From assembly GCA_026225055.1 (NCBI GenBank), contig JAMFSA010000009.1, positions 1 through 64,000 on the forward strand: a DNA stretch of 64,000 nucleotides. The letters are read 5' to 3'. The DNA comes from Mucilaginibacter xinganensis (GTDB lineage Bacteria; Bacteroidota; Bacteroidia; Sphingobacteriales; Sphingobacteriaceae). The translations under genes and the position numbers were made by a program. Below, piece after piece: positions 1 through 64,000 of this stretch (its first letter is position 1; the number at the start of each line of letters is the position of its first letter). The notes beneath the pieces were generated by a model. It was given only the letters and a program-made list of their open reading frames with translations. It did no database searches and was not told the origin of the DNA.

Positions 1-49
1 ATACAGCCAGCGTAAGCAAAACAGATGTATATATAAATATCTTTTTCAT
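1..49 (-). CDS. SusD/RagB-like lipoprotein, N-terminal codons only
   Basis: An ATG at 49 on the minus strand opens a frame running off the left edge; the visible residues MKKIFIYTSVLLTLAV look like a signal-peptide start. It begins about 20 bases after the stop of an STN-type SusC gene, the place where the partner SusD surface lipoprotein is almost always encoded. The identification as SusD is inference from position and the signal-like start; no SusD domain is visible. Confidence 0.6.
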   Translation of the reverse strand, partial: MKKIFIYTSVLLTLAV

Positions 50-70
50 GTTTTTACTAATCTTAAAAAA

Positions 71-3000
71 TTAAAAAGTGGCATTCAATGAAAATCCATA
101 GCTTCTTGTTGATGGTATTGAACCATTGTCGATACCCTGGTTGTACCATTGATTTCCTAAAGTAGTTTCAGGATCAAGGTTTTTAAGCGTACGGTATATG
201 TATAACAGGTTACGACCAATTAATGAGAACCGTATTTTTGACAACCCAAGGCTTTTAACAACACTTTTTGGCAAATAGTACCCTAAGGCAACTTCGCGAA
301 GCTTAACATAACTGTTGTTATAGATAGCTGTTCCCTGGTTTACCGAGTTAGGGTCGCCTGCATCAAACTGATTAAAATAATAATCAGCTGCCGAAATGAT
401 GATATTATTAGGCGCTCCGCTTGCTAAAACACCTGATTGTATTAAACCATCATGGTATACAGTTTGACCAGTCGGCCCTGATGTTGCGCTTGATGGCAGT
501 TGTACATTTACACCGTTAGCATTAGTATAATAGGTTAAACCACCATCCTGGGTATCTCTGTATTTAAGCGTACTTGTATACATACCGCCGTTTATACCAT
601 ATTTTAAAGGAGTTGAGATCAATTGACCGCCGAACCTGTAATCAACAAGCGTGGTTAACGAAAAGCTTTTATAGGTAAATGTATTAGATATACCTCCGGC
701 AGCTTTAGGGTTAATATTTCCTGATTTTACATAGCGGGTTTGGTCATTATCATAATATCCGTTAGCATCAACCAAAGGTTTGCCATTTAATGTTTGAATA
801 GGATAAGCATATATATTACCTAATTCTTCGCCTGGCCTTGCAACAATCTTAATAGCACCACCTTCAAAACTTGAACCCGGCATAATTAATTCTTTCACAT
901 CGGGCGCAAGGGCATATACTTTTGTGTTAAAGAATGAATAATTAAGCCTCAGGTCCCACTTAAAGTTCCTTGTAAGAATAGGAGTAGCGTTTAATGCAAC
1001 GTCGAGGCCTTTAGTGCCTATTGTACCTACGTTAACAATCTGGCTGGCTGCACCATTGCTGGGAGCAGTTGTTAGCCCTAAGATCTGGTTGGTGATCTTG
1101 TTGGTATAAAAACTTACATCAGCGCCTAACCTGTCATTTAAGAAACGCAGTTCGGTACCAACTTCATACTCATGTTTTCTTTCGGGCTGCAAGGTATTGT
1201 TACCATAAGCCGATGGTATGCTAAGTTGCGGTACCGAGCCATTAATGGTTTGCAACGAAGTTTGTGAATAAGCAATGTTTGATGCATATATGGGTGCAGG
1301 GTTACCATTTTGCGTATAAGAAAGCCTTAGTTTACCATAGCTTAAAAACGTTGGCAGGCTTTTCCTAAACAGGTCACTAAAAACAAAGCTTCCGTTAACA
1401 GCAGGATAATAATAAGTATTATTTTGCGGTGGCAATGTTGATGATACCTCCTGGCGGTAAGCCGCTTCTAAGAAAAGATAATCTTTATAAGCGAGATCAA
1501 GCAAACCAAAAGTCCCTTTTTTAATCAGGTATTGCCTTTGGTAAGAAGTGCTAAGAATCCCTGTTGAATTGCTAAGCGAGAAAAAATTTTCCGTTACTAA
1601 ACCTTCAGTTGTACCTGATGCCTGATCAAGATAGCTTTCGTGCCTGGCCGTAAAACCACCTGTTAATGTAGCGGTAAAGTTTTTAACGATCTTCTTGCTG
1701 TAGCTTAATAACGCATCGCCATATAGTATAGAATAAATGCCTGATGTTACATTGTAAGCACCTGTGCTGGTACCACCTGTATTAAATGCAACTGGATAAT
1801 TGTTGAAATTTTCGCCATCGGTATTGCGGGCGGTATAATCATTACCCATTCTTAACCTTAACTTCAGGTCCTTTATAATTTCCCAATTGAATGTAGCGCT
1901 TGAGTACAGCCTGTTTTCTGTTTCTCTATATTGATCTTTTAGCGTACTGAAGAAATAATCATATAAATTTGGCCTAACGTTAAATACAAAAGCTTCCGCG
2001 GGGTTACGTTGTGTTTGGTTATAAGGCACGTACTCAAAACCATCGCTGGTAAGATACTTTTGCTCTACCAAACCCATATGCTCTTCACGACCGAAGAAAC
2101 CATCGAATGACTGGGCCAGCCTGTTAGTTTGGTATGGACGATTCTCGGTTATGGTATTTACATAATTGGCAACCAGGTCAACACTCACTCCCTTGGCTAA
2201 AAGCAAGCTGCTGTTTAAGCCAAAAGTATTTTTATGTACGCCCGATTCTCTTTGTATCCCATCATAATCAAGTCTTGTGTATGATATTCTATAATCAGAA
2301 TTTTCAGTTTTATTTGATAATGACACATTCGCGCTGGAGCTGAAACCGGTACGGAAGATATCCTTATAATTGTCTGGCTGAGGGGAGTACGATTGTATTG
2401 AACCATCCCACCATTGTACCTTTTGACCAAGCATTTTAGGCCCAAAATTGGCATAAGCCCTAAAATTCGGCCTCCAACCTGATGGAGAATTAGCATCAGG
2501 AAAGGTACCATCAGCACTGGCACCAACTTCTAAGTTTACATCAACCGGGTAACCTTGCCCATAAACATTCTGGTAATTTGGTAAAAAAGCAGCCTGCTCT
2601 TCGGTACCATAATAATTAAAATCAACCGTTGGACCTTTGCCTTTTACCCCTTTTTTAGTGGTGATAACAATTACACCGCTTTCACCATCAGAACCATATA
2701 GTGCTGTAGCACTACCACCTTTAAGTATATTTATTGTTTCAATATCATCGGGATTAATGTCTAATATACCATTGCCTTCAATTCTTTGGTCGGTATAAAA
2801 ACCATTGTTGTTAAACCCTGCCTGGCCGTATTGCTGCTGGTTACGTATAATTACACCATCAACCACATATAATGGGGGTTGGTTGTAATTAATAGAATTG
2901 ATACCGCGGATTTGTATATTAACCCCGCTGCTGGCACCACCCGGCTGTGTTCTTACAATTACACCGGCTGCCTTACCATATAATGCTGATGCGAAATTGG

Positions 3001-3727
3001 TGCTTCCGGCCTCGGTAATATCCTTCGCACTTATGGTACTGGTTGCATAACCTATAGCCTTTTGCTGTTGTTTTATACCGAATGAAGTTACCACTACATC
3101 ATTCAGCTTATTGTCCAGAGGAACCAATGCTACATTAAACGTAGTTTGGTCATTTACAGCAATTTCCTTTTTTTGATAACCAATAAAAGAAATTACTATA
3201 ATGGCCTTTTTATCAGCCACATCTAATTTAAAAACACCGTTCGCATCAGTACGGGTGCCTATTGAAGTTCCCTTTATAGATACCGTAGCACCATACAAAG
3301 GGCTACCTGTTTCATCCACCACCTTACCGGTAACGGGTACAGTAACGGGCTTTTCGATAACCGGCTTTTCAATAACAATTATTTTATCCTGCTGCTCCTT
3401 ATAGTCGAGCCTTGTGTTAAGCAGTAACATACCTAATATATCAGCTATGGTTTTATTTTTTGCTGATATATTAACCTCCTGGTAAGGTTTAACCATACCT
3501 TCGTTGTACACAAATTCAAATCCGCCTTTTTTGCTTATTTGCGAAAAAGCTTCCTTTAACGACTTATTTTGCAGCGTGATATCTATCCTGACATCATTTA
3601 CTGTTTGGCCATTAGATGAACTCGCCCAAAGTACTTGAGACGATAATACAACGATTAAGAAAATATAAGACGTATACTTCATAATACAGAAAATATCTGA
3701 TAGTATGCCCCGGGCATAATTTTTCAT
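71..3727 (-). CDS. SusC/RagA TonB-dependent receptor with STN signalling domain
   Basis: This 1218-residue outer-membrane receptor probably imports a glycan or similar ligand. In order it shows a signal segment (about residues 16-36), an STN secretin/TonB N-terminal domain (about 50-115, includes LKEAFSQISKKGGFEFVYNE), a carboxypeptidase-like regulatory domain (about 130-215, starting VTGKVVDETGSPLYGATV), the plug with PPLYVVDGVIIRN, and a long beta-barrel ending in an aromatic residue (RSYGFSLNATF). An internal Met at residue 16 directly precedes the hydrophobic segment and could be the true start. The STN domain is the part that in this family signals to a FecR anti-sigma protein, and the fecR and sigma genes lie just upstream on the same strand. 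The ligand cannot be told from sequence. Confidence 0.93.
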   Translation of the reverse strand: MKNYARGILSDIFCIMKYTSYIFLIVVLSSQVLWASSSNGQTVNDVRIDITLQNKSLKEAFSQISKKGGFEFVYNEGMVKPYQEVNISAKNKTIADILGMLLLNTRLDYKEQQDKIIVIEKPVIEKPVTVPVTGKVVDETGSPLYGATVSIKGTSIGTRTDANGVFKLDVADKKAIIVISFIGYQKKEIAVNDQTTFNVALVPLDNKLNDVVVTSFGIKQQQKAIGYATSTISAKDITEAGSTNFASALYGKAAGVIVRTQPGGASSGVNIQIRGINSINYNQPPLYVVDGVIIRNQQQYGQAGFNNNGFYTDQRIEGNGILDINPDDIETINILKGGSATALYGSDGESGVIVITTKKGVKGKGPTVDFNYYGTEEQAAFLPNYQNVYGQGYPVDVNLEVGASADGTFPDANSPSGWRPNFRAYANFGPKMLGQKVQWWDGSIQSYSPQPDNYKDIFRTGFSSSANVSLSNKTENSDYRISYTRLDYDGIQRESGVHKNTFGLNSSLLLAKGVSVDLVANYVNTITENRPYQTNRLAQSFDGFFGREEHMGLVEQKYLTSDGFEYVPYNQTQRNPAEAFVFNVRPNLYDYFFSTLKDQYRETENRLYSSATFNWEIIKDLKLRLRMGNDYTARNTDGENFNNYPVAFNTGGTSTGAYNVTSGIYSILYGDALLSYSKKIVKNFTATLTGGFTARHESYLDQASGTTEGLVTENFFSLSNSTGILSTSYQRQYLIKKGTFGLLDLAYKDYLFLEAAYRQEVSSTLPPQNNTYYYPAVNGSFVFSDLFRKSLPTFLSYGKLRLSYTQNGNPAPIYASNIAYSQTSLQTINGSVPQLSIPSAYGNNTLQPERKHEYEVGTELRFLNDRLGADVSFYTNKITNQILGLTTAPSNGAASQIVNVGTIGTKGLDVALNATPILTRNFKWDLRLNYSFFNTKVYALAPDVKELIMPGSSFEGGAIKIVARPGEELGNIYAYPIQTLNGKPLVDANGYYDNDQTRYVKSGNINPKAAGGISNTFTYKSFSLTTLVDYRFGGQLISTPLKYGINGGMYTSTLKYRDTQDGGLTYYTNANGVNVQLPSSATSGPTGQTVYHDGLIQSGVLASGAPNNIIISAADYYFNQFDAGDPNSVNQGTAIYNNSYVKLREVALGYYLPKSVVKSLGLSKIRFSLIGRNLLYIYRTLKNLDPETTLGNQWYNQGIDNGSIPSTRSYGFSLNATF

Positions 3728-3916
3728 ACCTTTATTTTGTTTTTATTAATGAATAATGAGTTAAATGAAAACATAATAATTACCGGTAAGTGATTGGCGT
3801 TACAACCGGTATTATTAAATTTAGTACCGGAAAGTTTTAAACTATCCGGTACTTCTTTTTTTAAGTGGTCTAATAAAATTTTATATTCATACGCTTTATT
3901 TTTAAGGGGTTATAAA

Positions 3917-4894
3917 TTAATTGAACATTAAAACTATTTTTTGGTCAGTTACACGATACTTCAGTTTATTTGAGATGCACAGCATTTTAACTATATCCAA
4001 AAGGCGGTCTGTGCTGTTAAATGTTGCCGTTAAATGGTAATGCGTTATGCTGTTATCAGCAAACCCTATCTCGGTGTTAAACCTGTCGCTCAACACATTG
4101 GCAACTTCGCCAAGGCTCTTGTTATCAAATATCAGTTTACCGCTTGTCCAGCCCATAGCATCATCGGCCACAGCAATTTTTGAATAGGTTGTTTTGCCCG
4201 ATAATTTGTTAATACAAATTTTATCGCCGGCAACCAAAATCGACTTGGCGGGCTGCTTGTTTTGCCCGAAGTTGGTAACCGATACTTTCCCCTGGGTAAC
4301 TGAAACGCTCACAGATTTAAGGTATTTATAGAAACTGATATTGAAAGCCGTTCCCAAAACCTGTGTGTTGATATTGCCCGATCTTACAATAAATGGCTTC
4401 TTCTTATCGTGATAAATAGTACAATAAGCCTCCCCTTCTAAAAGGTCAACCTGGCGGATGTTAGCGCTGAATTTTTCCGGATAACGTAAGCGGCTGTGTG
4501 CATTCAAATACAAAACCGACTTATCCGGCAGCTCAATCTTTTTAATCTCTCCTTTTTTGGTTTCTACAGTATCATATTTTACAAAAGCGGTAAGATTGGT
4601 TTGATGAATGCGATTTTGATAGAAATAAAAACTGGCTGAAAAACAAACCAATAAAATTGCGGCGTATCCTAAAAGCCGCATCAGGTTTAGCTTTCTTTTT
4701 TTAAGTTCAGGATACAGATGCTCATCCTGCTGATCTAAGTCTTCAGTGGTTAACAATACATCCATCTCCCGTATCAGGGCATCGGTTATCAGGCCTTTTT
4801 CAATTAAATGAAAAAATGCCTCCAGCTCCTCATCGGTGCATTGATTATTTAAATAACGTTGTATTAATTGTTGTTGAAATTCTTTGTCATCCAT
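3917..4894 (-). CDS. FecR-family anti-sigma factor
   Basis: A 325-residue inner-membrane sigma regulator. The N-terminal cytoplasmic part precedes one membrane helix (about residues 73-92, LLGYAAILLVCFSASFYFY). The periplasmic FecR domain follows (KKIELPDKSVLYLNAHSRL, then LLEGEAYC and VLGTAFNISFY), with a DUF4974-type C-terminal domain (FDNKSLGEVANVLSDRF onward). In this family the periplasmic part contacts the STN domain of the receptor and the cytoplasmic part holds or activates the ECF sigma factor. It sits between the sigma gene (5544) and the receptor gene (3727), giving the usual sigma-FecR-SusC-SusD order. The roughly 190-base gap before the receptor may hold the sigma-dependent promoter. 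Confidence 0.92.
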   Translation of the reverse strand: MDDKEFQQQLIQRYLNNQCTDEELEAFFHLIEKGLITDALIREMDVLLTTEDLDQQDEHLYPELKKRKLNLMRLLGYAAILLVCFSASFYFYQNRIHQTNLTAFVKYDTVETKKGEIKKIELPDKSVLYLNAHSRLRYPEKFSANIRQVDLLEGEAYCTIYHDKKKPFIVRSGNINTQVLGTAFNISFYKYLKSVSVSVTQGKVSVTNFGQNKQPAKSILVAGDKICINKLSGKTTYSKIAVADDAMGWTSGKLIFDNKSLGEVANVLSDRFNTEIGFADNSITHYHLTATFNSTDRLLDIVKMLCISNKLKYRVTDQKIVLMFN

Positions 4895-4962
4895 AAAATA
4901 TGGGCTGTTTATGGACTAAGACAATTAAATATGGCTGGAGGGTACCCCTGTAATGAAATATT

Positions 4963-5544
4963 TTAAAATTTAGTGCAAATCAAGAATATACTTAATGAGA
5001 TACCAAACTCTTTTACTACCGAAAGTTTTAATGTACGCATGGAACGCACCATATGTTTTTTTACGCAGCTGCGCGATATGCCGAGCATTTGAGCAACTTC
5101 ATCATAGCTGTGCCCCTGCTGCCTGCATAGTTTAAACACTTCGCGACTTTGCGCTGGTAGTGTGTTTAAAATGTTTCGTAGATGGTTCAGGTATTCGTTT
5201 GTTATCAGGTTATCCTCCATCTCGTTCCTTTTTTCGCTGAAAGTGGAATAGATAACCCCCATCGCCTTTGAGTCGACAGATGCTCTTTTTAGGAAGTTTA
5301 AGGTATGGTTCTTGGTTATGGTGTACAGGTAAGGTTTAAAAGTTTTTATCATCACCAAACTATTACGGTTCTCCCATATCCTTATAAATATCTCCTGGCA
5401 AAGATCGTCCGACAATTCAGGCGACTTGATAAACTTATAGATGAACCTGTATATATCAAGCCTGTAATGATTATATAATGCCTCAAAAGCAATACTATCG
5501 TCTTGCGATATTTTCTGTATCAGTTCGTTTTCATTAAGTTCCAT
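4963..5544 (-). CDS. ECF RNA polymerase sigma factor (FecI/SigZ-like, Bacteroidota type)
   Basis: An ECF sigma factor with region 2 (ALYNHYRLDIYRFIYKFIKS, then SDDLCQEIFIRIWENR) and region 4 helix-turn-helix (CRQQGHSYDEVAQMLGISRS). I chose the ATG at 5544, giving 193 residues, over an in-frame ATG at 5571. A purine-rich GGGGGGAA lies just before the inner ATG, and the extra nine residues (MNINPGGTD) do not look like sigma sequence. Its partner FecR gene starts 68 bases downstream. It likely directs transcription of the adjacent receptor pair when the receptor binds ligand. Confidence 0.9.
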   Translation of the reverse strand: MELNENELIQKISQDDSIAFEALYNHYRLDIYRFIYKFIKSPELSDDLCQEIFIRIWENRNSLVMIKTFKPYLYTITKNHTLNFLKRASVDSKAMGVIYSTFSEKRNEMEDNLITNEYLNHLRNILNTLPAQSREVFKLCRQQGHSYDEVAQMLGISRSCVKKHMVRSMRTLKLSVVKEFGISLSIFLICTKF

Positions 5545-5700
5545 ATCAGTTCCCCCCGGATTTATATTCAAGCCAATTACTAAGGATCAATGCATTTATT
5601 TATAAGCACATAACTCGTAACAATACTACCGCCATAAAACAGGCGGCACATTGCTGTGGTGAGCTATAAAATATTTTAAAACTTTACCATATTCATTTAT

Positions 5701-6909
5701 TTAATGATGAATTAATTGCTTTTTATGTATCTCATTTTTTAATAACACCTTGCCAAGGTTCTCAATGATCATACCGGCAGTGCCTTTTAACTGGGCAAAT
5801 TTCTCTATCGGCGATAGCGCCACGCCGCTTTCATTAAGTAAAGTGGGGATACACAACTCATTTATCGCCTGCTCAATAGGTGCAAGCCAAACCCTGCCTG
5901 CCTCACGACCTTTTCCGCTTAAAACCACCACCTGGGGGTTCATAATATGGATAAGAATAGCAATAGCCTGCCCCAAATGATAACCCGCTTCAGTAATTAA
6001 TTTAATGGCTGCCGAATTCCCCTCCCGCGCAAGTGCAAATACCGAATTAATAATTTCCAGCATATTATCGGTGTCTGCTACCTTAAGCCCTGCAATTTCA
6101 GCCTTGGCTTTGTTCGCTATAATAATAAGAGAGGTTTCAGTTTCTAAACAACCCATTTTACCACAGCGGCATACCTTGCCGTTTTTAAATAATGGGATGT
6201 GGCTAAACTCACCGGCATAACCTGTAGACCCACGAAAGATCTTACCGTTAACGATCATCCCCAGGCCAATGCCCCAGCCTATATTTACCACCATAATCTC
6301 TTTTATGGTGCGACCTAAGCCCAATTTCAATTCGGCAAGGGCAATAGCAGCCGAATCATTATCTATAAAAACAGGTATCCCAATCCTTTCCGAAAGCACA
6401 TCCACCAGGCTTTTCGAATGATTTTTAAAATAACTTTTATTTACGCCCTTCTCTACATCAATAACACCCGGCATCGATATGCCAACGGCCATAATTTTGC
6501 CCTTTTCAACAGGCGAAACCTCAATGAGGTGTAAAACTTTCTCTATTACCAGTTCAAGGGTATCGGCATCATTGTAAATATCAACGTCAAACTCAATAAT
6601 ATCCGAAATAATATTACCCGTAATATCCATAATAGCGGCCTGCACATTCAACTGGTTCATAGCCACACTTACGGTGTATAAACTATCAGACACTAACGAA
6701 TACAGGAGCGGCTTCCGGCCCCCGCGCGAACTGCCATGCCCATTTTCAAAAACTATCCCGTTTTTAATCAGGTCGTTTATATTTTTAGTAACATTAGGTA
6801 TACTGTTTTCAACCTGCTTGCTAATTTCCAAACAAGTTGAATCAGGATTAAAATAAATTGCTTTAATAATGGCAATTGAACTTGCCGACAAGAGCGTAAA
6901 ATCCGGCAT
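5701..6909 (-). CDS. ROK-family transcriptional regulator (NagC/XylR-like)
   Basis: A 402-residue ROK protein. An N-terminal winged helix (about residues 5-60, CLEISKQVENSIPNVTKNIN) precedes the sugar-kinase-like ROK fold, with IMAVGISMPGVIDVEKGV, VFIDNDSAAIALAE and a GWGIGLGMIVNGKIFRGSTG loop. The ROK zinc motif CRCGKMGCLETETS is intact. The DNA-binding domain argues for a sugar-responsive regulator rather than a glucokinase. It is read in the same direction as the sigma-FecR-SusC genes and ends about 155 bases before the sigma start, so it may belong to control of that uptake locus. The effector is unknown. Confidence 0.88.
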   Translation of the reverse strand: MPDFTLLSASSIAIIKAIYFNPDSTCLEISKQVENSIPNVTKNINDLIKNGIVFENGHGSSRGGRKPLLYSLVSDSLYTVSVAMNQLNVQAAIMDITGNIISDIIEFDVDIYNDADTLELVIEKVLHLIEVSPVEKGKIMAVGISMPGVIDVEKGVNKSYFKNHSKSLVDVLSERIGIPVFIDNDSAAIALAELKLGLGRTIKEIMVVNIGWGIGLGMIVNGKIFRGSTGYAGEFSHIPLFKNGKVCRCGKMGCLETETSLIIIANKAKAEIAGLKVADTDNMLEIINSVFALAREGNSAAIKLITEAGYHLGQAIAILIHIMNPQVVVLSGKGREAGRVWLAPIEQAINELCIPTLLNESGVALSPIEKFAQLKGTAGMIIENLGKVLLKNEIHKKQLIHH

Positions 6910-6941
6910 TAAGTATTTTATTAAAATAGATAACTATATTT

Positions 6942-6971
6942 CAAATATAATATTTATTTAACTTTTTCAAA
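6942..6971 (-). promoter_or_regulatory. Bacteroidota-type promoter for the ROK gene
   Basis: On the minus strand TTTG (6971-6968), 18 bases, then TATATTTG (6949-6942), matching the TTTG / TAnnTTTG primary-sigma promoter of Bacteroidota with a spacer one base short of the usual 19-21. The ATG is 33 bases further on. Confidence 0.5.
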
Positions 6972-7044
6972 ATATTATAAACTTTTTAAAATTTTTATTA
7001 AGTTTTTATTTTGAGTGGAGAAGCGGGTTAACATTCCCGGGCAC

Positions 7045-7170
7045 CCTCACCAATCGTCATTGCGAGCGATAGCGTGGCAATCCCTAACTGTACAGAGCGA
7101 AGAGACAAGCATAGTTGATCTGCATAGTCGGGGATTGCCACGCTATCGCTCGCAATGACGCTTGGTGAGG
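7045..7170. repeat. 40-bp inverted repeat element with 46-base loop
   Basis: Arms 7045-7084 and 7131-7170 are reverse complements over 40 bases with a single mismatch; the arm core reads GTCATTGCGAGCGATAGCG. No reading frame accounts for it. I recall similar CATTGCGAGCGA-type palindromes as dispersed repeats in Sphingobacteriaceae, but copy number cannot be seen here. A transcript would fold into a very stable hairpin. Confidence 0.85.
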
Positions 7171-7244
7171 AGTTGATGTTCCGTCCGTCCGCTCAGGATG
7201 CGGACAGTTGCGGACGGGTTGATATTACTGTGCTCATGCACTGG

Positions 7245-7271
7245 TCTAAGTTTAGCGGAGCGTAACTTAGA
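7245..7271. repeat. Short inverted repeat (8-bp perfect arms)
   Basis: TCTAAGTT (7245-7252) and AACTTAGA (7264-7271) flank an 11-base loop. It lies among other hairpins in this repeat-rich gap. Confidence 0.6.
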
Positions 7272-7329
7272 TCATATAATTCACAAAGCTTCCAGCTTGT
7301 TCGCGCAAGAAGGATTCTGGCTTTATTTA

Positions 7330-7353
7330 GGTCGAAGTTTTTAAACTTCGACC
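7330..7353. repeat. Perfect 11-bp palindrome with 2-base loop, possible terminator
   Basis: GGTCGAAGTTT, then TT, then AAACTTCGACC. It lies 24 bases past the stop of the minus-strand gene at 7377, where it could help end transcription, although no long T run follows. Confidence 0.6.
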
Positions 7354-7376
7354 AGTGAGGGAAGTAATAGAAATTA

Positions 7377-7667
7377 CTAAGTTGTTTTTATAGCTATTAA
7401 CGTGTTAAATTGAATTCGACTAACGTTAGTTATAGCAGTGACATTTTCTGCTTCACCTTTTACTGAAAAAATATTAGCTACTGTTACTTTACCACCACCG
7501 CCAATTTTATTTTCATCTTGTGAAGTCACAGCTATATCGAATTGGATTCTCTTATATCCGCTTTCAATGCCTTCACCAAGATTATTATCTTTAATATATT
7601 TTTGCCCTTCAATTAATCCGTCTGTTATATCTATGATAGTTTGCTTGATAAATTCTTTTAATTCCAT
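7377..7667 (-). CDS. Small cytosolic protein, Trypco2-like pattern, function unknown
   Basis: A 96-residue protein starting MELKEFIKQTIIDITDGLIEG, an amphipathic helix, then FDIAVTSQDENKIGGGGKVTV, a beta stretch, and a closing VSRIQFNTLIAIKTT. It has no signal peptide or membrane helix. The layout of N-terminal helix, 'FD(I/V)AVT', glycine-rich turn and 'vsRI.F.v' ending recalls from memory the small Trypco2-type domain proteins (trypsin-co-occurring, linked by comparative genomics to conflict-type signalling). I could not search, so this is tentative. It stands alone between direct repeats, and no protease or effector gene is adjacent. Confidence 0.6.
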   Translation of the reverse strand: MELKEFIKQTIIDITDGLIEGQKYIKDNNLGEGIESGYKRIQFDIAVTSQDENKIGGGGKVTVANIFSVKGEAENVTAITNVSRIQFNTLIAIKTT

Positions 7668-7835
7668 CCTTCTAAATTAGGTAATTTACTCATTATAAGG
7701 GGTGATTTTCTATTTTAATAGCAATAATTCTGTTCGTCCTTTCCCAATGCGGATAGTTGTGGACGGGTACCGAAAGCGGGATTCTTGCGAAAGTGGAGTA
7801 ACCATAAATGACTTAGGATAAAATTAAATTAAAAT

Positions 7836-8333
7836 CTACGGCTTTACTCCAAATAACACATATGGGTAATGCGCATAAACAGGATAAAACCATAAGAAAA
7901 CCTGCCATGCAAGCAACGCAAAGGCTGCGATCCCCGCAAACCACGTTCCGTTCACTAAGAGGCGATCATTCCGTACTTTTCGCATCTCGTTTTGGCAAAT
8001 GATAGTTTTGTTTAACTCTGCGTCTTCTTGTTGCTTTTGATAGCCGCCATTTTCTATAAATAACGATCCATTTAAAGTTATGGTGTAAAAGTCGGCATTT
8101 CCTGTAGTTGCCTTGGTCTTTTCTAAATATCCCTCTTTTATCAAATGGTTTACTATATGCCAAATTTTTAAATCTGTTACATTTAATTTGGGTTTCAATG
8201 TTCTTACTATAAATGGACTACCAATTTGATTAGAAATTGAATTAAAAAAAGCTAATGTATTGTCCAGAAGTTGATTATGTGATTTTTGTTCTTCCATAAA
8301 AAGAGGCTTAGTATAGTTTCTCAATTTACTCAT
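7836..8333 (-). CDS. Unknown protein: winged-helix-like N-terminus and C-terminal membrane helix
   Basis: A 165-residue protein I do not recognise. Residues about 20-110 look like a winged-helix fold (VTDLKIWHIVNHLIKEGYLEKT, followed by ADFYTITLNGSLFIENGGY). A charged, likely coiled segment follows (QKQQEDAELNKTIICQNEMRK), and then one hydrophobic helix near the C-terminus (WFAGIAAFALLAWQVFLWF). This suggests a small inner-membrane protein with a cytosolic DNA- or protein-binding head. A tail-anchored regulator is possible but unproven. No partner gene is nearby and the flanks are repeat-rich. Confidence 0.65.
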   Translation of the reverse strand: MSKLRNYTKPLFMEEQKSHNQLLDNTLAFFNSISNQIGSPFIVRTLKPKLNVTDLKIWHIVNHLIKEGYLEKTKATTGNADFYTITLNGSLFIENGGYQKQQEDAELNKTIICQNEMRKVRNDRLLVNGTWFAGIAAFALLAWQVFLWFYPVYAHYPYVLFGVKP

Positions 8334-8644
8334 TTTCTTTCGTTTCCCATCTGCTGGCGCACGTGTGTGCCAACGTGTTAGTATTTTTACGTTAAGGATT
8401 GCAGCGGGTACCGGCCCGAGCCTAATGCCTGCGGGCGTATGAGTGCAAAGCCTGACCCGGAGGGGAACGCCCTACTCTCCTCTTTAAACAAAAAAGTGAC
8501 TGGAGAACGGGTCTCCAATCACTATTAATACAAACTAATTCAAATCATCCCGATCTGAACTAACAACTTACTACTATAATCCGCATGGGGCTTAAATTGC
8601 CTACAGCTTTTATAATTATATTTTTTAATGCTTCGGCCGGTTGC
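8334..8644. other. Intergenic stretch of about 310 bases
   Basis: I see no gene here. Apart from the terminator at 8487-8522 there is a GC-rich segment around 8400-8470 with no reading frame I can support. Confidence 0.6.
8487..8522 (-). terminator. Rho-independent terminator for the GH92 operon
   Basis: On the minus strand an 11-bp stem (one mismatch, GTGATTGGAGA / TCTCCAGTCAC) with a 5-base loop is followed at once by TTTTTTGTTT. It lies about 120 bases beyond the GH92 stop at 8645. Confidence 0.8.
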
Positions 8645-10852
8645 TTATTCGGTGGCAAACCAGGTTTTATTAATTTGGGGGCCCATTGTAAATGCTAATG
8701 TGCCGCCATTTTGAAGCTGCTGGTGCGTTATGTACAATTTATGGTAAGGCTTGCCGTTAAGCGTGGCGCTTTGTATGTAAACATTGGCCTTATTGTTATT
8801 TACGGCGCGAATAGTGAACTGACCGCCCCTGGTTTTAATAACCGTTTCGTTTACCGACGGGCTGCCAAACATATACCTGCCACTGGCCGGATTCGCCGGG
8901 TACAGGCCCGCAATGCTCCATATGGCCCAGGCACTCATCTGCCCGCAATCTTCGTTGCCTGCGTAACCGTCGGGCTGGTCGTGGTACAGTGAATCTACCA
9001 CCATGCGCACACGCGATTGGGTTTTCCATGGCTCTCCGGCATAATCATACAGGTAAGCCACGTGGTGACTGGGCTCGTTGCCATGTGCATACTGCCCTAT
9101 CATGCCGCTAATATCAGGCGACTGATCTTCGCCATGCATGGCTGAAGTTACGGTAAACAGTGAATCGAGCTTTTTTACAAACTTTTGCTTGCCGCCGTAA
9201 GCGCTTATGAGGCCTTCAACATCCTGCGGTACAAAGAAGGTATATTGCCAGGCATCGCCTTCCATAAACATGGCCTTATCGGGGTTATGCTCCGAGTAAA
9301 AAGGGTCGAACGGTGTTACCCAACTGCCATCGGCATTTTTTGCGCGCATAAAGCCGCTGATGGGGTCGTAAAGGTTCTTCCAGCTGGCAGATCGTTTCAT
9401 AAAATATTTATAGTCAGCTGCATAACCCAGTTTTTGCGCTACCTGGGCAATGCACCAATCGTCATAGCTATATTCGAGCGTGTTGGTTACGCTTGCGCCG
9501 TATTTATCCTGCGGGATGTAGCCGTATTGCCTGTAATAGTTGCAGCCACGGATGTTTTCCATAGCGCTTGCTTTCATGGCAGTATAGGCCAATTGATAGT
9601 CGATGCCTTTAATATCTTTTAAAATAGCATCGGCTAAAACAGGCACAGCGTGGTAACCGGTCATGCAATTGGTTTCGTTGGTGCTCAGGTCCCAAACGGG
9701 TAACAGGCCATTCTCCTTGTAAAAAGCCAGCATGGAGTTTAAGATACCGGAATAGCGTTCACCCTGGGTAATGGTATATAATGGGTTTAAAGCGCGGAAG
9801 GTATCCCAAAGCGAATAGGTGGTATAACGCTGTTGCCCGGCAGGCATTTGATGGACTTCGCCTTTTGCATTCTGATAAGTTCCATCAGCATCAGAATATT
9901 GTGATGGTGCTATGCAGGTATGATAAATGCCGGTATAAAAGATGCGCTTAATGCGGAGATCGTTGGTATTGATCTGAATTTTTGATAGTTCATGCTCCCA
10001 TTTTTCGGCAGCTTGTTTAGTAACGTTGTTGAAGTCCCAGTTTTTAATTTCTTTTAATGCTTGAACCGCGTTGCCGGTGCTCACTGTAGAGAGTGCCACC
10101 TTAAGCATAACGTGGTTAGGCTTTTGTGTGTTGAACAATAATTGCGCAACCACAGCAGTACCATTTGCTTCGGATACTGTTATTTGTTTACCATCCGCAG
10201 TTATCAATAACTTACTGAACGGAACGGACGAACGCAATGCGAAATACACCCGCTGTGTCTGTGCCCACCCGGTGGAATATCGGTAACCTACCAGCGTTGA
10301 ATCATTGAGTTGTTTTACATAGGTTGATGTAGGCTTATCCCAATTTTGATGATACCCCAGATCGAGCTTAATAACCGGGCTCACATTTGCCGGGAAGGTA
10401 TAATTATGGAAGCCGCAATGCTCGGTAACGGTAAAGGCGGCGCTGATGCCGTTATCCATGGCCACTTTATAAAAACCGGGAGTTGCAATCTCATTGCGAT
10501 GACTGAACCTGGCGAGGCCACGGTCGGCGGTATCAGTAATGAGTTTATTTTCCGGCATTACGGAGATATCGCACCAATCCCCTATTCCGGTACCGCTCAG
10601 GTGCATATGGCTAAACCCAACGATAACAGAGTCGCCATAATGGTATCCTCCGCACCAATCCCAGCCCGTGCGGCCGTTATCGGGGCTCAGTTGTATCATC
10701 CCGAATGGAACTGTTGCTCCCGGAAAGGTGTGCCCATGGCCGCCTGTGCCTATAAACGGGTCGACATATTTTGTTAATTTTTGCTGCGCGAAACCATTTA
10801 AGGAGATCGCCAGGCTTAGTAATGAAAGCGGATACTTTATAATTTTTAACAT
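8645..10852 (-). CDS. GH92 family alpha-mannosidase, secreted
   Basis: A 735-residue exo-alpha-mannosidase of glycoside hydrolase family 92, a calcium-dependent inverting family that removes mannose from N-glycans and yeast-type mannans. A signal peptide is visible (SLLSLAISLNGFAQ), so it acts outside the cytoplasm. Family signatures: FIGTGGHGHTFPGATVPFGM, WDWCGGYHYGD, GFSHMHLSGTG, YSLWDTFRALNPL, GNEPSHHVAYLYDYAGEPW, and GNEDCGQMSAWAIWSIAGLYP, which should carry active-site acids. Length and motif order are normal for the family. It follows the SusC/SusD pair on the same strand, making a compact mannose-glycan utilisation locus. A hairpin between SusD and this start may tune its expression. 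Exact linkage specificity (alpha-1,2, 1,3 or 1,4) cannot be read from motifs alone. Confidence 0.94.
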   Translation of the reverse strand: MLKIIKYPLSLLSLAISLNGFAQQKLTKYVDPFIGTGGHGHTFPGATVPFGMIQLSPDNGRTGWDWCGGYHYGDSVIVGFSHMHLSGTGIGDWCDISVMPENKLITDTADRGLARFSHRNEIATPGFYKVAMDNGISAAFTVTEHCGFHNYTFPANVSPVIKLDLGYHQNWDKPTSTYVKQLNDSTLVGYRYSTGWAQTQRVYFALRSSVPFSKLLITADGKQITVSEANGTAVVAQLLFNTQKPNHVMLKVALSTVSTGNAVQALKEIKNWDFNNVTKQAAEKWEHELSKIQINTNDLRIKRIFYTGIYHTCIAPSQYSDADGTYQNAKGEVHQMPAGQQRYTTYSLWDTFRALNPLYTITQGERYSGILNSMLAFYKENGLLPVWDLSTNETNCMTGYHAVPVLADAILKDIKGIDYQLAYTAMKASAMENIRGCNYYRQYGYIPQDKYGASVTNTLEYSYDDWCIAQVAQKLGYAADYKYFMKRSASWKNLYDPISGFMRAKNADGSWVTPFDPFYSEHNPDKAMFMEGDAWQYTFFVPQDVEGLISAYGGKQKFVKKLDSLFTVTSAMHGEDQSPDISGMIGQYAHGNEPSHHVAYLYDYAGEPWKTQSRVRMVVDSLYHDQPDGYAGNEDCGQMSAWAIWSIAGLYPANPASGRYMFGSPSVNETVIKTRGGQFTIRAVNNNKANVYIQSATLNGKPYHKLYITHQQLQNGGTLAFTMGPQINKTWFATE

Positions 10853-10866
10853 GATTACTTTAGCAT

Positions 10867-10896
10867 AAAGGCCAGCCTTTAAAACGACTGGCCTTT
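10867..10896. terminator. Intercistronic hairpin between susD and the GH92 gene
   Basis: A perfect 9-bp stem, AAAGGCCAG (10867-10875) and CTGGCCTTT (10888-10896), with a 12-base loop. It sits 14 bases before the GH92 ATG and 53 bases after the SusD stop. With only a short T run on the minus strand it is more likely a partial terminator or mRNA-stability element than a full stop. Confidence 0.6.
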
Positions 10897-10949
10897 ATTT
10901 ATTATTATTGAATTTTTACTGATGTGATATGATTCAGAACCTCAAACCA

Positions 10950-12569
10950 TTAAAAGTTAGGCTTGTTTACATCCCACCATACGCGGGTACCACCGTTATC
11001 AGCACCGCCTAATAATTTTACAGCATTATTTACCGCAGTAGCATTGGTAGTATACTCGGTTGATGGATACGGCAACCTGCGTACCTGTGTATCGGTATTT
11101 ATTAAACCACCGCTAAAGTTATTGGCAACAGTAAATAGTTTAGGATAACCGGTACGCCTGTAATCGGCCCATGCCTCCTGACCGTCAGGAAATATAGCCA
11201 GCCATTTTTGGGTGATGATACGCTCCAACTGTTGTTCCTGCGTAGCGCTGTTATCCCATTTAATGGTAATGGTTGATAATGCAGTAGCATTATTAGCAGC
11301 GTTAACCGGGTCGGTAAAGTTTGCTTCGGTGCTTGTGCCATCGCTCAAATAGTTACCAATAGTTGCTCCCCATTGGTTCATAGATGCGGCAATACCAGCT
11401 TCATAATCAGCTTGCACGCTTGATGCAGTCCATCCGCGTAAAGCAGCTTCAGCCTTCAGGAACCAAACCTCAGCAGCCGTCATGATCAGTTGTGGTGTTG
11501 AGAACTGAAAGGTCTGGGTAGTGTTCAGGTTTGCAAAATCAGAATAAGTACTTTGGCTGGCACCAATTAAAGTACCTGCACGTATCCCCAAAAACTGACC
11601 AGCATAAGCTGAACCGGCACCTGCTTGCGCAGGCTGGAAATAAATAGCAAGGCGTGGATCGTTATAACCTATCATGTATGACGCAATAGCAGCGCTCATA
11701 TTGGTGTTGTTCCAATCGCCTGAGATCTGGTGCAGGTCGTTTTCACGGCCACCGGTTTGGGCAATTGCAGCGTCGTCATTAGCTGAAAGTAATGTACCAC
11801 CTGCATCGGTTAAGGCCTTTACAGCTTGCGCCTGTGCGGTAGTCGCGTCAACTTTCACTAAACGCATGGCAAGGCGCAGGCGCAGTGAGTTAGCAAATTT
11901 CAGCCATTGGGTGTAATCACCAGCATATATATAATCGTTTGCACCTAAACTACTTTTGCCTGGGTTAGCTGCTATATATGCCTTTAAATTGGTTACCGCT
12001 GTATCAATCTGTTTAAAGAAGGTTTGATAAATCGTTTGCTGGTCATCATAAGGGGCTGTAGTTAATGATGTGGCTACTTTTGTATAAGGTACAGGGCCAA
12101 ATCTGTCGGTTACCCTATCCATAGCTTCTACCTGTATCAGCAAGGCAACAGCCCACATTTCGGGGTTTGTTGCTTTAAGGGGCGGAGTGGTTGTAGCAAT
12201 AGCATGAACCGGAGCCATCACCAGGGTATACTGATCATTAAAACCGGTTGAATTCCAGCCATCAACCATAGCATAAGTTAAATTGTTATGATCTCCGCTA
12301 AACGCGATACCAGGCTGCATATAGCCGGCATAACCATCGGCGCTCAAATTTTGCGCACGCTGATAGTTGGAATATATGGCCTGTTCCATAGGACCGAACG
12401 CAGTAGCTGCTATAGTTTCGCTTTGCGAACTGCTTAAGGAGTTAGGATTGGTATTATATTTTTCAAAATTCTTGGTACATGCTGTTAGTGCCAGGGCCAT
12501 AACAGAAACCAGTACAACGCTAAGTTTGTTACCGGTAATATGCTTTGTATATTTATAATTTCTTTTCAT
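10950..12569 (-). CDS. SusD/RagB-family outer-membrane lipoprotein (SusD-like_2 type)
   Basis: A 539-residue surface lipoprotein that with its SusC partner forms the lidded import complex. The N-terminus has a lipoprotein signal with lipobox LTAC (VMALALTAC), so the mature protein starts at that Cys. FEKYNTNPNSLS, ADYTQWLKFANSLRLRLAMRL-type and FQFSTPQLIMTAAEVWFLKAE segments are typical of this SusD subgroup, and the C-terminus carries the usual RVWWDVNKPNF. It starts 25 bases after the SusC stop, so the two are co-transcribed, and the GH92 enzyme follows. Mannose-rich glycan binding is inferred from that neighbour. Confidence 0.93.
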   Translation of the reverse strand: MKRNYKYTKHITGNKLSVVLVSVMALALTACTKNFEKYNTNPNSLSSSQSETIAATAFGPMEQAIYSNYQRAQNLSADGYAGYMQPGIAFSGDHNNLTYAMVDGWNSTGFNDQYTLVMAPVHAIATTTPPLKATNPEMWAVALLIQVEAMDRVTDRFGPVPYTKVATSLTTAPYDDQQTIYQTFFKQIDTAVTNLKAYIAANPGKSSLGANDYIYAGDYTQWLKFANSLRLRLAMRLVKVDATTAQAQAVKALTDAGGTLLSANDDAAIAQTGGRENDLHQISGDWNNTNMSAAIASYMIGYNDPRLAIYFQPAQAGAGSAYAGQFLGIRAGTLIGASQSTYSDFANLNTTQTFQFSTPQLIMTAAEVWFLKAEAALRGWTASSVQADYEAGIAASMNQWGATIGNYLSDGTSTEANFTDPVNAANNATALSTITIKWDNSATQEQQLERIITQKWLAIFPDGQEAWADYRRTGYPKLFTVANNFSGGLINTDTQVRRLPYPSTEYTTNATAVNNAVKLLGGADNGGTRVWWDVNKPNF

Positions 12570-12594
12570 TACTGTGCTTTTTAATAATTAACGT

Positions 12595-15500
12595 TTAGAA
12601 TGTAACATTCAGGTCTAAACCAACATTGCGGGTTGCCGGTTGGTTAAACAGATCAACACCCGATAAACCGTTACCTGTTGAAGTGGTAACTTCAGGATCA
12701 AAAGGTGCTTTCTTATAGAAATAGATCAGGTTTCTGCCAATTAATGAAAGCTTAACATCTTTTACCACGCTATTGCTAACCGGCCAGGTATAACCTAAAG
12801 CCGCCTGGCGTAATCTTACAACAGTAGCACTGTATATGTATTGATCGGTTAATGCATTACGGCCACCAATGGTTTGGTACCAGGTTTGTGCATTTACAGT
12901 AGTAACTGGGGTACCTGCTGAGTTAACAGCATTTACAGTAACACCGCCATTAGCACGTGCGGCTCCCGAAACTTGCGATACACCATAACTATCCAGCATG
13001 GCCTGAGTTAAAGAAAGCACTTGCCCGCCAAATTTGCCGTCGACAAGGAAATCAAAATTAAAGTGCCCGTAGTTAAAGCTGTTGCTCCAACCTAACTGGA
13101 ACTTAGGGTTAGGGTTACCTACGTAGCTCATTTCGGTACTTTTTTGCGGTGCATAAGTACTTGGGGTTGTACCGGTTAATACTACCTGCCCTTTTGCATT
13201 ACGTACAGTTGTGTAACCGTAGATATCGCCAAAAGAACCACCTTTTGCTATAACTGATTCATAACCGAAGCCACCACCGTCATTACCGGTTAAAATAGCC
13301 TGGTTTAAGTTATCAGCCGGATCAAGTGATACGATCTTATTTTTGTTGGCAGAAGCTGTGATTGAACTGTTCCAGGTAAATCCTTTGCTGCGTACAATGT
13401 CCGCACCAACCAATATTTCAAAACCTGTATTTTGAATATCACCGGCATTTACATAATAAGTAGAAATTAGTGTAGCCGCGGGAGGAGTTAAAGCAAAATA
13501 TTGGTTGTATGTATGTGTATTATAGTAGGTAAAACTGAAATTAATACGGTTATCCAGGAATTTCCAGTCGGTACCGAACTCGTAAGAGTGTGTAGTTTCA
13601 GGTTTTAAAGTATGCAAAGGTGCAGTAGTATTAAAAATTAATGCACCTGAAGATGATTGGGTGTTTTGTGTAATGGTAGTGTAGGCCGGTAAACCGTTGG
13701 CTACGTTTGCATAACTTCCGCGGATTTTTGCGTAAGATATAGCCTGGGGTAATGACAACACCTGTGATAAAATTGCAGTTAAGCCCACTGATGGATAACT
13801 GTAATCCATTTTATTGGTGAAAGCCAGGGTTGAGTTCCAATCGGTACGGTTGGTCAATGCTAAATATAACCAATCTTTGTACGATAAGTTGGCAGCCTCG
13901 AAAATAGACTGGATCTGAGTGTGATCACCAAACGCTATAGGAGCGCTGTGACCATCGATGATGTTATAAGGGGTGAAAAAGTCAGTGGTTGAAAGGTCAC
14001 CACTTGCACCAAGGCCACTTAATTGTGAATCATTTATAGCCCCACCTACTAATCCGTCAAATTTAAAATCACCAAATTTACCCGGCGTAAAATTCGCTAT
14101 CGCATCCGCATATTTTTGCTCAGTTACCTGGTTGCTGTATGAATAATGGCCATTACCATTACTATTGAACGTTTTAAGTGTACCAGAATACAGATCCTGG
14201 GTGTAGCTATCGTTTGTACGGTCAAGGCTTCCTCTCACCTGTACATTAAACCATTTGGTAAATTCATATTTAGCACTTCCGTTAAATATAATACGGTTAC
14301 GTTGCAGATTGTTAGGGTTCATATTAGTTACCCACCATGGGTTTTGCTCCTGGCTGTCATCATTATTGGTTATCCAGTTCTGGCGAGCTGCACCAACGTT
14401 GTTTGGTAATAAATAATTATCCTTATAAGGCTCGATATTTACACCACGAGGGAAAAGGTATAAACCAACGAGTGGGTTAGTATATAACCCAAGTCCCGGG
14501 CTGTTCCTAATATCCTGATCTATATAGTTAACGTTTCCGTCAACAGTCAGTTTATTATTCAGGAAATGGCCTGTTTCGCGAAGATCAAAGTTGTTCCTTC
14601 TTAACGCATTTCCGGGTTCGATGCCATTGGCAGATGTATTAGCATATGATACATAGGTTTGCGCAATTTCAGAACCGGTAGAAAGGTCAACTGAGTTTGT
14701 CCAGTTAGTACCTGTTCTGTAAAAATCCTTCAGGTTATCCTCCGTATTTGAAATAGCGGCACCCCAGCTTGTTGTTGAACCCGCACTGGTTTGGCCGTAC
14801 TGGTTCTGGAATTTCGGCTCCGCCACCGCGTTTGATGCCTGGAAACTGGATGAATAATGTATCTCAGTTTTACCAACTTTACCTTTCTTAGTGGTAATAA
14901 CGATAACACCGTTAGCAGCCTGACTACCGTACAATGCAGCCGCTGAAGCACCTTCCAGTACGGTAATACTTTCAATATCGTCAGGGTTTAAATTAGAGAT
15001 ACCATCGCCACCATCAGGGCTGCCACCGAAGTTGTCGCCCGGCTGGCCACCGTTTGTGGTTGTAGTTCCGCTATAATTAACTGGGTTAGCCATTGGCACA
15101 CCGTCAATCACATATAACGGCTGGTTATTGCCCGCAAATGAACGCGAACCACGTAGAAGCACTTTGGCTGAACCACCAACACCAGAAGCGCTGGGCTGAA
15201 TAGCTAAACCGGCAACTTTACCGTTCAGCGAGTTCATTAAGTTGTCTGTTTTTACATCATTTAATTGGCTTCCGCTAATTTGTTGCTGCGCATAGGTAAG
15301 CGACTTTTGAGATCTTTTAATACCCAATGCAGTTACAACTACCACGTCAAGCTGGCTTGAGCTGGATGTAAGCGTTACTGTAATAAGGGGCTCACCACTT
15401 AAAGTAACTTCTTTTGAAGCATAACCTACATAGCTAAAAACCAATACATCGCCTTTGTTGGCCGATAAAGTAAAGTTTCCGTTGGCATCTGTTTGTGTGC

Positions 15501-15720
15501 CTTTTGTAGAACCCTTAATAACAACAGAAACACCTGGCAGCGTTGCCCCTGTTTCATCCTTCACAACACCTTTAATGCTCTGATCGGCCTTTACCTCGAA
15601 TTGTGCATGATTGGCTAAAAAATGCCTGCTGTTTGCGGCTGCAATAGCACTGCTGGCAGCAAATGCCCCTGCCGAACTGCAAACAATAAAGCATGTAAGT
15701 AATTTTTTTTTCATACTCAT
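12595..15720 (-). CDS. SusC/RagA TonB-dependent receptor without STN domain
   Basis: A 1041-residue outer-membrane receptor. After a signal peptide (ending about residue 28) it goes straight to a carboxypeptidase-like regulatory domain (about 48-125, IKGVVKDETGATLPGVSVVI), a plug (about 130-275) with NQPLYVIDGVPM and SITVLEGASAAALYG, and a barrel ending RNVGLDLNVTF. There is no STN domain, unlike the other three SusC proteins here, so it should not signal to FecR itself. It is transcribed divergently from a sigma-FecR-SusC-SusD locus at 16052 and is followed by its SusD and a GH92 mannosidase. A second Met at residue 3 is an equally good start. Confidence 0.93.
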   Translation of the reverse strand: MSMKKKLLTCFIVCSSAGAFAASSAIAAANSRHFLANHAQFEVKADQSIKGVVKDETGATLPGVSVVIKGSTKGTQTDANGNFTLSANKGDVLVFSYVGYASKEVTLSGEPLITVTLTSSSSQLDVVVVTALGIKRSQKSLTYAQQQISGSQLNDVKTDNLMNSLNGKVAGLAIQPSASGVGGSAKVLLRGSRSFAGNNQPLYVIDGVPMANPVNYSGTTTTNGGQPGDNFGGSPDGGDGISNLNPDDIESITVLEGASAAALYGSQAANGVIVITTKKGKVGKTEIHYSSSFQASNAVAEPKFQNQYGQTSAGSTTSWGAAISNTEDNLKDFYRTGTNWTNSVDLSTGSEIAQTYVSYANTSANGIEPGNALRRNNFDLRETGHFLNNKLTVDGNVNYIDQDIRNSPGLGLYTNPLVGLYLFPRGVNIEPYKDNYLLPNNVGAARQNWITNNDDSQEQNPWWVTNMNPNNLQRNRIIFNGSAKYEFTKWFNVQVRGSLDRTNDSYTQDLYSGTLKTFNSNGNGHYSYSNQVTEQKYADAIANFTPGKFGDFKFDGLVGGAINDSQLSGLGASGDLSTTDFFTPYNIIDGHSAPIAFGDHTQIQSIFEAANLSYKDWLYLALTNRTDWNSTLAFTNKMDYSYPSVGLTAILSQVLSLPQAISYAKIRGSYANVANGLPAYTTITQNTQSSSGALIFNTTAPLHTLKPETTHSYEFGTDWKFLDNRINFSFTYYNTHTYNQYFALTPPAATLISTYYVNAGDIQNTGFEILVGADIVRSKGFTWNSSITASANKNKIVSLDPADNLNQAILTGNDGGGFGYESVIAKGGSFGDIYGYTTVRNAKGQVVLTGTTPSTYAPQKSTEMSYVGNPNPKFQLGWSNSFNYGHFNFDFLVDGKFGGQVLSLTQAMLDSYGVSQVSGAARANGGVTVNAVNSAGTPVTTVNAQTWYQTIGGRNALTDQYIYSATVVRLRQAALGYTWPVSNSVVKDVKLSLIGRNLIYFYKKAPFDPEVTTSTGNGLSGVDLFNQPATRNVGLDLNVTF

Positions 15721-16051
15721 GTTTAAAATTGATAAACTGTAAATAAATTGGTTATGTGAGGTTTTAACCGGTATAAAGCATTAAACCTCGTTTGCTTTGG
15801 GCTGATATAAACCCCGGCTATAAGGTTATATTCCCTTTTATGGAAGAATTGCCTACAAGAATTTTATTTTTTTTGAGAAAGCTTGCTCAGGATGGTTATC
15901 CTCTTCGCTATTATTTCCTTTTTATCCGGAAGAAAAGAAAAACACATTATGGTAATTAATTTAGTACATGTTAAAATTATTTGAAAAAAACATCCGGCAT
16001 TTGCTACATTGCGACCCGTTGATATGAAATCAATTACAGTTTTTAATAAGA
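15721..16051. other. Divergent intergenic region (331 bases)
   Basis: It separates the minus-strand SusC operon from the plus-strand sigma operon and must hold both promoters. I can point to one candidate plus-strand promoter (15980-16012) but none for the minus strand. Confidence 0.6.
15980..16012 (+). promoter_or_regulatory. Candidate Bacteroidota promoter for the sigma-FecR operon
   Basis: TTTG at 15980-15983, a 21-base spacer, then TACATTGC (16005-16012), which matches TAnnTTTG at four of its six fixed positions. It lies 40 bases before the TTG start. The match is partial, so this is a suggestion. Confidence 0.35.
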
Positions 16052-16675
16052 TTGAAACCCGACTTAACTGAACTTTGGCGGAAAATTTGCCTGGAGGATG
16101 ACGCGCAAGCATTTGAAAGGCTTTATTATGCCCTGTTCAACAAGCTTATCAAGTTCAGTGTTTACTATGTTCATCAGCGTGAAGTTGCCGAGGAAATAGT
16201 TTCAGAAGTATTTGTAAAGTGCTGGACCAACCGCGGCTCATTAAGCCAGATTGATTACCCTGAGAGTTATTTATTTATAGCGGTAAAGAATCAATCTTTA
16301 AAATACCGTAAAAAATATTCGAACATACATTTGGTTGAGCTGGAGGATAACAGTTTTCATTTGGTTGATCTGGCAGATCCGTCAAAAAAACTGGAAAGAA
16401 AAGAATTGCATCACCGTTTGGATCAGGCTATAGAAATGTTGCCTATGCAGGCCCGGATAGTTTTCAGGCTGATAAAGGAAAATGGACTTAAATACAAAGA
16501 GGTTGCCGAAATACTCAGCATCTCACCACGGACCGTTCAGACACAATTGTTCAGATCGATTGATAAATTGAGGCAAACGCTGAAATCATTGCCTGAATAC
16601 ACAAAAGGCTTGGGGAAAGGCGACAAAATTTTGAGTATCTTATTCATACTATTTTATTTTTTTAATCGTTTGTAG
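16052..16675 (+). CDS. ECF RNA polymerase sigma factor
   Basis: A 207-residue ECF sigma factor: region 2 at about residues 20-85 (FERLYYALFNKLIKFSVYYV, then VAEEIVSEVFVKCWTNR) and region 4 at about 125-180 (RLIKENGLKYKEVAEILSIS). The start is TTG at 16052, preceded by AATAAG. An in-frame TGA at 16025 excludes a further start, and no ATG occurs before the conserved region, so a TTG start is the best reading. A hydrophobic C-terminal tail (LSILFILFYFF) is unusual for a sigma factor and also ends the sigma protein encoded at 31530. FecR follows after 46 bases. Confidence 0.88.
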   Translation: MKPDLTELWRKICLEDDAQAFERLYYALFNKLIKFSVYYVHQREVAEEIVSEVFVKCWTNRGSLSQIDYPESYLFIAVKNQSLKYRKKYSNIHLVELEDNSFHLVDLADPSKKLERKELHHRLDQAIEMLPMQARIVFRLIKENGLKYKEVAEILSISPRTVQTQLFRSIDKLRQTLKSLPEYTKGLGKGDKILSILFILFYFFNRL

Positions 16676-16721
16676 GCATTTTTATAAAAAAGAGGATTAT
16701 CATATTGTACAAGATACACTA

Positions 16722-17738
16722 ATGGAAGAAGAGCTATTCACCGAATTACTTGCAAAGAAACTGTCAGGAGCTATTACTGCTGATGAGCTTGCTGCGTTTA
16801 ACCGGCTCGTAGCAAACAATACTTCTTTCCAAAAAGAATATGAAGCAATAAGATCATATTGGACGGAGGACGACGAGCCTTATGAAAATATTGTCAGCAT
16901 ATTCGACGATATAAAAAAACGGGCCGGTATTACGGATGCAACAGTCGAAAAAGATAATATCAGGGGCATAAACAAACCTGATCGTACCTTCATCTGGCTC
17001 CGGATTGTTGCCGCTGCTGTGGCGGTCATCGCTATATCGGTTTCTATCTACCTGTTTAAAATAAAATCTGTCCAGGAAAACGATATTGCCCTGCTGCAAA
17101 CCAAATGGGGGTCAACAGCCCAGGTTAAGCTTCCGGACGGTACAATGGTAACCCTTAACTCTTCGTCGGTTTTAAAATACCCTAAGCATTTTAATGGCAG
17201 CACCAGAGAGGTTTATTTAAATGGTGAAGGTTATTTTGATGTAGCTAAAGATCATCAGCACCCTTTTATCGTCCATACCGAAAAAACGGCTATCAAAGTA
17301 CTGGGTACTGCATTTAACCTGAAAAGTTATGCCAACGATGCCCAGTTTGAGGCTACCCTTTTCAGAGGAAGCATACAGGCTACTTTAAATAATGATCCGT
17401 CGGTAAACATCTTGTTAAAACCCAGTGATAAGTTAATTGTAAATGCATCGGGCTACCAATTAACAAAAGAAACCTATGCCGATCACTCAAACACCATTAA
17501 TGCAGAAACTGCATGGATGAACCATAAACTTATTTTCAAAAACGAGCCGTTCAATCTGCTGGCCAATAACTTAACAAGGAAATACGGATTGGACATCGTA
17601 TTTAAAAATGACGGACTTAGATCCATCAAACTATCAGGTGAATTTGAAAATGAAAATATTGAGCAGGTTTTGTTATCATTGCAGATAGTTACAAAGTTCA
17701 ACTACAAGGTGTCGGGCAATACCATTTATATTTTTTAA
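16722..17738 (+). CDS. FecR-family anti-sigma factor
   Basis: A 338-residue membrane sigma regulator. The N-terminal part (LFTELLAKKLSGAITADELA) is cytoplasmic; one helix spans about residues 88-110 (FIWLRIVAAAVAVIAISVSI). The FecR domain has LPDGTMVTLNSSSVLKYP, VYLNGEGYFDVAKDHQHPF and VLGTAFNLKSYA, and a DUF4974-like tail (LIFKNEPFNLLANNLTRKYG) ends the protein. It sits between its sigma gene and an STN-type SusC, giving a complete cell-surface signalling module with SusD downstream. Confidence 0.92.
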   Translation: MEEELFTELLAKKLSGAITADELAAFNRLVANNTSFQKEYEAIRSYWTEDDEPYENIVSIFDDIKKRAGITDATVEKDNIRGINKPDRTFIWLRIVAAAVAVIAISVSIYLFKIKSVQENDIALLQTKWGSTAQVKLPDGTMVTLNSSSVLKYPKHFNGSTREVYLNGEGYFDVAKDHQHPFIVHTEKTAIKVLGTAFNLKSYANDAQFEATLFRGSIQATLNNDPSVNILLKPSDKLIVNASGYQLTKETYADHSNTINAETAWMNHKLIFKNEPFNLLANNLTRKYGLDIVFKNDGLRSIKLSGEFENENIEQVLLSLQIVTKFNYKVSGNTIYIF

Positions 17739-17834
17739 CCAATTATATTAAACTCTTTTAAAAAGACTGGTTTCCAGAGATATTTTCCGGGGCTTGCGCT
17801 ATTGTTGTGCTGGAAACGTTTTATAGATTAATTA

Positions 17835-20800
17835 ATGAAGTTAATCAGGCTGCTTATTTTAATTTTAGTTTTCCAGGTTTCAAAAACAGCCTGTTGCCAA
17901 ACGAAAGTTACCCTTAACTACCAGCAGGTACATTTTGAAGAAATCATAACTGCTATACAACACCAAACAGCTTATCGTTTTGTTTACCGCGCAGATCAGT
18001 TACCCACTCCCCTGGTTACAGTATCTGTAAAAGATCAGGAAGTATTACCCGTGCTTGACAATCTGCTTAAAGGCTCTCATTATTATTATCGTTTGATCTC
18101 CACCAACCTGATCGCCATTGGAACAGAAAAAGATTCTATCAAAAGCGTAGCCGTTAATGGTATTGTAACTGATACAAAAGGCGACCCCGTTAGCGGAGCC
18201 TCGATCAGAATAAAAAACAGCAGCTTTGGCACCGAAACAGATGGGCAAGGGCGGTTTATGATCAATTGTGTAAAAGGTACCACAATTGAAATTTCGAGTA
18301 TTGGTTATACCCAGCAACAGGTGATTGTTGCGGCAACAGATCAACCATTAAAAATAACACTGCAGGATACTTACCACAGTCTGAATGAAATAGTCGTAAC
18401 CGCCTTAAATATTAAAAAGGAAAATTGGAAAATTGGCTACTCTGTTGCCACAATATCCGGGGCAGATTTAACTACAGCACGTGAGTCAAACGTTGCCATG
18501 TCGCTCGAGGGACAGGTAGCCGGTTTGGATGTGAGTGGCGCTTCAGGGGGCCCTGCATCATCTTCCAGGCTATTGCTCAGGGGCGCTGCCAGTATGAGCG
18601 CGGGTTCTCCCCTGCTTATTTTAGATGGTGTTCCGATTGATAATACCCAGCGTGGCAGTGCAAATGAATATGGCGGCGCGGATTATGGGGATGGTTTCAG
18701 TAATATCAACCCTGATGATATTGAAAGCATAACCGTATTGAAAGGTTCAGCGGCTTCGGCGCTTTACGGTGCAAGGGCTGCAAATGGGGTCATCCTCATC
18801 AACACAAAAACGGGAGAGAAAAATTCAAGCACACAGGTAGCGTACAATTTAAATCTCTCGTTTGATCACGCTGTAAACAATACCGATTTTCAATATGAAT
18901 ACGGGCAGGGTTCGCAAAACCAACGCCCTACAGATGTACAGAGCGCGATAGCATCGGGCTTGTTAAGCTGGGGCGAAAAGCTTGATGGGAAACCTACCAT
19001 ACAATTTGATGGTAAATATTACCCATACTCAGCAGTAAAAAATAATATTGATGAATTTTACCGCACAGCGCCCGCTTTAACCAATACTATTGAGGTTAGC
19101 GGCGGCAATGCAAAAACCGCGTTCAGGGCATCGGCCTCTAATCTCAATTATGAATCTATAATTCCCAATAGCGGCCTTAACCGTAAAACCTTTAATCTTA
19201 ATACTTCTTACGATATAACCGATAAATTAAAACTAAGTTTTAACGGTGATTATGTTTATGAAATGGCCAAAACCCGCTCGTATTTAAGCGACGGCCCTAT
19301 GAACGCAAATTATGGTATTGAGTTTTTGGCTACGAGCGCGAATCAACTAAGCTTAAAGCCTGGTTATAGCCCTGTAACCGGTAATGAGACGCTATGGAAC
19401 AGCAATGTTTATATCACCAATCCCTATTTTGTTATTAACAAGCAAGTTGATAATTCAACGCGCAACCGTTTTATAACCGCGACTGTTTTAAAGTATAAAT
19501 TCTCGGATAACGTGTATTTACAAGGAAGGCTTGGCTATGATATCAGTAACGATGGCTTGCTTAATGTTTTGCCCACAGGCACTGCATTTACCGTTAATGA
19601 ACAGGGTGGCATAAATGGCCTCAGCAAATCGCAAACCGGCGAACTGAATACCGACCTGCTTTTTGTGGCCGATAAAAAATTGGCACCTGATCTTATGCTT
19701 AACTTTTCAGCGGGAGGAAATTATCGCAAAAGGCAATACAACCTTACAGAGATCACCGGCTCGCAGTTTATTACACCTTATTTATATACCCCTTTAAATC
19801 TGGTAAGCACCAGCTCTACTTATGACATATCTGAAATCGTAACCGAATCCGCCTATTATTCAGCTGATTTTGATTACAAAAACCTGCTTGACATTACCAC
19901 TACGGGCAGATATGATGTTTTTTCGACGTTGCCTCCAGATAGTCGAGGTATATTTGTACCAGGTGTTTCGGGCAGTTTTCTATTTTCAAACCTGCTGGCT
20001 CTCCCCTATTTATCTTCCGGAAAGCTCAGAATGAGCTATGCAAAAACAAGCGGCGAACCTTCGCAGCCTTATACCACACAGCTATATTTCACCTCAAACA
20101 ATACGGTGAATGGCATCCCCTTGGGCAGTTTTTCGGCTGAATTACCTAATTATAACCTAAAGCCATTTACGCTTAACGAATTTGAAACAGGCTTGAGTTT
20201 ATCTTTTTTCCAAAGCAGGCTCAACCTTGATGCTACTTACTTTAACCGGATAACGCATAACGAAATTACCAACGCTCAGCAATCTGTAGCAACCGGCTTT
20301 ACATCGGCATATGTTAATGTGGGGAAGACCAAAAACACCGGCCTTGAGCTTATGCTTTCGGGAGGTATTATCCGCACTGCAAACTTCTCATGGAATGCAA
20401 GTACTAATTTTAGTCATGTGCATAATGTGCTTTTATCTATTGATGGCACAAGTCAATATTTACTGACCGGCACTTATCGGCCGCTCAATGCAAATACAGC
20501 GCTGGTAGTTGGTAAATCAATTACCCAGGTTATGGCTTATGATTATAAAAGGGATGCCAATGGAAACATCATTATCGGCAGCGATGGCATACCCGAGCGT
20601 GGTGACCTAAAAGCGATGGGCGGCACACTACCCACTTTTTACGGTGGTTTTACCAACTCTTTCCGCTATAAAAAATTCAATCTTTCATTTTTGATCGATT
20701 ATAAGTTCGGCAATAAAGTGCTTTCGGCTACCGAGGATTATTCATACGTATATGGCCTCAATAAGGCAACGCTGCCCGGCCGCGAAACCGGCATTGTGGC

Positions 20801-21149
20801 CAAAGGGGTAAATGAGAACGGGCAGGTAAACACCATAAACGTACCCGCCTATAATTACTATCCCGACCTGGCAACCAACATTTCAGCGCTATCAGTTTTA
20901 AATGGCAGCTTTATTAAGTTCAGGCAGCTCATCCTCGGCTACGAATTTACACCGCCGATGCTGGGAAATGTATTCCGGACGGTTACCGTGAGTCTGGTTG
21001 GTCGTAATATTTTCACCATATTAAAGTATACCAAAAATATCGACCCCGAATCGGAGTTCTCATCGCAGCTAACTTACGCGGGCATTGAGGGAGAATCGCT
21101 GCCTGCTACAAGGACTTTAGGCTTTAACCTGAATTTTAAATTTAAGTGA
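17835..21149 (+). CDS. SusC/RagA TonB-dependent receptor with STN domain
   Basis: A 1104-residue receptor: signal peptide (about residues 1-21), STN domain (about 28-90, VHFEEIITAIQHQTAYRFVY), carboxypeptidase-like domain (about 108-192, VNGIVTDTKGDPVSGASIRI), plug with SPLLILDGVPIDN and SITVLKGSAASALYGARAA, and a barrel ending TLGFNLNFKFK. The STN domain and the FecR/sigma genes directly upstream predict that ligand binding induces its own operon. SusD begins six bases after the stop. No glycosidase follows on this strand, so the substrate is open; the divergent GH92 locus could be a functional partner. Confidence 0.93.
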   Translation: MKLIRLLILILVFQVSKTACCQTKVTLNYQQVHFEEIITAIQHQTAYRFVYRADQLPTPLVTVSVKDQEVLPVLDNLLKGSHYYYRLISTNLIAIGTEKDSIKSVAVNGIVTDTKGDPVSGASIRIKNSSFGTETDGQGRFMINCVKGTTIEISSIGYTQQQVIVAATDQPLKITLQDTYHSLNEIVVTALNIKKENWKIGYSVATISGADLTTARESNVAMSLEGQVAGLDVSGASGGPASSSRLLLRGAASMSAGSPLLILDGVPIDNTQRGSANEYGGADYGDGFSNINPDDIESITVLKGSAASALYGARAANGVILINTKTGEKNSSTQVAYNLNLSFDHAVNNTDFQYEYGQGSQNQRPTDVQSAIASGLLSWGEKLDGKPTIQFDGKYYPYSAVKNNIDEFYRTAPALTNTIEVSGGNAKTAFRASASNLNYESIIPNSGLNRKTFNLNTSYDITDKLKLSFNGDYVYEMAKTRSYLSDGPMNANYGIEFLATSANQLSLKPGYSPVTGNETLWNSNVYITNPYFVINKQVDNSTRNRFITATVLKYKFSDNVYLQGRLGYDISNDGLLNVLPTGTAFTVNEQGGINGLSKSQTGELNTDLLFVADKKLAPDLMLNFSAGGNYRKRQYNLTEITGSQFITPYLYTPLNLVSTSSTYDISEIVTESAYYSADFDYKNLLDITTTGRYDVFSTLPPDSRGIFVPGVSGSFLFSNLLALPYLSSGKLRMSYAKTSGEPSQPYTTQLYFTSNNTVNGIPLGSFSAELPNYNLKPFTLNEFETGLSLSFFQSRLNLDATYFNRITHNEITNAQQSVATGFTSAYVNVGKTKNTGLELMLSGGIIRTANFSWNASTNFSHVHNVLLSIDGTSQYLLTGTYRPLNANTALVVGKSITQVMAYDYKRDANGNIIIGSDGIPERGDLKAMGGTLPTFYGGFTNSFRYKKFNLSFLIDYKFGNKVLSATEDYSYVYGLNKATLPGRETGIVAKGVNENGQVNTINVPAYNYYPDLATNISALSVLNGSFIKFRQLILGYEFTPPMLGNVFRTVTVSLVGRNIFTILKYTKNIDPESEFSSQLTYAGIEGESLPATRTLGFNLNFKFK

Positions 21150-21155
21150 TGTGAG

Positions 21156-22751
21156 ATGAAGAATATATTATTACCCCTTCTTGTTATTGTTTTTATATCC
21201 GGCTGTACCAAATCACAGCTGAATAGTATCAACACTGATCCTTCAAAATCAACGTCTGCTAATTTTGACCCGAATGATCTGCTTTCATCGGCACAGTTAA
21301 ATTATGCAAACACCGGTTATTACCAGTTAGTATATGAAAGCACCATGATGCAGGTGCTGGCCTCTACCTATTTTTATTATAACAATGGCGATAAGTACAT
21401 TAATGAAGGCAATTTTACCGACTACCAGGGAGCGATATTTACGCAGGGTTATACCGAAGCGGGCGATATAAGGCAGATGCAGCAATTGTGTATTCAAAAG
21501 GATTCGGCAGGATATTCCAATTTGATCAATATCGGCGACATCATGTTTGTGTTCATTTTACAGCGGACTACAGATATGTATGGCGATTGCCCGTATTCGC
21601 AGGCAGATATGGCACAGCAGGGCGTTAAATATCCGGTTTATGATACGCAACAAAGCATCTACAATGCCATGCTAACTACACTGGATAATGCCATTGCAAA
21701 GCTGGATGCTAACCGGGCCAAACCAACCGCCGACCTCTTTTACAATGGCGATATAACCCGCTGGAAGAAATTTGGCTACTCCTTAATGCTGCGCATAGCT
21801 ATGCGGCTTACCAAGGTTGATCCGGTTACTGCCGAAAAATGGGCGGAAAAAGCGGCTGCCGGCGGCACTTTTGCTGATATTAGCGACAATGCCATTGTAC
21901 AAACCGATGCCACCAACTCAGCCAGCCAAAACGGCACTTCAATAGCATTAAGAACGCTTACCGATTACGAACAAGTAAGATGGAGTAAAACGCTGATTGA
22001 TTTTTTAAGGCAGACCAATGACCCCAGACTGAGTGTTATCGGAGAGATCCCGGCATCTGGCCTAACAAATAACGGAAATGAAACACTTTCAGGCAATCCT
22101 GATTCTTCACTACAGGTTGGGCTGCCAAATGGTTATGATCTATTAGGCGGCCTTACCGATATCAGCAAATCTCCCGGTTATCCAGGAGGAACGGGCACTG
22201 GGGCCGATTATGCCCCGCTTGGAAATTATTCAAGGCCCCGCACCAATGTATATCTTAAATTGGGCGGCCCTATTATCGTGTTCACTTATGCAGAAACAGA
22301 GCTTTTATTGGCCGAAGCTAAGGTACGGGGATGGAATATTGATGGCACGGCACAACAGCATTATGCCAATGGGGTTACCGGCGCATTCCAGTCACTTAGC
22401 CAATTAGATGCGCAAACCAGTGTAAATACTGCTTCCATCAACAGTTATTTAAATGCGAATCCGCTGGATATGTCGTCATTAAACAATTCCTTACAGATGA
22501 TCAATACCCAATACTGGTTAGCCACCGGGACTAATTTTAATTTTATTGAAAACTGGTTCAATTGGAAAAGGTCGGGTTACCCAGCATTAGCGCCAGTAAA
22601 TTATTCCGGAAATGTAACCATGGGTACCATACCACGAAGAATGATCTACCTGTCGACAGAAATACTAACAAACCCAACCAACTACAAAGCCGCAGTTGCC
22701 CGGCTGCCGGGTGGCGATGTTTTAACCTCGCGGGTTTGGTGGGATAAATAA
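21156..22751 (+). CDS. SusD/RagB-family outer-membrane lipoprotein (SusD-like_2 type)
   Basis: A 531-residue lipoprotein with lipobox SGC (LLVIVFISGCTKSQLNSINTD runs over the signal end). Subgroup features match the SusD at 10950: TRWKKFGYSLMLRIAMRLTK, IVFTYAETELLLAEAKVRGW and a closing SRVWWDK. It begins six bases after the SusC stop and forms the surface lid of that receptor. An inverted repeat follows the stop. Confidence 0.92.
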   Translation: MKNILLPLLVIVFISGCTKSQLNSINTDPSKSTSANFDPNDLLSSAQLNYANTGYYQLVYESTMMQVLASTYFYYNNGDKYINEGNFTDYQGAIFTQGYTEAGDIRQMQQLCIQKDSAGYSNLINIGDIMFVFILQRTTDMYGDCPYSQADMAQQGVKYPVYDTQQSIYNAMLTTLDNAIAKLDANRAKPTADLFYNGDITRWKKFGYSLMLRIAMRLTKVDPVTAEKWAEKAAAGGTFADISDNAIVQTDATNSASQNGTSIALRTLTDYEQVRWSKTLIDFLRQTNDPRLSVIGEIPASGLTNNGNETLSGNPDSSLQVGLPNGYDLLGGLTDISKSPGYPGGTGTGADYAPLGNYSRPRTNVYLKLGGPIIVFTYAETELLLAEAKVRGWNIDGTAQQHYANGVTGAFQSLSQLDAQTSVNTASINSYLNANPLDMSSLNNSLQMINTQYWLATGTNFNFIENWFNWKRSGYPALAPVNYSGNVTMGTIPRRMIYLSTEILTNPTNYKAAVARLPGGDVLTSRVWWDK

Positions 22752-22782
22752 TAATAACAAAGATGTTCGAAAGATAAAAAAG

Positions 22783-22857
22783 GGGGTCATTGCAGGCACT
22801 CGAAGCATGCGGGCAATGGCCTTTACGCTTACCCTTCGAGTGCCTCAGGGTGACCCC
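22783..22857. repeat. Imperfect inverted repeat downstream of susD
   Basis: Arms GGGGTCA-TTGC-AGGCACTCGAAG (22783-22805) and its near reverse complement (22834-22857) pair over 7 and 12 bases around a short bulge. It separates convergent genes. The GGGTCACCCTGAG-like core resembles dispersed palindromes I recall from related genomes. It could act as a bidirectional terminator. Confidence 0.65.
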
Positions 22858-22927
22858 ACGCTCAATATTTGTAAGAAATCAAATCTTCCGAACACCTTTG
22901 TATCACAATAAACTTATTAACCAGTAT

Positions 22928-23794
22928 TTACCAGCTGATATTCAAAAAATTTACATTCTTTTTGCGGGATGAGGTAACGGCTACTCCCTTATCTTTCCCA
23001 TTAAAAGCAAAGCCTTCGAGCTCATCAGCCCGTTCATCAATATCAACTACTTTAATTAACTGCTGCTGGCCTGTTTGGATAGATTTTTCCAGATCAACAT
23101 AAGTAAAGCGCCATTTGCGGCCCTCTATCTGATTTTGTATCAGAACTATTATTCCTTTATCTGCCATCCAATAAAGATTTTGTACCCATGGTGTGCAGGT
23201 GAACTTTTTATAAAGCACCCCCGGCTCGCTTGTTTTTGAGCACTGGCTTAAACGCTCGGGATCATATAAACGCACTTCGTTGCCATGGTTGCCATAATCT
23301 GCTGTGGCAACATACCATTTATGCTGATATTCAACATATTCGGGGCGTGTACCTTGTATGCAGGCGTCATCACTAATGGTTTTAAGTAAGTTACCATCAA
23401 GCGTACCTGTTTTCCAAAGGCCATTCCAGTTAATGTAATAGATCATTGCCTTCCAGGCTTTTTCACCCGGGGCAGGCTTTACAGAATTACCCATAAAAAC
23501 TGGCAGGTTACCGTGGTAGGCGACCCCGGTAGGGTGATTGATCACATTTTTGCCATCAACGGTAAGCTTACATTCTTTATGGTCGTAAGTTAAGGTATCA
23601 TGGTCAAACGAGAATTGCCTGATCATACCTACTTCCCTATCGCCATATAATAAAGCTTTACCATGCTGAATGGATACGCCCTGGCAGGCTCCCAGTGAAT
23701 CAATGGTGGTTTCTTTCACCAGGTTCATGTTAACATCGCCAGTAAACAGCAAGGAAAGCAAACCTGTGAATAATAAAATAGCTATCGTCTTCAT
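22928..23794 (-). CDS. Secreted protein of unknown function, possible beta-propeller
   Basis: A 288-residue protein with an N-terminal signal peptide (MKTIAILLFTGLLSLLFTG). The body is beta-rich with recurring Trp/Tyr-Gly patterns (IDSLGACQGVSIQHGKALLY, GTRPEYVEYQHKWYVATADY, WVQNLYWMADKGIIVLIQNQ), as in secreted propeller or strictosidine-synthase-like folds, but I cannot name a family. Paired Cys residues suggest disulfides. It is the last gene after SusC, SusD and the YdcF-like gene, starting 40 bases after the latter's stop, so it is probably part of that operon and exported to the periplasm or surface. Confidence 0.7.
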   Translation of the reverse strand: MKTIAILLFTGLLSLLFTGDVNMNLVKETTIDSLGACQGVSIQHGKALLYGDREVGMIRQFSFDHDTLTYDHKECKLTVDGKNVINHPTGVAYHGNLPVFMGNSVKPAPGEKAWKAMIYYINWNGLWKTGTLDGNLLKTISDDACIQGTRPEYVEYQHKWYVATADYGNHGNEVRLYDPERLSQCSKTSEPGVLYKKFTCTPWVQNLYWMADKGIIVLIQNQIEGRKWRFTYVDLEKSIQTGQQQLIKVVDIDERADELEGFAFNGKDKGVAVTSSRKKNVNFLNISW

Positions 23795-23834
23795 TTAATT
23801 ATTATTAATGGTGATAAACAGAATTTCATATTGC

Positions 23835-25097
23835 CTATGGATCGAGCGGGTCAAGCGGATCCATGTGCAGCGATTCAAATACAGGGTAATACACTATATC
23901 TTGGTTTGAGATACTTTTTTTACCACGATACGGCACATAACCCAACTCATGCTGGTTACGCCTGTCGAAAGCATCATTCATGGCATAATCATGCTGACTT
24001 TTACTGGTAACAAATAAAGACGGTTTGTCAATCGGGATACCGTAACGGATCATCAAGCGGTTAGCGTTCCTGATATTTGTTGTGGTATGGCGCGCGTGCG
24101 GATCAATAATGATAGCTTCCTCCGGTATATTGTATTTGCCCATCAGGTATTTCTTCATCTCAATGGCTTCACAATATGGCCCTCTGAAAGGGTAGCAATA
24201 ACCACCGCTAGTGATAATATATGGCGCTAACCCTTTTAAATAGCGCGCTGCAGCCGCATCACAATGGATCTTATTATCCGGACTTATCGGCGTGGTGTAC
24301 AACTCAGGACCATTGCCCGGTATAACTATGGCCGCATAAGTATATTTAGCCCATTGCACTTGTTTTACCCTATCAAAAGCCTTTTTATTTTCCTTTTGCT
24401 CCATAGGTTCAAAACGTGCAGGTTCATCGCGGTCATTGGCCTGCATTAATTGCATCGCTATGGCTAAGGATGGCTGATAAAACAGTTTCATCTGATCTGT
24501 CTGCTCATCCAACTGACCGAAAATATCCTTTAGTACCATCCGGTAATACCTGCTAGTAACCACATAACTGGCGCTGTCAATCCGCGGGTAACGCATTTTT
24601 TTACCCATCCCAAACTGATCGATGATGTAATTGATGCCGTAGATGTACTGTCCCCAGGCTTTTAGCAACAGTTCCTCATTACTCAAAGATGCAAAGCGCT
24701 GATAGTAACCGCTGGCTCTTAGATCATTATTTATAACATGATCAAACGCGGCAGGATTAGCTGCATATACCGCCTTAATTGCTGCATTAATTTTGGCCGA
24801 ATCATCCGCAGTATATTTAAAATCAGTCAATAAAGTTACCGGGTAACTGCAGGTATCGGTTACATGCTGTTTTAGCAAAGCGACCCTGTTGGTTAATATG
24901 GATGATAATACTTCATTCTTAAGCAAAAGAGCGGATGTAGTCGGGTCATGCTCTATAACAGTAAGTAAATAGAAATCTTTATCAGCGGTTAAATTTCCCG
25001 AATGGAGAAAACGATATGATGGGTTATAACCGGACGTTTGCCCCAAAGCTACCCTTATAAACACGCCCAGGATGAGCGTTAAAATAATTCTCTTCAT
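23835..25097 (-). CDS. YdcF/ElyC-SanA-like (DUF218) exported protein
   Basis: A 420-residue protein from the ATG at 25097, chosen over one at 25133 because it starts a clean signal peptide (MKRIILTLILGVFIRVALGQ) and the upstream ATG lies inside an intercistronic hairpin. The N-terminal half is helical and unassigned. The C-terminal half has the DUF218 Rossmann-like core: YAAIVIPGNGPEL, AAARYLKGLAPYIITSGGY, NIPEEAIIIDPHARHTTTNI and LFVTSKSQHDYAMNDAFDRR. The family includes SanA/ElyC envelope proteins and YdcF; the biochemical role is poorly known. The tail ends in a small DPLDPLDP repeat. As cargo of a SusC/SusD operon with no glycosidase it is unusual. Confidence 0.82.
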   Translation of the reverse strand: MKRIILTLILGVFIRVALGQTSGYNPSYRFLHSGNLTADKDFYLLTVIEHDPTTSALLLKNEVLSSILTNRVALLKQHVTDTCSYPVTLLTDFKYTADDSAKINAAIKAVYAANPAAFDHVINNDLRASGYYQRFASLSNEELLLKAWGQYIYGINYIIDQFGMGKKMRYPRIDSASYVVTSRYYRMVLKDIFGQLDEQTDQMKLFYQPSLAIAMQLMQANDRDEPARFEPMEQKENKKAFDRVKQVQWAKYTYAAIVIPGNGPELYTTPISPDNKIHCDAAAARYLKGLAPYIITSGGYCYPFRGPYCEAIEMKKYLMGKYNIPEEAIIIDPHARHTTTNIRNANRLMIRYGIPIDKPSLFVTSKSQHDYAMNDAFDRRNQHELGYVPYRGKKSISNQDIVYYPVFESLHMDPLDPLDP

Positions 25098-25112
25098 AAT
25101 TTTTTTGATTAA

Positions 25113-25144
25113 AGCATAAAGGGAATATTTCATCCCTTTATGCT
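25113..25144. terminator. Intercistronic hairpin between susD and the YdcF-like gene
   Basis: A perfect 12-bp stem, AGCATAAAGGGA (25113-25124) and TCCCTTTATGCT (25133-25144), with an 8-base loop. It sits 15 bases before the downstream ATG at 25097, matching the hairpin placement in the GH92 locus. It is likely a partial terminator or 3'-end stabiliser. Confidence 0.65.
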
Positions 25145-25158
25145 GTTTATATTATCGA

Positions 25159-26691
25159 TTAATAACCTGGGTTCTGGTACATTTTTACCGGATCAAGGTT
25201 ATATTCTTTAAACGGTATAGGAAAATACCTGTCTTTAGTAGAAAAGTTAGCCAATACTGCCGACCCAAAGTTAGCCTGGCTTTTCGCCTGGAAATAACTC
25301 ACCAGTTCAGGCGTAGTAAAGGTGCGCAGCAGATCGAACAAACGGTGATGCTCAAACGCCAGCTCAACGCGGCGCTCATGCAAAATAGCCAGTTTAAGCG
25401 TCGGGAAGTTAGTGCTGTAAGGCGCTGTTTGTGATGATACTTCGTACGATGGCATCCCTGCTCTTGCACGTATCATATCTACATATTGTATAGCCGTAGT
25501 GGTATTGCCTAAATAATTATTCACTTCGGCAAGCATTAATATAACATCGGCGTAGCGCATCAGTATCCAGTCGTTACCGCCATAACCGTTTACGCCCGCG
25601 GCACTGCTCACATCGCGAAATTTAGTAACATACCAGTCTTTAACACTGGCTGCATTAGCATAGGCAATAGAGAATGCCATACGTGGGTCGCCGGTTTCGT
25701 ATTCATTTACCAGGTCATGAGTAACGTTATCCCCTACCGATGATGATGGTTTTTGCGAGTCGATGGTTTCGCCGCTGGCCTGGTTGTTTGCCGCAATAGC
25801 AGAGCTGTAGATCGGGTCGCCTTGTTTGTACACAATTTGCCATATCAGCTCAGGGCAGGTTGATTTTTTAGTCACATCAAAAACATCCGTATAAGGAATT
25901 GATGACAGACTACTAAAGGTTTTGTAGTTATAAGCCGCTGTCAGATAAGTTAAGGCATTATTTAAGTTAGCCGTACGGTTTGTTTGGTCTTCCGTAGTAG
26001 CCATGGTTAAATATACCTGACCCAGCAAGGTATTAACTGCTGCTAACGATAAGCGGCCTATAGTACCGGTTGCTTGTGTAGTTGGCAAAGGGCTGCTTAC
26101 CGCATCTTTCAAATCACTTACTATCTGGTTATAAACAGTAGCTTCAGATGCCCTGAAAGTAAGCGCGGTAATTTGATCTACTGTTGTAGGCTGAACAGTT
26201 ACCAATGGAATAGCACCAAACTCACGTACCATATGAAAATAGATAAGCGCGCGGATGGTTTCTGTTTCTGCTTTATAGATCTGCTTGTTATTCGCATTGG
26301 TAAACGTCGCTTGATCGATATTACCCAGGATAATATTACAATCCGAAATCACATTATACATAGCCAGCCAATGCGTATACAAATAGCTGTTACCCGGCAC
26401 CAGTGAAAAGTTGTTGAACTGAAATGGTTCGCCGGAGTTGGACTGACTGTCATTAGTACCGGTATCGTCCGAACGCTGGTCGGTCCACAAATCACTGGTT
26501 TCGCCAAGGGTATTGGTACTGCGCAACGCCGAATAACAGCCGTTAACTGCTAACAGAACATCGTTCTCCGTTTTAAAGTATTTAGTTATCGCTACCGAGT
26601 TGGGATCACTTTGCTGCAAGAAGTCCTTTTTACATGAACCCAATGCTAATAAAAGCAGCAGGCTTAATGATTTGAGTTTTATATTCTTCAT
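25159..26691 (-). CDS. SusD/RagB-family outer-membrane lipoprotein (classical type)
   Basis: A 510-residue surface lipoprotein with lipobox GSC (LLLLALGSC). Unlike the other two SusD proteins here it has the classical SusD layout: LQQSDPNSVAITKYFKTEND at the N-terminus, AETETIRALIYFHMVREFGA in the TPR part, ILMRYADVILMLAEVNNYLG, and a C-terminal LAILHERRVELAFEHHRLFD box, ending with a NPGY motif. It begins 22 bases after the STN-type SusC stop. Confidence 0.94.
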   Translation of the reverse strand: MKNIKLKSLSLLLLLALGSCKKDFLQQSDPNSVAITKYFKTENDVLLAVNGCYSALRSTNTLGETSDLWTDQRSDDTGTNDSQSNSGEPFQFNNFSLVPGNSYLYTHWLAMYNVISDCNIILGNIDQATFTNANNKQIYKAETETIRALIYFHMVREFGAIPLVTVQPTTVDQITALTFRASEATVYNQIVSDLKDAVSSPLPTTQATGTIGRLSLAAVNTLLGQVYLTMATTEDQTNRTANLNNALTYLTAAYNYKTFSSLSSIPYTDVFDVTKKSTCPELIWQIVYKQGDPIYSSAIAANNQASGETIDSQKPSSSVGDNVTHDLVNEYETGDPRMAFSIAYANAASVKDWYVTKFRDVSSAAGVNGYGGNDWILMRYADVILMLAEVNNYLGNTTTAIQYVDMIRARAGMPSYEVSSQTAPYSTNFPTLKLAILHERRVELAFEHHRLFDLLRTFTTPELVSYFQAKSQANFGSAVLANFSTKDRYFPIPFKEYNLDPVKMYQNPGY

Positions 26692-26713
26692 CTTTTTCAG
26701 AATTTATCGCTTG

Positions 26714-29700
26714 TTAAAAAATTGCTTTTATACCTAAGTTGTATGACCGTACCAGCGGATAAACGCCATAATCTACACCAGGGGTGATATTTGTGCCTTG
26801 TGATCCGCTGAATGAGTAGTCATAATCAACATCGGGGTTATAGCCTTTGTATTTGGTGATGGTGAACAGATTGTTGGTTGAACCGAATATTTTCAGTCCG
26901 CTCAACCCTAAGTTTTTCAGCACAAACTGAGACTTAATATTGTAACCCAGTGTTGCGTTGGTACATCTTAAATAAGAGCCGCTTTGCAGATAGAAGGTAG
27001 ATAAGCGGGTACTGTTACTCTGGTCGCCGCCACGGGATGCACGGTATACAGTACCTGCGCCCGGATTGGAGGCATTAATGTAACGGTCGGCAACATCTTC
27101 ATACTGGTTACCTGAACCTTCCATATTGTACAGATAGTAATCTTGCCCATCCAATACCTGGTTACCGTAAGAACCATTAAATGATGTACTGAAGTAGAAA
27201 TTCTTATAAGTAGCATTTACAGCAAACCCATAAGTGAATTTAGGATAAGGGTTACCAATAACGCCGGCATCTTTACTATTGATAATACCATCATGGTTCG
27301 TATCAACAAACCAAAGATCGCCCGCTTCCAGCGGCGTGGTTGAGAACGATGATTGTGCAGGGCCTTTTAATTTATAGCCTGAGGGATAAGAATTTCCATT
27401 TGCTTTGTACACTGCCTGGTCAGCAGCTATATTAGCCAGATCCGATTGCTGAACAATGCCACCAACTTTGTAACCGTAGAACATACCAATAGGTTCACCG
27501 GTTTCAGTGATGTTAGTTAGATAAGAACGTTCGGCACCATTAGTCATAATGGTATTGCCATTACCCAATGCCAGTACTTTGTTACGGTTGAAAGAGATAT
27601 TACCGCTGATATCAAGGTTAAAATCTTTACCTACAACCGGTTTTCCATCTAATTGAAGATCAAAACCTTTGTTGCTTACTTTTGAGTTATTTAAGTTAGT
27701 TAAGATACTCTGGCTGCCTGAAACCGCCGATACCGGCTGGTTAAATAACAGGTTATAAGAATCACTCAGGTAATAGTTTCCTATGATAAATAACCGGCCT
27801 TTTAACAAGCCCACATCCACTCCGAAATTATACTGTGAAGTAGTTTCCCAACCCAGTTTCTGGTCTTTTATAGCACCTGGTGTAATAGCGTTGGTTAAAG
27901 CCGTACCATTACCAAAAACCGTGCTTATTGGTGAATTTACTGTTTGCTGCGTGTTATAGTTACCTATATTGTTGTTACCGCTTAAACCCCAGCTGGCACG
28001 CAGTTTAATAGAGGATTGATCGCCAAGCCAATTGTGGTAGAAAGATTCATCAGATAGGTTATACCCTGCAGATACTGATGGGAACACCGCGTAACGGTTA
28101 TCCGGACCAAACCGTGAAGAACCATCCGTACGTATCGAACCTGATAAGAAGTATTTACCATCGTAATTATAATTTATCCTGCTGAAATAAGATACCAGGG
28201 TATAAACCGCATTACCGGTAGGCTGTGTACCTTCGGGGATACTACCACTGGTTGGGGTAATTAAAGTGATGCTGCTCGGTGCCGCGCCGGTTATATTTGG
28301 GATGTTATCATTCTGGAAACCTGTACCCTGAACCTCTAAAACGTTATTGATTGTTTTTTGGGCCGAATAACCTGCAAGCGCGTCGAAATGATGTTTTTTG
28401 ATTTGTTTACTGTAATTCAGTGTAAACTCGCCCAGCTCATCGCGATAATCAATAGTTTGCTGTACAGCTTTCGCGGCAGCTATTGAAGCAGCCGAATAAG
28501 GTGCAAATGAACCGTTACTCAAGCTGGTTGGCAGGTAATAGTTATAGTTTTCGCCATAAGTTTGCATCCCTAAATTCGCCTTGAAATTAAAGCCCGGCAA
28601 AATTTCATAAGTAGCCTGTGTATTATAAGTAGCCCTGTTGCCTACACGGGTTATTTTAATTTCGGTAGCAGTTGCTATTGGGTTCTCGATAGATTGATAA
28701 CCATATAGTGGTGAAAGCGCCGCGACAAGGTTAGTTGCTATACTACCATCGGGGTTATAGGCCGGGAAATTTGGCAGGTAAATTAAGGCACCAAGCGCCG
28801 GACTATGATCCCAGCGACCGTCCTGTGTTTCCTGGTTAGTATTCTGCGTAAAAGCCACGTTAGCCATTATCGTTAATTTTTTGCCGATCTTTCCGTCAAC
28901 GTTAGCACGCAGGTTTATTTTTTGCTGACCGGTACCTAACATAATACCGTTCTGATTTTGATAACCGGTGCTGAAATAATAACGTGTATCGCCTGAATTA
29001 CCGGAGAACGAAAGATTATTATTGGTGGTTAAAGCGTTACGGTACAATTCATTCTGCCAATCGGTATTGGTAGTTTGGTGAATTAATGATTGTGTAGCAA
29101 AATCATAAGTACTTGGCTGGATACTTACCGATGCCGCGTTACCCACGTTAGCTATACGGGTAGCATCATCGTCTGAATACATGGAGTTATTCCAGGTGTT
29201 ACCCTTAGCTATCCATAAATCCCTGTAAGTATTGTTACGGCCGTCAATAGCCAGTTGCGCAAACTGATCAGCATCTAAAAGTTTCACTTTTTTAGCTAAC
29301 TGATCCATACCGATATCCAGGTCGTATTCAAATTTTCCCGGCGAATCCTTTTTAGGCCCGTGTTTGGTTGTGATCAAAACCACACCACCTGCTGCCCTCG
29401 AACCATATATGGCTGCCGATGCAGCATCCTTCAAAACGTCAACAGATTCAACATCCTGCGGATTAATGAACAGGTCATTTCCGGCAGGGTAACCATCAAT
29501 TACATATAAAGGGTCAGAACTGGCGTATAACGAGCCTACTCCTCTAACGGTTATCTTAGTACTTTCATAAGGCGCACCTGATACCTGTGCAACCTGTACA
29601 CCGGCTATTTTACCAACCAAACCCTGGCCCAATGTTGGCGCTGAAGTATTAATTTCAGAAGCTTTTACACTCGATATTGATCCTGTAAAATCACTTTTAC

Positions 29701-30379
29701 GAACGGTTTGGTAACCAACGGCTACTACCTCGTTCAAAATATTGCTGTTAGGTTTTAGCGCGATATTGATCTGCTCACGGGTACCTGTGGCAACTTCCTG
29801 CGAAGTATAACCCACAAATGAGAATACTAAAGTAGCTCCCGCGTCAACCGCTATTGAATAGTTACCACCCGCATCAGTTAAAACACCATTGCTGGTTCCC
29901 TTTTCGCGAACGCTAACGCCGGGAAGTGGAGCATTGGTTTCATCCACTATTTTTCCGGTAACTCTTCTTTTTTGCTTTGACGAAGAGTTTGGCGCTGCTG
30001 CCTTTTTTTCAACCTTAATTAATATATGGTAGTTATCAACCTGACTAATGGTACCGCTGTAATTTTTCAGTACCGCCTGCAAGGTTTGATTAACGGTTTG
30101 GTTATCAACACGGACAGATACCCGCTGGTTAATATCAAGCGCGTTGTCATATCCGATTGAAAAATTGGTCTTCTGTTCTATAAGGCCAAACACCTCTTTA
30201 ATACGGGCGTTGGTAACATTTAATGAAATATGTACCGTGTTGATACTTTGCCCTTCGGCAGCTGTAGCGGTTATGCTGTTGCATACTAAAAAAGTAAATG
30301 CCAGCAAATAACAGCCTATTAATGGCCTGAGCGCATATTTCGCACAGTTGTAAAGCTTTGTTCGATAAAATTTTTGCAT
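26714..30379 (-). CDS. SusC/RagA TonB-dependent receptor with STN domain
   Basis: A 1221-residue receptor. Hydrophobic export segment (about residues 15-42), STN domain (about 50-120, IKEVFGLIEQKTNFSIGYDN), carboxypeptidase-like domain (about 138-222, RRVTGKIVDETNAPLPGVSV), plug with DPLYVIDGYPAGND and SVDVLKDAASAAIYGSRAAG, and a barrel ending RSYNLGIKAIF. FecR and sigma genes lie upstream on the same strand, so this is the third self-inducing receptor module of the window. The substrate is unknown; downstream cargo is a DUF218 protein and an unrecognised secreted protein rather than glycosidases. Confidence 0.94.
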   Translation of the reverse strand: MQKFYRTKLYNCAKYALRPLIGCYLLAFTFLVCNSITATAAEGQSINTVHISLNVTNARIKEVFGLIEQKTNFSIGYDNALDINQRVSVRVDNQTVNQTLQAVLKNYSGTISQVDNYHILIKVEKKAAAPNSSSKQKRRVTGKIVDETNAPLPGVSVREKGTSNGVLTDAGGNYSIAVDAGATLVFSFVGYTSQEVATGTREQINIALKPNSNILNEVVAVGYQTVRKSDFTGSISSVKASEINTSAPTLGQGLVGKIAGVQVAQVSGAPYESTKITVRGVGSLYASSDPLYVIDGYPAGNDLFINPQDVESVDVLKDAASAAIYGSRAAGGVVLITTKHGPKKDSPGKFEYDLDIGMDQLAKKVKLLDADQFAQLAIDGRNNTYRDLWIAKGNTWNNSMYSDDDATRIANVGNAASVSIQPSTYDFATQSLIHQTTNTDWQNELYRNALTTNNNLSFSGNSGDTRYYFSTGYQNQNGIMLGTGQQKINLRANVDGKIGKKLTIMANVAFTQNTNQETQDGRWDHSPALGALIYLPNFPAYNPDGSIATNLVAALSPLYGYQSIENPIATATEIKITRVGNRATYNTQATYEILPGFNFKANLGMQTYGENYNYYLPTSLSNGSFAPYSAASIAAAKAVQQTIDYRDELGEFTLNYSKQIKKHHFDALAGYSAQKTINNVLEVQGTGFQNDNIPNITGAAPSSITLITPTSGSIPEGTQPTGNAVYTLVSYFSRINYNYDGKYFLSGSIRTDGSSRFGPDNRYAVFPSVSAGYNLSDESFYHNWLGDQSSIKLRASWGLSGNNNIGNYNTQQTVNSPISTVFGNGTALTNAITPGAIKDQKLGWETTSQYNFGVDVGLLKGRLFIIGNYYLSDSYNLLFNQPVSAVSGSQSILTNLNNSKVSNKGFDLQLDGKPVVGKDFNLDISGNISFNRNKVLALGNGNTIMTNGAERSYLTNITETGEPIGMFYGYKVGGIVQQSDLANIAADQAVYKANGNSYPSGYKLKGPAQSSFSTTPLEAGDLWFVDTNHDGIINSKDAGVIGNPYPKFTYGFAVNATYKNFYFSTSFNGSYGNQVLDGQDYYLYNMEGSGNQYEDVADRYINASNPGAGTVYRASRGGDQSNSTRLSTFYLQSGSYLRCTNATLGYNIKSQFVLKNLGLSGLKIFGSTNNLFTITKYKGYNPDVDYDYSFSGSQGTNITPGVDYGVYPLVRSYNLGIKAIF

Positions 30380-30488
30380 TTTTGATAAATTTTAATGATG
30401 AAATGATCGTTATAATTACCGGCACTACTGTAGTGCCTGGTCAGGCAGGGGATGCTCGTAACATCTCCTGCTTTAATTCCCTTGATAG

Positions 30489-31454
30489 TTAGTTCATGTT
30501 TTTAGCATTTTTAAGATGGATAACTATATTCTGATGATTAATTTGATAGGTAGCTCCGCTTAATTTGGTAAGCACATCAAGCACGTGGTTTATTGGTTCA
30601 TTATCAAAGCTGATGGTATAGCGCCTGCCTTGCATTTCAGCACCACTTAGCGTTACAGAAACATTATACCAGCGCTCCAGCTGACTGGCAATCTCCGCAA
30701 ATGAGGCATTATCAAAACGAAGCTGGTTATTGTGCCAAGCGGCAATATTTGCCGATGATATTTTACCGAGCGTGTGGGTATCATCCGCTTTATTATAAAT
30801 GAGCTGCTGGTTCTGTACTATTGCACCGGCTAAAACAGTAGATCTTCCGGCGGCAGTCTTTTTTTCAACTGCCACACTTCCGGTTTCAACTGCAACACTG
30901 ATCTGCTTGTCTTCGGGATAAGCCTTTACATCAAACGAGGTTCCTATATCGGCTATCTGTAATTTGCCGGCGCGCAGGGTGAATGGTTTATTGGGATTAT
31001 GCTTTATGATAAAGAATGCCTCACCTGTAAAAGCTATTTCCCTTTTTTTGTTGTTAAAATCAGAAGGTATACTAATGCTCGAACCGGAGTTTAAATAGAT
31101 GGTGCTGCTATCGGGTAATGTTATTTCTCTTTTTACACCATTAGGCACCTTTATAACCTGGTAAGTGATCAGCGGCTGGCTTGCCGAATTGATATGACGA
31201 ATGGCCAGCGTTGCACCCAAAGCAAGCAATACCGCAGCAGCGGCTTTTAACCATACAAATGATCTGCGGGGATACAGCATAGCTTGTATCTTCCTGTCCA
31301 TAGGACTAAAAAGTATAGATCGTTGGTCTTCATTCAAGGGTTGCTGTTGGCTATCGTCAAATTCCGCAAACCAGTCCTGTACTATTTTCTGTTCCGCCGG
31401 GCTGCCTTTTCCTGATTGATATTGTTGAAAGAGTTGCTTAATCTTGCTATACAT
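30489..31454 (-). CDS. FecR-family anti-sigma factor
   Basis: A 321-residue membrane sigma regulator. Cytoplasmic N-terminus (LFQQYQSGKGSPAEQKIVQD), one helix at about residues 66-85 (FVWLKAAAAVLLALGATLAI), FecR domain (ITLPDSSTIYLNSGSSISIP, then IAFTGEAFFIIKHNPNKPF and IADIGTSFDVKAYPED) and a DUF4974-like C-terminal domain (NNQLRFDNASFAEIASQLER). It lies between the ECF sigma gene and the STN-type SusC, as in the other two modules. Confidence 0.92.
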   Translation of the reverse strand: MYSKIKQLFQQYQSGKGSPAEQKIVQDWFAEFDDSQQQPLNEDQRSILFSPMDRKIQAMLYPRRSFVWLKAAAAVLLALGATLAIRHINSASQPLITYQVIKVPNGVKREITLPDSSTIYLNSGSSISIPSDFNNKKREIAFTGEAFFIIKHNPNKPFTLRAGKLQIADIGTSFDVKAYPEDKQISVAVETGSVAVEKKTAAGRSTVLAGAIVQNQQLIYNKADDTHTLGKISSANIAAWHNNQLRFDNASFAEIASQLERWYNVSVTLSGAEMQGRRYTISFDNEPINHVLDVLTKLSGATYQINHQNIVIHLKNAKNMN

Positions 31455-31529
31455 TTATTGCGCTTTGTATATAGCTCGAACGAAAAGCGATTTTGTCCTT
31501 TAAGAAAAGGTTAAGTGTTTGTTACCAAT

Positions 31530-32141
31530 TTATGACCGCAACCAATAACTGGCCAAAAGGGATAGCGAGAGAATTAAAAGGAAAGTTTCCGGATTACTCC
31601 GTTGCAGGTAGAACCGCAGGCGCTTTAAAGCTTCTGAAACATTGTTTCTGACTGTTTTTTCTGAGATCTGCAAGATGTCGGCAATCTCGTTATTGGTTTT
31701 GCCTTCGCTTTTGCTCAAAGTATAACAATTGCGCATAGTTTCAGGTAACATCCCAACAGCATTATCAATAGAGGCGGTAAGTTCACGGGCAAACAAATGC
31801 TGTTCAGATGAATGTTCTATTTGATCGATCCTCTCCAATAAATAAGTTTCGCCTTTAAGGCGGATATTCTTTTTGCGGTAGGCCGATACAACCTGGTTAC
31901 GGCTATACACATACAGGTAGGTTTTAAAATCCTTTATGCCTGCCAGTTGTTTCCTGTTTTCCCACAGGCTGATGAAAATATCCTGGGTTATATCCAGCGC
32001 GTCATCCTCATCATCGATCCGGGCGTTGACAATGCCGAATACAAATGCTTTAAAATTATCATAGATCGTTTGAAAAGCCACGGTATCGTTAGTGCTGCAT
32101 TTAGTTAACAATACGTGCTCCGGCAGATCCTGATAAACCAT
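31530..32141 (-). CDS. ECF RNA polymerase sigma factor
   Basis: A 203-residue ECF sigma factor with region 2 (FQTIYDNFKAFVFGIVNARI, then ALDITQDIFISLWENRKQL) and region 4 (SKSEGKTNNEIADILQISEK). The C-terminus ends in a hydrophobic stretch (FLLILSLSLLASYWL), as does the sigma protein at 16052, possibly a membrane-tethering tail seen in some Bacteroidota ECF factors. The paired FecR gene starts 75 bases downstream. Confidence 0.9.
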   Translation of the reverse strand: MVYQDLPEHVLLTKCSTNDTVAFQTIYDNFKAFVFGIVNARIDDEDDALDITQDIFISLWENRKQLAGIKDFKTYLYVYSRNQVVSAYRKKNIRLKGETYLLERIDQIEHSSEQHLFARELTASIDNAVGMLPETMRNCYTLSKSEGKTNNEIADILQISEKTVRNNVSEALKRLRFYLQRSNPETFLLILSLSLLASYWLRS

Positions 32142-32167
32142 AGTTTTGCTTCAATCAAAATTTTACG

Positions 32168-32175
32168 CAAACCTA
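32168..32175 (-). promoter_or_regulatory. Candidate -7 element for the sigma-FecR operon
   Basis: TAGGTTTG on the minus strand fits TAnnTTTG exactly and ends 27 bases before the sigma ATG. I see no good TTTG partner at the right spacing. A perfect 12-bp palindrome, GTTAACGTTAAC (32202-32213), lies just upstream and could be an operator. Confidence 0.35.
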
Positions 32176-32412
32176 ATTATATCTTGTTGCTGGTATTTTA
32201 AGTTAACGTTAACAAACCGCAATACTTTATAAAATATGCAAATCAGCGCCACTGATAATATATTTTTCAAAAGCAATAAGCCAAATCATATCCAAAATCA
32301 TATTTTATGGCGAATATCATTTCTGTATCATTCTTTATTTTTAACTATCAAATATTGTAAACATATCCCTAGTATTACCGTTGATTATTATCATAAAACA
32401 AACCTAAAAAAA

Positions 32413-32766
32413 ATGAATACCATACCAGAAATCGCCAATCGCTTAGCTTCGTTATGTAACGAGCGTAAATTTGTTGAAGCTTATACCGAATTATATGCCG
32501 ATGATGCAGTAAGCATAGATCCAAACTTAAAAAATGAACCGCTTACCGGCCTTCATAACCTGATTGAGCATGAAAACAAATTTTTAGCCAATGTTGAGAT
32601 CCATGACATTAATGTATCCGAAGCAATTTTTGCCGGGAACTACTTCAGTGTAATTTTCTCCATGCATTTCACTGTTAAAGGGCAGGGGACTAAGATGGTT
32701 GAAGAGATTTGCGTTTATAAGGTTGAAAACGGTAAAATTGTTAGTCAGCAGTTTTTTATAGGCTAA
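32413..32766 (+). CDS. SnoaL-like / NTF2-fold protein
   Basis: A 117-residue protein from the ATG at 32413. An in-frame start at 32236 would add 59 residues without domain character, and the inner ATG follows an A-rich leader typical of Bacteroidota. The sequence (CNERKFVEAYTELYADDAVS, then GLHNLIEHENKFLANVEIHD, EEICVYKVENGKIVSQQFF) fits the NTF2/SnoaL cone fold, a scaffold used by small isomerases, hydrolases and ligand-binding proteins. No catalytic residue can be assigned. It stands alone, divergent from the sigma operon. Confidence 0.8.
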   Translation: MNTIPEIANRLASLCNERKFVEAYTELYADDAVSIDPNLKNEPLTGLHNLIEHENKFLANVEIHDINVSEAIFAGNYFSVIFSMHFTVKGQGTKMVEEICVYKVENGKIVSQQFFIG

Positions 32767-32826
32767 TTAGCTGAAAAACATAACGTACATTCCTACTGCC
32801 TTTAAACTATTATCTCTCGAATAAAA

Positions 32827-33031
32827 AAGAGGCTATCTCAAAAGTCGATTTTATTAAAAGATGGCCAAATAATATCTACCCCAGTGTTCTTTGTGTTCCT
32901 GTCTTCGTGCTCTTTGTGGTTAATTTTACCACGAAGGACACAAAGATTTCACAAAGAAACACGGAGCTTTTATAGCGCAAAATATAATCCGGTATTATCC
33001 TTTTTGATTTTTGCTTTCGAGACAGCCTCTT
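32827..33031. repeat. 205-base element with 18-bp terminal inverted repeats
   Basis: Arms 32827-32844 (AAGAGGCTATCTCAAAAG) and 33014-33031 pair with two mismatches. The interior has degenerate copies of a CTTTGTG/CACAAAG motif in both orientations (about 32888-32980), forming further hairpins. No protein is encoded. The structure resembles a small non-autonomous mobile element or dispersed repeat between the convergent SnoaL and GNAT genes, and could end transcription from both sides. Confidence 0.6.
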
Positions 33032-33056
33032 CATGAACCCTCTATATTTTAGATAA

Positions 33057-33578
33057 CTAAGCCTTCTCCTTAACAAGGTAAACCGGCTGCAGCAACAATT
33101 CCTGCGGAGTGGTGATATCAGCATTCCTTTTGAACCCGTAGCTCTCAAAAAAATCCAGGTACGTGTTATTTTCATATTCACTTATCCATACCACTTGCTG
33201 CATATTGGTTATGGAAATGCATTTATCAAAAAGTGACTTATTTATCTGTAGATCATCAAATTTAGCCAAAACGCCAAAATCAGCTATCCTGACTAATGTT
33301 TTGTTGCCAAAATATTCGGGGCGGGTTCCTTTAGAAGTTACCCGGGCATAGCCTGCGGGTTCGTCATCTGCATAAACAACCAGGTATTGGTTCGACATGC
33401 TATTCAACTCCCCTATTAATACTTCCTTATTAAAGTGTTCGTTGATATAATTTTCCAACTCCTGTTCGGGAACTTTTCCATGAAACTTTTCCCGTGCAAT
33501 TGCCGCTGTTAAAAAGTGCAATGCGTTGATACCTTCTTCGGTACCTATAGTGAATTTTGTTATGATTGTAGTTGCCAT
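33057..33578 (-). CDS. GNAT-family N-acetyltransferase
   Basis: A 173-residue single-domain GNAT protein. The core strand and acetyl-CoA region are seen at about residues 60-125: QYLVVYADDEPAGYARVTSK, then VRIADFGVLAKFDDLQINKS, where the glycine-rich pyrophosphate loop is poorly conserved. The end fits the fold: VVWISEYENNTYLDFFESYG, with the typical 'FYe.~GF' ending. The substrate is unknown. The gene stands alone. Confidence 0.82.
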   Translation of the reverse strand: MATTIITKFTIGTEEGINALHFLTAAIAREKFHGKVPEQELENYINEHFNKEVLIGELNSMSNQYLVVYADDEPAGYARVTSKGTRPEYFGNKTLVRIADFGVLAKFDDLQINKSLFDKCISITNMQQVVWISEYENNTYLDFFESYGFKRNADITTPQELLLQPVYLVKEKA

Positions 33579-33956
33579 GTTTCCGTTAATTTTATATCTA
33601 TTAATACAAAGTTAGGCATGTGCTTGTCCTATAAACTACCTAACTCGCCAAAGATTTGATGATTCCAGCCAACGCCCTTTTCTTACTTTAAGATGATGTT
33701 ATAAGCCATCCTTTTTACCCACGCCAGCGATAGAAATATGGCAAAGGACATTTAACTGTAACTTGTGGATTTTTGCATAGTTCCACTATTAATACACGAA
33801 CTTACTAATAAAAGAGATAAAGCATATGGCATTTTTTACTGAAACTGTGGCACTTTTACTTCATTTATCATGTCTGCTATCAAATAAACTTTGACTGCTT
33901 TGGTAACAACTTTATGCAAGCACTACGTTAACTTTGTGCCTATCTCAATCAACCCA
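33579..33956. other. Divergent intergenic region (378 bases)
   Basis: It separates the GNAT and mug genes. It contains CAAAGTTA at 33607-33614, which reads TAACTTTG on the minus strand and ends 28 bases before the GNAT ATG, and TAACTTTG at 33929-33936 for mug. Nothing else stands out. Confidence 0.5.
33929..33936 (+). promoter_or_regulatory. Candidate -7 element for mug
   Basis: TAACTTTG matches TAnnTTTG exactly and ends 20 bases before the ATG at 33957. It lies inside the longer frame opened by the TTG at 33891, which argues for the ATG as the real start. Confidence 0.4.
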
Positions 33957-34472
33957 ATGCCGGTACTATTAGCTGATCTTATTGCCGAAAACCTGACGGT
34001 TATTTTTTCCGGGATCAACCCCGGATTGAAGTCTGCATGGGATGGCCATCATTTTTCAGGCAGAAGTAATCGTTTTTGGAGAGTCCTGCATCAGGCTGGT
34101 TTTACCCCACATGAAATTATCCCTGTAAATGATGCAACCATACTTAATTATGGCTACGGTTTAACAACAGCTGTTGAAAGAGCCACCGTAAGGGCCGACG
34201 AATTAACCAAAGACGAATTCCACAATTCCATCGAAGCTTTCAGAATCAAGATGGAACGTTTTCATCCAAAATACATCGCCTTTCTGGGTAAACCTGCCTA
34301 CATGGCCTTTTCAGGTAAAAAGCAGATTTCGTGGGGTGCACAACCCGAAGACTTCTGTGGGGCCAAGGTTTGGGTATTACCTAACCCAAGCGGCTTAAAC
34401 CGGGGCTTTACGCTTAATGACCTTATTACCCATTACAGAGAACTATATGTGACTATATCAGAAAATGCTTAA
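33957..34472 (+). CDS. mug: Mug-type G:T/U mismatch-specific DNA glycosylase
   Basis: A 171-residue member of the Mug/TDG branch of uracil-DNA glycosylases, removing uracil or thymine opposite guanine. The first signature motif is GINPGLKSA with the Asn used by Mug; FSGRSNRFWRVLHQAGFTP follows, and the second motif is LPNPSGLNRGFTL. The chosen ATG at 33957 gives the length of E. coli Mug (168 residues); a TTG 66 bases upstream would add an unconserved tail. The remnant genes just downstream are unrelated. Confidence 0.9.
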   Translation: MPVLLADLIAENLTVIFSGINPGLKSAWDGHHFSGRSNRFWRVLHQAGFTPHEIIPVNDATILNYGYGLTTAVERATVRADELTKDEFHNSIEAFRIKMERFHPKYIAFLGKPAYMAFSGKKQISWGAQPEDFCGAKVWVLPNPSGLNRGFTLNDLITHYRELYVTISENA

Positions 34473-34498
34473 ACTAAACTCATTGCTCCTGCCAAGTG

Positions 34499-34693
34499 CT
34501 ACGAAGGACGGGTTTTGGTAACCTGATAAAACGTGTTACTGAACGAGGACAAACTTTGGTAGCCGCATAAAAAAGCCCCATCAGCCAAAGGGTGTTCGTT
34601 CCCAACAATAAGCTGGAACGCCTTTGCCATCCGCAGCAGGGTTGCAGTTATCATTATTTGATAACTATATGGCTCAAATCGTTTTCTGAACAT
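34499..34693 (-). pseudogene. Remnant of an AraC-family regulator (C-terminal HTH)
   Basis: The frame encodes the end of an AraC-type DNA-binding domain: FRKRFEPYSYQ, LLRMAKAFQLIV and LADGAFLCGYQSLSSFSNTF ending in QVTKTRPS. About two thirds of an AraC protein, including the effector domain and first helix-turn-helix, is missing. Its start abuts the stop of another broken gene, so a deletion probably joined the two. Confidence 0.7.
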
Positions 34694-34694
34694 A

Positions 34695-35044
34695 TTAAAT
34701 CACTATACCATTTAGCTGAGAATCCTCGGGCAGCAGTTCAAAATAGCGGCATATGTCACTTTCAGGTTCAAAGGGTTCATTCTTAAGCTTCTCAAATTGC
34801 TTATTTACCAGCTCGTTAATCAGGTTCAGGTAGGCTGTTATCCGTTTTGCCCGGTAATCGCCTTCCGACTTGGTTATCGGTATAAAGTCTTCATTTTTTT
34901 CAGCGAATGATAGGCTCTCATCCGCTCTACCAGCTCATCATCTACAATTGAAATTACAGAAGATATACCATAACGGGCCACCTTTAACGGCGTATCAATT
35001 GAATAGCCCAAACCTAAAACCGGAATATGAAATGTATGCGACAT
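34695..35044 (-). pseudogene. Broken gene, frameshifted and truncated, family not identified
   Basis: From the ATG at 35044 the frame reads MSHTFHIPVLGLGYSIDTP and continues well into SSVISIVDDELVERMRAYH. It is then lost at a run of seven T's on the plus strand (34894-34900). Adding one base restores a frame reading NEDFIPITKSEGDYRAKRIT and ITAYLNLINELVNKQFEKLK, down to a TAA at 34695. This matches my memory of the N-terminus of a roughly 600-residue Bacteroidota protein of unknown function, so the 3' part is probably lost as well. Confidence 0.6.
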
Positions 35045-35090
35045 GTGTTGATATAAAATATGGTCAAAGCTAATTTGACGGGCTTACATA

Positions 35091-35112
35091 AAAACTGACG
35101 GAGGTCACTTTT
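35091..35112. promoter_or_regulatory. CRP/FNR-type dyad upstream of ccoI
   Basis: AAAACTGA-CGGAGG-TCACTTTT: one mismatch from the dyad AAAAGTGA-N6-TCACTTTT found at three other places in this window. Its centre is 78.5 bp upstream of the ccoI ATG. It is the likely target of the receiver-CRP fusion regulator encoded at 47546. A second dyad, GTCAAA-N5-TTTGAC, lies at 35063-35079. Confidence 0.65.
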
Positions 35113-35179
35113 TTATCCGCGACTCATCATTCTTTACATGCGCATAACACGAGAGTTTTGGATATTAAAATATCCAGGG

Positions 35180-37570
35180 ATGATAAAAACTGAAAGCATT
35201 GAAAAAACAAGCTGCTACCATTGCGGCAATGATTGTGAAACTCCGGCTTATGTTGTTGAAGAAAAGCACTTCTGCTGCTTAGGCTGTAAAAGCGTTTTCG
35301 AGGTGTTATCGGCAAGTAATCTTTGTAATTATTACTCCTATAATGATCATCCCGGTGTTAACAGGGCTAAAGTTGATAAACGTTTTGACTATTTAAACGA
35401 GCCGGATATTATAAACGAGCTTATTGATTTTAAGGATGATGATACAACCATTATCACCTTTTATATACCTCATATACATTGCAGCTCGTGCCTGTGGCTA
35501 TTGGAGCAGCTTAACAAAATGAACCACGCCATACATTACAGCAGGGTTGATTTTTTAAAGAAACAACTGAATGTACGCTTTAATCATAATCAACTTACAT
35601 TGCAGCAACTGGTGGAACAATTATATGATATTGGCTACGAACCTGTGATCAGCCTGCAGGATATCATCAAAAAACAAAACACACCCGAGAAAGATAACCT
35701 GGTGTTAAAAATTGCAGTGGCGGGTTTTTGCTTTGGTAATGTGATGCTGTTAAGTTTTCCCGAATATTTTGGGATCTCCGTTTATGAACAAACCTTTAAG
35801 CATTTCTTCGGACTGGCTAATATTGTGTTTGCCTTGCCGGTGGTATTTTACAGCGGCTGGGGATATTTTGTATCAGCATGGCAAAATCTAAAAGTAAAGA
35901 ACCTGAATATTGATTTTCCGCTGGCGCTGGGTATCGCGGTTTTGTTTTTAAGGTCGGTAGTTGATGTGATTATTAATAACGATCCGGGATTTACCGATAC
36001 GCTTTGCGGGCTGGTCTTTTTCCTGCTGATAGGCAAATTTGTACAGCGGAAAACCTATTACCATATCTCTTTTGAGCGCGATTACCGTTCCTTTTTCCCA
36101 GTCGCGGTAAACGTGATAACTGATAATATCGAAAAACCTGTCCCTTTATCACAACTGCAAACAGGGCAACGGGTAGTTATTCGCAATAATGAGATTATCC
36201 CGGCTGATGCTATTTTGCTAAAGGGCCGAGCTATGGTTGATTTTAGCTTTGTTACCGGCGAATCCATCCCCGTAAATAAAACATTGGGTGAAATCATTTA
36301 TGCAGGCGGCCGCCAAACCGGCGAAGCCATTGAACTGGAAGTAGTAAAATCGGTATCACAAAGCTACCTCACCCAACTGTGGAACAACGAGGCATTCACC
36401 CGGCAGAAAAATAATAACAACCAAACATTTAATGAAAAGGTAAGCAAGTATTTCACCGTGGTACTGCTGGCTATTGCATTTGGTTCACTATTGTTTTGGC
36501 TGCCGTTTAATGCGGGACGTGGACTTGCGGCGTTTACCGCAGTACTCATAGTGGCCTGCCCGTGTGCGCTGGCATTAAGCACGCCGTTTACTATGGCAGC
36601 AGCGCTCAGTATTTTCGATCGCAATCTGTTCTATTTGAAAAATACACAGGTAGTTGAGCACATGGCGGCCATAGATACCATCGTGATGGACAAAACCGGT
36701 ACTATCACAAATAGTGACACCAACAATATTAAGTTAAATGGCGAATTAACTGATATCCAGCAGCAACTGATCTACAGCGCATGTACAAATTCTATACACC
36801 CCTTATCGAGGATGATATGTGACTATTTGGGGCAGTTACCAAAGCTTCCGTTAAGAAAGTATGAAGAGATACCCGGTAAAGGAATTGTGGCATGGATCGG
36901 TGATCATGATTTACTGATTGGCAGCAAAGGTCTCATCTTTAATGAAACTGATGAAAAATTCACCAAAACAGCAGTTCATATTTTAATTGATGAGCGTTAT
37001 CTGGGCTATTTTGCAATAGAGCACAATTACCGGGCAGGAATGGAAAATATAACAAACCTCAACCCCGATTATCAGCTATACCTGCTCTCAGGCGATCAGG
37101 ATCATGAAAAGAATGACCTGCTTAGATTCTTTAGGTCAGCAGATCAAATGCACTTTAACCAATCCCCGCAGAGCAAACTGGATTTTATCCGGTCATTACA
37201 AGATAAAGGAAATAAAGTAATGATGATCGGCGATGGATTAAATGACTCCGGCGCGTTAAAACAAAGTGACCTGGGCGTAGCTATCACCGATAATGTAAAT
37301 AATTTTTCACCGGGGAGCGATGCCATTATGGATGGCAGGTCGTTCAAAAAACTGCCTTCATTCTTACGTTTTGCTAAAGATACGGTGAAGATCATTCATT
37401 GTTCATTTGCCATCTCTTTAACCTATAACCTTATTGGTTTAAGCTATGCCGTAACCGGGAAATTATCGCCGCTTATTGCAGCCATACTCATGCCTGTAAG
37501 TACGGTAACAATCATTTCATTCACCACACTGGCAGCTCATTTTGCCGCTAAAAAACGCCACCTGTTATGA
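35180..37570 (+). CDS. ccoI: CcoI/FixI-type copper P-type ATPase for cbb3 oxidase assembly
   Basis: A 796-residue P1B ATPase from the ATG at 35180, which has AGGGA just before it; an upstream ATG at 35138 adds 14 unconserved residues. Residues about 5-45 form the Cys-rich N-terminal domain of CcoI-type pumps (CYHCGNDC, HFCCLGCKSVFEVL). An HMA domain with IHCSSCLWLLEQL follows, then eight predicted helices with the CPC ion motif (VACPCALALSTP), the phosphorylation site MDKTGTI and the hinge GDGLNDSG. CcoI proteins move copper outward to supply the CuB centre of cbb3 oxidase. The gene overlaps ccoS by ATGA and heads the ccoSNOQPGH cluster. Confidence 0.94.
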   Translation: MIKTESIEKTSCYHCGNDCETPAYVVEEKHFCCLGCKSVFEVLSASNLCNYYSYNDHPGVNRAKVDKRFDYLNEPDIINELIDFKDDDTTIITFYIPHIHCSSCLWLLEQLNKMNHAIHYSRVDFLKKQLNVRFNHNQLTLQQLVEQLYDIGYEPVISLQDIIKKQNTPEKDNLVLKIAVAGFCFGNVMLLSFPEYFGISVYEQTFKHFFGLANIVFALPVVFYSGWGYFVSAWQNLKVKNLNIDFPLALGIAVLFLRSVVDVIINNDPGFTDTLCGLVFFLLIGKFVQRKTYYHISFERDYRSFFPVAVNVITDNIEKPVPLSQLQTGQRVVIRNNEIIPADAILLKGRAMVDFSFVTGESIPVNKTLGEIIYAGGRQTGEAIELEVVKSVSQSYLTQLWNNEAFTRQKNNNNQTFNEKVSKYFTVVLLAIAFGSLLFWLPFNAGRGLAAFTAVLIVACPCALALSTPFTMAAALSIFDRNLFYLKNTQVVEHMAAIDTIVMDKTGTITNSDTNNIKLNGELTDIQQQLIYSACTNSIHPLSRMICDYLGQLPKLPLRKYEEIPGKGIVAWIGDHDLLIGSKGLIFNETDEKFTKTAVHILIDERYLGYFAIEHNYRAGMENITNLNPDYQLYLLSGDQDHEKNDLLRFFRSADQMHFNQSPQSKLDFIRSLQDKGNKVMMIGDGLNDSGALKQSDLGVAITDNVNNFSPGSDAIMDGRSFKKLPSFLRFAKDTVKIIHCSFAISLTYNLIGLSYAVTGKLSPLIAAILMPVSTVTIISFTTLAAHFAAKKRHLL

Positions 37571-37734
37571 GCATAATTTACTTTTTGATAGGCTGCAGCA
37601 TATTGCTGGCGCTTATTTTTTTAGGTGCCTTTTTTTGGGCGCAGTGCAGCGGTCAAAATGACGATCTCTACACGCCATCCATGCGCATACTGCTCGATGA
37701 TGAGGATGAGGACGAGCCTGAACCAAGAAAGTGA
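37567..37734 (+). CDS. ccoS: CcoS, cbb3 oxidase maturation protein
   Basis: A 55-residue protein: MSIIYFLIGCSILLALIFLG forms the single membrane helix, followed by AFFWAQCSGQNDDLYTPSMR and an acidic tail rich in Asp and Glu. Size, helix and the 'W(A).(sg)Q.DD...P' segment are those of CcoS/FixS, needed for heme and copper insertion into CcoN. Its ATG overlaps the ccoI stop (ATGA), and ccoN starts 85 bases later. Confidence 0.92.
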   Translation: MSIIYFLIGCSILLALIFLGAFFWAQCSGQNDDLYTPSMRILLDDEDEDEPEPRK

Positions 37735-37819
37735 CAGCAATCATCTTTTCAGCCAACAAGCGTCATTCTGCAGTCAGCCTTAGCGCAATAGTTTTACATC
37801 CATAAACAATACCACTTTT

Positions 37820-39943
37820 ATGCAGCCTGAAAAATTTTACTATGACAATAAGATCGTCCGGAATTTCGGTATCGCCACCGTGATCTGGGGGATCGCCGGG
37901 ATGAGTATTGGCCTCCTGATAGCTATACAATTGTATTACCCTGGAGCAAATATGCACAACCAATACACCACGTTTGGCAGGATACGGCCCCTGCATACCA
38001 ACGCGGTGATATTCGCCTTTGTGGGTAACGCCATTTTTATGGGCGTTTATTACTCGTTACAGCGTTTGCTAAAGGCGCGTATGTTTAGCGATACCCTCAG
38101 CGCTATACACTTTTGGGGCTGGCAATTAATAATAGTCAGCGCCTTAATAACCCTGCCGCTGGGTTTCACCACCTCGCATGAATATGCCGAACTGGAATGG
38201 CCCATTGATATTGCCATCACCATTATATGGATAGTATTTGGTTGGAATATGTTCGGCACTATACTTAAACGCCGCGAAAGGCACCTGTATGTAGCCATAT
38301 GGTTTTACATCGCTACGTTTGTAACCATAGCGGTGCTTCACATTGTAAATTCTGTTGAAATACCGGTTACCTTTTGGAAAAGTTACATGGTTTATGCCGG
38401 TGTGCAGGATGCGCTGGTGCAGTGGTGGTATGGGCATAATGCGGTAGCATTCTTTCTTACTACACCATACTTGGGTATGATGTATTACTTTCTGCCTAAA
38501 ATGGCAAACAGGCCCATCTACTCCTACAAACTAAGTATACTGCACTTTTGGGCGTTGATATTTATCTATATATGGGCCGGCCCGCACCATTTATTATATA
38601 CCACATTGCCGGGCTGGGCACAATCATTAGGTGTTGCATTTTCTATAATGCTGATAGCGCCAAGCTGGGGTGGTATGATCAACGGTTTGCTAACCCTCCG
38701 CGGCGCGTGGGATAAAGTACGTGACGAACCTGTACTGAAATTTATGGTGGTTGGCTTAACGGCCTATGGTATGGCCACCTTTGAAGGCCCTATGCTGGCA
38801 CTTAAACAGGTTAATGCCATAGCCCACTTTACCGACTGGATCATAGCACACGTACATATGGGTGCTCTCGGCTGGAACGGCTTTTTAACCTTCGCCATAT
38901 TATACTGGCTGATACCACGCATATACAGAACAGAGTTATACTCTAAAAAACTGGCATCGTTCCACTTTTGGATCGGTACGCTGGGAATATTATTCTATGT
39001 GATACCATTATACTGGGCAGGCTTTACCCAGGGATTGATGCTGAAGGAATTTACACCCGAAGGTATTCTGAAATACAATTTCCTGGAAACCGTATTGCGC
39101 ATTATACCCATGTGGGTAACCCGCTCACTGGGTGGTAGCATGTATTTAACTGGTGTGTTGGTTATGGCTTATAACTTAACCCGTACCGCCTTACAAGGTA
39201 AACTATTGGCAAATGAGCCTGCACAAGCTATGCCTTTAGCACCTGTAAGCACCATGGAAAGAGAAAACAGCTGGCACCGCAGACTTGAGCGCAGGCCAAT
39301 ACAGTTAATGATAGCCGCCTTGCTGGTGATATTGATCGGATCTTTTGTTGAGCTGATGCCAACGTTAACCATAGCATCAAACATACCAACCATTGCCAGT
39401 GTAAAACCATATACCCCGCTGGAATTGCAGGGGCGCGACCTTTTCATCAGAGAAGGTTGTATGGGCTGCCACTCGCAAACAGTAAGGCCATTCCGGTCTG
39501 AAACGGAACGTTACGGGCAATATAGTAAAGCTGGTGAATTTGTGTATGACCACCCTTTCCTGTGGGGATCAGAACGAAAAGGTCCGGACCTGGCAAGGAT
39601 TGGTGGTAAATACCCTAACGCGTGGCATTATAATCACCTGATGGATCCACGCTTGATGTCGCCGGGCAGTATTATGCCGGATTACGACTGGCTCATCACC
39701 CAGGACCTGGATACTACCACCACCATCGCCAAAATAAATGCGATGCGAAAAATTGGCGTTCCGTATCCCGCAGGTTATGAATACAAAGCCAACCACGACC
39801 TGGATTTACAAGCAAAAGCCATAGCGGCTGATCTGGCGCAGAACCACATCAAAGTTTCAAGCCGCAAGGAGATAATCGCCATTACAGCTTACCTGCAAAG
39901 GTTAGGTCAGGATATTAAAGCAGATAAAACAACCTCTAAATAA
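37820..39943 (+). CDS. ccoN: Fused CcoN-CcoO, cbb3 cytochrome c oxidase subunits I and II
   Basis: A 707-residue fusion. Residues 1 to about 470 are the catalytic heme-copper subunit CcoN: RPLHTNAVIFAFVGNAIF (heme b ligand His), WWYGHNAVAFFL (CuB His), GPHHLLYTTLPGW (CuB His pair) and IAHVHMGALGWNG (heme ligands). After a further helix (about 495-515) comes the CcoO mono-heme domain with EGCMGCHSQTVRPF and MPDYDWL. It reduces oxygen to water at very low oxygen and pumps protons. N-O fusion is common in Bacteroidota and needs no frameshift here. Confidence 0.96.
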   Translation: MQPEKFYYDNKIVRNFGIATVIWGIAGMSIGLLIAIQLYYPGANMHNQYTTFGRIRPLHTNAVIFAFVGNAIFMGVYYSLQRLLKARMFSDTLSAIHFWGWQLIIVSALITLPLGFTTSHEYAELEWPIDIAITIIWIVFGWNMFGTILKRRERHLYVAIWFYIATFVTIAVLHIVNSVEIPVTFWKSYMVYAGVQDALVQWWYGHNAVAFFLTTPYLGMMYYFLPKMANRPIYSYKLSILHFWALIFIYIWAGPHHLLYTTLPGWAQSLGVAFSIMLIAPSWGGMINGLLTLRGAWDKVRDEPVLKFMVVGLTAYGMATFEGPMLALKQVNAIAHFTDWIIAHVHMGALGWNGFLTFAILYWLIPRIYRTELYSKKLASFHFWIGTLGILFYVIPLYWAGFTQGLMLKEFTPEGILKYNFLETVLRIIPMWVTRSLGGSMYLTGVLVMAYNLTRTALQGKLLANEPAQAMPLAPVSTMERENSWHRRLERRPIQLMIAALLVILIGSFVELMPTLTIASNIPTIASVKPYTPLELQGRDLFIREGCMGCHSQTVRPFRSETERYGQYSKAGEFVYDHPFLWGSERKGPDLARIGGKYPNAWHYNHLMDPRLMSPGSIMPDYDWLITQDLDTTTTIAKINAMRKIGVPYPAGYEYKANHDLDLQAKAIAADLAQNHIKVSSRKEIIAITAYLQRLGQDIKADKTTSK

Positions 39944-39951
39944 TTACGCGC

Positions 39952-40143
39952 ATGTTTGATCAATTTGTAAAAGACGTTTCGGGAAAAGAAATGTACCTAA
40001 TTTTCTCACTATGGATATTCCTGGTATTCTTCGTGGTAGTATCCATCCTACTTTATATCACCAAAAAACAACATGTGGATCATATGAGCGCCCTGCCACT
40101 GGAGGATAGCGATATAGATTCAACACAAACCTTACAACTATGA
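39952..40143 (+). CDS. ccoQ: CcoQ-like small membrane subunit
   Basis: A 63-residue protein with one helix (YLIFSLWIFLVFFVVVSILL) and a short polar tail. It is too short to identify by motif. Its size, topology and place between ccoNO and ccoP match CcoQ, a non-catalytic subunit that stabilises the cbb3 complex. Its stop overlaps the ccoP ATG by four bases. Confidence 0.75.
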   Translation: MFDQFVKDVSGKEMYLIFSLWIFLVFFVVVSILLYITKKQHVDHMSALPLEDSDIDSTQTLQL

Positions 40144-41066
40144 AATATTTACGTGCAATAGTATTGTTTAGCTTATGCATAGGAACCATACCCGCATTTG
40201 CTGAAACTGATGACCACAGTATGATCCCACCTGACATACAAAACTACATTGGTTATGGTGCCATAATAGCTGTGCTGATATTGTTTGTTATTGTGATGCT
40301 GGTTTTGCTGCGCACTTTCAGGGTTTTAACCCGGCTGGTATTAAAATCAGAAGGTTATACCAATGAGCAGATAGCCGCTGAAATGTACCCTGCCAAAGTA
40401 AAAAAGGCAGCTAAACCCAAAGGCGAGGTTTGGAATAAATTGCTTGAACTTAGGCCGCTCTCCGAAGAAAAAGAGATCCTGATAGCGCATGATTACGATG
40501 GCATACAGGAACTGGATAACCCGATCCCCGGCTGGTTTATGTACCTGTTTTATATCACAATAATCTTTGCGGTGGGTTATTTGCTGAATTATCATGTGTT
40601 CCATATCGGCCAGTTACAGTATGAAGAATATAAAACCGAAATGGTGCAGGCCGATATCGCCAAAAAACTTTACCTGAGCAAAGCCGCTAACCAGGTTGAT
40701 GAAAACACGGTTAAACTGGTACACGATCCCACAGTTATAGCATCCGGCGAAGCCATATTTAAACAAAACTGCGTGCCCTGCCACGGCGATCACGCGCAGG
40801 GCGTGGTTGGGCCTAACTTAACAGATGATTACTGGCTGCATGGCGGCAAAATAAACGACCTGTTCAAAACAGTGAAATACGGTGTGTTGACCAAAGGGAT
40901 GCCAACGTGGGAGAAGGTTTTATCGCCCAAACAAATATCAGATGTGGTTAACTATGTAAAATCATTACATGGCTCAAACCCGGCTAACCCCAAAACGCCG
41001 CAGGGTGTTAAAGAAACCGATGATGCGGCAGCTTCATCGGTAAAAAAAGGTAATAGTAACAGCTAA
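40140..41066 (+). CDS. ccoP: CcoP-like cbb3 oxidase cytochrome c subunit, single heme
   Basis: A 308-residue protein: signal-like helix at the start (IVLFSLCIGTIPAFA), a second helix (YGAIIAVLILFVIVMLVLLR), the CcoP-type DNPIPGWFMYLFYITIIFAV segment, and one cytochrome c domain with NCVPCHGDHAQGVVGPNL and a Met ligand in KGMPTWEKVL. Proteobacterial CcoP has two CXXCH hemes; only one is present, as in other Bacteroidota. It passes electrons to CcoO/CcoN. Confidence 0.92.
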   Translation: MKYLRAIVLFSLCIGTIPAFAETDDHSMIPPDIQNYIGYGAIIAVLILFVIVMLVLLRTFRVLTRLVLKSEGYTNEQIAAEMYPAKVKKAAKPKGEVWNKLLELRPLSEEKEILIAHDYDGIQELDNPIPGWFMYLFYITIIFAVGYLLNYHVFHIGQLQYEEYKTEMVQADIAKKLYLSKAANQVDENTVKLVHDPTVIASGEAIFKQNCVPCHGDHAQGVVGPNLTDDYWLHGGKINDLFKTVKYGVLTKGMPTWEKVLSPKQISDVVNYVKSLHGSNPANPKTPQGVKETDDAAASSVKKGNSNS

Positions 41067-41070
41067 GCAA

Positions 41071-41274
41071 ATGAGCGGACTACTGGCGGCGAAAGATAAT
41101 GGTGAACGGAAATGGATGTATCCCTCTGTACGCAAAGGCGATTATTATAAATGGCGCAGCAGGCTAAGCTATGCTTACCTGCTGCTTTTTTTCTGCGGAC
41201 CATTTATACGCATAGGCGGCCAGCCGCTGCTTATGCTGAATGTGATCGACCGGCAGTTTGTACTGTTAGGGTAG
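41071..41274 (+). pseudogene. ccoG: N-terminal part of CcoG, cut off by an in-frame TAG
   Basis: Sixty-seven residues matching the CcoG/FixG start: NGERKWMYPSVRKGDYYKWR and the first membrane helix (AYLLLFFCGPFIRIGGQPLL), ending DRQFVLLG then TAG at 41272-41274. The family continues straight on with 'vFWPQDxF', exactly what follows in the same frame. The stop therefore interrupts a single gene running 41071-42438. CAG to TAG is one transition away. Sequencing error, real mutation and readthrough are all possible. Confidence 0.8.
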
Positions 41275-42438
41275 GTGTTTTGGCCGCAGGATATTTTCAT
41301 CTTCATGATAGCTTCGCTGGTGTTTGTAGTATGCGTGGTTCTCTTCACCATTGCGTTTGGCCGGATATTTTGTGGCTGGATCTGTCCGCAAACCATATTT
41401 ATGGAAATGGTTTTCCGCCGGATAGAAATTGCAATTGAGGGCGATGCCAATAAACGTAAAAAGCTGGATGCCGGACAATGGAGTAATGAAAAGATCTGGA
41501 AGAAAAGCCTGAAGCACTCCATTTTCATTATCATCTCTTTTTTAATTGCCAATACTTTTCTGGCTTATATTATCGGTAGTCAGGGTTTAATCAAGATCAT
41601 TATTGAACCCATTAACCAGCATTGGGTTGGCTTTTTTAGCATCTGGGTTTTCACCATTGTGTTTTATCTGGTTTACAGCCAGGTACGCGAGCTGGTTTGT
41701 ACGGTGATATGCCCCTATGGCAGGTTGCAAGGGGTGCTAATGGATGAGCATACCTTAGTTGTTGCTTATAACGATGTTAGAGGAGAGCCACGCGGCAAAC
41801 TGGATAGAACAGGACTGCTACAAAAAGGCGATTGTGTGGATTGCAGCTTATGCGTAGCCGTTTGCCCTACGGGGATAGACATACGCAAAGGCACACAAAT
41901 GGAGTGCATTAACTGTACTGCCTGTATTGATGCCTGCGATGAGGTGATGGATAAGATCCATAAACCACGCAACCTGATCGGCTATTTTTCTGAAGATATG
42001 ATCCGCGCTAAAAAGAAGCCTTCTTTTAATATAAGAATGATGGGTTACAGCGGTGTTATAGCCCTGTTGCTGGTGGTACTATCCTATTTTATTTTTAGCC
42101 GCACCGATATGGATATTACCGTAATGCGCAGCGCGGGCATGTTATACCAGGAGCAGCCGAATGGCTACATCAGCAATATTTATAATGCTGATATCACCAA
42201 CAAAGCCAATACTAACAGGCCGGTTACGATAAGGGCTGAAGATCCGGCAATCAAAATAAGATACATACAGGCACCCGGTATTGTGGCTAAAGGTAGCGAT
42301 GTAAAAACTGTGTTTTTTGTGCTGATACCTGCTAATAAGTTGCAGTCGCTAAAAACTGATGTGCGTTTGCAGCTCATATCGGGCAACAAAATTATTGAAA
42401 CCGTTACTACAACGTTTGTAGGGCCATTAAACAATTAA
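41275..42438 (+). CDS. ccoG: CcoG/FixG polyferredoxin-like protein, main part after the stop
   Basis: 387 residues in the same frame as the fragment before the TAG, beginning GTG TTT TGG (VFWPQDIFIF). It holds several membrane helices, GRIFCGWICPQTIFMEM, VICPYGRLQGVL, and two 4Fe-4S motifs (CVDCSLCVAVCPTGID and CINCTACIDACD), plus a C-terminal immunoglobulin-like domain. CcoG acts in cbb3 oxidase assembly, probably as a copper or iron reductase. Independent translation from the GTG would give a protein lacking the first helix; no ribosome-binding sequence is obvious, though reinitiation right after the TAG is conceivable. Treat it as a probable pseudogene until the TAG is confirmed. Confidence 0.85.
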   Translation: MFWPQDIFIFMIASLVFVVCVVLFTIAFGRIFCGWICPQTIFMEMVFRRIEIAIEGDANKRKKLDAGQWSNEKIWKKSLKHSIFIIISFLIANTFLAYIIGSQGLIKIIIEPINQHWVGFFSIWVFTIVFYLVYSQVRELVCTVICPYGRLQGVLMDEHTLVVAYNDVRGEPRGKLDRTGLLQKGDCVDCSLCVAVCPTGIDIRKGTQMECINCTACIDACDEVMDKIHKPRNLIGYFSEDMIRAKKKPSFNIRMMGYSGVIALLLVVLSYFIFSRTDMDITVMRSAGMLYQEQPNGYISNIYNADITNKANTNRPVTIRAEDPAIKIRYIQAPGIVAKGSDVKTVFFVLIPANKLQSLKTDVRLQLISGNKIIETVTTTFVGPLNN

Positions 42439-42439
42439 A

Positions 42440-42865
42440 ATGATGAATTGGGGAAAAGCAACCATAGTTGTATTGATAGTATTTGTACTTGGGATCTGTA
42501 GTTTAGGCTATTATATGTTTACCGCTCCTGCTGATGATTACGACCACCAGTATTATGAGGACGGACTAAATTTCGATCATGATTATAACCGCGAGCAGCA
42601 GGTAGTTAAAGACCATGCCCAGCCAACCATAATTATTGATACCTGTTGCGTGAAGATCACATTTCCGCAGGTTGTTAAAGGGCAGGTGAAATTTATGCGC
42701 CCTTCAAGCGATGCAAAGGACAATACCTATCCGCTTGATAATTCGGGTGGAAGGGTTATTGAAATCCTCACCAAAAGCCTGACTAAAGGGCAATGGCAAT
42801 TGGTATTCAACTGGAAAAGCGGCGGTAAGGATTATTTATACCAGCATGAAGTCTACATAAAATGA
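42440..42865 (+). CDS. ccoH: CcoH/FixH-family protein
   Basis: A 141-residue protein with an N-terminal helix (ATIVVLIVFVLGICSLGYYM) and a periplasmic domain (YEDGLNFDHDYNREQQVVKD, then GQWQLVFNWKSGGKDYLYQH), the FixH pattern. FixH helps insert or stabilise copper or heme in the cbb3 complex. It starts one base after the ccoG stop and overlaps the next gene by ATGA. Confidence 0.9.
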   Translation: MMNWGKATIVVLIVFVLGICSLGYYMFTAPADDYDHQYYEDGLNFDHDYNREQQVVKDHAQPTIIIDTCCVKITFPQVVKGQVKFMRPSSDAKDNTYPLDNSGGRVIEILTKSLTKGQWQLVFNWKSGGKDYLYQHEVYIK

Positions 42866-43551
42866 GCAACGACGAAATAGCATTTTTTATAGGCCTGTTT
42901 GGCAGTATCCATTGCATTGGCATGTGCGGTCCGCTGGCCTTTGCCGTGCCAGTTTTTGAAAATAAATGGTGGCTGGTGGTTATTGATAAAACACTTTATA
43001 ACCTTGGCCGGATAATTACTTATTCGTGTTTAGGTTTATTAGTCGGGTTTATCGGTAAGCAATTATGGCTGTATGGCTTTCAGCAAGGCATAAGCCTGGC
43101 AAGCGGGCTCTTTATTATAATGGCAGGCTTTTCCCGATTATTTAAGATAAAATTATCCGGTGCCAAAATGTTCCCGGCATTGTTTGCCCCTGTAAATAAG
43201 CTATTGGCCTATGCGCTGGCACACCGTGGCGGTCATTTTGTTATCGGGCTTATCAACGGTCTTTTACCATGCGGTTTCGTTTACCTGGCATTGGCAGGCG
43301 CTATAAATACGCCATCGCCAACCAGTGCGGGGCAGTATATGCTCTTCTTTGGCCTGGGCACTTTCCCGCTAATGCTATTGGCAACAATCGGCTCTGGATT
43401 TGTGGGCCCGCTCTTCAGACGGCGGATAAACAGGGTAATACCGTATTTAATGGTGTGCCTCGGTTTTTGGTTTATACTGCGGGGTTTAAATTTAAATATC
43501 CCGTATCTCAGCCCCGCTAAACAAACATCGGGTATAAGTAATTGCCGGTAA
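42862..43551 (+). CDS. TauE/SafE-like (DsbD_2-type) membrane protein of the cbb3 cluster
   Basis: A 229-residue six-helix membrane protein. GSIHCIGMCGPLAFAVP and its internal repeat LINGLLPCGFVYLALAGA carry the paired Cys/Pro motifs of the 'sulfite exporter TauE/SafE / cytochrome biogenesis transmembrane' group found after fixH in many bacteria. The likely role is metal or thiol transfer during oxidase assembly; transport substrate is unproven. It overlaps ccoH by four bases and ends the oxidase operon. Confidence 0.85.
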   Translation: MSNDEIAFFIGLFGSIHCIGMCGPLAFAVPVFENKWWLVVIDKTLYNLGRIITYSCLGLLVGFIGKQLWLYGFQQGISLASGLFIIMAGFSRLFKIKLSGAKMFPALFAPVNKLLAYALAHRGGHFVIGLINGLLPCGFVYLALAGAINTPSPTSAGQYMLFFGLGTFPLMLLATIGSGFVGPLFRRRINRVIPYLMVCLGFWFILRGLNLNIPYLSPAKQTSGISNCR

Positions 43552-43564
43552 ATTGTACTACTGT

Positions 43565-43582
43565 AAGTGATGCCAATCACTT
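43565..43582. promoter_or_regulatory. CRP/FNR-type dyad upstream of the small membrane protein gene
   Basis: AAGTGA-TGCCAA-TCACTT, a perfect inverted repeat with 6-base spacer, centred 79.5 bp upstream of the ATG at 43653. Same motif and nearly the same distance as at ccoI, the kinase gene and the D-LDH gene. Confidence 0.7.
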
Positions 43583-43652
43583 TTTTAGCAGTTTGAGATC
43601 ATGGTACAGGCAGCTAAATAGCGGCATTTTTGATTCATAAAATTTATCAATT

Positions 43653-44000
43653 ATGGCAACTATATTAAATAGCCCCGTAAGCTGGGCAAATGAAGGAACA
43701 GTTAAAAACAACGCGGTACAAACTGAAAGCAAATTGACCACATTCATTAATAGCCAGAAAAATTATGTTACCGCCTGGTTCTTAATTTCACTGATGGTTC
43801 AGGGTGTATTCTTTTTGCCGATACCCGCGGTGCTTATCTTTAGTTTTAATGCGCCTGCCTACATCCTGGTATTTACGCTGGGCTTATTTTTTGCAAATAT
43901 TATTGCAGGCATGAGCGGTGCCGGTGTTAAAGCCATAATCACCCTATTTGCAACCAGTGTAATAGTGCATGCGCTTCTTGTGGCCATTTTTACAATTTAA
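43653..44000 (+). CDS. Small membrane protein of unknown function in the oxygen regulon
   Basis: A 115-residue protein I do not recognise. A polar N-terminal 40 residues precede three predicted helices: AWFLISLMVQGVFFLPIPAV, AYILVFTLGLFFANIIAGMS and AIITLFATSVIVHALLVAIF. It lacks Cys motifs and heme-ligand patterns. It stands between the oxidase assembly genes and hemH with its own upstream CRP/FNR dyad, so it is probably made under low oxygen. A role in heme, oxidase or respiratory membrane function is inference from context only. Confidence 0.75.
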   Translation: MATILNSPVSWANEGTVKNNAVQTESKLTTFINSQKNYVTAWFLISLMVQGVFFLPIPAVLIFSFNAPAYILVFTLGLFFANIIAGMSGAGVKAIITLFATSVIVHALLVAIFTI

Positions 44001-44032
44001 GGCACATTCATTTTAATTAGGGTGAGCCGTTA

Positions 44033-45049
44033 ATGCGCAAAGGAATATTATTAGTAAGCCTCGGGACACCGGAGGGCCTATCGGTTAAAGATGTAAGCAA
44101 ATACCTGACGGAATTTCTGATGGATCCCCGGGTAATAGATATCAACCCTGTATCACGTTTTTTACTGGTACGGGGTTTAATTGTACCGTTCCGGAGCAGA
44201 ACTTCTTTCAAGCTTTATCAGCGTATCTGGAATAAAGAAAGCGGTTCACCATTATTGCATTTCAGCAGGTTGCAGCAGCAATTGTTAAAGATTGAATTAG
44301 GGCCTGAATACCATGTGGAACTAGCTATGCGTTACCAATATTCCTCCATCCGATTGGCATTGCATAAGTTAAGATCTGCTATGGTCGATAGCATCCACGT
44401 GATACCACTGTTCCCGCAATACTCATCAGCAACAACAGGATCTATCATTGCTAAGATTATGGATGAAGTAAGGAATTGGGAAACAATTCCTAAAATTTCC
44501 TTTACCAGCTCATTTCATGATAATGGGTTAATGATAAAAGCGTTCGCTGCCAATGGGCGAAAATATCTACCCGAAAGTTATGATCATATCTTATTCAGCT
44601 TCCACGGATTACCGCAACGACAATTGATCAAATGCGATCATTCCAAAAGCCAGTGCCTTAAATCTGCTGATTGCTGTTCTGTATTAACTGAAAGAAACTG
44701 TAATTGTTATTCGGCGCAATGCCATCATACCGCTGCATTAATAGCAGATGAATTAAATATCCCGAAGGATAAGTATACGATTTGCTTTCAATCCAGGCTG
44801 GGTAAAGCCCCGTGGATACAGCCATATACTTCGGCAGTTATTCAACAGCTTGCTAAAGAAGGAAAGAAAAGAGTGTTGGTTTTTTGTCCGTCGTTTGTTG
44901 CTGATTGTCTCGAAACCATTTATGAAATAGCTGAAGAATACCACCAGGAATTTGTAAATGCCGGTGGCGAACATTTACAATTGGTTGAAAGCTTAAACGG
45001 CTCACCGATATTCATCAGCGCGTTAAAGGAAATGATCCAGGCAAATTAG
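44033..45049 (+). CDS. hemH: Ferrochelatase
   Basis: A 338-residue ferrochelatase, inserting iron into protoporphyrin or coproporphyrin in the last steps of heme synthesis. Signatures: LLVSLGTPEG, FLMDPRVIDIN, HVIPLFPQYSSATTGS, catalytic His in LFSFHGLPQRQL and Glu in SFVADCLETIYEI. The stretch after the active-site His has eight Cys in about 33 residues (CDHSKSQC, SADCC, NCNCYSAQC), more than needed for a metal-free enzyme and suggestive of an iron-sulfur site. It follows the small membrane protein gene by 32 bases and faces hemN. Confidence 0.94.
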   Translation: MRKGILLVSLGTPEGLSVKDVSKYLTEFLMDPRVIDINPVSRFLLVRGLIVPFRSRTSFKLYQRIWNKESGSPLLHFSRLQQQLLKIELGPEYHVELAMRYQYSSIRLALHKLRSAMVDSIHVIPLFPQYSSATTGSIIAKIMDEVRNWETIPKISFTSSFHDNGLMIKAFAANGRKYLPESYDHILFSFHGLPQRQLIKCDHSKSQCLKSADCCSVLTERNCNCYSAQCHHTAALIADELNIPKDKYTICFQSRLGKAPWIQPYTSAVIQQLAKEGKKRVLVFCPSFVADCLETIYEIAEEYHQEFVNAGGEHLQLVESLNGSPIFISALKEMIQAN

Positions 45050-45067
45050 CCGCACCCTATCCTAATA

Positions 45068-46426
45068 TTATACAGCCATACTAAAAAGCTCACTGGCAGG
45101 CAACTTCGCCCACAATCGCGCATCCAAGGCCATACAAATATTACGCAGGAAACGTTTGCCCAAAGGTGTTACCCTCAATTCCCATGAATTTATGTTGATC
45201 AGGCCGTCATCTTCAAATGATTTAAGCCTTAATACGCCCTCTAATAACGCGATACACGGCTCTATATGCTGGTTCCATATCGTATAGCCATTACACATTA
45301 TTTCAGTGATATGCTTGCGCAGAATCAGGTCCTCCCCTGTTAAAATATGGCCTTTTATTACCGGCAGGTCGTGCTTTACAAGGCTTACATATTCTTCAAC
45401 AGTCTTTACATTTTGGGCAAAGCCATACCAGGCATCGCTGATAGCTGAAACTCCCAAACCAATTAATAACTGCGTATGCTGATGGGTATAGCCCATAAAG
45501 TTGCGGTGCAGGTTGCCGGTACATTCAGCCAAACTTAATGTATCCTCAGGCAGCGCAAAATGATCCATCCCGATCTCTTTATAACCGTGTAGCTGAAGTA
45601 AGTCGCGGCCGGTTTGATAAAGCCTGGTTTTTGTCTGCGCATCCGGCAGATCTCTTTCTGTAAACATCCTTTGCCCCGGTTTTACCCATGGCACATGTGC
45701 GTAGCTATAATAAGCAATCCTGTCGGGCTGCAGGCCGGTTACAAGGTGCATGGTGTTTATTAAGCCATCCATCGTTTGTAAAGGCAGACCGTAGATCAAA
45801 TCGTAATTTATGGAGGTATATCCTATCTGCCTTGCCAGTTGGGTTACCAATCTTACCTGTTCATATGTTTGGTGCCTGTTGATGATTTTCTGCACAGCAG
45901 GGTCAAAATCCTGGATACCTAAGCTCAACCTTTTAAATCCCAGTTTAAACAATATTTTTAAATGATCGGCGGTTGTATTGGCAGGATGTGCCTCAAAGCT
46001 GAATTCGGCATAAGGATGAACTAAAGAATCTTTTAGTAAACCTTGTATTAATTTCTGTAGATTTTCCGCACTAAAAAATGTGGGCGTGCCACCGCCTAAA
46101 TGTATTTCTTTGATCACCGGGATATCACCCAGTATAGCACGGTATCTCTCCCACTCCAGCAATACAGCATTAATATAAGGCTCTTCTACCCGGTGATTCT
46201 TAGTTATCCGGGTGTTACAACCGCAATAAGTGCAAAGGCTTTCACAAAACGGCAAATGCACATACAGGCTGATCCCGTCCTTATTATTGCTTTCAGTAAA
46301 TGACCGTTTTACTGCCGTTTCCCATTTACTGGTACTAAACAGGTCGTTATCCCAATAAGGCAAGGTAGGGTAACTGGTATAGCGCGGCGCAGCCACATTA
46401 TATTTTTGAGCCAATTGCTGATACAT
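45068..46426 (-). CDS. hemN: Oxygen-independent coproporphyrinogen III oxidase (radical SAM)
   Basis: A 452-residue HemN. The radical SAM cluster motif is in YVHLPFCESLCTYCGCNT, with the fourth nearby Cys typical of HemN; KEIHLGGGTPTFFSAENLQK is the SAM-binding GGGTP motif, and the HemN C-terminal domain (YTIWNQHIEP onward) is present. It converts coproporphyrinogen III to protoporphyrinogen IX without oxygen, which fits a microaerobic regulon. It starts 21 bases after the D-LDH stop on the same strand and is likely co-transcribed. Confidence 0.94.
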   Translation of the reverse strand: MYQQLAQKYNVAAPRYTSYPTLPYWDNDLFSTSKWETAVKRSFTESNNKDGISLYVHLPFCESLCTYCGCNTRITKNHRVEEPYINAVLLEWERYRAILGDIPVIKEIHLGGGTPTFFSAENLQKLIQGLLKDSLVHPYAEFSFEAHPANTTADHLKILFKLGFKRLSLGIQDFDPAVQKIINRHQTYEQVRLVTQLARQIGYTSINYDLIYGLPLQTMDGLINTMHLVTGLQPDRIAYYSYAHVPWVKPGQRMFTERDLPDAQTKTRLYQTGRDLLQLHGYKEIGMDHFALPEDTLSLAECTGNLHRNFMGYTHQHTQLLIGLGVSAISDAWYGFAQNVKTVEEYVSLVKHDLPVIKGHILTGEDLILRKHITEIMCNGYTIWNQHIEPCIALLEGVLRLKSFEDDGLININSWELRVTPLGKRFLRNICMALDARLWAKLPASELFSMAV

Positions 46427-46447
46427 TTTTGTAAAATTTTAAGTAAA

Positions 46448-47461
46448 TTATTTGAGTTGAACTGCCCGGCAATTTTTGGCACATACACATGCCTTGCCTA
46501 CACATTTATCCTGTTGCCACATATCAAGATTATAAATGGTTTGGTTTGCAATTTCCTGCAAGGCCTCGCGGGTAAGGTAAGCCTGGTGCGGCGTTATGAT
46601 AACGTTTTCACGTGCAAGCAAATTCCGGATCAATGGGTCTTTATAAATATCATGTTGATGGTCTTCAAAAAACAGCCCTTTCTCATACTCGTAAACATCC
46701 ATAGCCAGGTTGCCAATCTTTCCGCTTTCAAGTGCCAGCAGTAAATCACTCGTTTTAATGATGGCGCCCCTTGATGTGTTGATGAGCATTACGCCATTTT
46801 TCATTTTATCAAGCGTTGCTTTTTTAATAAAATGCCGGGTATCGGGAGTTAAGGGAATATGCAGCGATATAATATCTGATGATGCCAGCAGATCATCAAG
46901 TTCAGCACGTAGAATGTTATCATCGCCGGCAGGCAAAAATTCATCATAGCCTATAACTTTACAGCCAAAGCCTTTAAATATTTCTGCCGTGGCCATGCCT
47001 GTTTTACCCAGGCCGATGATGCCGACTGTTTTGCCGGAGAAGTTGAATCCTATCAATCCGTCATTCCTGAAATCGAACAAATGACTGTTATGGTCGGCCT
47101 TAATTAATTTGCGGTTAAGTGCCATGGCCAGTGCTACAGCATGTTCGGCAATGGCCTGCGGCGAATAGGATGGTACATTTGATAGTTTAATGGCATATTT
47201 AGCGGCAGTGTCCTTGTCAATATGATCGGTGCCTACCGAGCGGGTTACAATATACCTGATGCCCAGTTCAGCCAGTTTATCAATTACGCTTGCCGAAACA
47301 TCATCATTGGTAAATACAATAATCGCGTCTTTCCCTTCAGCATAAATGGCTGTTTCTATATTAAGCGGGTTGGAGATCAGCGTAATATCATGCTTCTTCT
47401 GGTTGGCTTTAGCCAGAAATTCTTTTTCGAAAGGTTTTATACTGTATGCAACTGCTTTCAT
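46448..47461 (-). CDS. ldhA: D-lactate dehydrogenase-like 2-hydroxyacid dehydrogenase
   Basis: A 337-residue NAD-dependent D-2-hydroxyacid dehydrogenase: VGIIGLGKTGMATAEIF is the dinucleotide site, MLINTSRGAIIKT holds the catalytic Arg region, and ITPHQAYLTREAL the catalytic His. It resembles fermentative D-lactate dehydrogenase (LdhA): pyruvate plus NADH to D-lactate. The C-terminus has an unusual Cys-rich extension, KCVGKACVCAKNCRAVQLK, perhaps a metal or cluster site. A CRP/FNR dyad lies 81.5 bp upstream and hemN follows directly, pointing to low-oxygen expression. Confidence 0.88.
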   Translation of the reverse strand: MKAVAYSIKPFEKEFLAKANQKKHDITLISNPLNIETAIYAEGKDAIIVFTNDDVSASVIDKLAELGIRYIVTRSVGTDHIDKDTAAKYAIKLSNVPSYSPQAIAEHAVALAMALNRKLIKADHNSHLFDFRNDGLIGFNFSGKTVGIIGLGKTGMATAEIFKGFGCKVIGYDEFLPAGDDNILRAELDDLLASSDIISLHIPLTPDTRHFIKKATLDKMKNGVMLINTSRGAIIKTSDLLLALESGKIGNLAMDVYEYEKGLFFEDHQHDIYKDPLIRNLLARENVIITPHQAYLTREALQEIANQTIYNLDMWQQDKCVGKACVCAKNCRAVQLK

Positions 47462-47531
47462 GCGTAACTATGTTTATTGTAAACAAAGCTATTGCAAACA
47501 GTACCGGTTTATAATGAGGAGCATCAGTGTG

Positions 47532-47553
47532 AAAAGTGATTGAGATCAGTTTT
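47532..47553. promoter_or_regulatory. CRP/FNR-type dyad upstream of the D-LDH gene
   Basis: AAAAGTGA-TTGAGA-TCAGTTTT: one mismatch from the perfect dyad. It is centred 81.5 bp upstream of the ATG at 47461 and overlaps the end of the regulator gene, so it would serve an internal promoter for the D-LDH and hemN genes. Confidence 0.6.
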
Positions 47554-48595
47554 TCATTTTTGCCAGCCGCTCATGGTTTAAAATGTTAATAACACTGCCT
47601 TTTTTTTCTATCAGGCCTTCGTCTTTAAAGTCGGCTAATGTGCGGCTTACGGTTTCAGTTGCCATACCTGCCATAGCAGCCAGGTCATCTCGTGAGATCT
47701 TTATTATATCTGTTCCGGCCTGGTGTTTTGACAAACGTACAATCGCATCCGCCATTCTTTTTCTAACGGAATGATACGCCAATTGTAATAACTGCTCTTC
47801 TTTTTCCCTGATGTTGTTTGATAGCAGTTTGATAAACTCACGCGCTATTTCGGGGTATAAATTTAAAAGCTCATCCAACTGATCTTTCGGGATGAGGCAC
47901 AGCGTGCTGTCTTCAACAGCGGTGGCAGTATCTGAAAAGGCTTCGTTTGATAACAGCGCATGAATACCGAGATAATCATCTTTAGTATACATTCCGGTCA
48001 TTAGTTCGCGGCCATCCTGCGCCAGTTTAATGGTTTTTACTTTACCGCTTAGTACCAGGTATAACCCATTGCCTTTATCGCCATCATAGTAGATCACCTG
48101 GTTCTTTTTAAAGTGACGGGTTTTCCTATCGCCAATTACTTTTTTAAGTTCATTAAGGCCATTGTTTTTTGCTATTAATAAGCCAAGGCTGTCAAGCGAT
48201 TTGCTGTAAAACTGTTCCTGCTGTTCTTTTTTATTTAGCCTGCTTTCAATGGCGTTCAGCAATTCAATATCATCAAACGGTTTGGTTAGATAATCATCGG
48301 CACCCATTTCCATGCCTTTGCGCAGGTCGACCCGCTCGGCTTTTGCGGTCAGGAAAATGAACGGTATAGCGGCCATCTGTGGGTTTTTATTCAGCATGTA
48401 TAAAACGCCATAGCCATCCAGTTCAGGCATCATAATATCGCATAAAATAATATCAGGTGAGTTTTTCAGCGCAAGGTCTACCCCTATTTTTCCGTTTTTA
48501 GCAGAAAATACTGTATAGCCTGCAAGCTCCAGTATCTCAACAATATTTTCCCTGATATCATCGCTATCTTCAATGATCAGTGCTTTTTTACTCAT
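47546..48595 (-). CDS. Response regulator fused to a CRP/FNR-type DNA-binding protein
   Basis: A 349-residue fusion. Residues 1-125 are a receiver: acidic pocket IIEDSDD, phosphoryl Asp53 in DIILCDIMMPELDG, Thr83 and Lys105 (DDYLTKPFDD). Residues about 150-270 are a cNMP-type effector fold (GNGLYLVLSGKVKTIKLAQD). A CRP/FNR winged helix (about 290-345) has the recognition helix MATETVSRTLADF, with the Glu/Ser/Arg layout of FNR and FixK. The four N-terminal Cys of FNR are absent, so phosphorylation, not its own cluster, probably controls it. The ATG overlaps the kinase stop (ATGA). It looks like FixJ and FixK in one chain. Confidence 0.93.
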   Translation of the reverse strand: MSKKALIIEDSDDIRENIVEILELAGYTVFSAKNGKIGVDLALKNSPDIILCDIMMPELDGYGVLYMLNKNPQMAAIPFIFLTAKAERVDLRKGMEMGADDYLTKPFDDIELLNAIESRLNKKEQQEQFYSKSLDSLGLLIAKNNGLNELKKVIGDRKTRHFKKNQVIYYDGDKGNGLYLVLSGKVKTIKLAQDGRELMTGMYTKDDYLGIHALLSNEAFSDTATAVEDSTLCLIPKDQLDELLNLYPEIAREFIKLLSNNIREKEEQLLQLAYHSVRKRMADAIVRLSKHQAGTDIIKISRDDLAAMAGMATETVSRTLADFKDEGLIEKKGSVINILNHERLAKMKN

Positions 48596-49779
48596 GCTAA
48601 TGAAAATGTAATGGTGAACAATGTTCCTTTGTTTAACTGGCTATTGAAATCAACTTTGCCATTCATCAAACTGGCATATCGGGCAACAATATTTAACCCC
48701 AAACCTGTACCCGGGATGTTGCCCGTATTATGCGCCCTGAAAAAGGCCTCGAACAAATGTTTCTGGTCTGTTTCAGGTATGCCAATGCCGTTATCCTTTA
48801 CGGTTACTATGCAGGTGTGATCATTTATTTCAGTATTGAATTCTATAAATGTGTTTTCGCCAGAATATTTTATCGCGTTAGCAATAAGATTGATGATACA
48901 GTTCTTCAACAGGTTTGGGTCTAAATTTACGATGCTGGCAGTGCCCGTATGCTGATATATGATGTTTTGATTTTGCTTGGCGATCAGCTGCATTTCTTCG
49001 GTGATCTCTTCTGCCAGTTTTACCAGATCAAAGCTGATAAAGGTAGGCTCTACCTTTCCGGCTTCCAGTTTATCCAGTGAAAGGAAATCATTAAGAATAG
49101 CAGTGAGATTACCTACCGCGTTTTTTATCTTACCCACATGTTTACTGATATTCTCATTATCAAAAGGCTGTGCATATTTATCGATCAGCGATGCCGATAA
49201 TTGTACAGCGCTAAGCGGGGTGCGGAACTCATGTGAAGCCATCGAAACAAACCGGCTTTTTAATTGACCGAGTTCTTTTTCTTTTTCCAATGATTGGCTA
49301 ACTTCTTCTTTTGCTTCTTCAAGCGCAGTAACGGTATCTTTTAACCAGATGGTTCGTTTTTCAACCTCTTCTTCCAGATGGGTGGCGTATTCTTTAAGCT
49401 GATCTTCCGCCTCTTTTTCACGGCTGATATCATGAATAAAGCCCGTATATATTTTTCTCCCTAAAAATTGCACTTCGCTAACACCCAATTTGAACGGAAA
49501 GGTACTGCCATCTTTCTTTAGTCCAATAACCTCACGGCCGATACCGATGATATGTGCTTGCCCTGTATGCTGATACCTATTGAGGTAACTATCATGTTCC
49601 TGGCGATATGGCTGGGGCATTAGCATGGAAATATTATGCCCCACAACTTCCTGCGGCGTATACTGGAACAGTTTGCAGGCAGACGGATTTATGGTTTCGA
49701 TGTTTCCCCTTTCATCAATAGTGATGATACCATCAATAGCATTTTGTATAATGGCATTTAAAAGGGCGGCATTTTCCAT
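48592..49779 (-). CDS. FixL-like heme-PAS oxygen-sensing histidine kinase
   Basis: A 395-residue soluble kinase from the ATG at 49779; the in-frame start at 49842 would add a 21-residue segment with no PAS character. The PAS domain (residues about 1-125) closely matches rhizobial FixL: SMLMPQPYRQEHDSYLNRYQ, with His62 where FixL has its proximal heme ligand, and HIIGIGREVIGLKKDGSTFP, with Arg82 where FixL senses bound oxygen. A coiled linker leads to the HisKA box (His183 in SMASHEFRTPLS) and an ATPase domain with DNGIGIPETD and GTGLGLNIVARY. It has no membrane helix. It should phosphorylate the receiver-CRP partner when oxygen is low. Confidence 0.92.
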   Translation of the reverse strand: MENAALLNAIIQNAIDGIITIDERGNIETINPSACKLFQYTPQEVVGHNISMLMPQPYRQEHDSYLNRYQHTGQAHIIGIGREVIGLKKDGSTFPFKLGVSEVQFLGRKIYTGFIHDISREKEAEDQLKEYATHLEEEVEKRTIWLKDTVTALEEAKEEVSQSLEKEKELGQLKSRFVSMASHEFRTPLSAVQLSASLIDKYAQPFDNENISKHVGKIKNAVGNLTAILNDFLSLDKLEAGKVEPTFISFDLVKLAEEITEEMQLIAKQNQNIIYQHTGTASIVNLDPNLLKNCIINLIANAIKYSGENTFIEFNTEINDHTCIVTVKDNGIGIPETDQKHLFEAFFRAHNTGNIPGTGLGLNIVARYASLMNGKVDFNSQLNKGTLFTITFSLA

Positions 49780-49822
49780 GATCTGTATAGCTATATCGCA
49801 AATATGGGTAAAGCAGGTTAAA

Positions 49823-49831
49823 CAAAATGTA
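49823..49831 (-). promoter_or_regulatory. Candidate -7 element of the kinase-regulator operon
   Basis: TACATTTTG on the minus strand is TAnnTTTG with one extra T. If the start of transcription is about 6 bases further on, the upstream CRP/FNR dyad is centred near -41, the position for a class II activator. Confidence 0.4.
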
Positions 49832-49846
49832 ATTATTTTCAATCAA

Positions 49847-49868
49847 AAAAGTGACTTTTATCACTTTT
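49847..49868. promoter_or_regulatory. Perfect CRP/FNR-type dyad upstream of the FixL-like kinase gene
   Basis: AAAAGTGA-CTTTTA-TCACTTTT, 8-bp perfect arms with a 6-base spacer, centred 78.5 bp upstream of the kinase ATG at 49779. This is the best copy of the motif and suggests autoregulation. It lies in the gap shared with the divergent LytS-type kinase gene at 50020. Confidence 0.75.
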
Positions 49869-50019
49869 CGCAGTTTAATGTTGCTATCAGTTTCACTGGT
49901 ATATCATTCAGGGCATTTCATCTATTATTATTATTGTTCTATCGATGGGTGTTTTATTTACGAACATAATTTAGTCAATTGCGCAAAGCTTTAACGAGCA
50001 TCCAATTAATATCCATCAA

Positions 50020-51081
50020 ATGACCCTTGCTAAATTGAAAAAACTGTTACTTTCCTTACATTTTTTGACATTCCTGGGCATGATGGTTTTGGCAATTCTC
50101 CCCTTTACCTGGCCGGTGCACTTACCCGGGGTATTCTGGGTTAAGGAATGTATAGCTTTACTGTGCTGGGCCGGGCTCTTTTACCTGAATTTGTATGTCT
50201 TAGTTCCCAGGATCCTTTATAATGGCCGGGGCTTGCTTTTTGTATTGACCATTTTTATAGGTGTCTTAATAATGGTTCTTTTCAACCGGGCTATTGACGC
50301 TATTTTTAATGTCCCGGCTTTAATGGAAAAGGTGTTTGATGGTACCCATAGACATATCATTTATAAAAATAGCCCGGCAGTGAATTCCGGTATCATCGTT
50401 ATCACCATGATCATCTTTGGGATCAGTTCTATTATCGGCATTACAAAAAAACTGAATGCCGACAAAGCAAACGGGCAAAACGCTGAAAAAGAAAAGGTAA
50501 GTACGGAGCTGGCATTTCTGAAAGCACAAATCAACCCTCATTTTTTCTTCAATATCCTCCACACCATTTACGCCTTAACAGATACAAATATTAAATCGGC
50601 AAGGGAATCTATTTATACGCTTTCGCACATGATGCGCTATGTACTTTATGATACAAAGAACGATTTTACGACCCTGGAAAAAGAAATTGAATTTGTACAG
50701 GATTATATTAACCTGATGCAGCTACGGCTTCCCGACCAGGTGCAAATCATATTTGAGAAACCCAAAGTACTAACCAATATCCAACTGGCCCCTATGTTAT
50801 TTTTACCTTATATTGAAAATGCTTACAAGCACGGTATCAGCAACATATACCCCAGTTATATATTTATAGGCATTACACAAATAGAAAATACGCTGCGACT
50901 GGAGGTACGAAATTCTATATTTGACGAGCATGCCGCGAATTTAGAGGATAGCAATGGCATAGGGCTGGTTAACACCCGCCGCAGGTTGGACCTCATATAT
51001 CCCGGCAAATACATTTTGAAAGAAGAACGCGATGAAAAAGGCCGTGAATTTACAATACAATTAATGTTTGTGCAGTTATGA
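50020..51081 (+). CDS. LytS/YehU-type sensor histidine kinase
   Basis: A 353-residue kinase with four predicted N-terminal helices (FLTFLGMMVLAILPFTWPVH to IIVITMIIFGISSIIGITKK) and no separate sensor domain. The His_kinase domain has the phosphorylatable His in LKAQINPHFFFNILHTIYAL and an ATPase part with LPYIENAYKHGI and NGIGLVNTRRRL. It overlaps the LytTR regulator gene by ATGA. The pair likely controls genes nearby, for example the TonB receptor downstream. The signal is unknown. Confidence 0.92.
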   Translation: MTLAKLKKLLLSLHFLTFLGMMVLAILPFTWPVHLPGVFWVKECIALLCWAGLFYLNLYVLVPRILYNGRGLLFVLTIFIGVLIMVLFNRAIDAIFNVPALMEKVFDGTHRHIIYKNSPAVNSGIIVITMIIFGISSIIGITKKLNADKANGQNAEKEKVSTELAFLKAQINPHFFFNILHTIYALTDTNIKSARESIYTLSHMMRYVLYDTKNDFTTLEKEIEFVQDYINLMQLRLPDQVQIIFEKPKVLTNIQLAPMLFLPYIENAYKHGISNIYPSYIFIGITQIENTLRLEVRNSIFDEHAANLEDSNGIGLVNTRRRLDLIYPGKYILKEERDEKGREFTIQLMFVQL

Positions 51082-51830
51082 TGATCCCTTGTATTGCTGT
51101 TGATGACGAGCCCATAGCGCTGAACTTGATTTGCTCCTATATTGAGCAGGTGCCTTTTTTGCATTTGGAAGGCCGTTTCTCCAATGCTGTTGCAGCTTTG
51201 CAGGCTATTCATGAAAACCCATCAATTAAACTGGCTTTTTTAGATATCCGTATGGCACACCTGAGCGGCGTGGAACTGGCCAGGATCGTTAATCAATCTG
51301 AAAACAAACAGAAACTGAGGGTAATATTTACTACGGCATTTGATCAATATGCGGTAGAAAGTTACAAGGTTGAGGCGCTGGATTATCTTTTAAAACCCTT
51401 TAATTTTGTTGACTTTTCAAAGGCTGCTGCTAAAGCTCTGGAATATTTCTCCTTGAGGGCGCATGTGCTCCCCCCGAAACAATCTGTTGTTTCAGTTTTA
51501 CCTGTCGAAAAAGAGTACATCTATTTAAAGGTAGATTATCAATTAGTAAAGGTAGATTTGAACGACATCCTATATATAGAAGGCTTGAAGGATTATGTAA
51601 AAGTTTTTGTTGCTAATGAAACCAAACCTTTACTTACCTTAACCAGCTTAAAAGTACTGGAAGAAAAGTTACCATTAAAAGATTTTATGCGTATCCACCG
51701 GTCATTTATCGTCTCCCTTGAAAAGATCAAGTCTGTCACCAGAAACTCCGTCCAGATTGGTGAAACCGTTATTGCTGTAACCGAGCAGTATAAGGAACCG
51801 TTCCTGCAATTCATAAGCAAATGGGGTTAA
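51078..51830 (+). CDS. LytTR-family response regulator
   Basis: A 250-residue regulator. The receiver (1 to about 120) has IAVDDEPIALNLI, the phosphoryl Asp in KLAFLDIRMAHLSGVELA, and EALDYLLKPF. The LytTR DNA-binding domain (about 145-250) has YIYLKVDYQLVKVDLNDILY, IEGLKDYVKVFV and MRIHRSFIVSLEKI. It pairs with the LytS-type kinase whose stop it overlaps. A TonB receptor and DUF4249 lipoprotein follow after 199 bases. Confidence 0.93.
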   Translation: MMIPCIAVDDEPIALNLICSYIEQVPFLHLEGRFSNAVAALQAIHENPSIKLAFLDIRMAHLSGVELARIVNQSENKQKLRVIFTTAFDQYAVESYKVEALDYLLKPFNFVDFSKAAAKALEYFSLRAHVLPPKQSVVSVLPVEKEYIYLKVDYQLVKVDLNDILYIEGLKDYVKVFVANETKPLLTLTSLKVLEEKLPLKDFMRIHRSFIVSLEKIKSVTRNSVQIGETVIAVTEQYKEPFLQFISKWG

Positions 51831-52029
51831 TGAGCCTTCATTAAGAAGTTAAAAGAAATAAGCATTTTACCCCATCTATTTAAATGGCAATTCTATCTAT
51901 ATTTTGTATCAACGTATCTATACCGTTTTTTTTAGTCGCCAGATTGCAATTTCTTTACGCTTAACTACAAAGCATGCCCATCATCCAACTACATTATCAT
52001 ACTCACATCTCTCCTATTAACTATACCAT

Positions 52030-54354
52030 ATGATTAAAAACTCCTTTCTTTTTCTCCTCCTAATTATTACTTTACCTGCCATTGCACAAAAGAAATATAC
52101 CATTAGCGGTACGCTTAAAGATGCCGCGACCGGTGAAACATTGATTGGCGCGACCATACGGTTTGTGGGGTTAAACTCAACAGGCACCAGTACCAATAAC
52201 TACGGATTTTATTCCTTATCAGCACCGGAAGGCACCTACAATGTTCAATTCTCCTATGTGGGATATGAGATGATTACCCAGCAGGTTAAGCTAACTTCAA
52301 GCCAGGTAATTAACCTTGCATTAAGTGCAAAAGCTAATTTGCAGGAGGTGGTGGTGAGCGGCAACAGGCCGAATAATGACCAGATCACCTCGCCCCAGAT
52401 GGGTGTTGAAAAACTAAACATGGCTCAAATTAACCAGGTGCCGGTAGTTTTAGGCGAAAAGGATATTTTAAAAACAATTACACTGATGCCCGGTATAAAA
52501 ACAGCCGGAGCAGGCAATGCAGGTTATTATGTGCGCGGCGGGGCTTCGGACCAAAACCTGATCCTGTTGGATGAGGCAACCGTTTACAACGCTTCTCACC
52601 TGTTCGGCTTTTTTTCCACCTTTAATTCAGACGCTATAAGGGATGTGAGCATTTATAAAGGCGGTATGCCTGCTGAATACGGTGGCAGATTATCCTCAGT
52701 ACTCGATGTAAAAATGAATGAGGGCAACAACCAGGACTACACAGTTCAGGGCGGAATAGGGCTGATAGCCTCCCGTATTAAAGTAGAAGGACCCATTGTT
52801 AAGGATAAAGGTTCATTTATGATCAGCGCAAGGCGTACTTACCTTGATCTCTTCACCAAAGCATCAAAAGACTCTACTGTTCGCGGTAGTTCACTTTATT
52901 TTTATGATGTAAATGCGAAAGCCAATTATCATTTTGATGATAAAAATGCCCTTTATATTTCGGGTTACTTTGGGAAGGACGTATTGGGCCTGAAAGATAT
53001 CTTCGGAACCAACTGGGGCAATGCTACCGGCACGATCAGGTTCAACCATATCTTTAGCGACAAGCTATTTTCAAATACTTCCCTTATATACAGTAACTAT
53101 AATTATGTGATCCAGAGCTTGGAGGCCGATGACGGATTTAAGGCAACCTCAAAAATAACCGACCTGAACCTGAAGGAAGACCTGCAATATAATTTAAGCA
53201 ATACACACCACTTAAAATTCGGGCTTAATATTCTTCATCACACCATTGATCCGGGTACAATAACTACAACCGGCAGCTCCAGCTTTAATAATGTTTCAAC
53301 AGAGCAGCGGTTTGGGTTTGAGAATGCAGCTTATGTGAGTGACGAATGGACAGCAAGCAGCAAGCTGACTATATTGTACGGTTTGCGGTTAAGCGGCTTT
53401 TTCCTGGAGGGCCCGGGTACATTTAATACTTATGATGCTGCCGGTAATGTGGCCAGTTCACAAACTTATAGCTCAGGGCAAGACGTCAAGAATTATTTTA
53501 ATCTTGAACCACGCATTTCTGCCAGTTACCAGCTAAATGACCAAAGTTCTATCAAAGCATCTTACAACCGGAACACACAGAACATACACGTGCTGACCAA
53601 CTCGACCACCAGTTCGCCTACCGACCTGTACGTAATGAGCAGCAATAATATTAAGCCCGAAATCTCTGACCAGGTATCAACAGGTTGGTTCAGAAATTTT
53701 GCCGATAATAACTTTGAATTTTCTGCAGAGGTTTACTACAAATGGATGCAGAATCAAATAGATTATAAAGATGGTGCAGAACTGATAGCTAATGAGGATG
53801 TGGAATCTGAGCTAACTTATGGCAAAGGCCGATCATACGGCGTGGAGCTTTTTTTGAAGAAAAAATACGGACGCTTTAATGGTTGGCTGGGCTATACCCT
53901 ATCCAAAACAGAAGATAAGTTCGGCGCTATTAATAATGACAGCTGGTACCCCGCAACACAGGACCGCACTCATGATGTTTCCCTGGTGGGTATTTACCAG
54001 CTGAGCAAACGCTGGTCGTTCTCGGGCACATTTATTTACAGTACAGGCAATGCGGTTACTTACCCAACCGGCAAATATGAAGTTGGCGGCTTAACCACCT
54101 TTTCTTATTCGGAGCGGAATGGCTACCGCGAACCGGCTAATAACAGGTTGGATATCGGTTTTACCCTCGAAGGAAAGCCACATCCAAAATACCACTCCAG
54201 TTGGACATTCGGTATATATAACGTATACGGGCACCGGGATCCATACAGCATAACTTTCCGCGACAGTAAAACAGTACCGGGAACTACGGAAGCTGTGGAA
54301 ACCAGTATTTTCGCGACCCCTATCCCATCTGTCACCTGGAACTTTAAATTTTAA
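52030..54354 (+). CDS. TonB-dependent receptor with carboxypeptidase-like domain
   Basis: A 774-residue outer-membrane receptor, smaller than SusC proteins. A signal peptide (FLFLLLIITLPAIAQ) is followed by a carboxypeptidase-like regulatory domain (about residues 22-105, KYTISGTLKDAATGETLIGA), a plug (about 115-230) with YYVRGGASDQNLILLDEATV and SIYKGGMPAEYGGRLSSVLD, and a beta-barrel ending SVTWNFKF. With a DUF4249 lipoprotein gene 11 bases after the stop, it belongs to the receptor plus DUF4249 pairs common in Bacteroidota; the substrate is unknown. Confidence 0.92.
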   Translation: MIKNSFLFLLLIITLPAIAQKKYTISGTLKDAATGETLIGATIRFVGLNSTGTSTNNYGFYSLSAPEGTYNVQFSYVGYEMITQQVKLTSSQVINLALSAKANLQEVVVSGNRPNNDQITSPQMGVEKLNMAQINQVPVVLGEKDILKTITLMPGIKTAGAGNAGYYVRGGASDQNLILLDEATVYNASHLFGFFSTFNSDAIRDVSIYKGGMPAEYGGRLSSVLDVKMNEGNNQDYTVQGGIGLIASRIKVEGPIVKDKGSFMISARRTYLDLFTKASKDSTVRGSSLYFYDVNAKANYHFDDKNALYISGYFGKDVLGLKDIFGTNWGNATGTIRFNHIFSDKLFSNTSLIYSNYNYVIQSLEADDGFKATSKITDLNLKEDLQYNLSNTHHLKFGLNILHHTIDPGTITTTGSSSFNNVSTEQRFGFENAAYVSDEWTASSKLTILYGLRLSGFFLEGPGTFNTYDAAGNVASSQTYSSGQDVKNYFNLEPRISASYQLNDQSSIKASYNRNTQNIHVLTNSTTSSPTDLYVMSSNNIKPEISDQVSTGWFRNFADNNFEFSAEVYYKWMQNQIDYKDGAELIANEDVESELTYGKGRSYGVELFLKKKYGRFNGWLGYTLSKTEDKFGAINNDSWYPATQDRTHDVSLVGIYQLSKRWSFSGTFIYSTGNAVTYPTGKYEVGGLTTFSYSERNGYREPANNRLDIGFTLEGKPHPKYHSSWTFGIYNVYGHRDPYSITFRDSKTVPGTTEAVETSIFATPIPSVTWNFKF

Positions 54355-54365
54355 TCAGCAAAAAA

Positions 54366-55154
54366 ATGAAAATCTCAATTTATATATCTGCTATACTCCT
54401 GGTAATTTTTATAAGCTCATGCACCAAAGTGATTGATGTTAAAACGGCTAATAATACAGGTGAATTGGTAATAGAAGGTAATATCACCAATGTTATTGGT
54501 ACGCAAACTATAAAAATCAGTAAAAATGTTGCGCTCAGCAGTACTAATACTTATCCTGCTGTTACCGGCGCAACAGTTATAGTTACTGACCAGGCCGGTA
54601 ATATTTATCCGTTTACAGAGAGCCCTTCAGGTACTTATTCGGCAAGCCAACTAACTGGTGTGGCCGCTAATATTTATACCATGAGTGTTACAACAGGCGG
54701 TACTACTTATACCGCCAAATCCACTATGCCGGCAGCCGTTACACTGGATTCTGTTACTTCTAAAAATAGCCCAATAGGTAAAGACAAAAAACAAATTACC
54801 GTTCACTACCAGGACCCGGCAGGCGTTACCAATCAATACCGTTTTGTGATGTACGTAAATAACGTGCAGGTAAAAGATGTTTTTGCCGATAATGACCAGT
54901 TTAACGACGGAAAATATGTGAGTCTTGATCTTTACGAAAGCGATATAGATATTTACGCCGGTGATACGGTAAAAGTGGAAATGCAATGTATTGATGACCC
55001 AATATATACTTATTGGTACACCTTATCGCAGCAAAACCCGAATGGGCCGGGTGGCGGGGTTACACCGGCTGATCCGCCTACCAATATATCACCCACAACA
55101 TTGGGCTATTTCAGCGCGCATTCATCTCAAACAATAACAATTACCGTTAAGTAA
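54366..55154 (+). CDS. DUF4249-family lipoprotein
   Basis: A 262-residue lipoprotein with lipobox SSC (ILLVIFISSC). The body fits DUF4249: TGELVIEGNITNVIGTQTIK, IKISKNVALSSTNTYPAVTG, GATVIVTDQAGNIYPFTESP, and late QNPNGPGGGVTPADPPTNIS. It is usually paired with a TonB receptor, as here, and probably sits on the outer surface as a binding or lid protein by analogy with SusD. Function has not been shown for the family as far as I know. Confidence 0.85.
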   Translation: MKISIYISAILLVIFISSCTKVIDVKTANNTGELVIEGNITNVIGTQTIKISKNVALSSTNTYPAVTGATVIVTDQAGNIYPFTESPSGTYSASQLTGVAANIYTMSVTTGGTTYTAKSTMPAAVTLDSVTSKNSPIGKDKKQITVHYQDPAGVTNQYRFVMYVNNVQVKDVFADNDQFNDGKYVSLDLYESDIDIYAGDTVKVEMQCIDDPIYTYWYTLSQQNPNGPGGGVTPADPPTNISPTTLGYFSAHSSQTITITVK

Positions 55155-55199
55155 TAAAGCGTTAGCCAACCAGTATATTGTGAAGTACGACGTATAATT

Positions 55200-55232
55200 G
55201 CCCGTTTTCTTGAACCAGGCGCGGGCTTTTTT
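55200..55232 (+). terminator. Likely terminator after the TonB receptor / DUF4249 operon
   Basis: The stem GCCCG (55200-55204) and CGGGC (55222-55226) is followed by TTTTTT. The stem is short and the loop long (17 bases), so strength is uncertain. Confidence 0.5.
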
Positions 55233-55682
55233 ACTAATCGATGTAATTAAGTTATCTAACGCCCTTGTTTTGCTACCCAAGAAAAAAGTTAAATAAAAAT
55301 AATTAGGGGGCGGAAATTGTAAGCAATTATAAAACATGATGATCTAATTATAGTATATGGGTTTGGTACCTAAAAGCCCGGTTAACAAGCCCCGACTGAT
55401 AATTTGGCCCATATACCTTTACATTATTTAGCTATTTCGCCTATTCAAAAAGTGCTCTCTTTTATGTTTTCATTGTAGGTAGTTATATTAGCCTCTTTCA
55501 CTTCAAACTGGTCATCCATAGGTAATATTATAGCTTTTAGTTCATCTTTTAATAAGTGTTATGACTTATTTCCACAACTTCACTTAAACACAAAAACAAG
55601 ATTTACAGCAACTTAACTACAACACTCCTGCACAAAGTCAACCCAAGTCGCCGTTGATTGCTAAACGCGGTCAGGAATATCT

Positions 55683-55714
55683 ATTGAAGCGAATGATCCT
55701 ATCTTTTATCTTTG
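55683..55714 (+). promoter_or_regulatory. Bacteroidota-type promoter for the BamA/TamA-like gene
   Basis: ATTG (55683-55686), a 20-base spacer, then TATCTTTG (55707-55714), an exact TAnnTTTG. The ATG at 55741 is 26 bases further. Confidence 0.55.
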
Positions 55715-55740
55715 CGCAGTTTTACCCCTATTAAGATCAT

Positions 55741-57012
55741 ATGCCTTTTTGCAGGAATTTGCTTTTGCTATTGCCATTTTGTTTGCTTAGCCAGGCAATA
55801 CTTGCCAGTGCCAAAGGGCGGCCAGTAGATTCATTGTACAAAACAAAAGATTTACAGGATGTGATCCGGTCGTTTAACAAAACCAAAAACGATAATGATA
55901 CCGCCAAATCACATTCTAACTTGTCCTTTTTTCCTTCGGTTGGGTATACCCCGAGTTATGGTTTAGAATTTGGCTTTGTATTATCCGGGGGAGAGAATTT
56001 CGGTGATCCTGCCAATACCACTTTTTCTATTTTTAATACAAATATCTTTTTGTCAACCAATGGTCTCGCTTCAGTGGAGTTTAAACACAATGATTTCAGC
56101 AATGAGAACAAGTGGAATTTACAGGGCGATTATGAGGTTGGCAAAACAATAGCCCTGGATTACGGCTTGGGTACCGGGCGCCCGCACCAGGGCGATGATA
56201 ATTTTGTGCTTAACGGCTTACCTGTGAGCCTTAGCCCGGGTGTAGTGCCTATCCAATACACTTACTTTAAATTTTATGAAAAGATATACCGCAAACTGTT
56301 TGATGATTTTTATGCAGGTATGGGCGTTGCTGTGGACGGCTATCAGGATATTTTCAGACCCGGTAGAGGAGCCACAAGAAGGCATAACTATAATGCTATG
56401 TACGGCATCAAAAACGGCTACCCTTTAGGCGGCTATTGGGCTAATGGGCTGTTGTTTAATTTACAATATAATTCACGCGACCATCCTAACAGGCCTTATA
56501 AAGGTATTTATGCAGACATTGTTCTTCGTTTAAATTCGGAAACGCTGGGAAGCGAACACGATGCCACGCAATTAAAAACCGAACTCCGAAAATACTGGTC
56601 GTTATCAAGCACTAATCCTGAACATATTTTGGCCTTTTGGTTATGGGGTGATTACTTGTTAAAAGGTTCATTACCTTATCTGGAACTACCTGGTACCGGG
56701 TCCGATGCAGATGAAAGAGGCGGACGCCCTTATACCATAGGAAGATTTAAAGGCACTTCCTTTTATTTCAACGAAATGGAGTACCGGTATCCTATTACGG
56801 AAGATAAGCTGTTAAGCGGCATAGCATTTGTAAATGCGCAAACTGGCAGCAATCAGCAAAATATTCGCTTATTCGAAAAATGGGATTCTGGAGAAGGGGC
56901 CGGCCTTCGCCTGCTGTTTAACAAATATACCCGCTCAAACATATGTATGGATTATGGAGTGGGAAACTACGGCGCAAAAGGCCTGTTCATCGCATTAAAC
57001 GAAACCTTTTGA
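55741..57012 (+). CDS. BamA/TamA-family outer-membrane barrel protein
   Basis: A 423-residue protein with a signal peptide (LLLLLPFCLLSQAILASA) and a barrel-like body. A family-like segment near the C-terminus, GRFKGTSFYFNEMEYRYPI, recalls the strand pair before the last barrel strands in surface-antigen (D15) proteins, and the end is aromatic (ALNETF). There is no POTRA domain, so it is one of the short BamA-like barrels, possibly a transporter for a specific envelope component. It is followed by another barrel protein and convergent with the virJ-like genes. Confidence 0.75.
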   Translation: MPFCRNLLLLLPFCLLSQAILASAKGRPVDSLYKTKDLQDVIRSFNKTKNDNDTAKSHSNLSFFPSVGYTPSYGLEFGFVLSGGENFGDPANTTFSIFNTNIFLSTNGLASVEFKHNDFSNENKWNLQGDYEVGKTIALDYGLGTGRPHQGDDNFVLNGLPVSLSPGVVPIQYTYFKFYEKIYRKLFDDFYAGMGVAVDGYQDIFRPGRGATRRHNYNAMYGIKNGYPLGGYWANGLLFNLQYNSRDHPNRPYKGIYADIVLRLNSETLGSEHDATQLKTELRKYWSLSSTNPEHILAFWLWGDYLLKGSLPYLELPGTGSDADERGGRPYTIGRFKGTSFYFNEMEYRYPITEDKLLSGIAFVNAQTGSNQQNIRLFEKWDSGEGAGLRLLFNKYTRSNICMDYGVGNYGAKGLFIALNETF

Positions 57013-57049
57013 TCTTTCAGTACATAATAATAAAGCAAATAATACATAT

Positions 57050-57679
57050 ATGATAAAGCACTTAAAAACCTACCTTACAATCAGCCTTTCACTACTATTT
57101 ATTTTTAGTTCCTTTAATTGTTCGGCAGCTGTGATCAATTCGCCATCTGCCGATAGTACTAAAATAGTTTCACCATGGTATAAAAAACTTTCCATTATCG
57201 CCCAATATCAATATTTCAAAACATGTCACCATAGTCGTTTTGATGGCGGGTATGTGTTCGTGGATTATAATGCAACAGCCAATTTTGCTATGGGGCTCGG
57301 TGTTGGTTATGATTATAGCACATTACACATTGACAATGGGTATAACCTCAGGCATGTGAAAGTATTGCCGGTTCTTGCTGATTTTCGTTATGTACCATTC
57401 TCCAACTGGATCGTATGTCCGTTTGCTGTTGCAGATGTTGGTTACTCTACCTTTATCAAATATGAACAGGAAGACCCTACGCATGTAGAAAACACCATAA
57501 ATGTGACAGACAGGGGCCTGTACACCTATGGCGGAGGTGGAGTATTGGTTAAGTTAAGTCATAAGGTAACGGTATATACCACCGCAGGTTTTACCGGTAT
57601 GCATATGTCGTTTAGCAACCTGGATGTAAATCCGCGTGGTCTGTCTAACCAGGTAGGTGTTAAAGTAAATTTGCAATAA
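57050..57679 (+). CDS. Outer-membrane beta-barrel protein of unknown function
   Basis: A 209-residue protein with a signal peptide (LTISLSLLFIFSSFNCSAA) and a small barrel pattern: alternating strands such as YKKLSIIAQYQYFKTCHHSR, FAMGLGVGYDYSTLHIDNGY, and a closing LSNQVGVKVNLQ. It resembles small eight-strand OmpW/OmpA-like barrels. It starts 37 bases after the BamA-like gene and is probably co-transcribed. Function is unknown. Confidence 0.7.
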   Translation: MIKHLKTYLTISLSLLFIFSSFNCSAAVINSPSADSTKIVSPWYKKLSIIAQYQYFKTCHHSRFDGGYVFVDYNATANFAMGLGVGYDYSTLHIDNGYNLRHVKVLPVLADFRYVPFSNWIVCPFAVADVGYSTFIKYEQEDPTHVENTINVTDRGLYTYGGGGVLVKLSHKVTVYTTAGFTGMHMSFSNLDVNPRGLSNQVGVKVNLQ

Positions 57680-57686
57680 GGCAAAT

Positions 57687-58448
57687 TTACTTTAGCATCC
57701 AATTATTTCTCACTGACGAAACAATTTGCAGGTAACTATTATGGTAATGATGATCTCCCGGAAGAAATTTAATAAAAAAGTTTTTCATCGCGACATCAGC
57801 CAGCGGTTTCGGGTTTTCCTCCTCTCCGTAGAAACAATATACCGGTATGGTTATTTTTTCCACTTCTGCCTTAACTTTATAGGTCCGGTTATCATCGCCG
57901 GTGGTGAACAGGTCTGAAAAACGAACTTTAAAGTCGGTTGATAAATAAGGAGAGAGTAATTGGAGCTTGGTGACTTTAATTTTCAAATCATCGGGCAACC
58001 GGTTGTATATAAACGGAACCACATCAGCGCCAAAAGAATAACCACTCAAAACAATTCGTTTGGTATGCCATTCTTCACTATATTTTCTAAGTAACTGAAT
58101 AAAATCACTGGAAGTTTCATCCGGGTTTCTTTGGTGCCAGAAATATGTTCTGGAGTTAACGCCAATAACATGATAGCCTCGTTTTGCGAACTCCATGGCA
58201 AGTGTATCGTTGAAACCAAGCCACCCCCCATCGCCGGAAAGCAATACAATCATTTTAGTGGACATAGGATTTGATGGCTGATACACAATTAACGGGAGAC
58301 TAAATTCCTCCCGTTCAACGCCACTGTTTGTTACCGTCCTTTTCTTTAACAGGAGGCCGCAACTGCTAAAAAGGACAACAAGTAACAAGCTGATACAAAT
58401 CCCTTTCCGGCTGTTTTTATGGCTATTGTATCCGACCTCTAAAAGCAT
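57687..58448 (-). CDS. VirJ/AcvB-like serine hydrolase (second copy)
   Basis: A 253-residue exported alpha/beta hydrolase of the VirJ/AcvB family: VLLSGDGGWLGFNDTLAMEF, GYHVIGVNSRTYFWHQRNPD, nucleophile Ser in SGYSFGADVVPFIYNRLP, and a late His in LPGDHHYHNSY. The N-terminus looks like a lipoprotein or signal anchor (LLLVVLFSSCGLLLKKR). In Agrobacterium and Rhizobium AcvB hydrolyses lysyl-phosphatidylglycerol in the periplasm. This gene follows an almost identical-layout paralogue and an mprF-like gene, the same pairing of synthase and hydrolase. Whether it acts on the same lipid is inference. Confidence 0.85.
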   Translation of the reverse strand: MLLEVGYNSHKNSRKGICISLLLVVLFSSCGLLLKKRTVTNSGVEREEFSLPLIVYQPSNPMSTKMIVLLSGDGGWLGFNDTLAMEFAKRGYHVIGVNSRTYFWHQRNPDETSSDFIQLLRKYSEEWHTKRIVLSGYSFGADVVPFIYNRLPDDLKIKVTKLQLLSPYLSTDFKVRFSDLFTTGDDNRTYKVKAEVEKITIPVYCFYGEEENPKPLADVAMKNFFIKFLPGDHHYHNSYLQIVSSVRNNWMLK

Positions 58449-58454
58449 CTATAA

Positions 58455-59153
58455 TTATAGTGCATTTTTTACTATTTCAGGATAGCTTTTTGCATAGTGA
58501 TGGTCTCCTGCTAAAATAACCGTTTTAAGGTTAGATTTTTTGAGCGTAGTTAAAGGCTTCTCCGTCTCTTGTTCGCCATAATAACAGATCACGGGAACAT
58601 TTATCAGGTTAACTTCTGCTGCAATATTCATCGACCTGACAGCGTTACCTGAACCCAGCATGTCTGCTACATGGATTTCAAAATCGGTAAATGAGGATGG
58701 TGAGATTAGCTGGACCAAGGTTATTTTATTCTTCAAAGTTTCGGGCAGGTGCGTGTAGATGAAAGGAGCAACATCAGCGCCAAATGAAAATCCCAAAATA
58801 ATGACCTTTTGTTTATGCCATTCATTTTCATAAGTGCTTAATATCCTGGCGAGGTCATCAGCAGTTTGCTGTGGCGTTTTCTTTTTCCAGAAATATTTGA
58901 AGCTGTTTAACCCGATAACATTAAATCCATTTGAGGTGTAGCTTTCCACAAGTTTTTGACTAAAACTATTCCACCCGCCGTCTCCTGAAATAAAAAGAAC
59001 AAATCTATCTTCCTTGTCGGTTTTTGCCTTAGAAATAATAACGGGCAAATCTGCAGCATACTTTAACCTCCCGGGGCCTATTATCTTCGCAGCGTTTGCA
59101 CGGCCAATGGTTAACACCGCTAATAGTACAAGTATGAATTTAAACTGTCTCAA
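58455..59153 (-). CDS. VirJ/AcvB-like serine hydrolase (first copy)
   Basis: A 232-residue VirJ-type hydrolase: signal peptide FILVLLAVLTIGRANAA, FVLFISGDGGWNSFSQKLVE, GFNVIGLNSFKYFWKKKTPQ, nucleophile Ser in ILGFSFGADVAPFIY, and His in LAGDHHYAKSYPEIV. The ATG lies inside the 3' end of the mprF-like gene (14-base overlap), so the two are translationally coupled. The second VirJ copy begins six bases after its stop. The tight coupling supports a shared job on phosphatidylglycerol-derived lipids. Confidence 0.87.
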   Translation of the reverse strand: MRQFKFILVLLAVLTIGRANAAKIIGPGRLKYAADLPVIISKAKTDKEDRFVLFISGDGGWNSFSQKLVESYTSNGFNVIGLNSFKYFWKKKTPQQTADDLARILSTYENEWHKQKVIILGFSFGADVAPFIYTHLPETLKNKITLVQLISPSSFTDFEIHVADMLGSGNAVRSMNIAAEVNLINVPVICYYGEQETEKPLTTLKKSNLKTVILAGDHHYAKSYPEIVKNAL

Positions 59154-61728
59154 TTTTTTCGGGTTTCATTACTTTACTTAACACATTTGGCAGGCTGATC
59201 AGGTCGTAGTGGTTTTCATAGATCAAATATTTATTTTGCCAGTCGGGTAAAAACTTTTCTTTAAAATCCCTGAGTCCCCTGTAATGCCTAAATTGTTGTA
59301 GCTTTTCGTAGGCGAACTTTAAGGTTTTCTCAGGCAGGTCCTTTGCCTGTTCAATGCCAGATAAGGGTGCCAGTCCCAGGTTAAGGTATTTATAGTTGTT
59401 AACCTTGCAATATTCTATTAAAGAAATGATCAGCGCATCGTTTACACCGCCCGGAGCATCACTTGTTTTCCTTATCAGATCATAAGTCGCTTCGCCGGGC
59501 ACGAAATCAGGTATAATGTTTAAAAAACCAAAAACCTGTTCATCATCATTTTCAACGGTGATAATAGTTTGATTTTTCAGCTCTTTCCTGTCAAACATCC
59601 CCTGGGTAAAAACAATTTCTTCGCGGTTGGTGCTTTTCAGCCAGTCGTTAGAAACGTATTCCAGTTTTTGAAGTAAACCGTCCTTAATAGGTGCCTCATA
59701 AATTTTTGTTTTGAACCCGTTCTTTTGAAGACTGTTCAATCCATTTCGCATGGATTTTTTATTTTTTCCTTCCAAGGTAAAATGCTCAAGTTGGATTATT
59801 GCTTCCTGGCCAATAATCAGTGATCTTTTGCCAAGCGACTGGAAAAGCTGGAGGCTCTCCTCATCAACCCGGTAATAAGCAGACCTTAAGCCCGATTCCA
59901 TGCAGAACTCTTCAAACTCTTCCAGTAACACCAGTTCATCCTGACTGTCTTTACAAACAGGCTGTTCCAGAACTACAGCGAAACTACCCGCCATTCTAAA
60001 GGAGATCAACCCTTCTCGCCGCCTGCCAAAATAGAGCAATTTATCATCGTAGGTTTTGAAATAATCTACAGGTGACGAGCCCAGTCTTTTAACGATTTCG
60101 ACTGCCTGTGCAAGATCTTCATGATCATGCTCTACCTCGACAAAATAAGGTTTCAGCAACGTATAAAAAATAAGGCCGATAGATAAGGTACCGCTAATAC
60201 GAATGGTGTTCAAAAACACGAGGGCGAATGTTGTATGCGGGGCCAGATCCTTAACATCCATTAGGATGAAATTATAAAAGGTAAACTTTATAGAGTCGAG
60301 CAAGTGAAAATCAATTCCAAAGTGCCGCTTGTCTAAGAAATAAAAACCGGTAACCCCATAAACTGTAATACCACAGAATATCAACAGCGCGGTTTCAATT
60401 CCGATCGTTTGCAGCCGTACATTATGCCTTACATAATACTGTTTCCGGGTAAACCAAAGCACCAATAGCACACATAGAGCCACTATACCTTCTTCATAAT
60501 CAATTGCTTTTGTTAGATTTCCGATTAATGATATGGCGCATAATAATATGGCAAATCTCCAGGCGTTCTTGAATCCCTTAAAAAGAAATGCGGAGGTTAT
60601 AATAAGCAGCAGGCCGGCTATAAATACCAGGTAATTGGAAACTGAAATGGTATCGGCCGATAAAAAGGACTTTAGCAGTTTTACCCGGTATGCCAGGGCG
60701 GGTGTTAATACCGATATAATATTGATCAGCCCCAGCCCTAAAAGTAAAAATGCAGGGATCACCCGGAGCACCATGTTCCCTTTCCGGAGCATAAAACTAA
60801 TCATACCGGCTGCCACCGGGAGCCAAAACTCAAATAAACGATAAATAAGGGTTATGGCTAATGCTTCTGATGTGGAATAGCCATAATGTTTTAATATAAC
60901 TGTAAGCGAAAACTCAATAGCGCCGATTCCCCTCAAAAATGGAGAAATCACCAAAATCAGGGTAGCGATCACATAACCAATTAAAGCTATTTTCCAGCTG
61001 GCATCTGCACCCATTACCAGCATCGCAATGTAAAGATGTGCAACACCTGCTAAATCAATTAAAACCGAGTAAATATTTACAAGAGAAAACCACAGCTTAA
61101 AATCCGGATGATTTTTAAATTCTGTGCTTATATTCGGTATAAATCTGCTCAATAAACGATACACCCATCCTTTTCTCAGAAAAGAAGTTACGACGTAAAT
61201 CACCAATATGAGCAAGAACAATATAATAGAGACTGCCTCATTAGCATTCTTCCAACTATCGCCACTTAATGCTAAATAGGCTAATACCGGAATGGCAATG
61301 ATAATGATAGACACAATTCCCGTAAAACCATATATCGTGCTTGCAAAATGAATGCGGACCCTGTTTTCTTCACTGGTTTCCTTCTGTATATCTTTGGTAA
61401 AGAAAGCCAAAGATGTTATACTACCGCCAGGTAAGAAAATACTGATCAAATTTCTTTTCAAAAACAGTATAGTTGATTCCCACAGGCTTAATTTTAACTG
61501 AAGTGCCCGAAAACTGGCATGGTACATAAGTGCCTGTAAGCAGATATAGATAGCGGTGAAGACAATTCCTGTGATAATCCATAACGGCTTACCTAAGCGT
61601 ATATAATTGCCAACATGTTTAAGTTCCTCTCCCTGGCTTCTGATAAAGTAAATAGCAAGGACTAATAATAGCAGTCCGGTAATCTCACTAAGGTATAATT
61701 TAGGTTTTACAAAAAGCTTTTTAAACAT
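59140..61728 (-). CDS. mprF: MprF-like phosphatidylglycerol aminoacyltransferase/flippase
   Basis: An 862-residue bifunctional membrane protein. Residues up to about 530 form some twelve or more helices (LPG_synthase_TM flippase part, with SIFLPGGSITSLAFFTKDIQ and GIGAIEFSLTVILKHYGYS). Residues about 545-845 form the cytosolic DUF2156 double-GNAT synthase domain, with DDKLLYFGRRREGLISFRM and KNKKSMRNGLNSLQKNGFK, and later NKYKYLNLGLAP-type strands and LRDFKEKFLPDWQNKYLIY. MprF uses aminoacyl-tRNA to add Lys or Ala to phosphatidylglycerol, lowering surface charge and giving resistance to cationic peptides. The amino acid used cannot be told here. A strong TTTG-N20-TACCTTTG promoter precedes it. 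Confidence 0.9.
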   Translation of the reverse strand: MFKKLFVKPKLYLSEITGLLLLVLAIYFIRSQGEELKHVGNYIRLGKPLWIITGIVFTAIYICLQALMYHASFRALQLKLSLWESTILFLKRNLISIFLPGGSITSLAFFTKDIQKETSEENRVRIHFASTIYGFTGIVSIIIIAIPVLAYLALSGDSWKNANEAVSIILFLLILVIYVVTSFLRKGWVYRLLSRFIPNISTEFKNHPDFKLWFSLVNIYSVLIDLAGVAHLYIAMLVMGADASWKIALIGYVIATLILVISPFLRGIGAIEFSLTVILKHYGYSTSEALAITLIYRLFEFWLPVAAGMISFMLRKGNMVLRVIPAFLLLGLGLINIISVLTPALAYRVKLLKSFLSADTISVSNYLVFIAGLLLIITSAFLFKGFKNAWRFAILLCAISLIGNLTKAIDYEEGIVALCVLLVLWFTRKQYYVRHNVRLQTIGIETALLIFCGITVYGVTGFYFLDKRHFGIDFHLLDSIKFTFYNFILMDVKDLAPHTTFALVFLNTIRISGTLSIGLIFYTLLKPYFVEVEHDHEDLAQAVEIVKRLGSSPVDYFKTYDDKLLYFGRRREGLISFRMAGSFAVVLEQPVCKDSQDELVLLEEFEEFCMESGLRSAYYRVDEESLQLFQSLGKRSLIIGQEAIIQLEHFTLEGKNKKSMRNGLNSLQKNGFKTKIYEAPIKDGLLQKLEYVSNDWLKSTNREEIVFTQGMFDRKELKNQTIITVENDDEQVFGFLNIIPDFVPGEATYDLIRKTSDAPGGVNDALIISLIEYCKVNNYKYLNLGLAPLSGIEQAKDLPEKTLKFAYEKLQQFRHYRGLRDFKEKFLPDWQNKYLIYENHYDLISLPNVLSKVMKPEKIETV

Positions 61729-62045
61729 GAAGTCAAAACGTTATCTGATGTTTCAAAGGGTTAGATAATTGTTCAAAGGTAAACCTATTTATATTCTTCA
61801 TCAAACCAGAGGGTTTTACATTCGTCTGTTTAATGTCATATACTAAAATGGACAACAGAATAGTTGTTAAAAATTAGGAAATCGTTTTATCCATTTGAAT
61901 TCTACATGAATTACCGCGCAAAAATACTGTAGCATATTTGTAATATTTCGGCGTCAAGTTCAACAAAAATATGTAAATTCTGTTACTAAAGAGTAACAGT
62001 GCCACAGGTGATCTTCCCCGGTTTTAAAAGACAAAAAAAACGCTA
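61729..62045. other. Intergenic stretch of 317 bases
   Basis: It contains the mprF promoter near its left end. I find no gene, terminator or repeat in the rest. Confidence 0.6.
61774..61805 (-). promoter_or_regulatory. Bacteroidota-type promoter for the mprF-virJ-virJ operon
   Basis: On the minus strand TTTG (61805-61802), 20 bases, then TACCTTTG (61781-61774): both elements and the spacing match the primary-sigma consensus exactly. It lies 45 bases before the ATG at 61728. Confidence 0.7.
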
Positions 62046-62285
62046 ATGATATCAAAAAGCGGGTTTTTACTATGCGCGCCCACCTGGGCTACACACAAAA
62101 ATATACCATCAATTGATTCAGTACATTACAAGGCAAACAAAAGATTTAAAGGCGAAGCGCAGCAACTGGAGCATTACAAAAAGCCCGAGTTTAAAAATGA
62201 GAATAAGCAAGACCAAAAGCAAGCGCAGTCTAAGGAGGATGCGCCTGAAAAAAAGCAGCACAAAATCGCTAAAATGAAAGTTTAA
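62046..62285 (+). CDS. Small lysine/glutamine-rich hypothetical protein, doubtful
   Basis: A 79-residue frame: MISKSGFLLCAPTWATHKNI, then a highly charged second half (EFKNENKQDQKQAQSKEDAP) with no secondary pattern I recognise. It has no signal peptide or known domain. Codon use and composition do not clearly mark it as real; a low-complexity frame in a gap is equally possible. Confidence 0.3.
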   Translation: MISKSGFLLCAPTWATHKNIPSIDSVHYKANKRFKGEAQQLEHYKKPEFKNENKQDQKQAQSKEDAPEKKQHKIAKMKV

Positions 62286-62402
62286 TACTTAATTGCCCAA
62301 ATCTAATGACGGAGTTCTTTCCGTCTATTGTGATAAGGTTTCCTCTAAAAATACAAGGTTGTTGGCAGCAATGGTAGAACGATACCCAACAAAGAGCGAA
62401 CA

Positions 62403-62759
62403 TTATTTCCCGACAATCTTCTTTCTATGTGCAATTCCCCAATCCGTAAGATTACTGATGATGATTTGCAGCGTATCGCCGTGTTCCGTAAGTTCATATT
62501 GAACCGTTATGGGTTGTGTATCTAAAACGGTCCGTTTTACCAATTGGTTTATTTCCAATTCCTTTAATTCTTTGCTTAACATCCTGTTGGAAATTCCTTC
62601 TATATCATTCAAAATATCGGAAAATCGCCTTTTTTTGTAACAGCAAATAGACGAAATAATAGCAATCTTCCATTTCCCATTCAGCACGTCCATTGAATCC
62701 TGAACGGCTCTGATTCTTTTCTTTTGTTCCTGTTGGAACTCTTCTATTTTACAACTCAT
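62403..62759 (-). CDS. HxlR-family transcriptional regulator
   Basis: A 118-residue MarR/HxlR-type winged-helix repressor: VQDSMDVLNGKWKIAIISSI at the start, RRFSDILNDIEGISNRMLSK and KELEINQLVKRTVLDTQPIT, then VQYELTEHGDTLQIIISNLT. HxlR proteins usually regulate a neighbouring gene, often an oxidoreductase; here an SDR gene lies divergent at 63184, with a decayed HxlR copy between them. A CAGCTTTG about 41 bases upstream may be its -7 element. Confidence 0.9.
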   Translation of the reverse strand: MSCKIEEFQQEQKKRIRAVQDSMDVLNGKWKIAIISSICCYKKRRFSDILNDIEGISNRMLSKELKELEINQLVKRTVLDTQPITVQYELTEHGDTLQIIISNLTDWGIAHRKKIVGK

Positions 62760-62844
62760 AATGTTATTTGGTTACAACGATGATACTGTTACTTCAATAC
62801 AAAGCTGCAAATCCTCCTTAATTTAAATAGAAAACAAAATCCGG

Positions 62845-62878
62845 AAAGCCCTGTTGTTTAATCCAATAGGGCTTTTTT
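62845..62878 (+). terminator. Orphan terminator-like hairpin
   Basis: The stem AAGCCCT (62846-62852) and AGGGCTT (62868-62874), with the T run continuing to 62878. No plus-strand gene lies immediately upstream, so it may be a leftover from a deleted gene. Confidence 0.6.
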
Positions 62879-62994
62879 AAAACCTCATATTGAGGTATTA
62901 ACATTGGTTTCAGATACATTTTTTCAATATACTGTTCACAGGATTTTTTTAAACAGATACTTTAAAGCCCTTCGTATGTTTTGGAAAAAACACT

Positions 62995-63076
62995 ACCTCC
63001 CATTAGCGCGTCCATTGAATTTTGAACGGCTCTCTTTTTTCTTCCTGTGTTCTTGCAAATCTATAATCTGACACAT
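62995..63076 (-). pseudogene. Remnant of a second HxlR-type regulator (N-terminal codons)
   Basis: From an ATG at 63076 the minus strand reads GTTCAAAATTCAATGGACG, nearly the same as the intact HxlR gene's segment for VQDSMDV, and similar A-rich codons precede it. The frame is broken and only about 80 bases survive. A TAACTTTG box (63129-63122) keeps the spacing of the intact copy's promoter. This looks like a decayed duplicate. Confidence 0.6.
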
Positions 63077-63183
63077 CACAATGTTACTCTGTTACCTCTG
63101 TGTTACTGTTATCTTTCGGTACAAAGTTACTAAAGATAACTTTAATAGTCGACTTTTGTCACTCAATATTTAAAAAAGAAACA

Positions 63184-63936
63184 ATGAATAGATTAAAAAA
63201 TAAAGTAGTAGTTATTACAGGTGGTAATAGCGGCATTGGATTTGGCATTGCCCAAGAATTTAAAAATGAAGGTGCTAAAGGAGTTATTGTCGGCAGAAAT
63301 CAGAAAACTTTAGATAATGCTGTGGCTCAACTTGGCGATAATTTTATAGCCATAAATGCCGATGTAACCAACGTTGCCGACCTGGGCAGCGTGTTTAAAG
63401 AAACATCTGAAAAATTTGGTAAAATAGACGTGATTGTAGCCAATGCGGGTGCTGGAATTGTAGGAACTGTGGCAAGTTTAGGCGAAGCCGAGTTTGACAA
63501 GACAATTGATTTAAACCTGAAAAGTGTTTACTTCACTGTTCATAAAGCACTGCCTTATATAAATGATGGTGGCTCTATTATTCTTATCGGGTCAAATGCA
63601 GCACATCGTGCATATCCGAATTTTACGCTTTATGGTGCTGCAAAAGCGGCCGTAATCTTTTTTGCAAAAGGATTTTCAAGCGATCTTTTAGATAGAAAAA
63701 TCAGAGTAAATGTTATAACACCAGGTACAACAGATACACCAGCATTTGAACAGTTCGTTCCCGCAGAACAAATTGAAGGTATAAAAAAACACTTTGCCAG
63801 TGAAATGCCGATAGGCAGAATTGGGCAACCATCTGACATTGGTAAAACAGCGGTTTTCCTGGCTTCTGATGATTCTTCGTTTTTGCTTGGTGCTGAAATC
63901 CTCGTTGATGGTGGTATGACCTATTTGTCTAAATAA
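63184..63936 (+). CDS. Short-chain dehydrogenase/reductase (SDR)
   Basis: A 250-residue classical SDR from the ATG at 63184 (an upstream in-frame ATG at 63100 lies in the HxlR remnant's promoter region). Cofactor motif VVITGGNSGIGFG, NAG motif VIVANAGAGIVG, catalytic Ser in SIILIGSNA and YGAAKAA (Tyr-x-x-x-Lys), ending GAEILVDGGMTYLSK. It is NAD(P)-dependent; the substrate is unknown. Divergence from an HxlR regulator is a frequent arrangement for redox- or electrophile-induced reductases. Confidence 0.92.
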   Translation: MNRLKNKVVVITGGNSGIGFGIAQEFKNEGAKGVIVGRNQKTLDNAVAQLGDNFIAINADVTNVADLGSVFKETSEKFGKIDVIVANAGAGIVGTVASLGEAEFDKTIDLNLKSVYFTVHKALPYINDGGSIILIGSNAAHRAYPNFTLYGAAKAAVIFFAKGFSSDLLDRKIRVNVITPGTTDTPAFEQFVPAEQIEGIKKHFASEMPIGRIGQPSDIGKTAVFLASDDSSFLLGAEILVDGGMTYLSK

Positions 63937-63944
63937 TTGACCCC

Positions 63945-63974
63945 ACGGCGGCGAGAGTTTATAACTCGTGCCGT
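63945..63974. other. Hairpin downstream of the SDR gene
   Basis: ACGGC (63945-63949) pairs with GCCGT (63970-63974) around an inner CGAG/CTCG pairing. It may be a terminator without a T run or an upstream leader structure; an ATG at 63998-64000 could start the next gene. Confidence 0.4.
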
Positions 63975-64000
63975 TAAATAATTAAAAAAAATCAAAAATG

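Follow-up and report, generated by a model that had tools for sequence, protein, structure and literature searches.

The window, that is, the whole stretch of 64,000 nucleotides analyzed here, encompasses two adjacent genes on the reverse strand, one for a PAS sensor histidine kinase and the other for a protein in which a receiver is joined to a CRP/FNR-type regulator. Both open reading frames are found at the positions given for them in the earlier note, and inspection of the sequence confirmed that an ATGA is common to the stop codon of the kinase gene and the start codon of the fusion gene. The kinase contains PAS (residues 7-118), HisKA and HATPase_c domains; the fusion comprises Response_reg (6-117), cNMP_binding (160-245) and HTH_Crp (280-346), in agreement with the proposal that one chain holds both a receiver and a CRP/FNR activator. 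The cbb3 oxidase and heme genes said to lie beside the pair are also there, the ccoN-ccoO fusion, ccoG, hemH and hemN all scoring above the respective NCBIfam cut-offs. The genes of the locus are the following:

35138..37570, forward strand: CcoI-like heavy-metal P-type ATPase (general P-type model above cut-off, copper-specific models below their cut-offs)
37820..39943, forward strand: ccoN-ccoO fusion (ccoNO), cbb3 oxidase
40140..41066, forward strand: ccoP (NCBIfam match below cut-off)
41275..42438, forward strand: ccoG
starting at 43653, forward strand: orf43653 (115 aa), with a box upstream and hemH after it
44033..45049, forward strand: hemH, ferrochelatase
45068..46426, reverse strand: hemN, oxygen-independent coproporphyrinogen III oxidase
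46448..47461, reverse strand: D-2-hydroxyacid dehydrogenase, D-lactate-type (specific models below cut-off)
47546..48595, reverse strand: receiver-CRP/FNR fusion (349 aa), with Asp53, the helix TETVSRTLADF and Cys233 (domain search and alignment)
48592..49779, reverse strand: PAS sensor histidine kinase (395 aa from the ATG) with a FixL-type PAS domain; phospho-acceptor His183 predicted by motif
49372..49779, reverse strand: PAS region modelled (residues 1-136), including His62, Arg68 and Arg82 (AlphaFold2, Foldseek, VIA)

A second kinase/fusion pair (L002) is present in the same genome, and the two kinases are 76% identical. By eye, its neighbors include Usp and YceI proteins, a P-type ATPase and a second D-2-hydroxyacid dehydrogenase.

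The PAS kinase and the receiver-CRP/FNR fusion

Among solved structures, the closest to the PAS domain of the kinase are those of FixL (8js5, 1d06 and 1dp6; gapless alignments with E values of 4e-29 to 9e-29). The second-best relative, in the sequence search and in Foldseek, is DosP, a heme oxygen sensor that, unlike the kinase studied here, is not known to be a histidine kinase. The AlphaFold2 model of the PAS region has a mean pLDDT of 75 (67 for residues 61-70 and 60 for residues 71-80), and a Foldseek search seeded with it returned FixL at ranks 1-20 and DosP at ranks 21-32. In the VIA alignments, residues 14-119 of the model were superimposed on 152-257 of 2vv6 (105 aligned) and residues 15-119 on 153-257 of 1xj6 (104 aligned), with an offset of 138 at both ends of each. 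Given this constant offset and the gapless sequence alignment, His62, Arg68 and Arg82 correspond to positions 200, 206 and 220 of BjFixL, which we take to be the heme ligand and two pocket arginines, respectively; PDB titles among the FixL structural matches name R220A and a proximal arginine. All three residues are invariant in 33 aligned kinases, which are close relatives (71-99% identity). The earlier note had named a structure-based alignment as a test that its heme-sensor reading could fail, and in that alignment His62 and Arg82 do fall at the FixL places. Thus, the sequence match (E of about 4e-29), Foldseek and the structural alignment concur that the kinase carries, as far as can be judged from sequence and model, a FixL-type PAS domain with histidine and arginine at the places of the FixL heme pocket, and this domain is probably a heme oxygen sensor. 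Against the NCBIfam equivalog model sens_FixL_Rhizob, the kinase scored 156 bits, below the cut-off of 850, with the best stretch at residues 7-135.

In the fusion, the receiver residues Asp53 and Lys105 are invariant in 32 aligned homologs, again close relatives (71-99% identity), and the best among the matches listed for the receiver are a hybrid two-component protein, PleD, RpaA and PhoP. The cNMP fold and the Crp HTH exceed the Pfam cut-offs, which places the C-terminal half in the CRP/FNR superfamily. This half, of low confidence in the structural model of the fusion, gave 83 bits with FNR chains in the PDB vs 58 bits with FixK2; its scores against the NCBIfam models for the Fnr subfamily (103 bits, cut-off 228) and FixK of Caulobacter (81.5 bits, cut-off 300) are ordered in the same way. 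The domain search detected cNMP_binding and HTH_Crp as the output of the protein and no LuxR/GerE-type HTH, the output of FixJ. The description of the protein as a literal FixJ-FixK fusion therefore has to be abandoned, because the receiver comes without a FixJ-type output domain and the CRP half is nearer to FNR. To us, it looks like a parallel solution rather than a compressed form of the rhizobial proteins.

The predicted recognition helix, TETVSRTLADF, contains the E-x-x-S-R pattern that is typical of FNR, so the FixK/FNR-type recognition residues described previously are indeed present. The serine is replaced by isoleucine in many other fusions, and Glu314 and Arg318 are unchanged throughout an alignment of 12 diverse sequences. 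The full sequence contains two cysteines only, Cys52 and Cys233, and accordingly lacks the [4Fe-4S] cysteine set of FNR, a receiver occupying the place of the N-terminal cysteines. Cys233, however, shares an alignment column with Cys115 of L200, a stand-alone relative, and this Cys115 in turn pairs with an FNR cysteine (in VCEIP), presumably the fourth cluster ligand. One cysteine is thus kept at the place of an FNR cysteine, perhaps as a trace of descent from an Fe-S protein.

Boxes and promoter geometry

The window contains six matches to TGAY-N4-RTCA, the sixth of which is located at 32382. The other five are each accompanied by a -7-like element that resembles TAnnTTTG, lies exactly 51 bp from the box center and points to a gene, with start codons 19-23 bases after the element. 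These promoter features, identified by motif scan, are listed below:

35096..35107, forward strand: box TGACGGAGGTCA upstream of the CcoI-like P-type ATPase gene
35153..35160, forward strand: -7-like element GAGTTTTG of the ccoI promoter (1 mismatch)
37732..37743, forward strand: box TGACAGCAATCA upstream of ccoNO
37789..37796, forward strand: -7-like element TAGTTTTA of the ccoNO promoter (1 mismatch)
43568..43579, forward strand: box TGATGCCAATCA upstream of orf43653 and hemH
43625..43632, forward strand: -7-like element CATTTTTG of the orf43653 promoter (1 mismatch)
47537..47548, reverse strand: box TGATCTCAATCA of the dehydrogenase promoter, which begins inside the stop codon of the fusion gene
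47484..47491, reverse strand: -7-like element TAGCTTTG of the dehydrogenase promoter (exact)
49852..49863, reverse strand: box TGATAAAAGTCA of the kinase/fusion promoter, centered at about -63.5
49799..49806, reverse strand: -7-like element CATATTTG of the kinase promoter (1 mismatch to TAnnTTTG), 51 bp from the box center

The position of these elements bears on two start codons. Because of the -7-like element at 35153-35160, the real start of the CcoI-like ATPase would be Met15, at 35180. An alternative TTG start of the kinase gene, 63 bases upstream of the ATG at 49779, was set aside in favor of the ATG because the predicted -7 element (49806-49799) falls between the two. The kinase box is part of a perfect 22-bp palindrome (49847-49868), the end of which coincides with the upper limit, 49868, of the feature delineated in the earlier note, whose text omits the palindrome.

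The extended motif GTGAY-N4-RTCAC has nine matches in the window at up to one mismatch vs 3.5 expected, and a count of nine was reached in none of 100 shuffles. Exact sites of the form AAGTGAY-N4-RTCACTT occur three times in the 6.64-Mb genome, namely at 43565 and 49849 of the window and before the second kinase gene. When two mismatches are allowed, the genome-wide hits (77 per strand vs 64 in a reversed control) are mostly chance, and only the ten sites with zero or one mismatch were used; five of these lie outside both pair regions, two of them before genes (a YceI-like gene at C39 and an unknown gene at C232) and two inside genes. For the combined pattern of box and -7 element (up to one mismatch), the whole genome yielded 40 matches with the box at -63.5 vs 14 in the reversed control, and 17 of the 40 are on the two contigs with a copy of the pair, one of which is the contig of the window. 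At -41.5, there were 28 vs 14 matches, with nine of the 28 on these two contigs. Genes seen by eye downstream of the combined matches include those for Usp, alcohol dehydrogenase, two BON-type proteins and a YceI-type protein. Two combined matches in the window, at 33607-33671 and 61774-61838, were taken as chance, the mismatch being in the box each time.

The box extends beyond this genome. The core conserved across the class is TGAY-N4-RTCA, which is also the core of the FNR site; the outer base is variable, and for this reason we rejected its description as an exact CRP or FNR site. Among the class loci, the box is found upstream of the pair operon in 9 of the 19 with a FixL-type kinase (null mean 0.40) and in 26 of the 43 others (0.80), as well as upstream of ccoI (7/11), the dehydrogenase gene (9/12), ccoNO (5/13), hemN (4/15) and the genes for two Usp types (3/6 and 2/7). 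No box was found upstream of ccoP (0/5), ccoG (0/20) or sulE (0/18) in the class loci scanned. In the set of named records, 46 of the 80 pair operons are preceded by the box.

The distance to the -7 element is similarly constrained. In 314 regions, a TAnnTTTG element (up to one mismatch) is located 51 bp from the box center in 65 of the 183 boxes and 29 bp from it in 58, and the largest count at any offset was eight in 200 shuffles that preserved base content only. When the set was thinned to 149 boxes with less than 60% identity, 52 remained at 51 bp and 45 at 29 bp (shuffled maximum, eight); both sets include 19 ccoN regions of genomes without the fusion. A box with a -7 element at either distance precedes the dehydrogenase gene in 28 of 41 regions, ccoNO in 23 of 36, ccoI in 11 of 25, hemN in 6 of 45 and the kinase gene in 29 of 116, 59 of the latter having a box. 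According to passages of PMC9723704, the TAnnTTTG-type -7 box spans positions -12 to -5, which puts the box centers at -63.5 and -41.5. Many of the sites are in tandem: when the sequence 22 bp downstream of a box at -63.5 is compared with the box, 6.65 of eight positions agree on average (background 2.55), and because the two sites are 22 bp apart, two dimers may sit in tandem. Position -41.5 is the class II activator position of CRP and FNR, and the placement of the boxes at -63.5 and -41.5 suggests that the fusion acts as an activator.

Distribution of the pair and types of partner kinase

A search for the pair across Bacteroidota, proposed in the earlier note, showed that the arrangement is widespread in the class of the window. 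Of 395 Bacteroidota genomes, 56 encode a full-length fusion, every one of them within this class, and another seven gave receiver-only matches. The ccoNO gene is present in 51 of the 56 fusion genomes vs 264 of the 395 overall. Immediately upstream of the fusion gene, and in the same orientation, 55 of 62 loci have a gene with a PAS match, and a kinase gene occupies this place in 75 of 80 loci of named records (Mucilaginibacter, Pedobacter, Flavobacterium, Dyadobacter, Spirosoma, Chitinophagaceae and others); cco genes are within the analyzed stretch in 24 of the 62 and 35 of the 80 loci.

Less than half of the scored partner kinases (56/121) possess a FixL-like PAS domain; His62 and Arg82 are conserved in all 56, and position 68 (BjFixL 206) is variable. 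The PAS domain of the other 65 is more distant, and 60 of these retain a histidine in the His62 column, so this residue alone is no mark of heme binding. Among these 65, L044 and L250 lack this histidine, which has been lost from otherwise FixL-leaning proteins. With 65 of the 121 kinases lacking a FixL-like PAS domain, oxygen need not be the general signal of the pair. These types were assigned by alignment and a filter, with L235, L239, L252, L093 and L229 added by score (at least 79 vs at most 68 for the rest), among kinases with a PAS score above 20, which leaves nine outside the typing. The two kinase samples overlap (L039 is the same as L293) and hold near copies (e.g., L072/L073 and L086/L088), so the counts are of loci rather than of independent events.

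FastTree phylogenies of the fusion and of the kinase core (116 of the 130 rows, those with a clear H-box), both of which include the long branches L092, L093 and L074, placed 51 FixL-type rows together with two others in one group with support of 99. On the fusion and kinase-core trees, the PAS type changes six times, compared with about 42 and 39 times in shuffles. The PAS type thus follows the pair.

The proposed oxygen switch

Collectively, these observations suggest a two-protein oxygen switch, to which we assign a probability of roughly two-thirds. Loss of oxygen from the PAS heme would render the kinase active (the deoxy state); the kinase would pass phosphate from His183 to Asp53 of the receiver; and the phosphorylated fusion would dimerize, bind TGAY-N4-RTCA boxes and, from -63.5 and -41.5, activate the genes for cbb3 oxidase, heme synthesis and fermentation along with its own operon. 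Several observations count against this model, among them the limited share of kinase regions with a box and a -7 element at either distance (29/116) and of FixL-type loci with a box (9/19), the variation at position 68 of the kinase and the low confidence of the CRP half in the model of the fusion.

The identity of the protein that reads the box deserves scrutiny. A box is located upstream of ccoN in 28 of 32 genomes with the fusion (null mean 0.84) but also in 17 of the 19 fusion-less genomes of the class (0.59), compared with none of nine genomes outside the class (0.30). The box is thus not specific to the fusion, and its conservation alone cannot name the reader. In all 16 of the fusion-less genomes examined (G076, G111 and G194 being the remaining three of the 19), we identified a stand-alone CRP/FNR protein with the pattern C-x2-C-x45-C-x52-C, encoded within 7 kb of ccoN in 15; its first, second and last cysteines presumably reproduce the spacing of C20, C23 and C122 of FNR. 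The same protein is encoded near ccoN in all eight examined fusion genomes of family f4, and elsewhere in G166, G072 and G146, which also have the fusion. Furthermore, the genome of the window encodes other CRP proteins, two of which are Cys-rich (L210 and L211). Hence, a different CRP/FNR protein might work the boxes in this genome while the pair controls something else. Yet the four-Cys pattern was found in none of 11 stand-alone matches from four genomes of the same genus, five of which (L210, L211, L213, L214 and L216) are Cys-rich in another pattern. In five fusion genomes (G122, G002, G037, G269 and G355), a search with the CRP half of the fusion found no protein other than the fusion itself at E<=1e-10, a cut-off loose enough to recover the CRP relatives in the genome of the window (5e-27 to 4e-21). 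All five retain the ccoN box, and in four of them a -7 element lies 28-30 or 50-52 bp away. It is on these five genomes and on the sites in the genome of the window, the three exact ones being near the two copies of the pair, that the case for the fusion rests. We accordingly regard another reader as quite unlikely in this genome: the fusion probably reads the box where the four-Cys protein is missing. Depending on the lineage, the same box is thus probably the target of either an Fe-S-type regulator or the kinase-fusion pair.

Granting that the pair controls the boxes, the PAS domain could report something other than oxygen, such as redox state or NO or CO on the heme, or could bind no heme at all. 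The distant PAS domains on the same pair, most of which keep the histidine that L044 and L250 have lost, are compatible with such a signal, and the PDB titles indicate that the heme domain of FixL binds NO and CO, too. Nevertheless, FixL and DosP rank first in similarity over the whole domain, and the box is carried by the neighboring cbb3 and heme genes, so we consider a non-oxygen signal unlikely. The remaining option, a fusion that represses, or one that is active when unphosphorylated, would sit uneasily with the location of the boxes away from the predicted start sites and, at -41.5, in an activator position of the CRP/FNR family. Moreover, in Flavobacterium psychrophilum, oxygen limitation raises the expression of cbb3 and heme genes, according to passages of PMC9723704. 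We rate this option as highly improbable.

The oxygen switch favored here shares with the rhizobial FixL-FixJ-FixK cascade a FixL-type PAS domain on a histidine kinase, an activator of the CRP/FNR family, cbb3 and heme genes as neighbors or targets, and a box with a TGA-N6-TCA core. The FixK/FnrN consensus is TTGANCNNGATCAANG (PMC4999443), whereas the outer base here is more often G, C or A than T among the sites listed. The two systems also differ in that the receiver and the activator form one chain devoid of a FixJ-type output domain and that the promoters are of the TAnnTTTG type. The earlier note held that the arrangement removes one transcriptional step; the logic resembles that of rhizobia and, with boxes directly at the oxidase genes, one step fewer is plausible, but the components differ from FixJ and FixK. 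The hFixL-FxkR-FixK system of Rhizobium leguminosarum similarly combines a FixL-type sensor with a regulator other than FixJ (PMC7888657). In that system, the regulator still acts via induction of fixK. With FNR, the fusion has in common the E-x-x-S-R helix and the placement of Cys233, and it differs by the receiver in place of the N-terminal cysteine set.

An evolutionary reading, the odds of which we consider to be about even, is a swap of the sensor at a fixed promoter code, in which a separate kinase took over oxygen sensing from the DNA-binding protein and the promoters stayed unchanged. Under this reading, aerobic Bacteroidota would share one low-oxygen promoter layout, with TGAY-N4-RTCA boxes, frequently in tandem, centered at -63.5 and -41.5 in front of TAnnTTTG, and the boxes would be read either by a stand-alone relative of FNR of the Fe-S type with unusual cysteine spacing or by a heme kinase and a receiver-FNR fusion descended from such a protein.

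In the open-access papers searched, we found none on receiver-CRP fusions or FixL-type sensors in Bacteroidota, and the papers searched say little on how aerobic members of the phylum sense falling oxygen. The present analysis provides a candidate sensor and regulator together with a DNA box and a promoter geometry, each of which is testable. It also offers a case in which a single promoter code seems to have passed between different kinds of oxygen sensor.

Variation among the kinases and stand-alone regulators

A second sensor-regulator couple lies divergently from the FixL-type kinase and its receiver-CRP/FNR fusion:

50020-51830, pair of a His_kinase-family protein and a LytTR regulator

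At three other Bacteroidota loci (L063, L067 and L071), no kinase adjoins the fusion, and a match to the window kinase is located at the opposite end of the cco cluster. The partner kinases at L044 and L250 have lost the histidine at the heme position (aligned with BjFixL 200), which is replaced by Y and Q, respectively.

Stand-alone CRP/FNR proteins (L189-L208, L219, L220, L223 and L225-L228) contain the pattern C-x2-C-x45-C-x52-C, and their genes mostly adjoin ccoN. These proteins are possibly a variant of FNR in which the position of one cluster ligand is shifted.

Promoter sites and gene boundaries

The dehydrogenase box (47537-47548) starts within the TGA that terminates the fusion gene. 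The ccoI ORF may be annotated too long at its start (region 35138-35180), because the predicted promoter falls within the ORF and Met15 is located at 35180. Elsewhere in the genome, an exact box and -7 element, with the box at -41.5, precede the gene for a further protein:

L098:4459-6240 (G000:C232), 593-aa protein

A second pair in the same genome

The genome encodes another kinase/fusion pair, on a 64-kb contig:

G000:C245:22000-40000 (L002, with L001), second kinase/fusion pair

This contig carries 10 of the genome's 40 box-plus-promoter matches (box centre at -63.5, at most one mismatch), along with genes, identified by eye, for Usp, BON, YceI, P-type ATPase and dehydrogenase proteins, and looks like a low-oxygen island.
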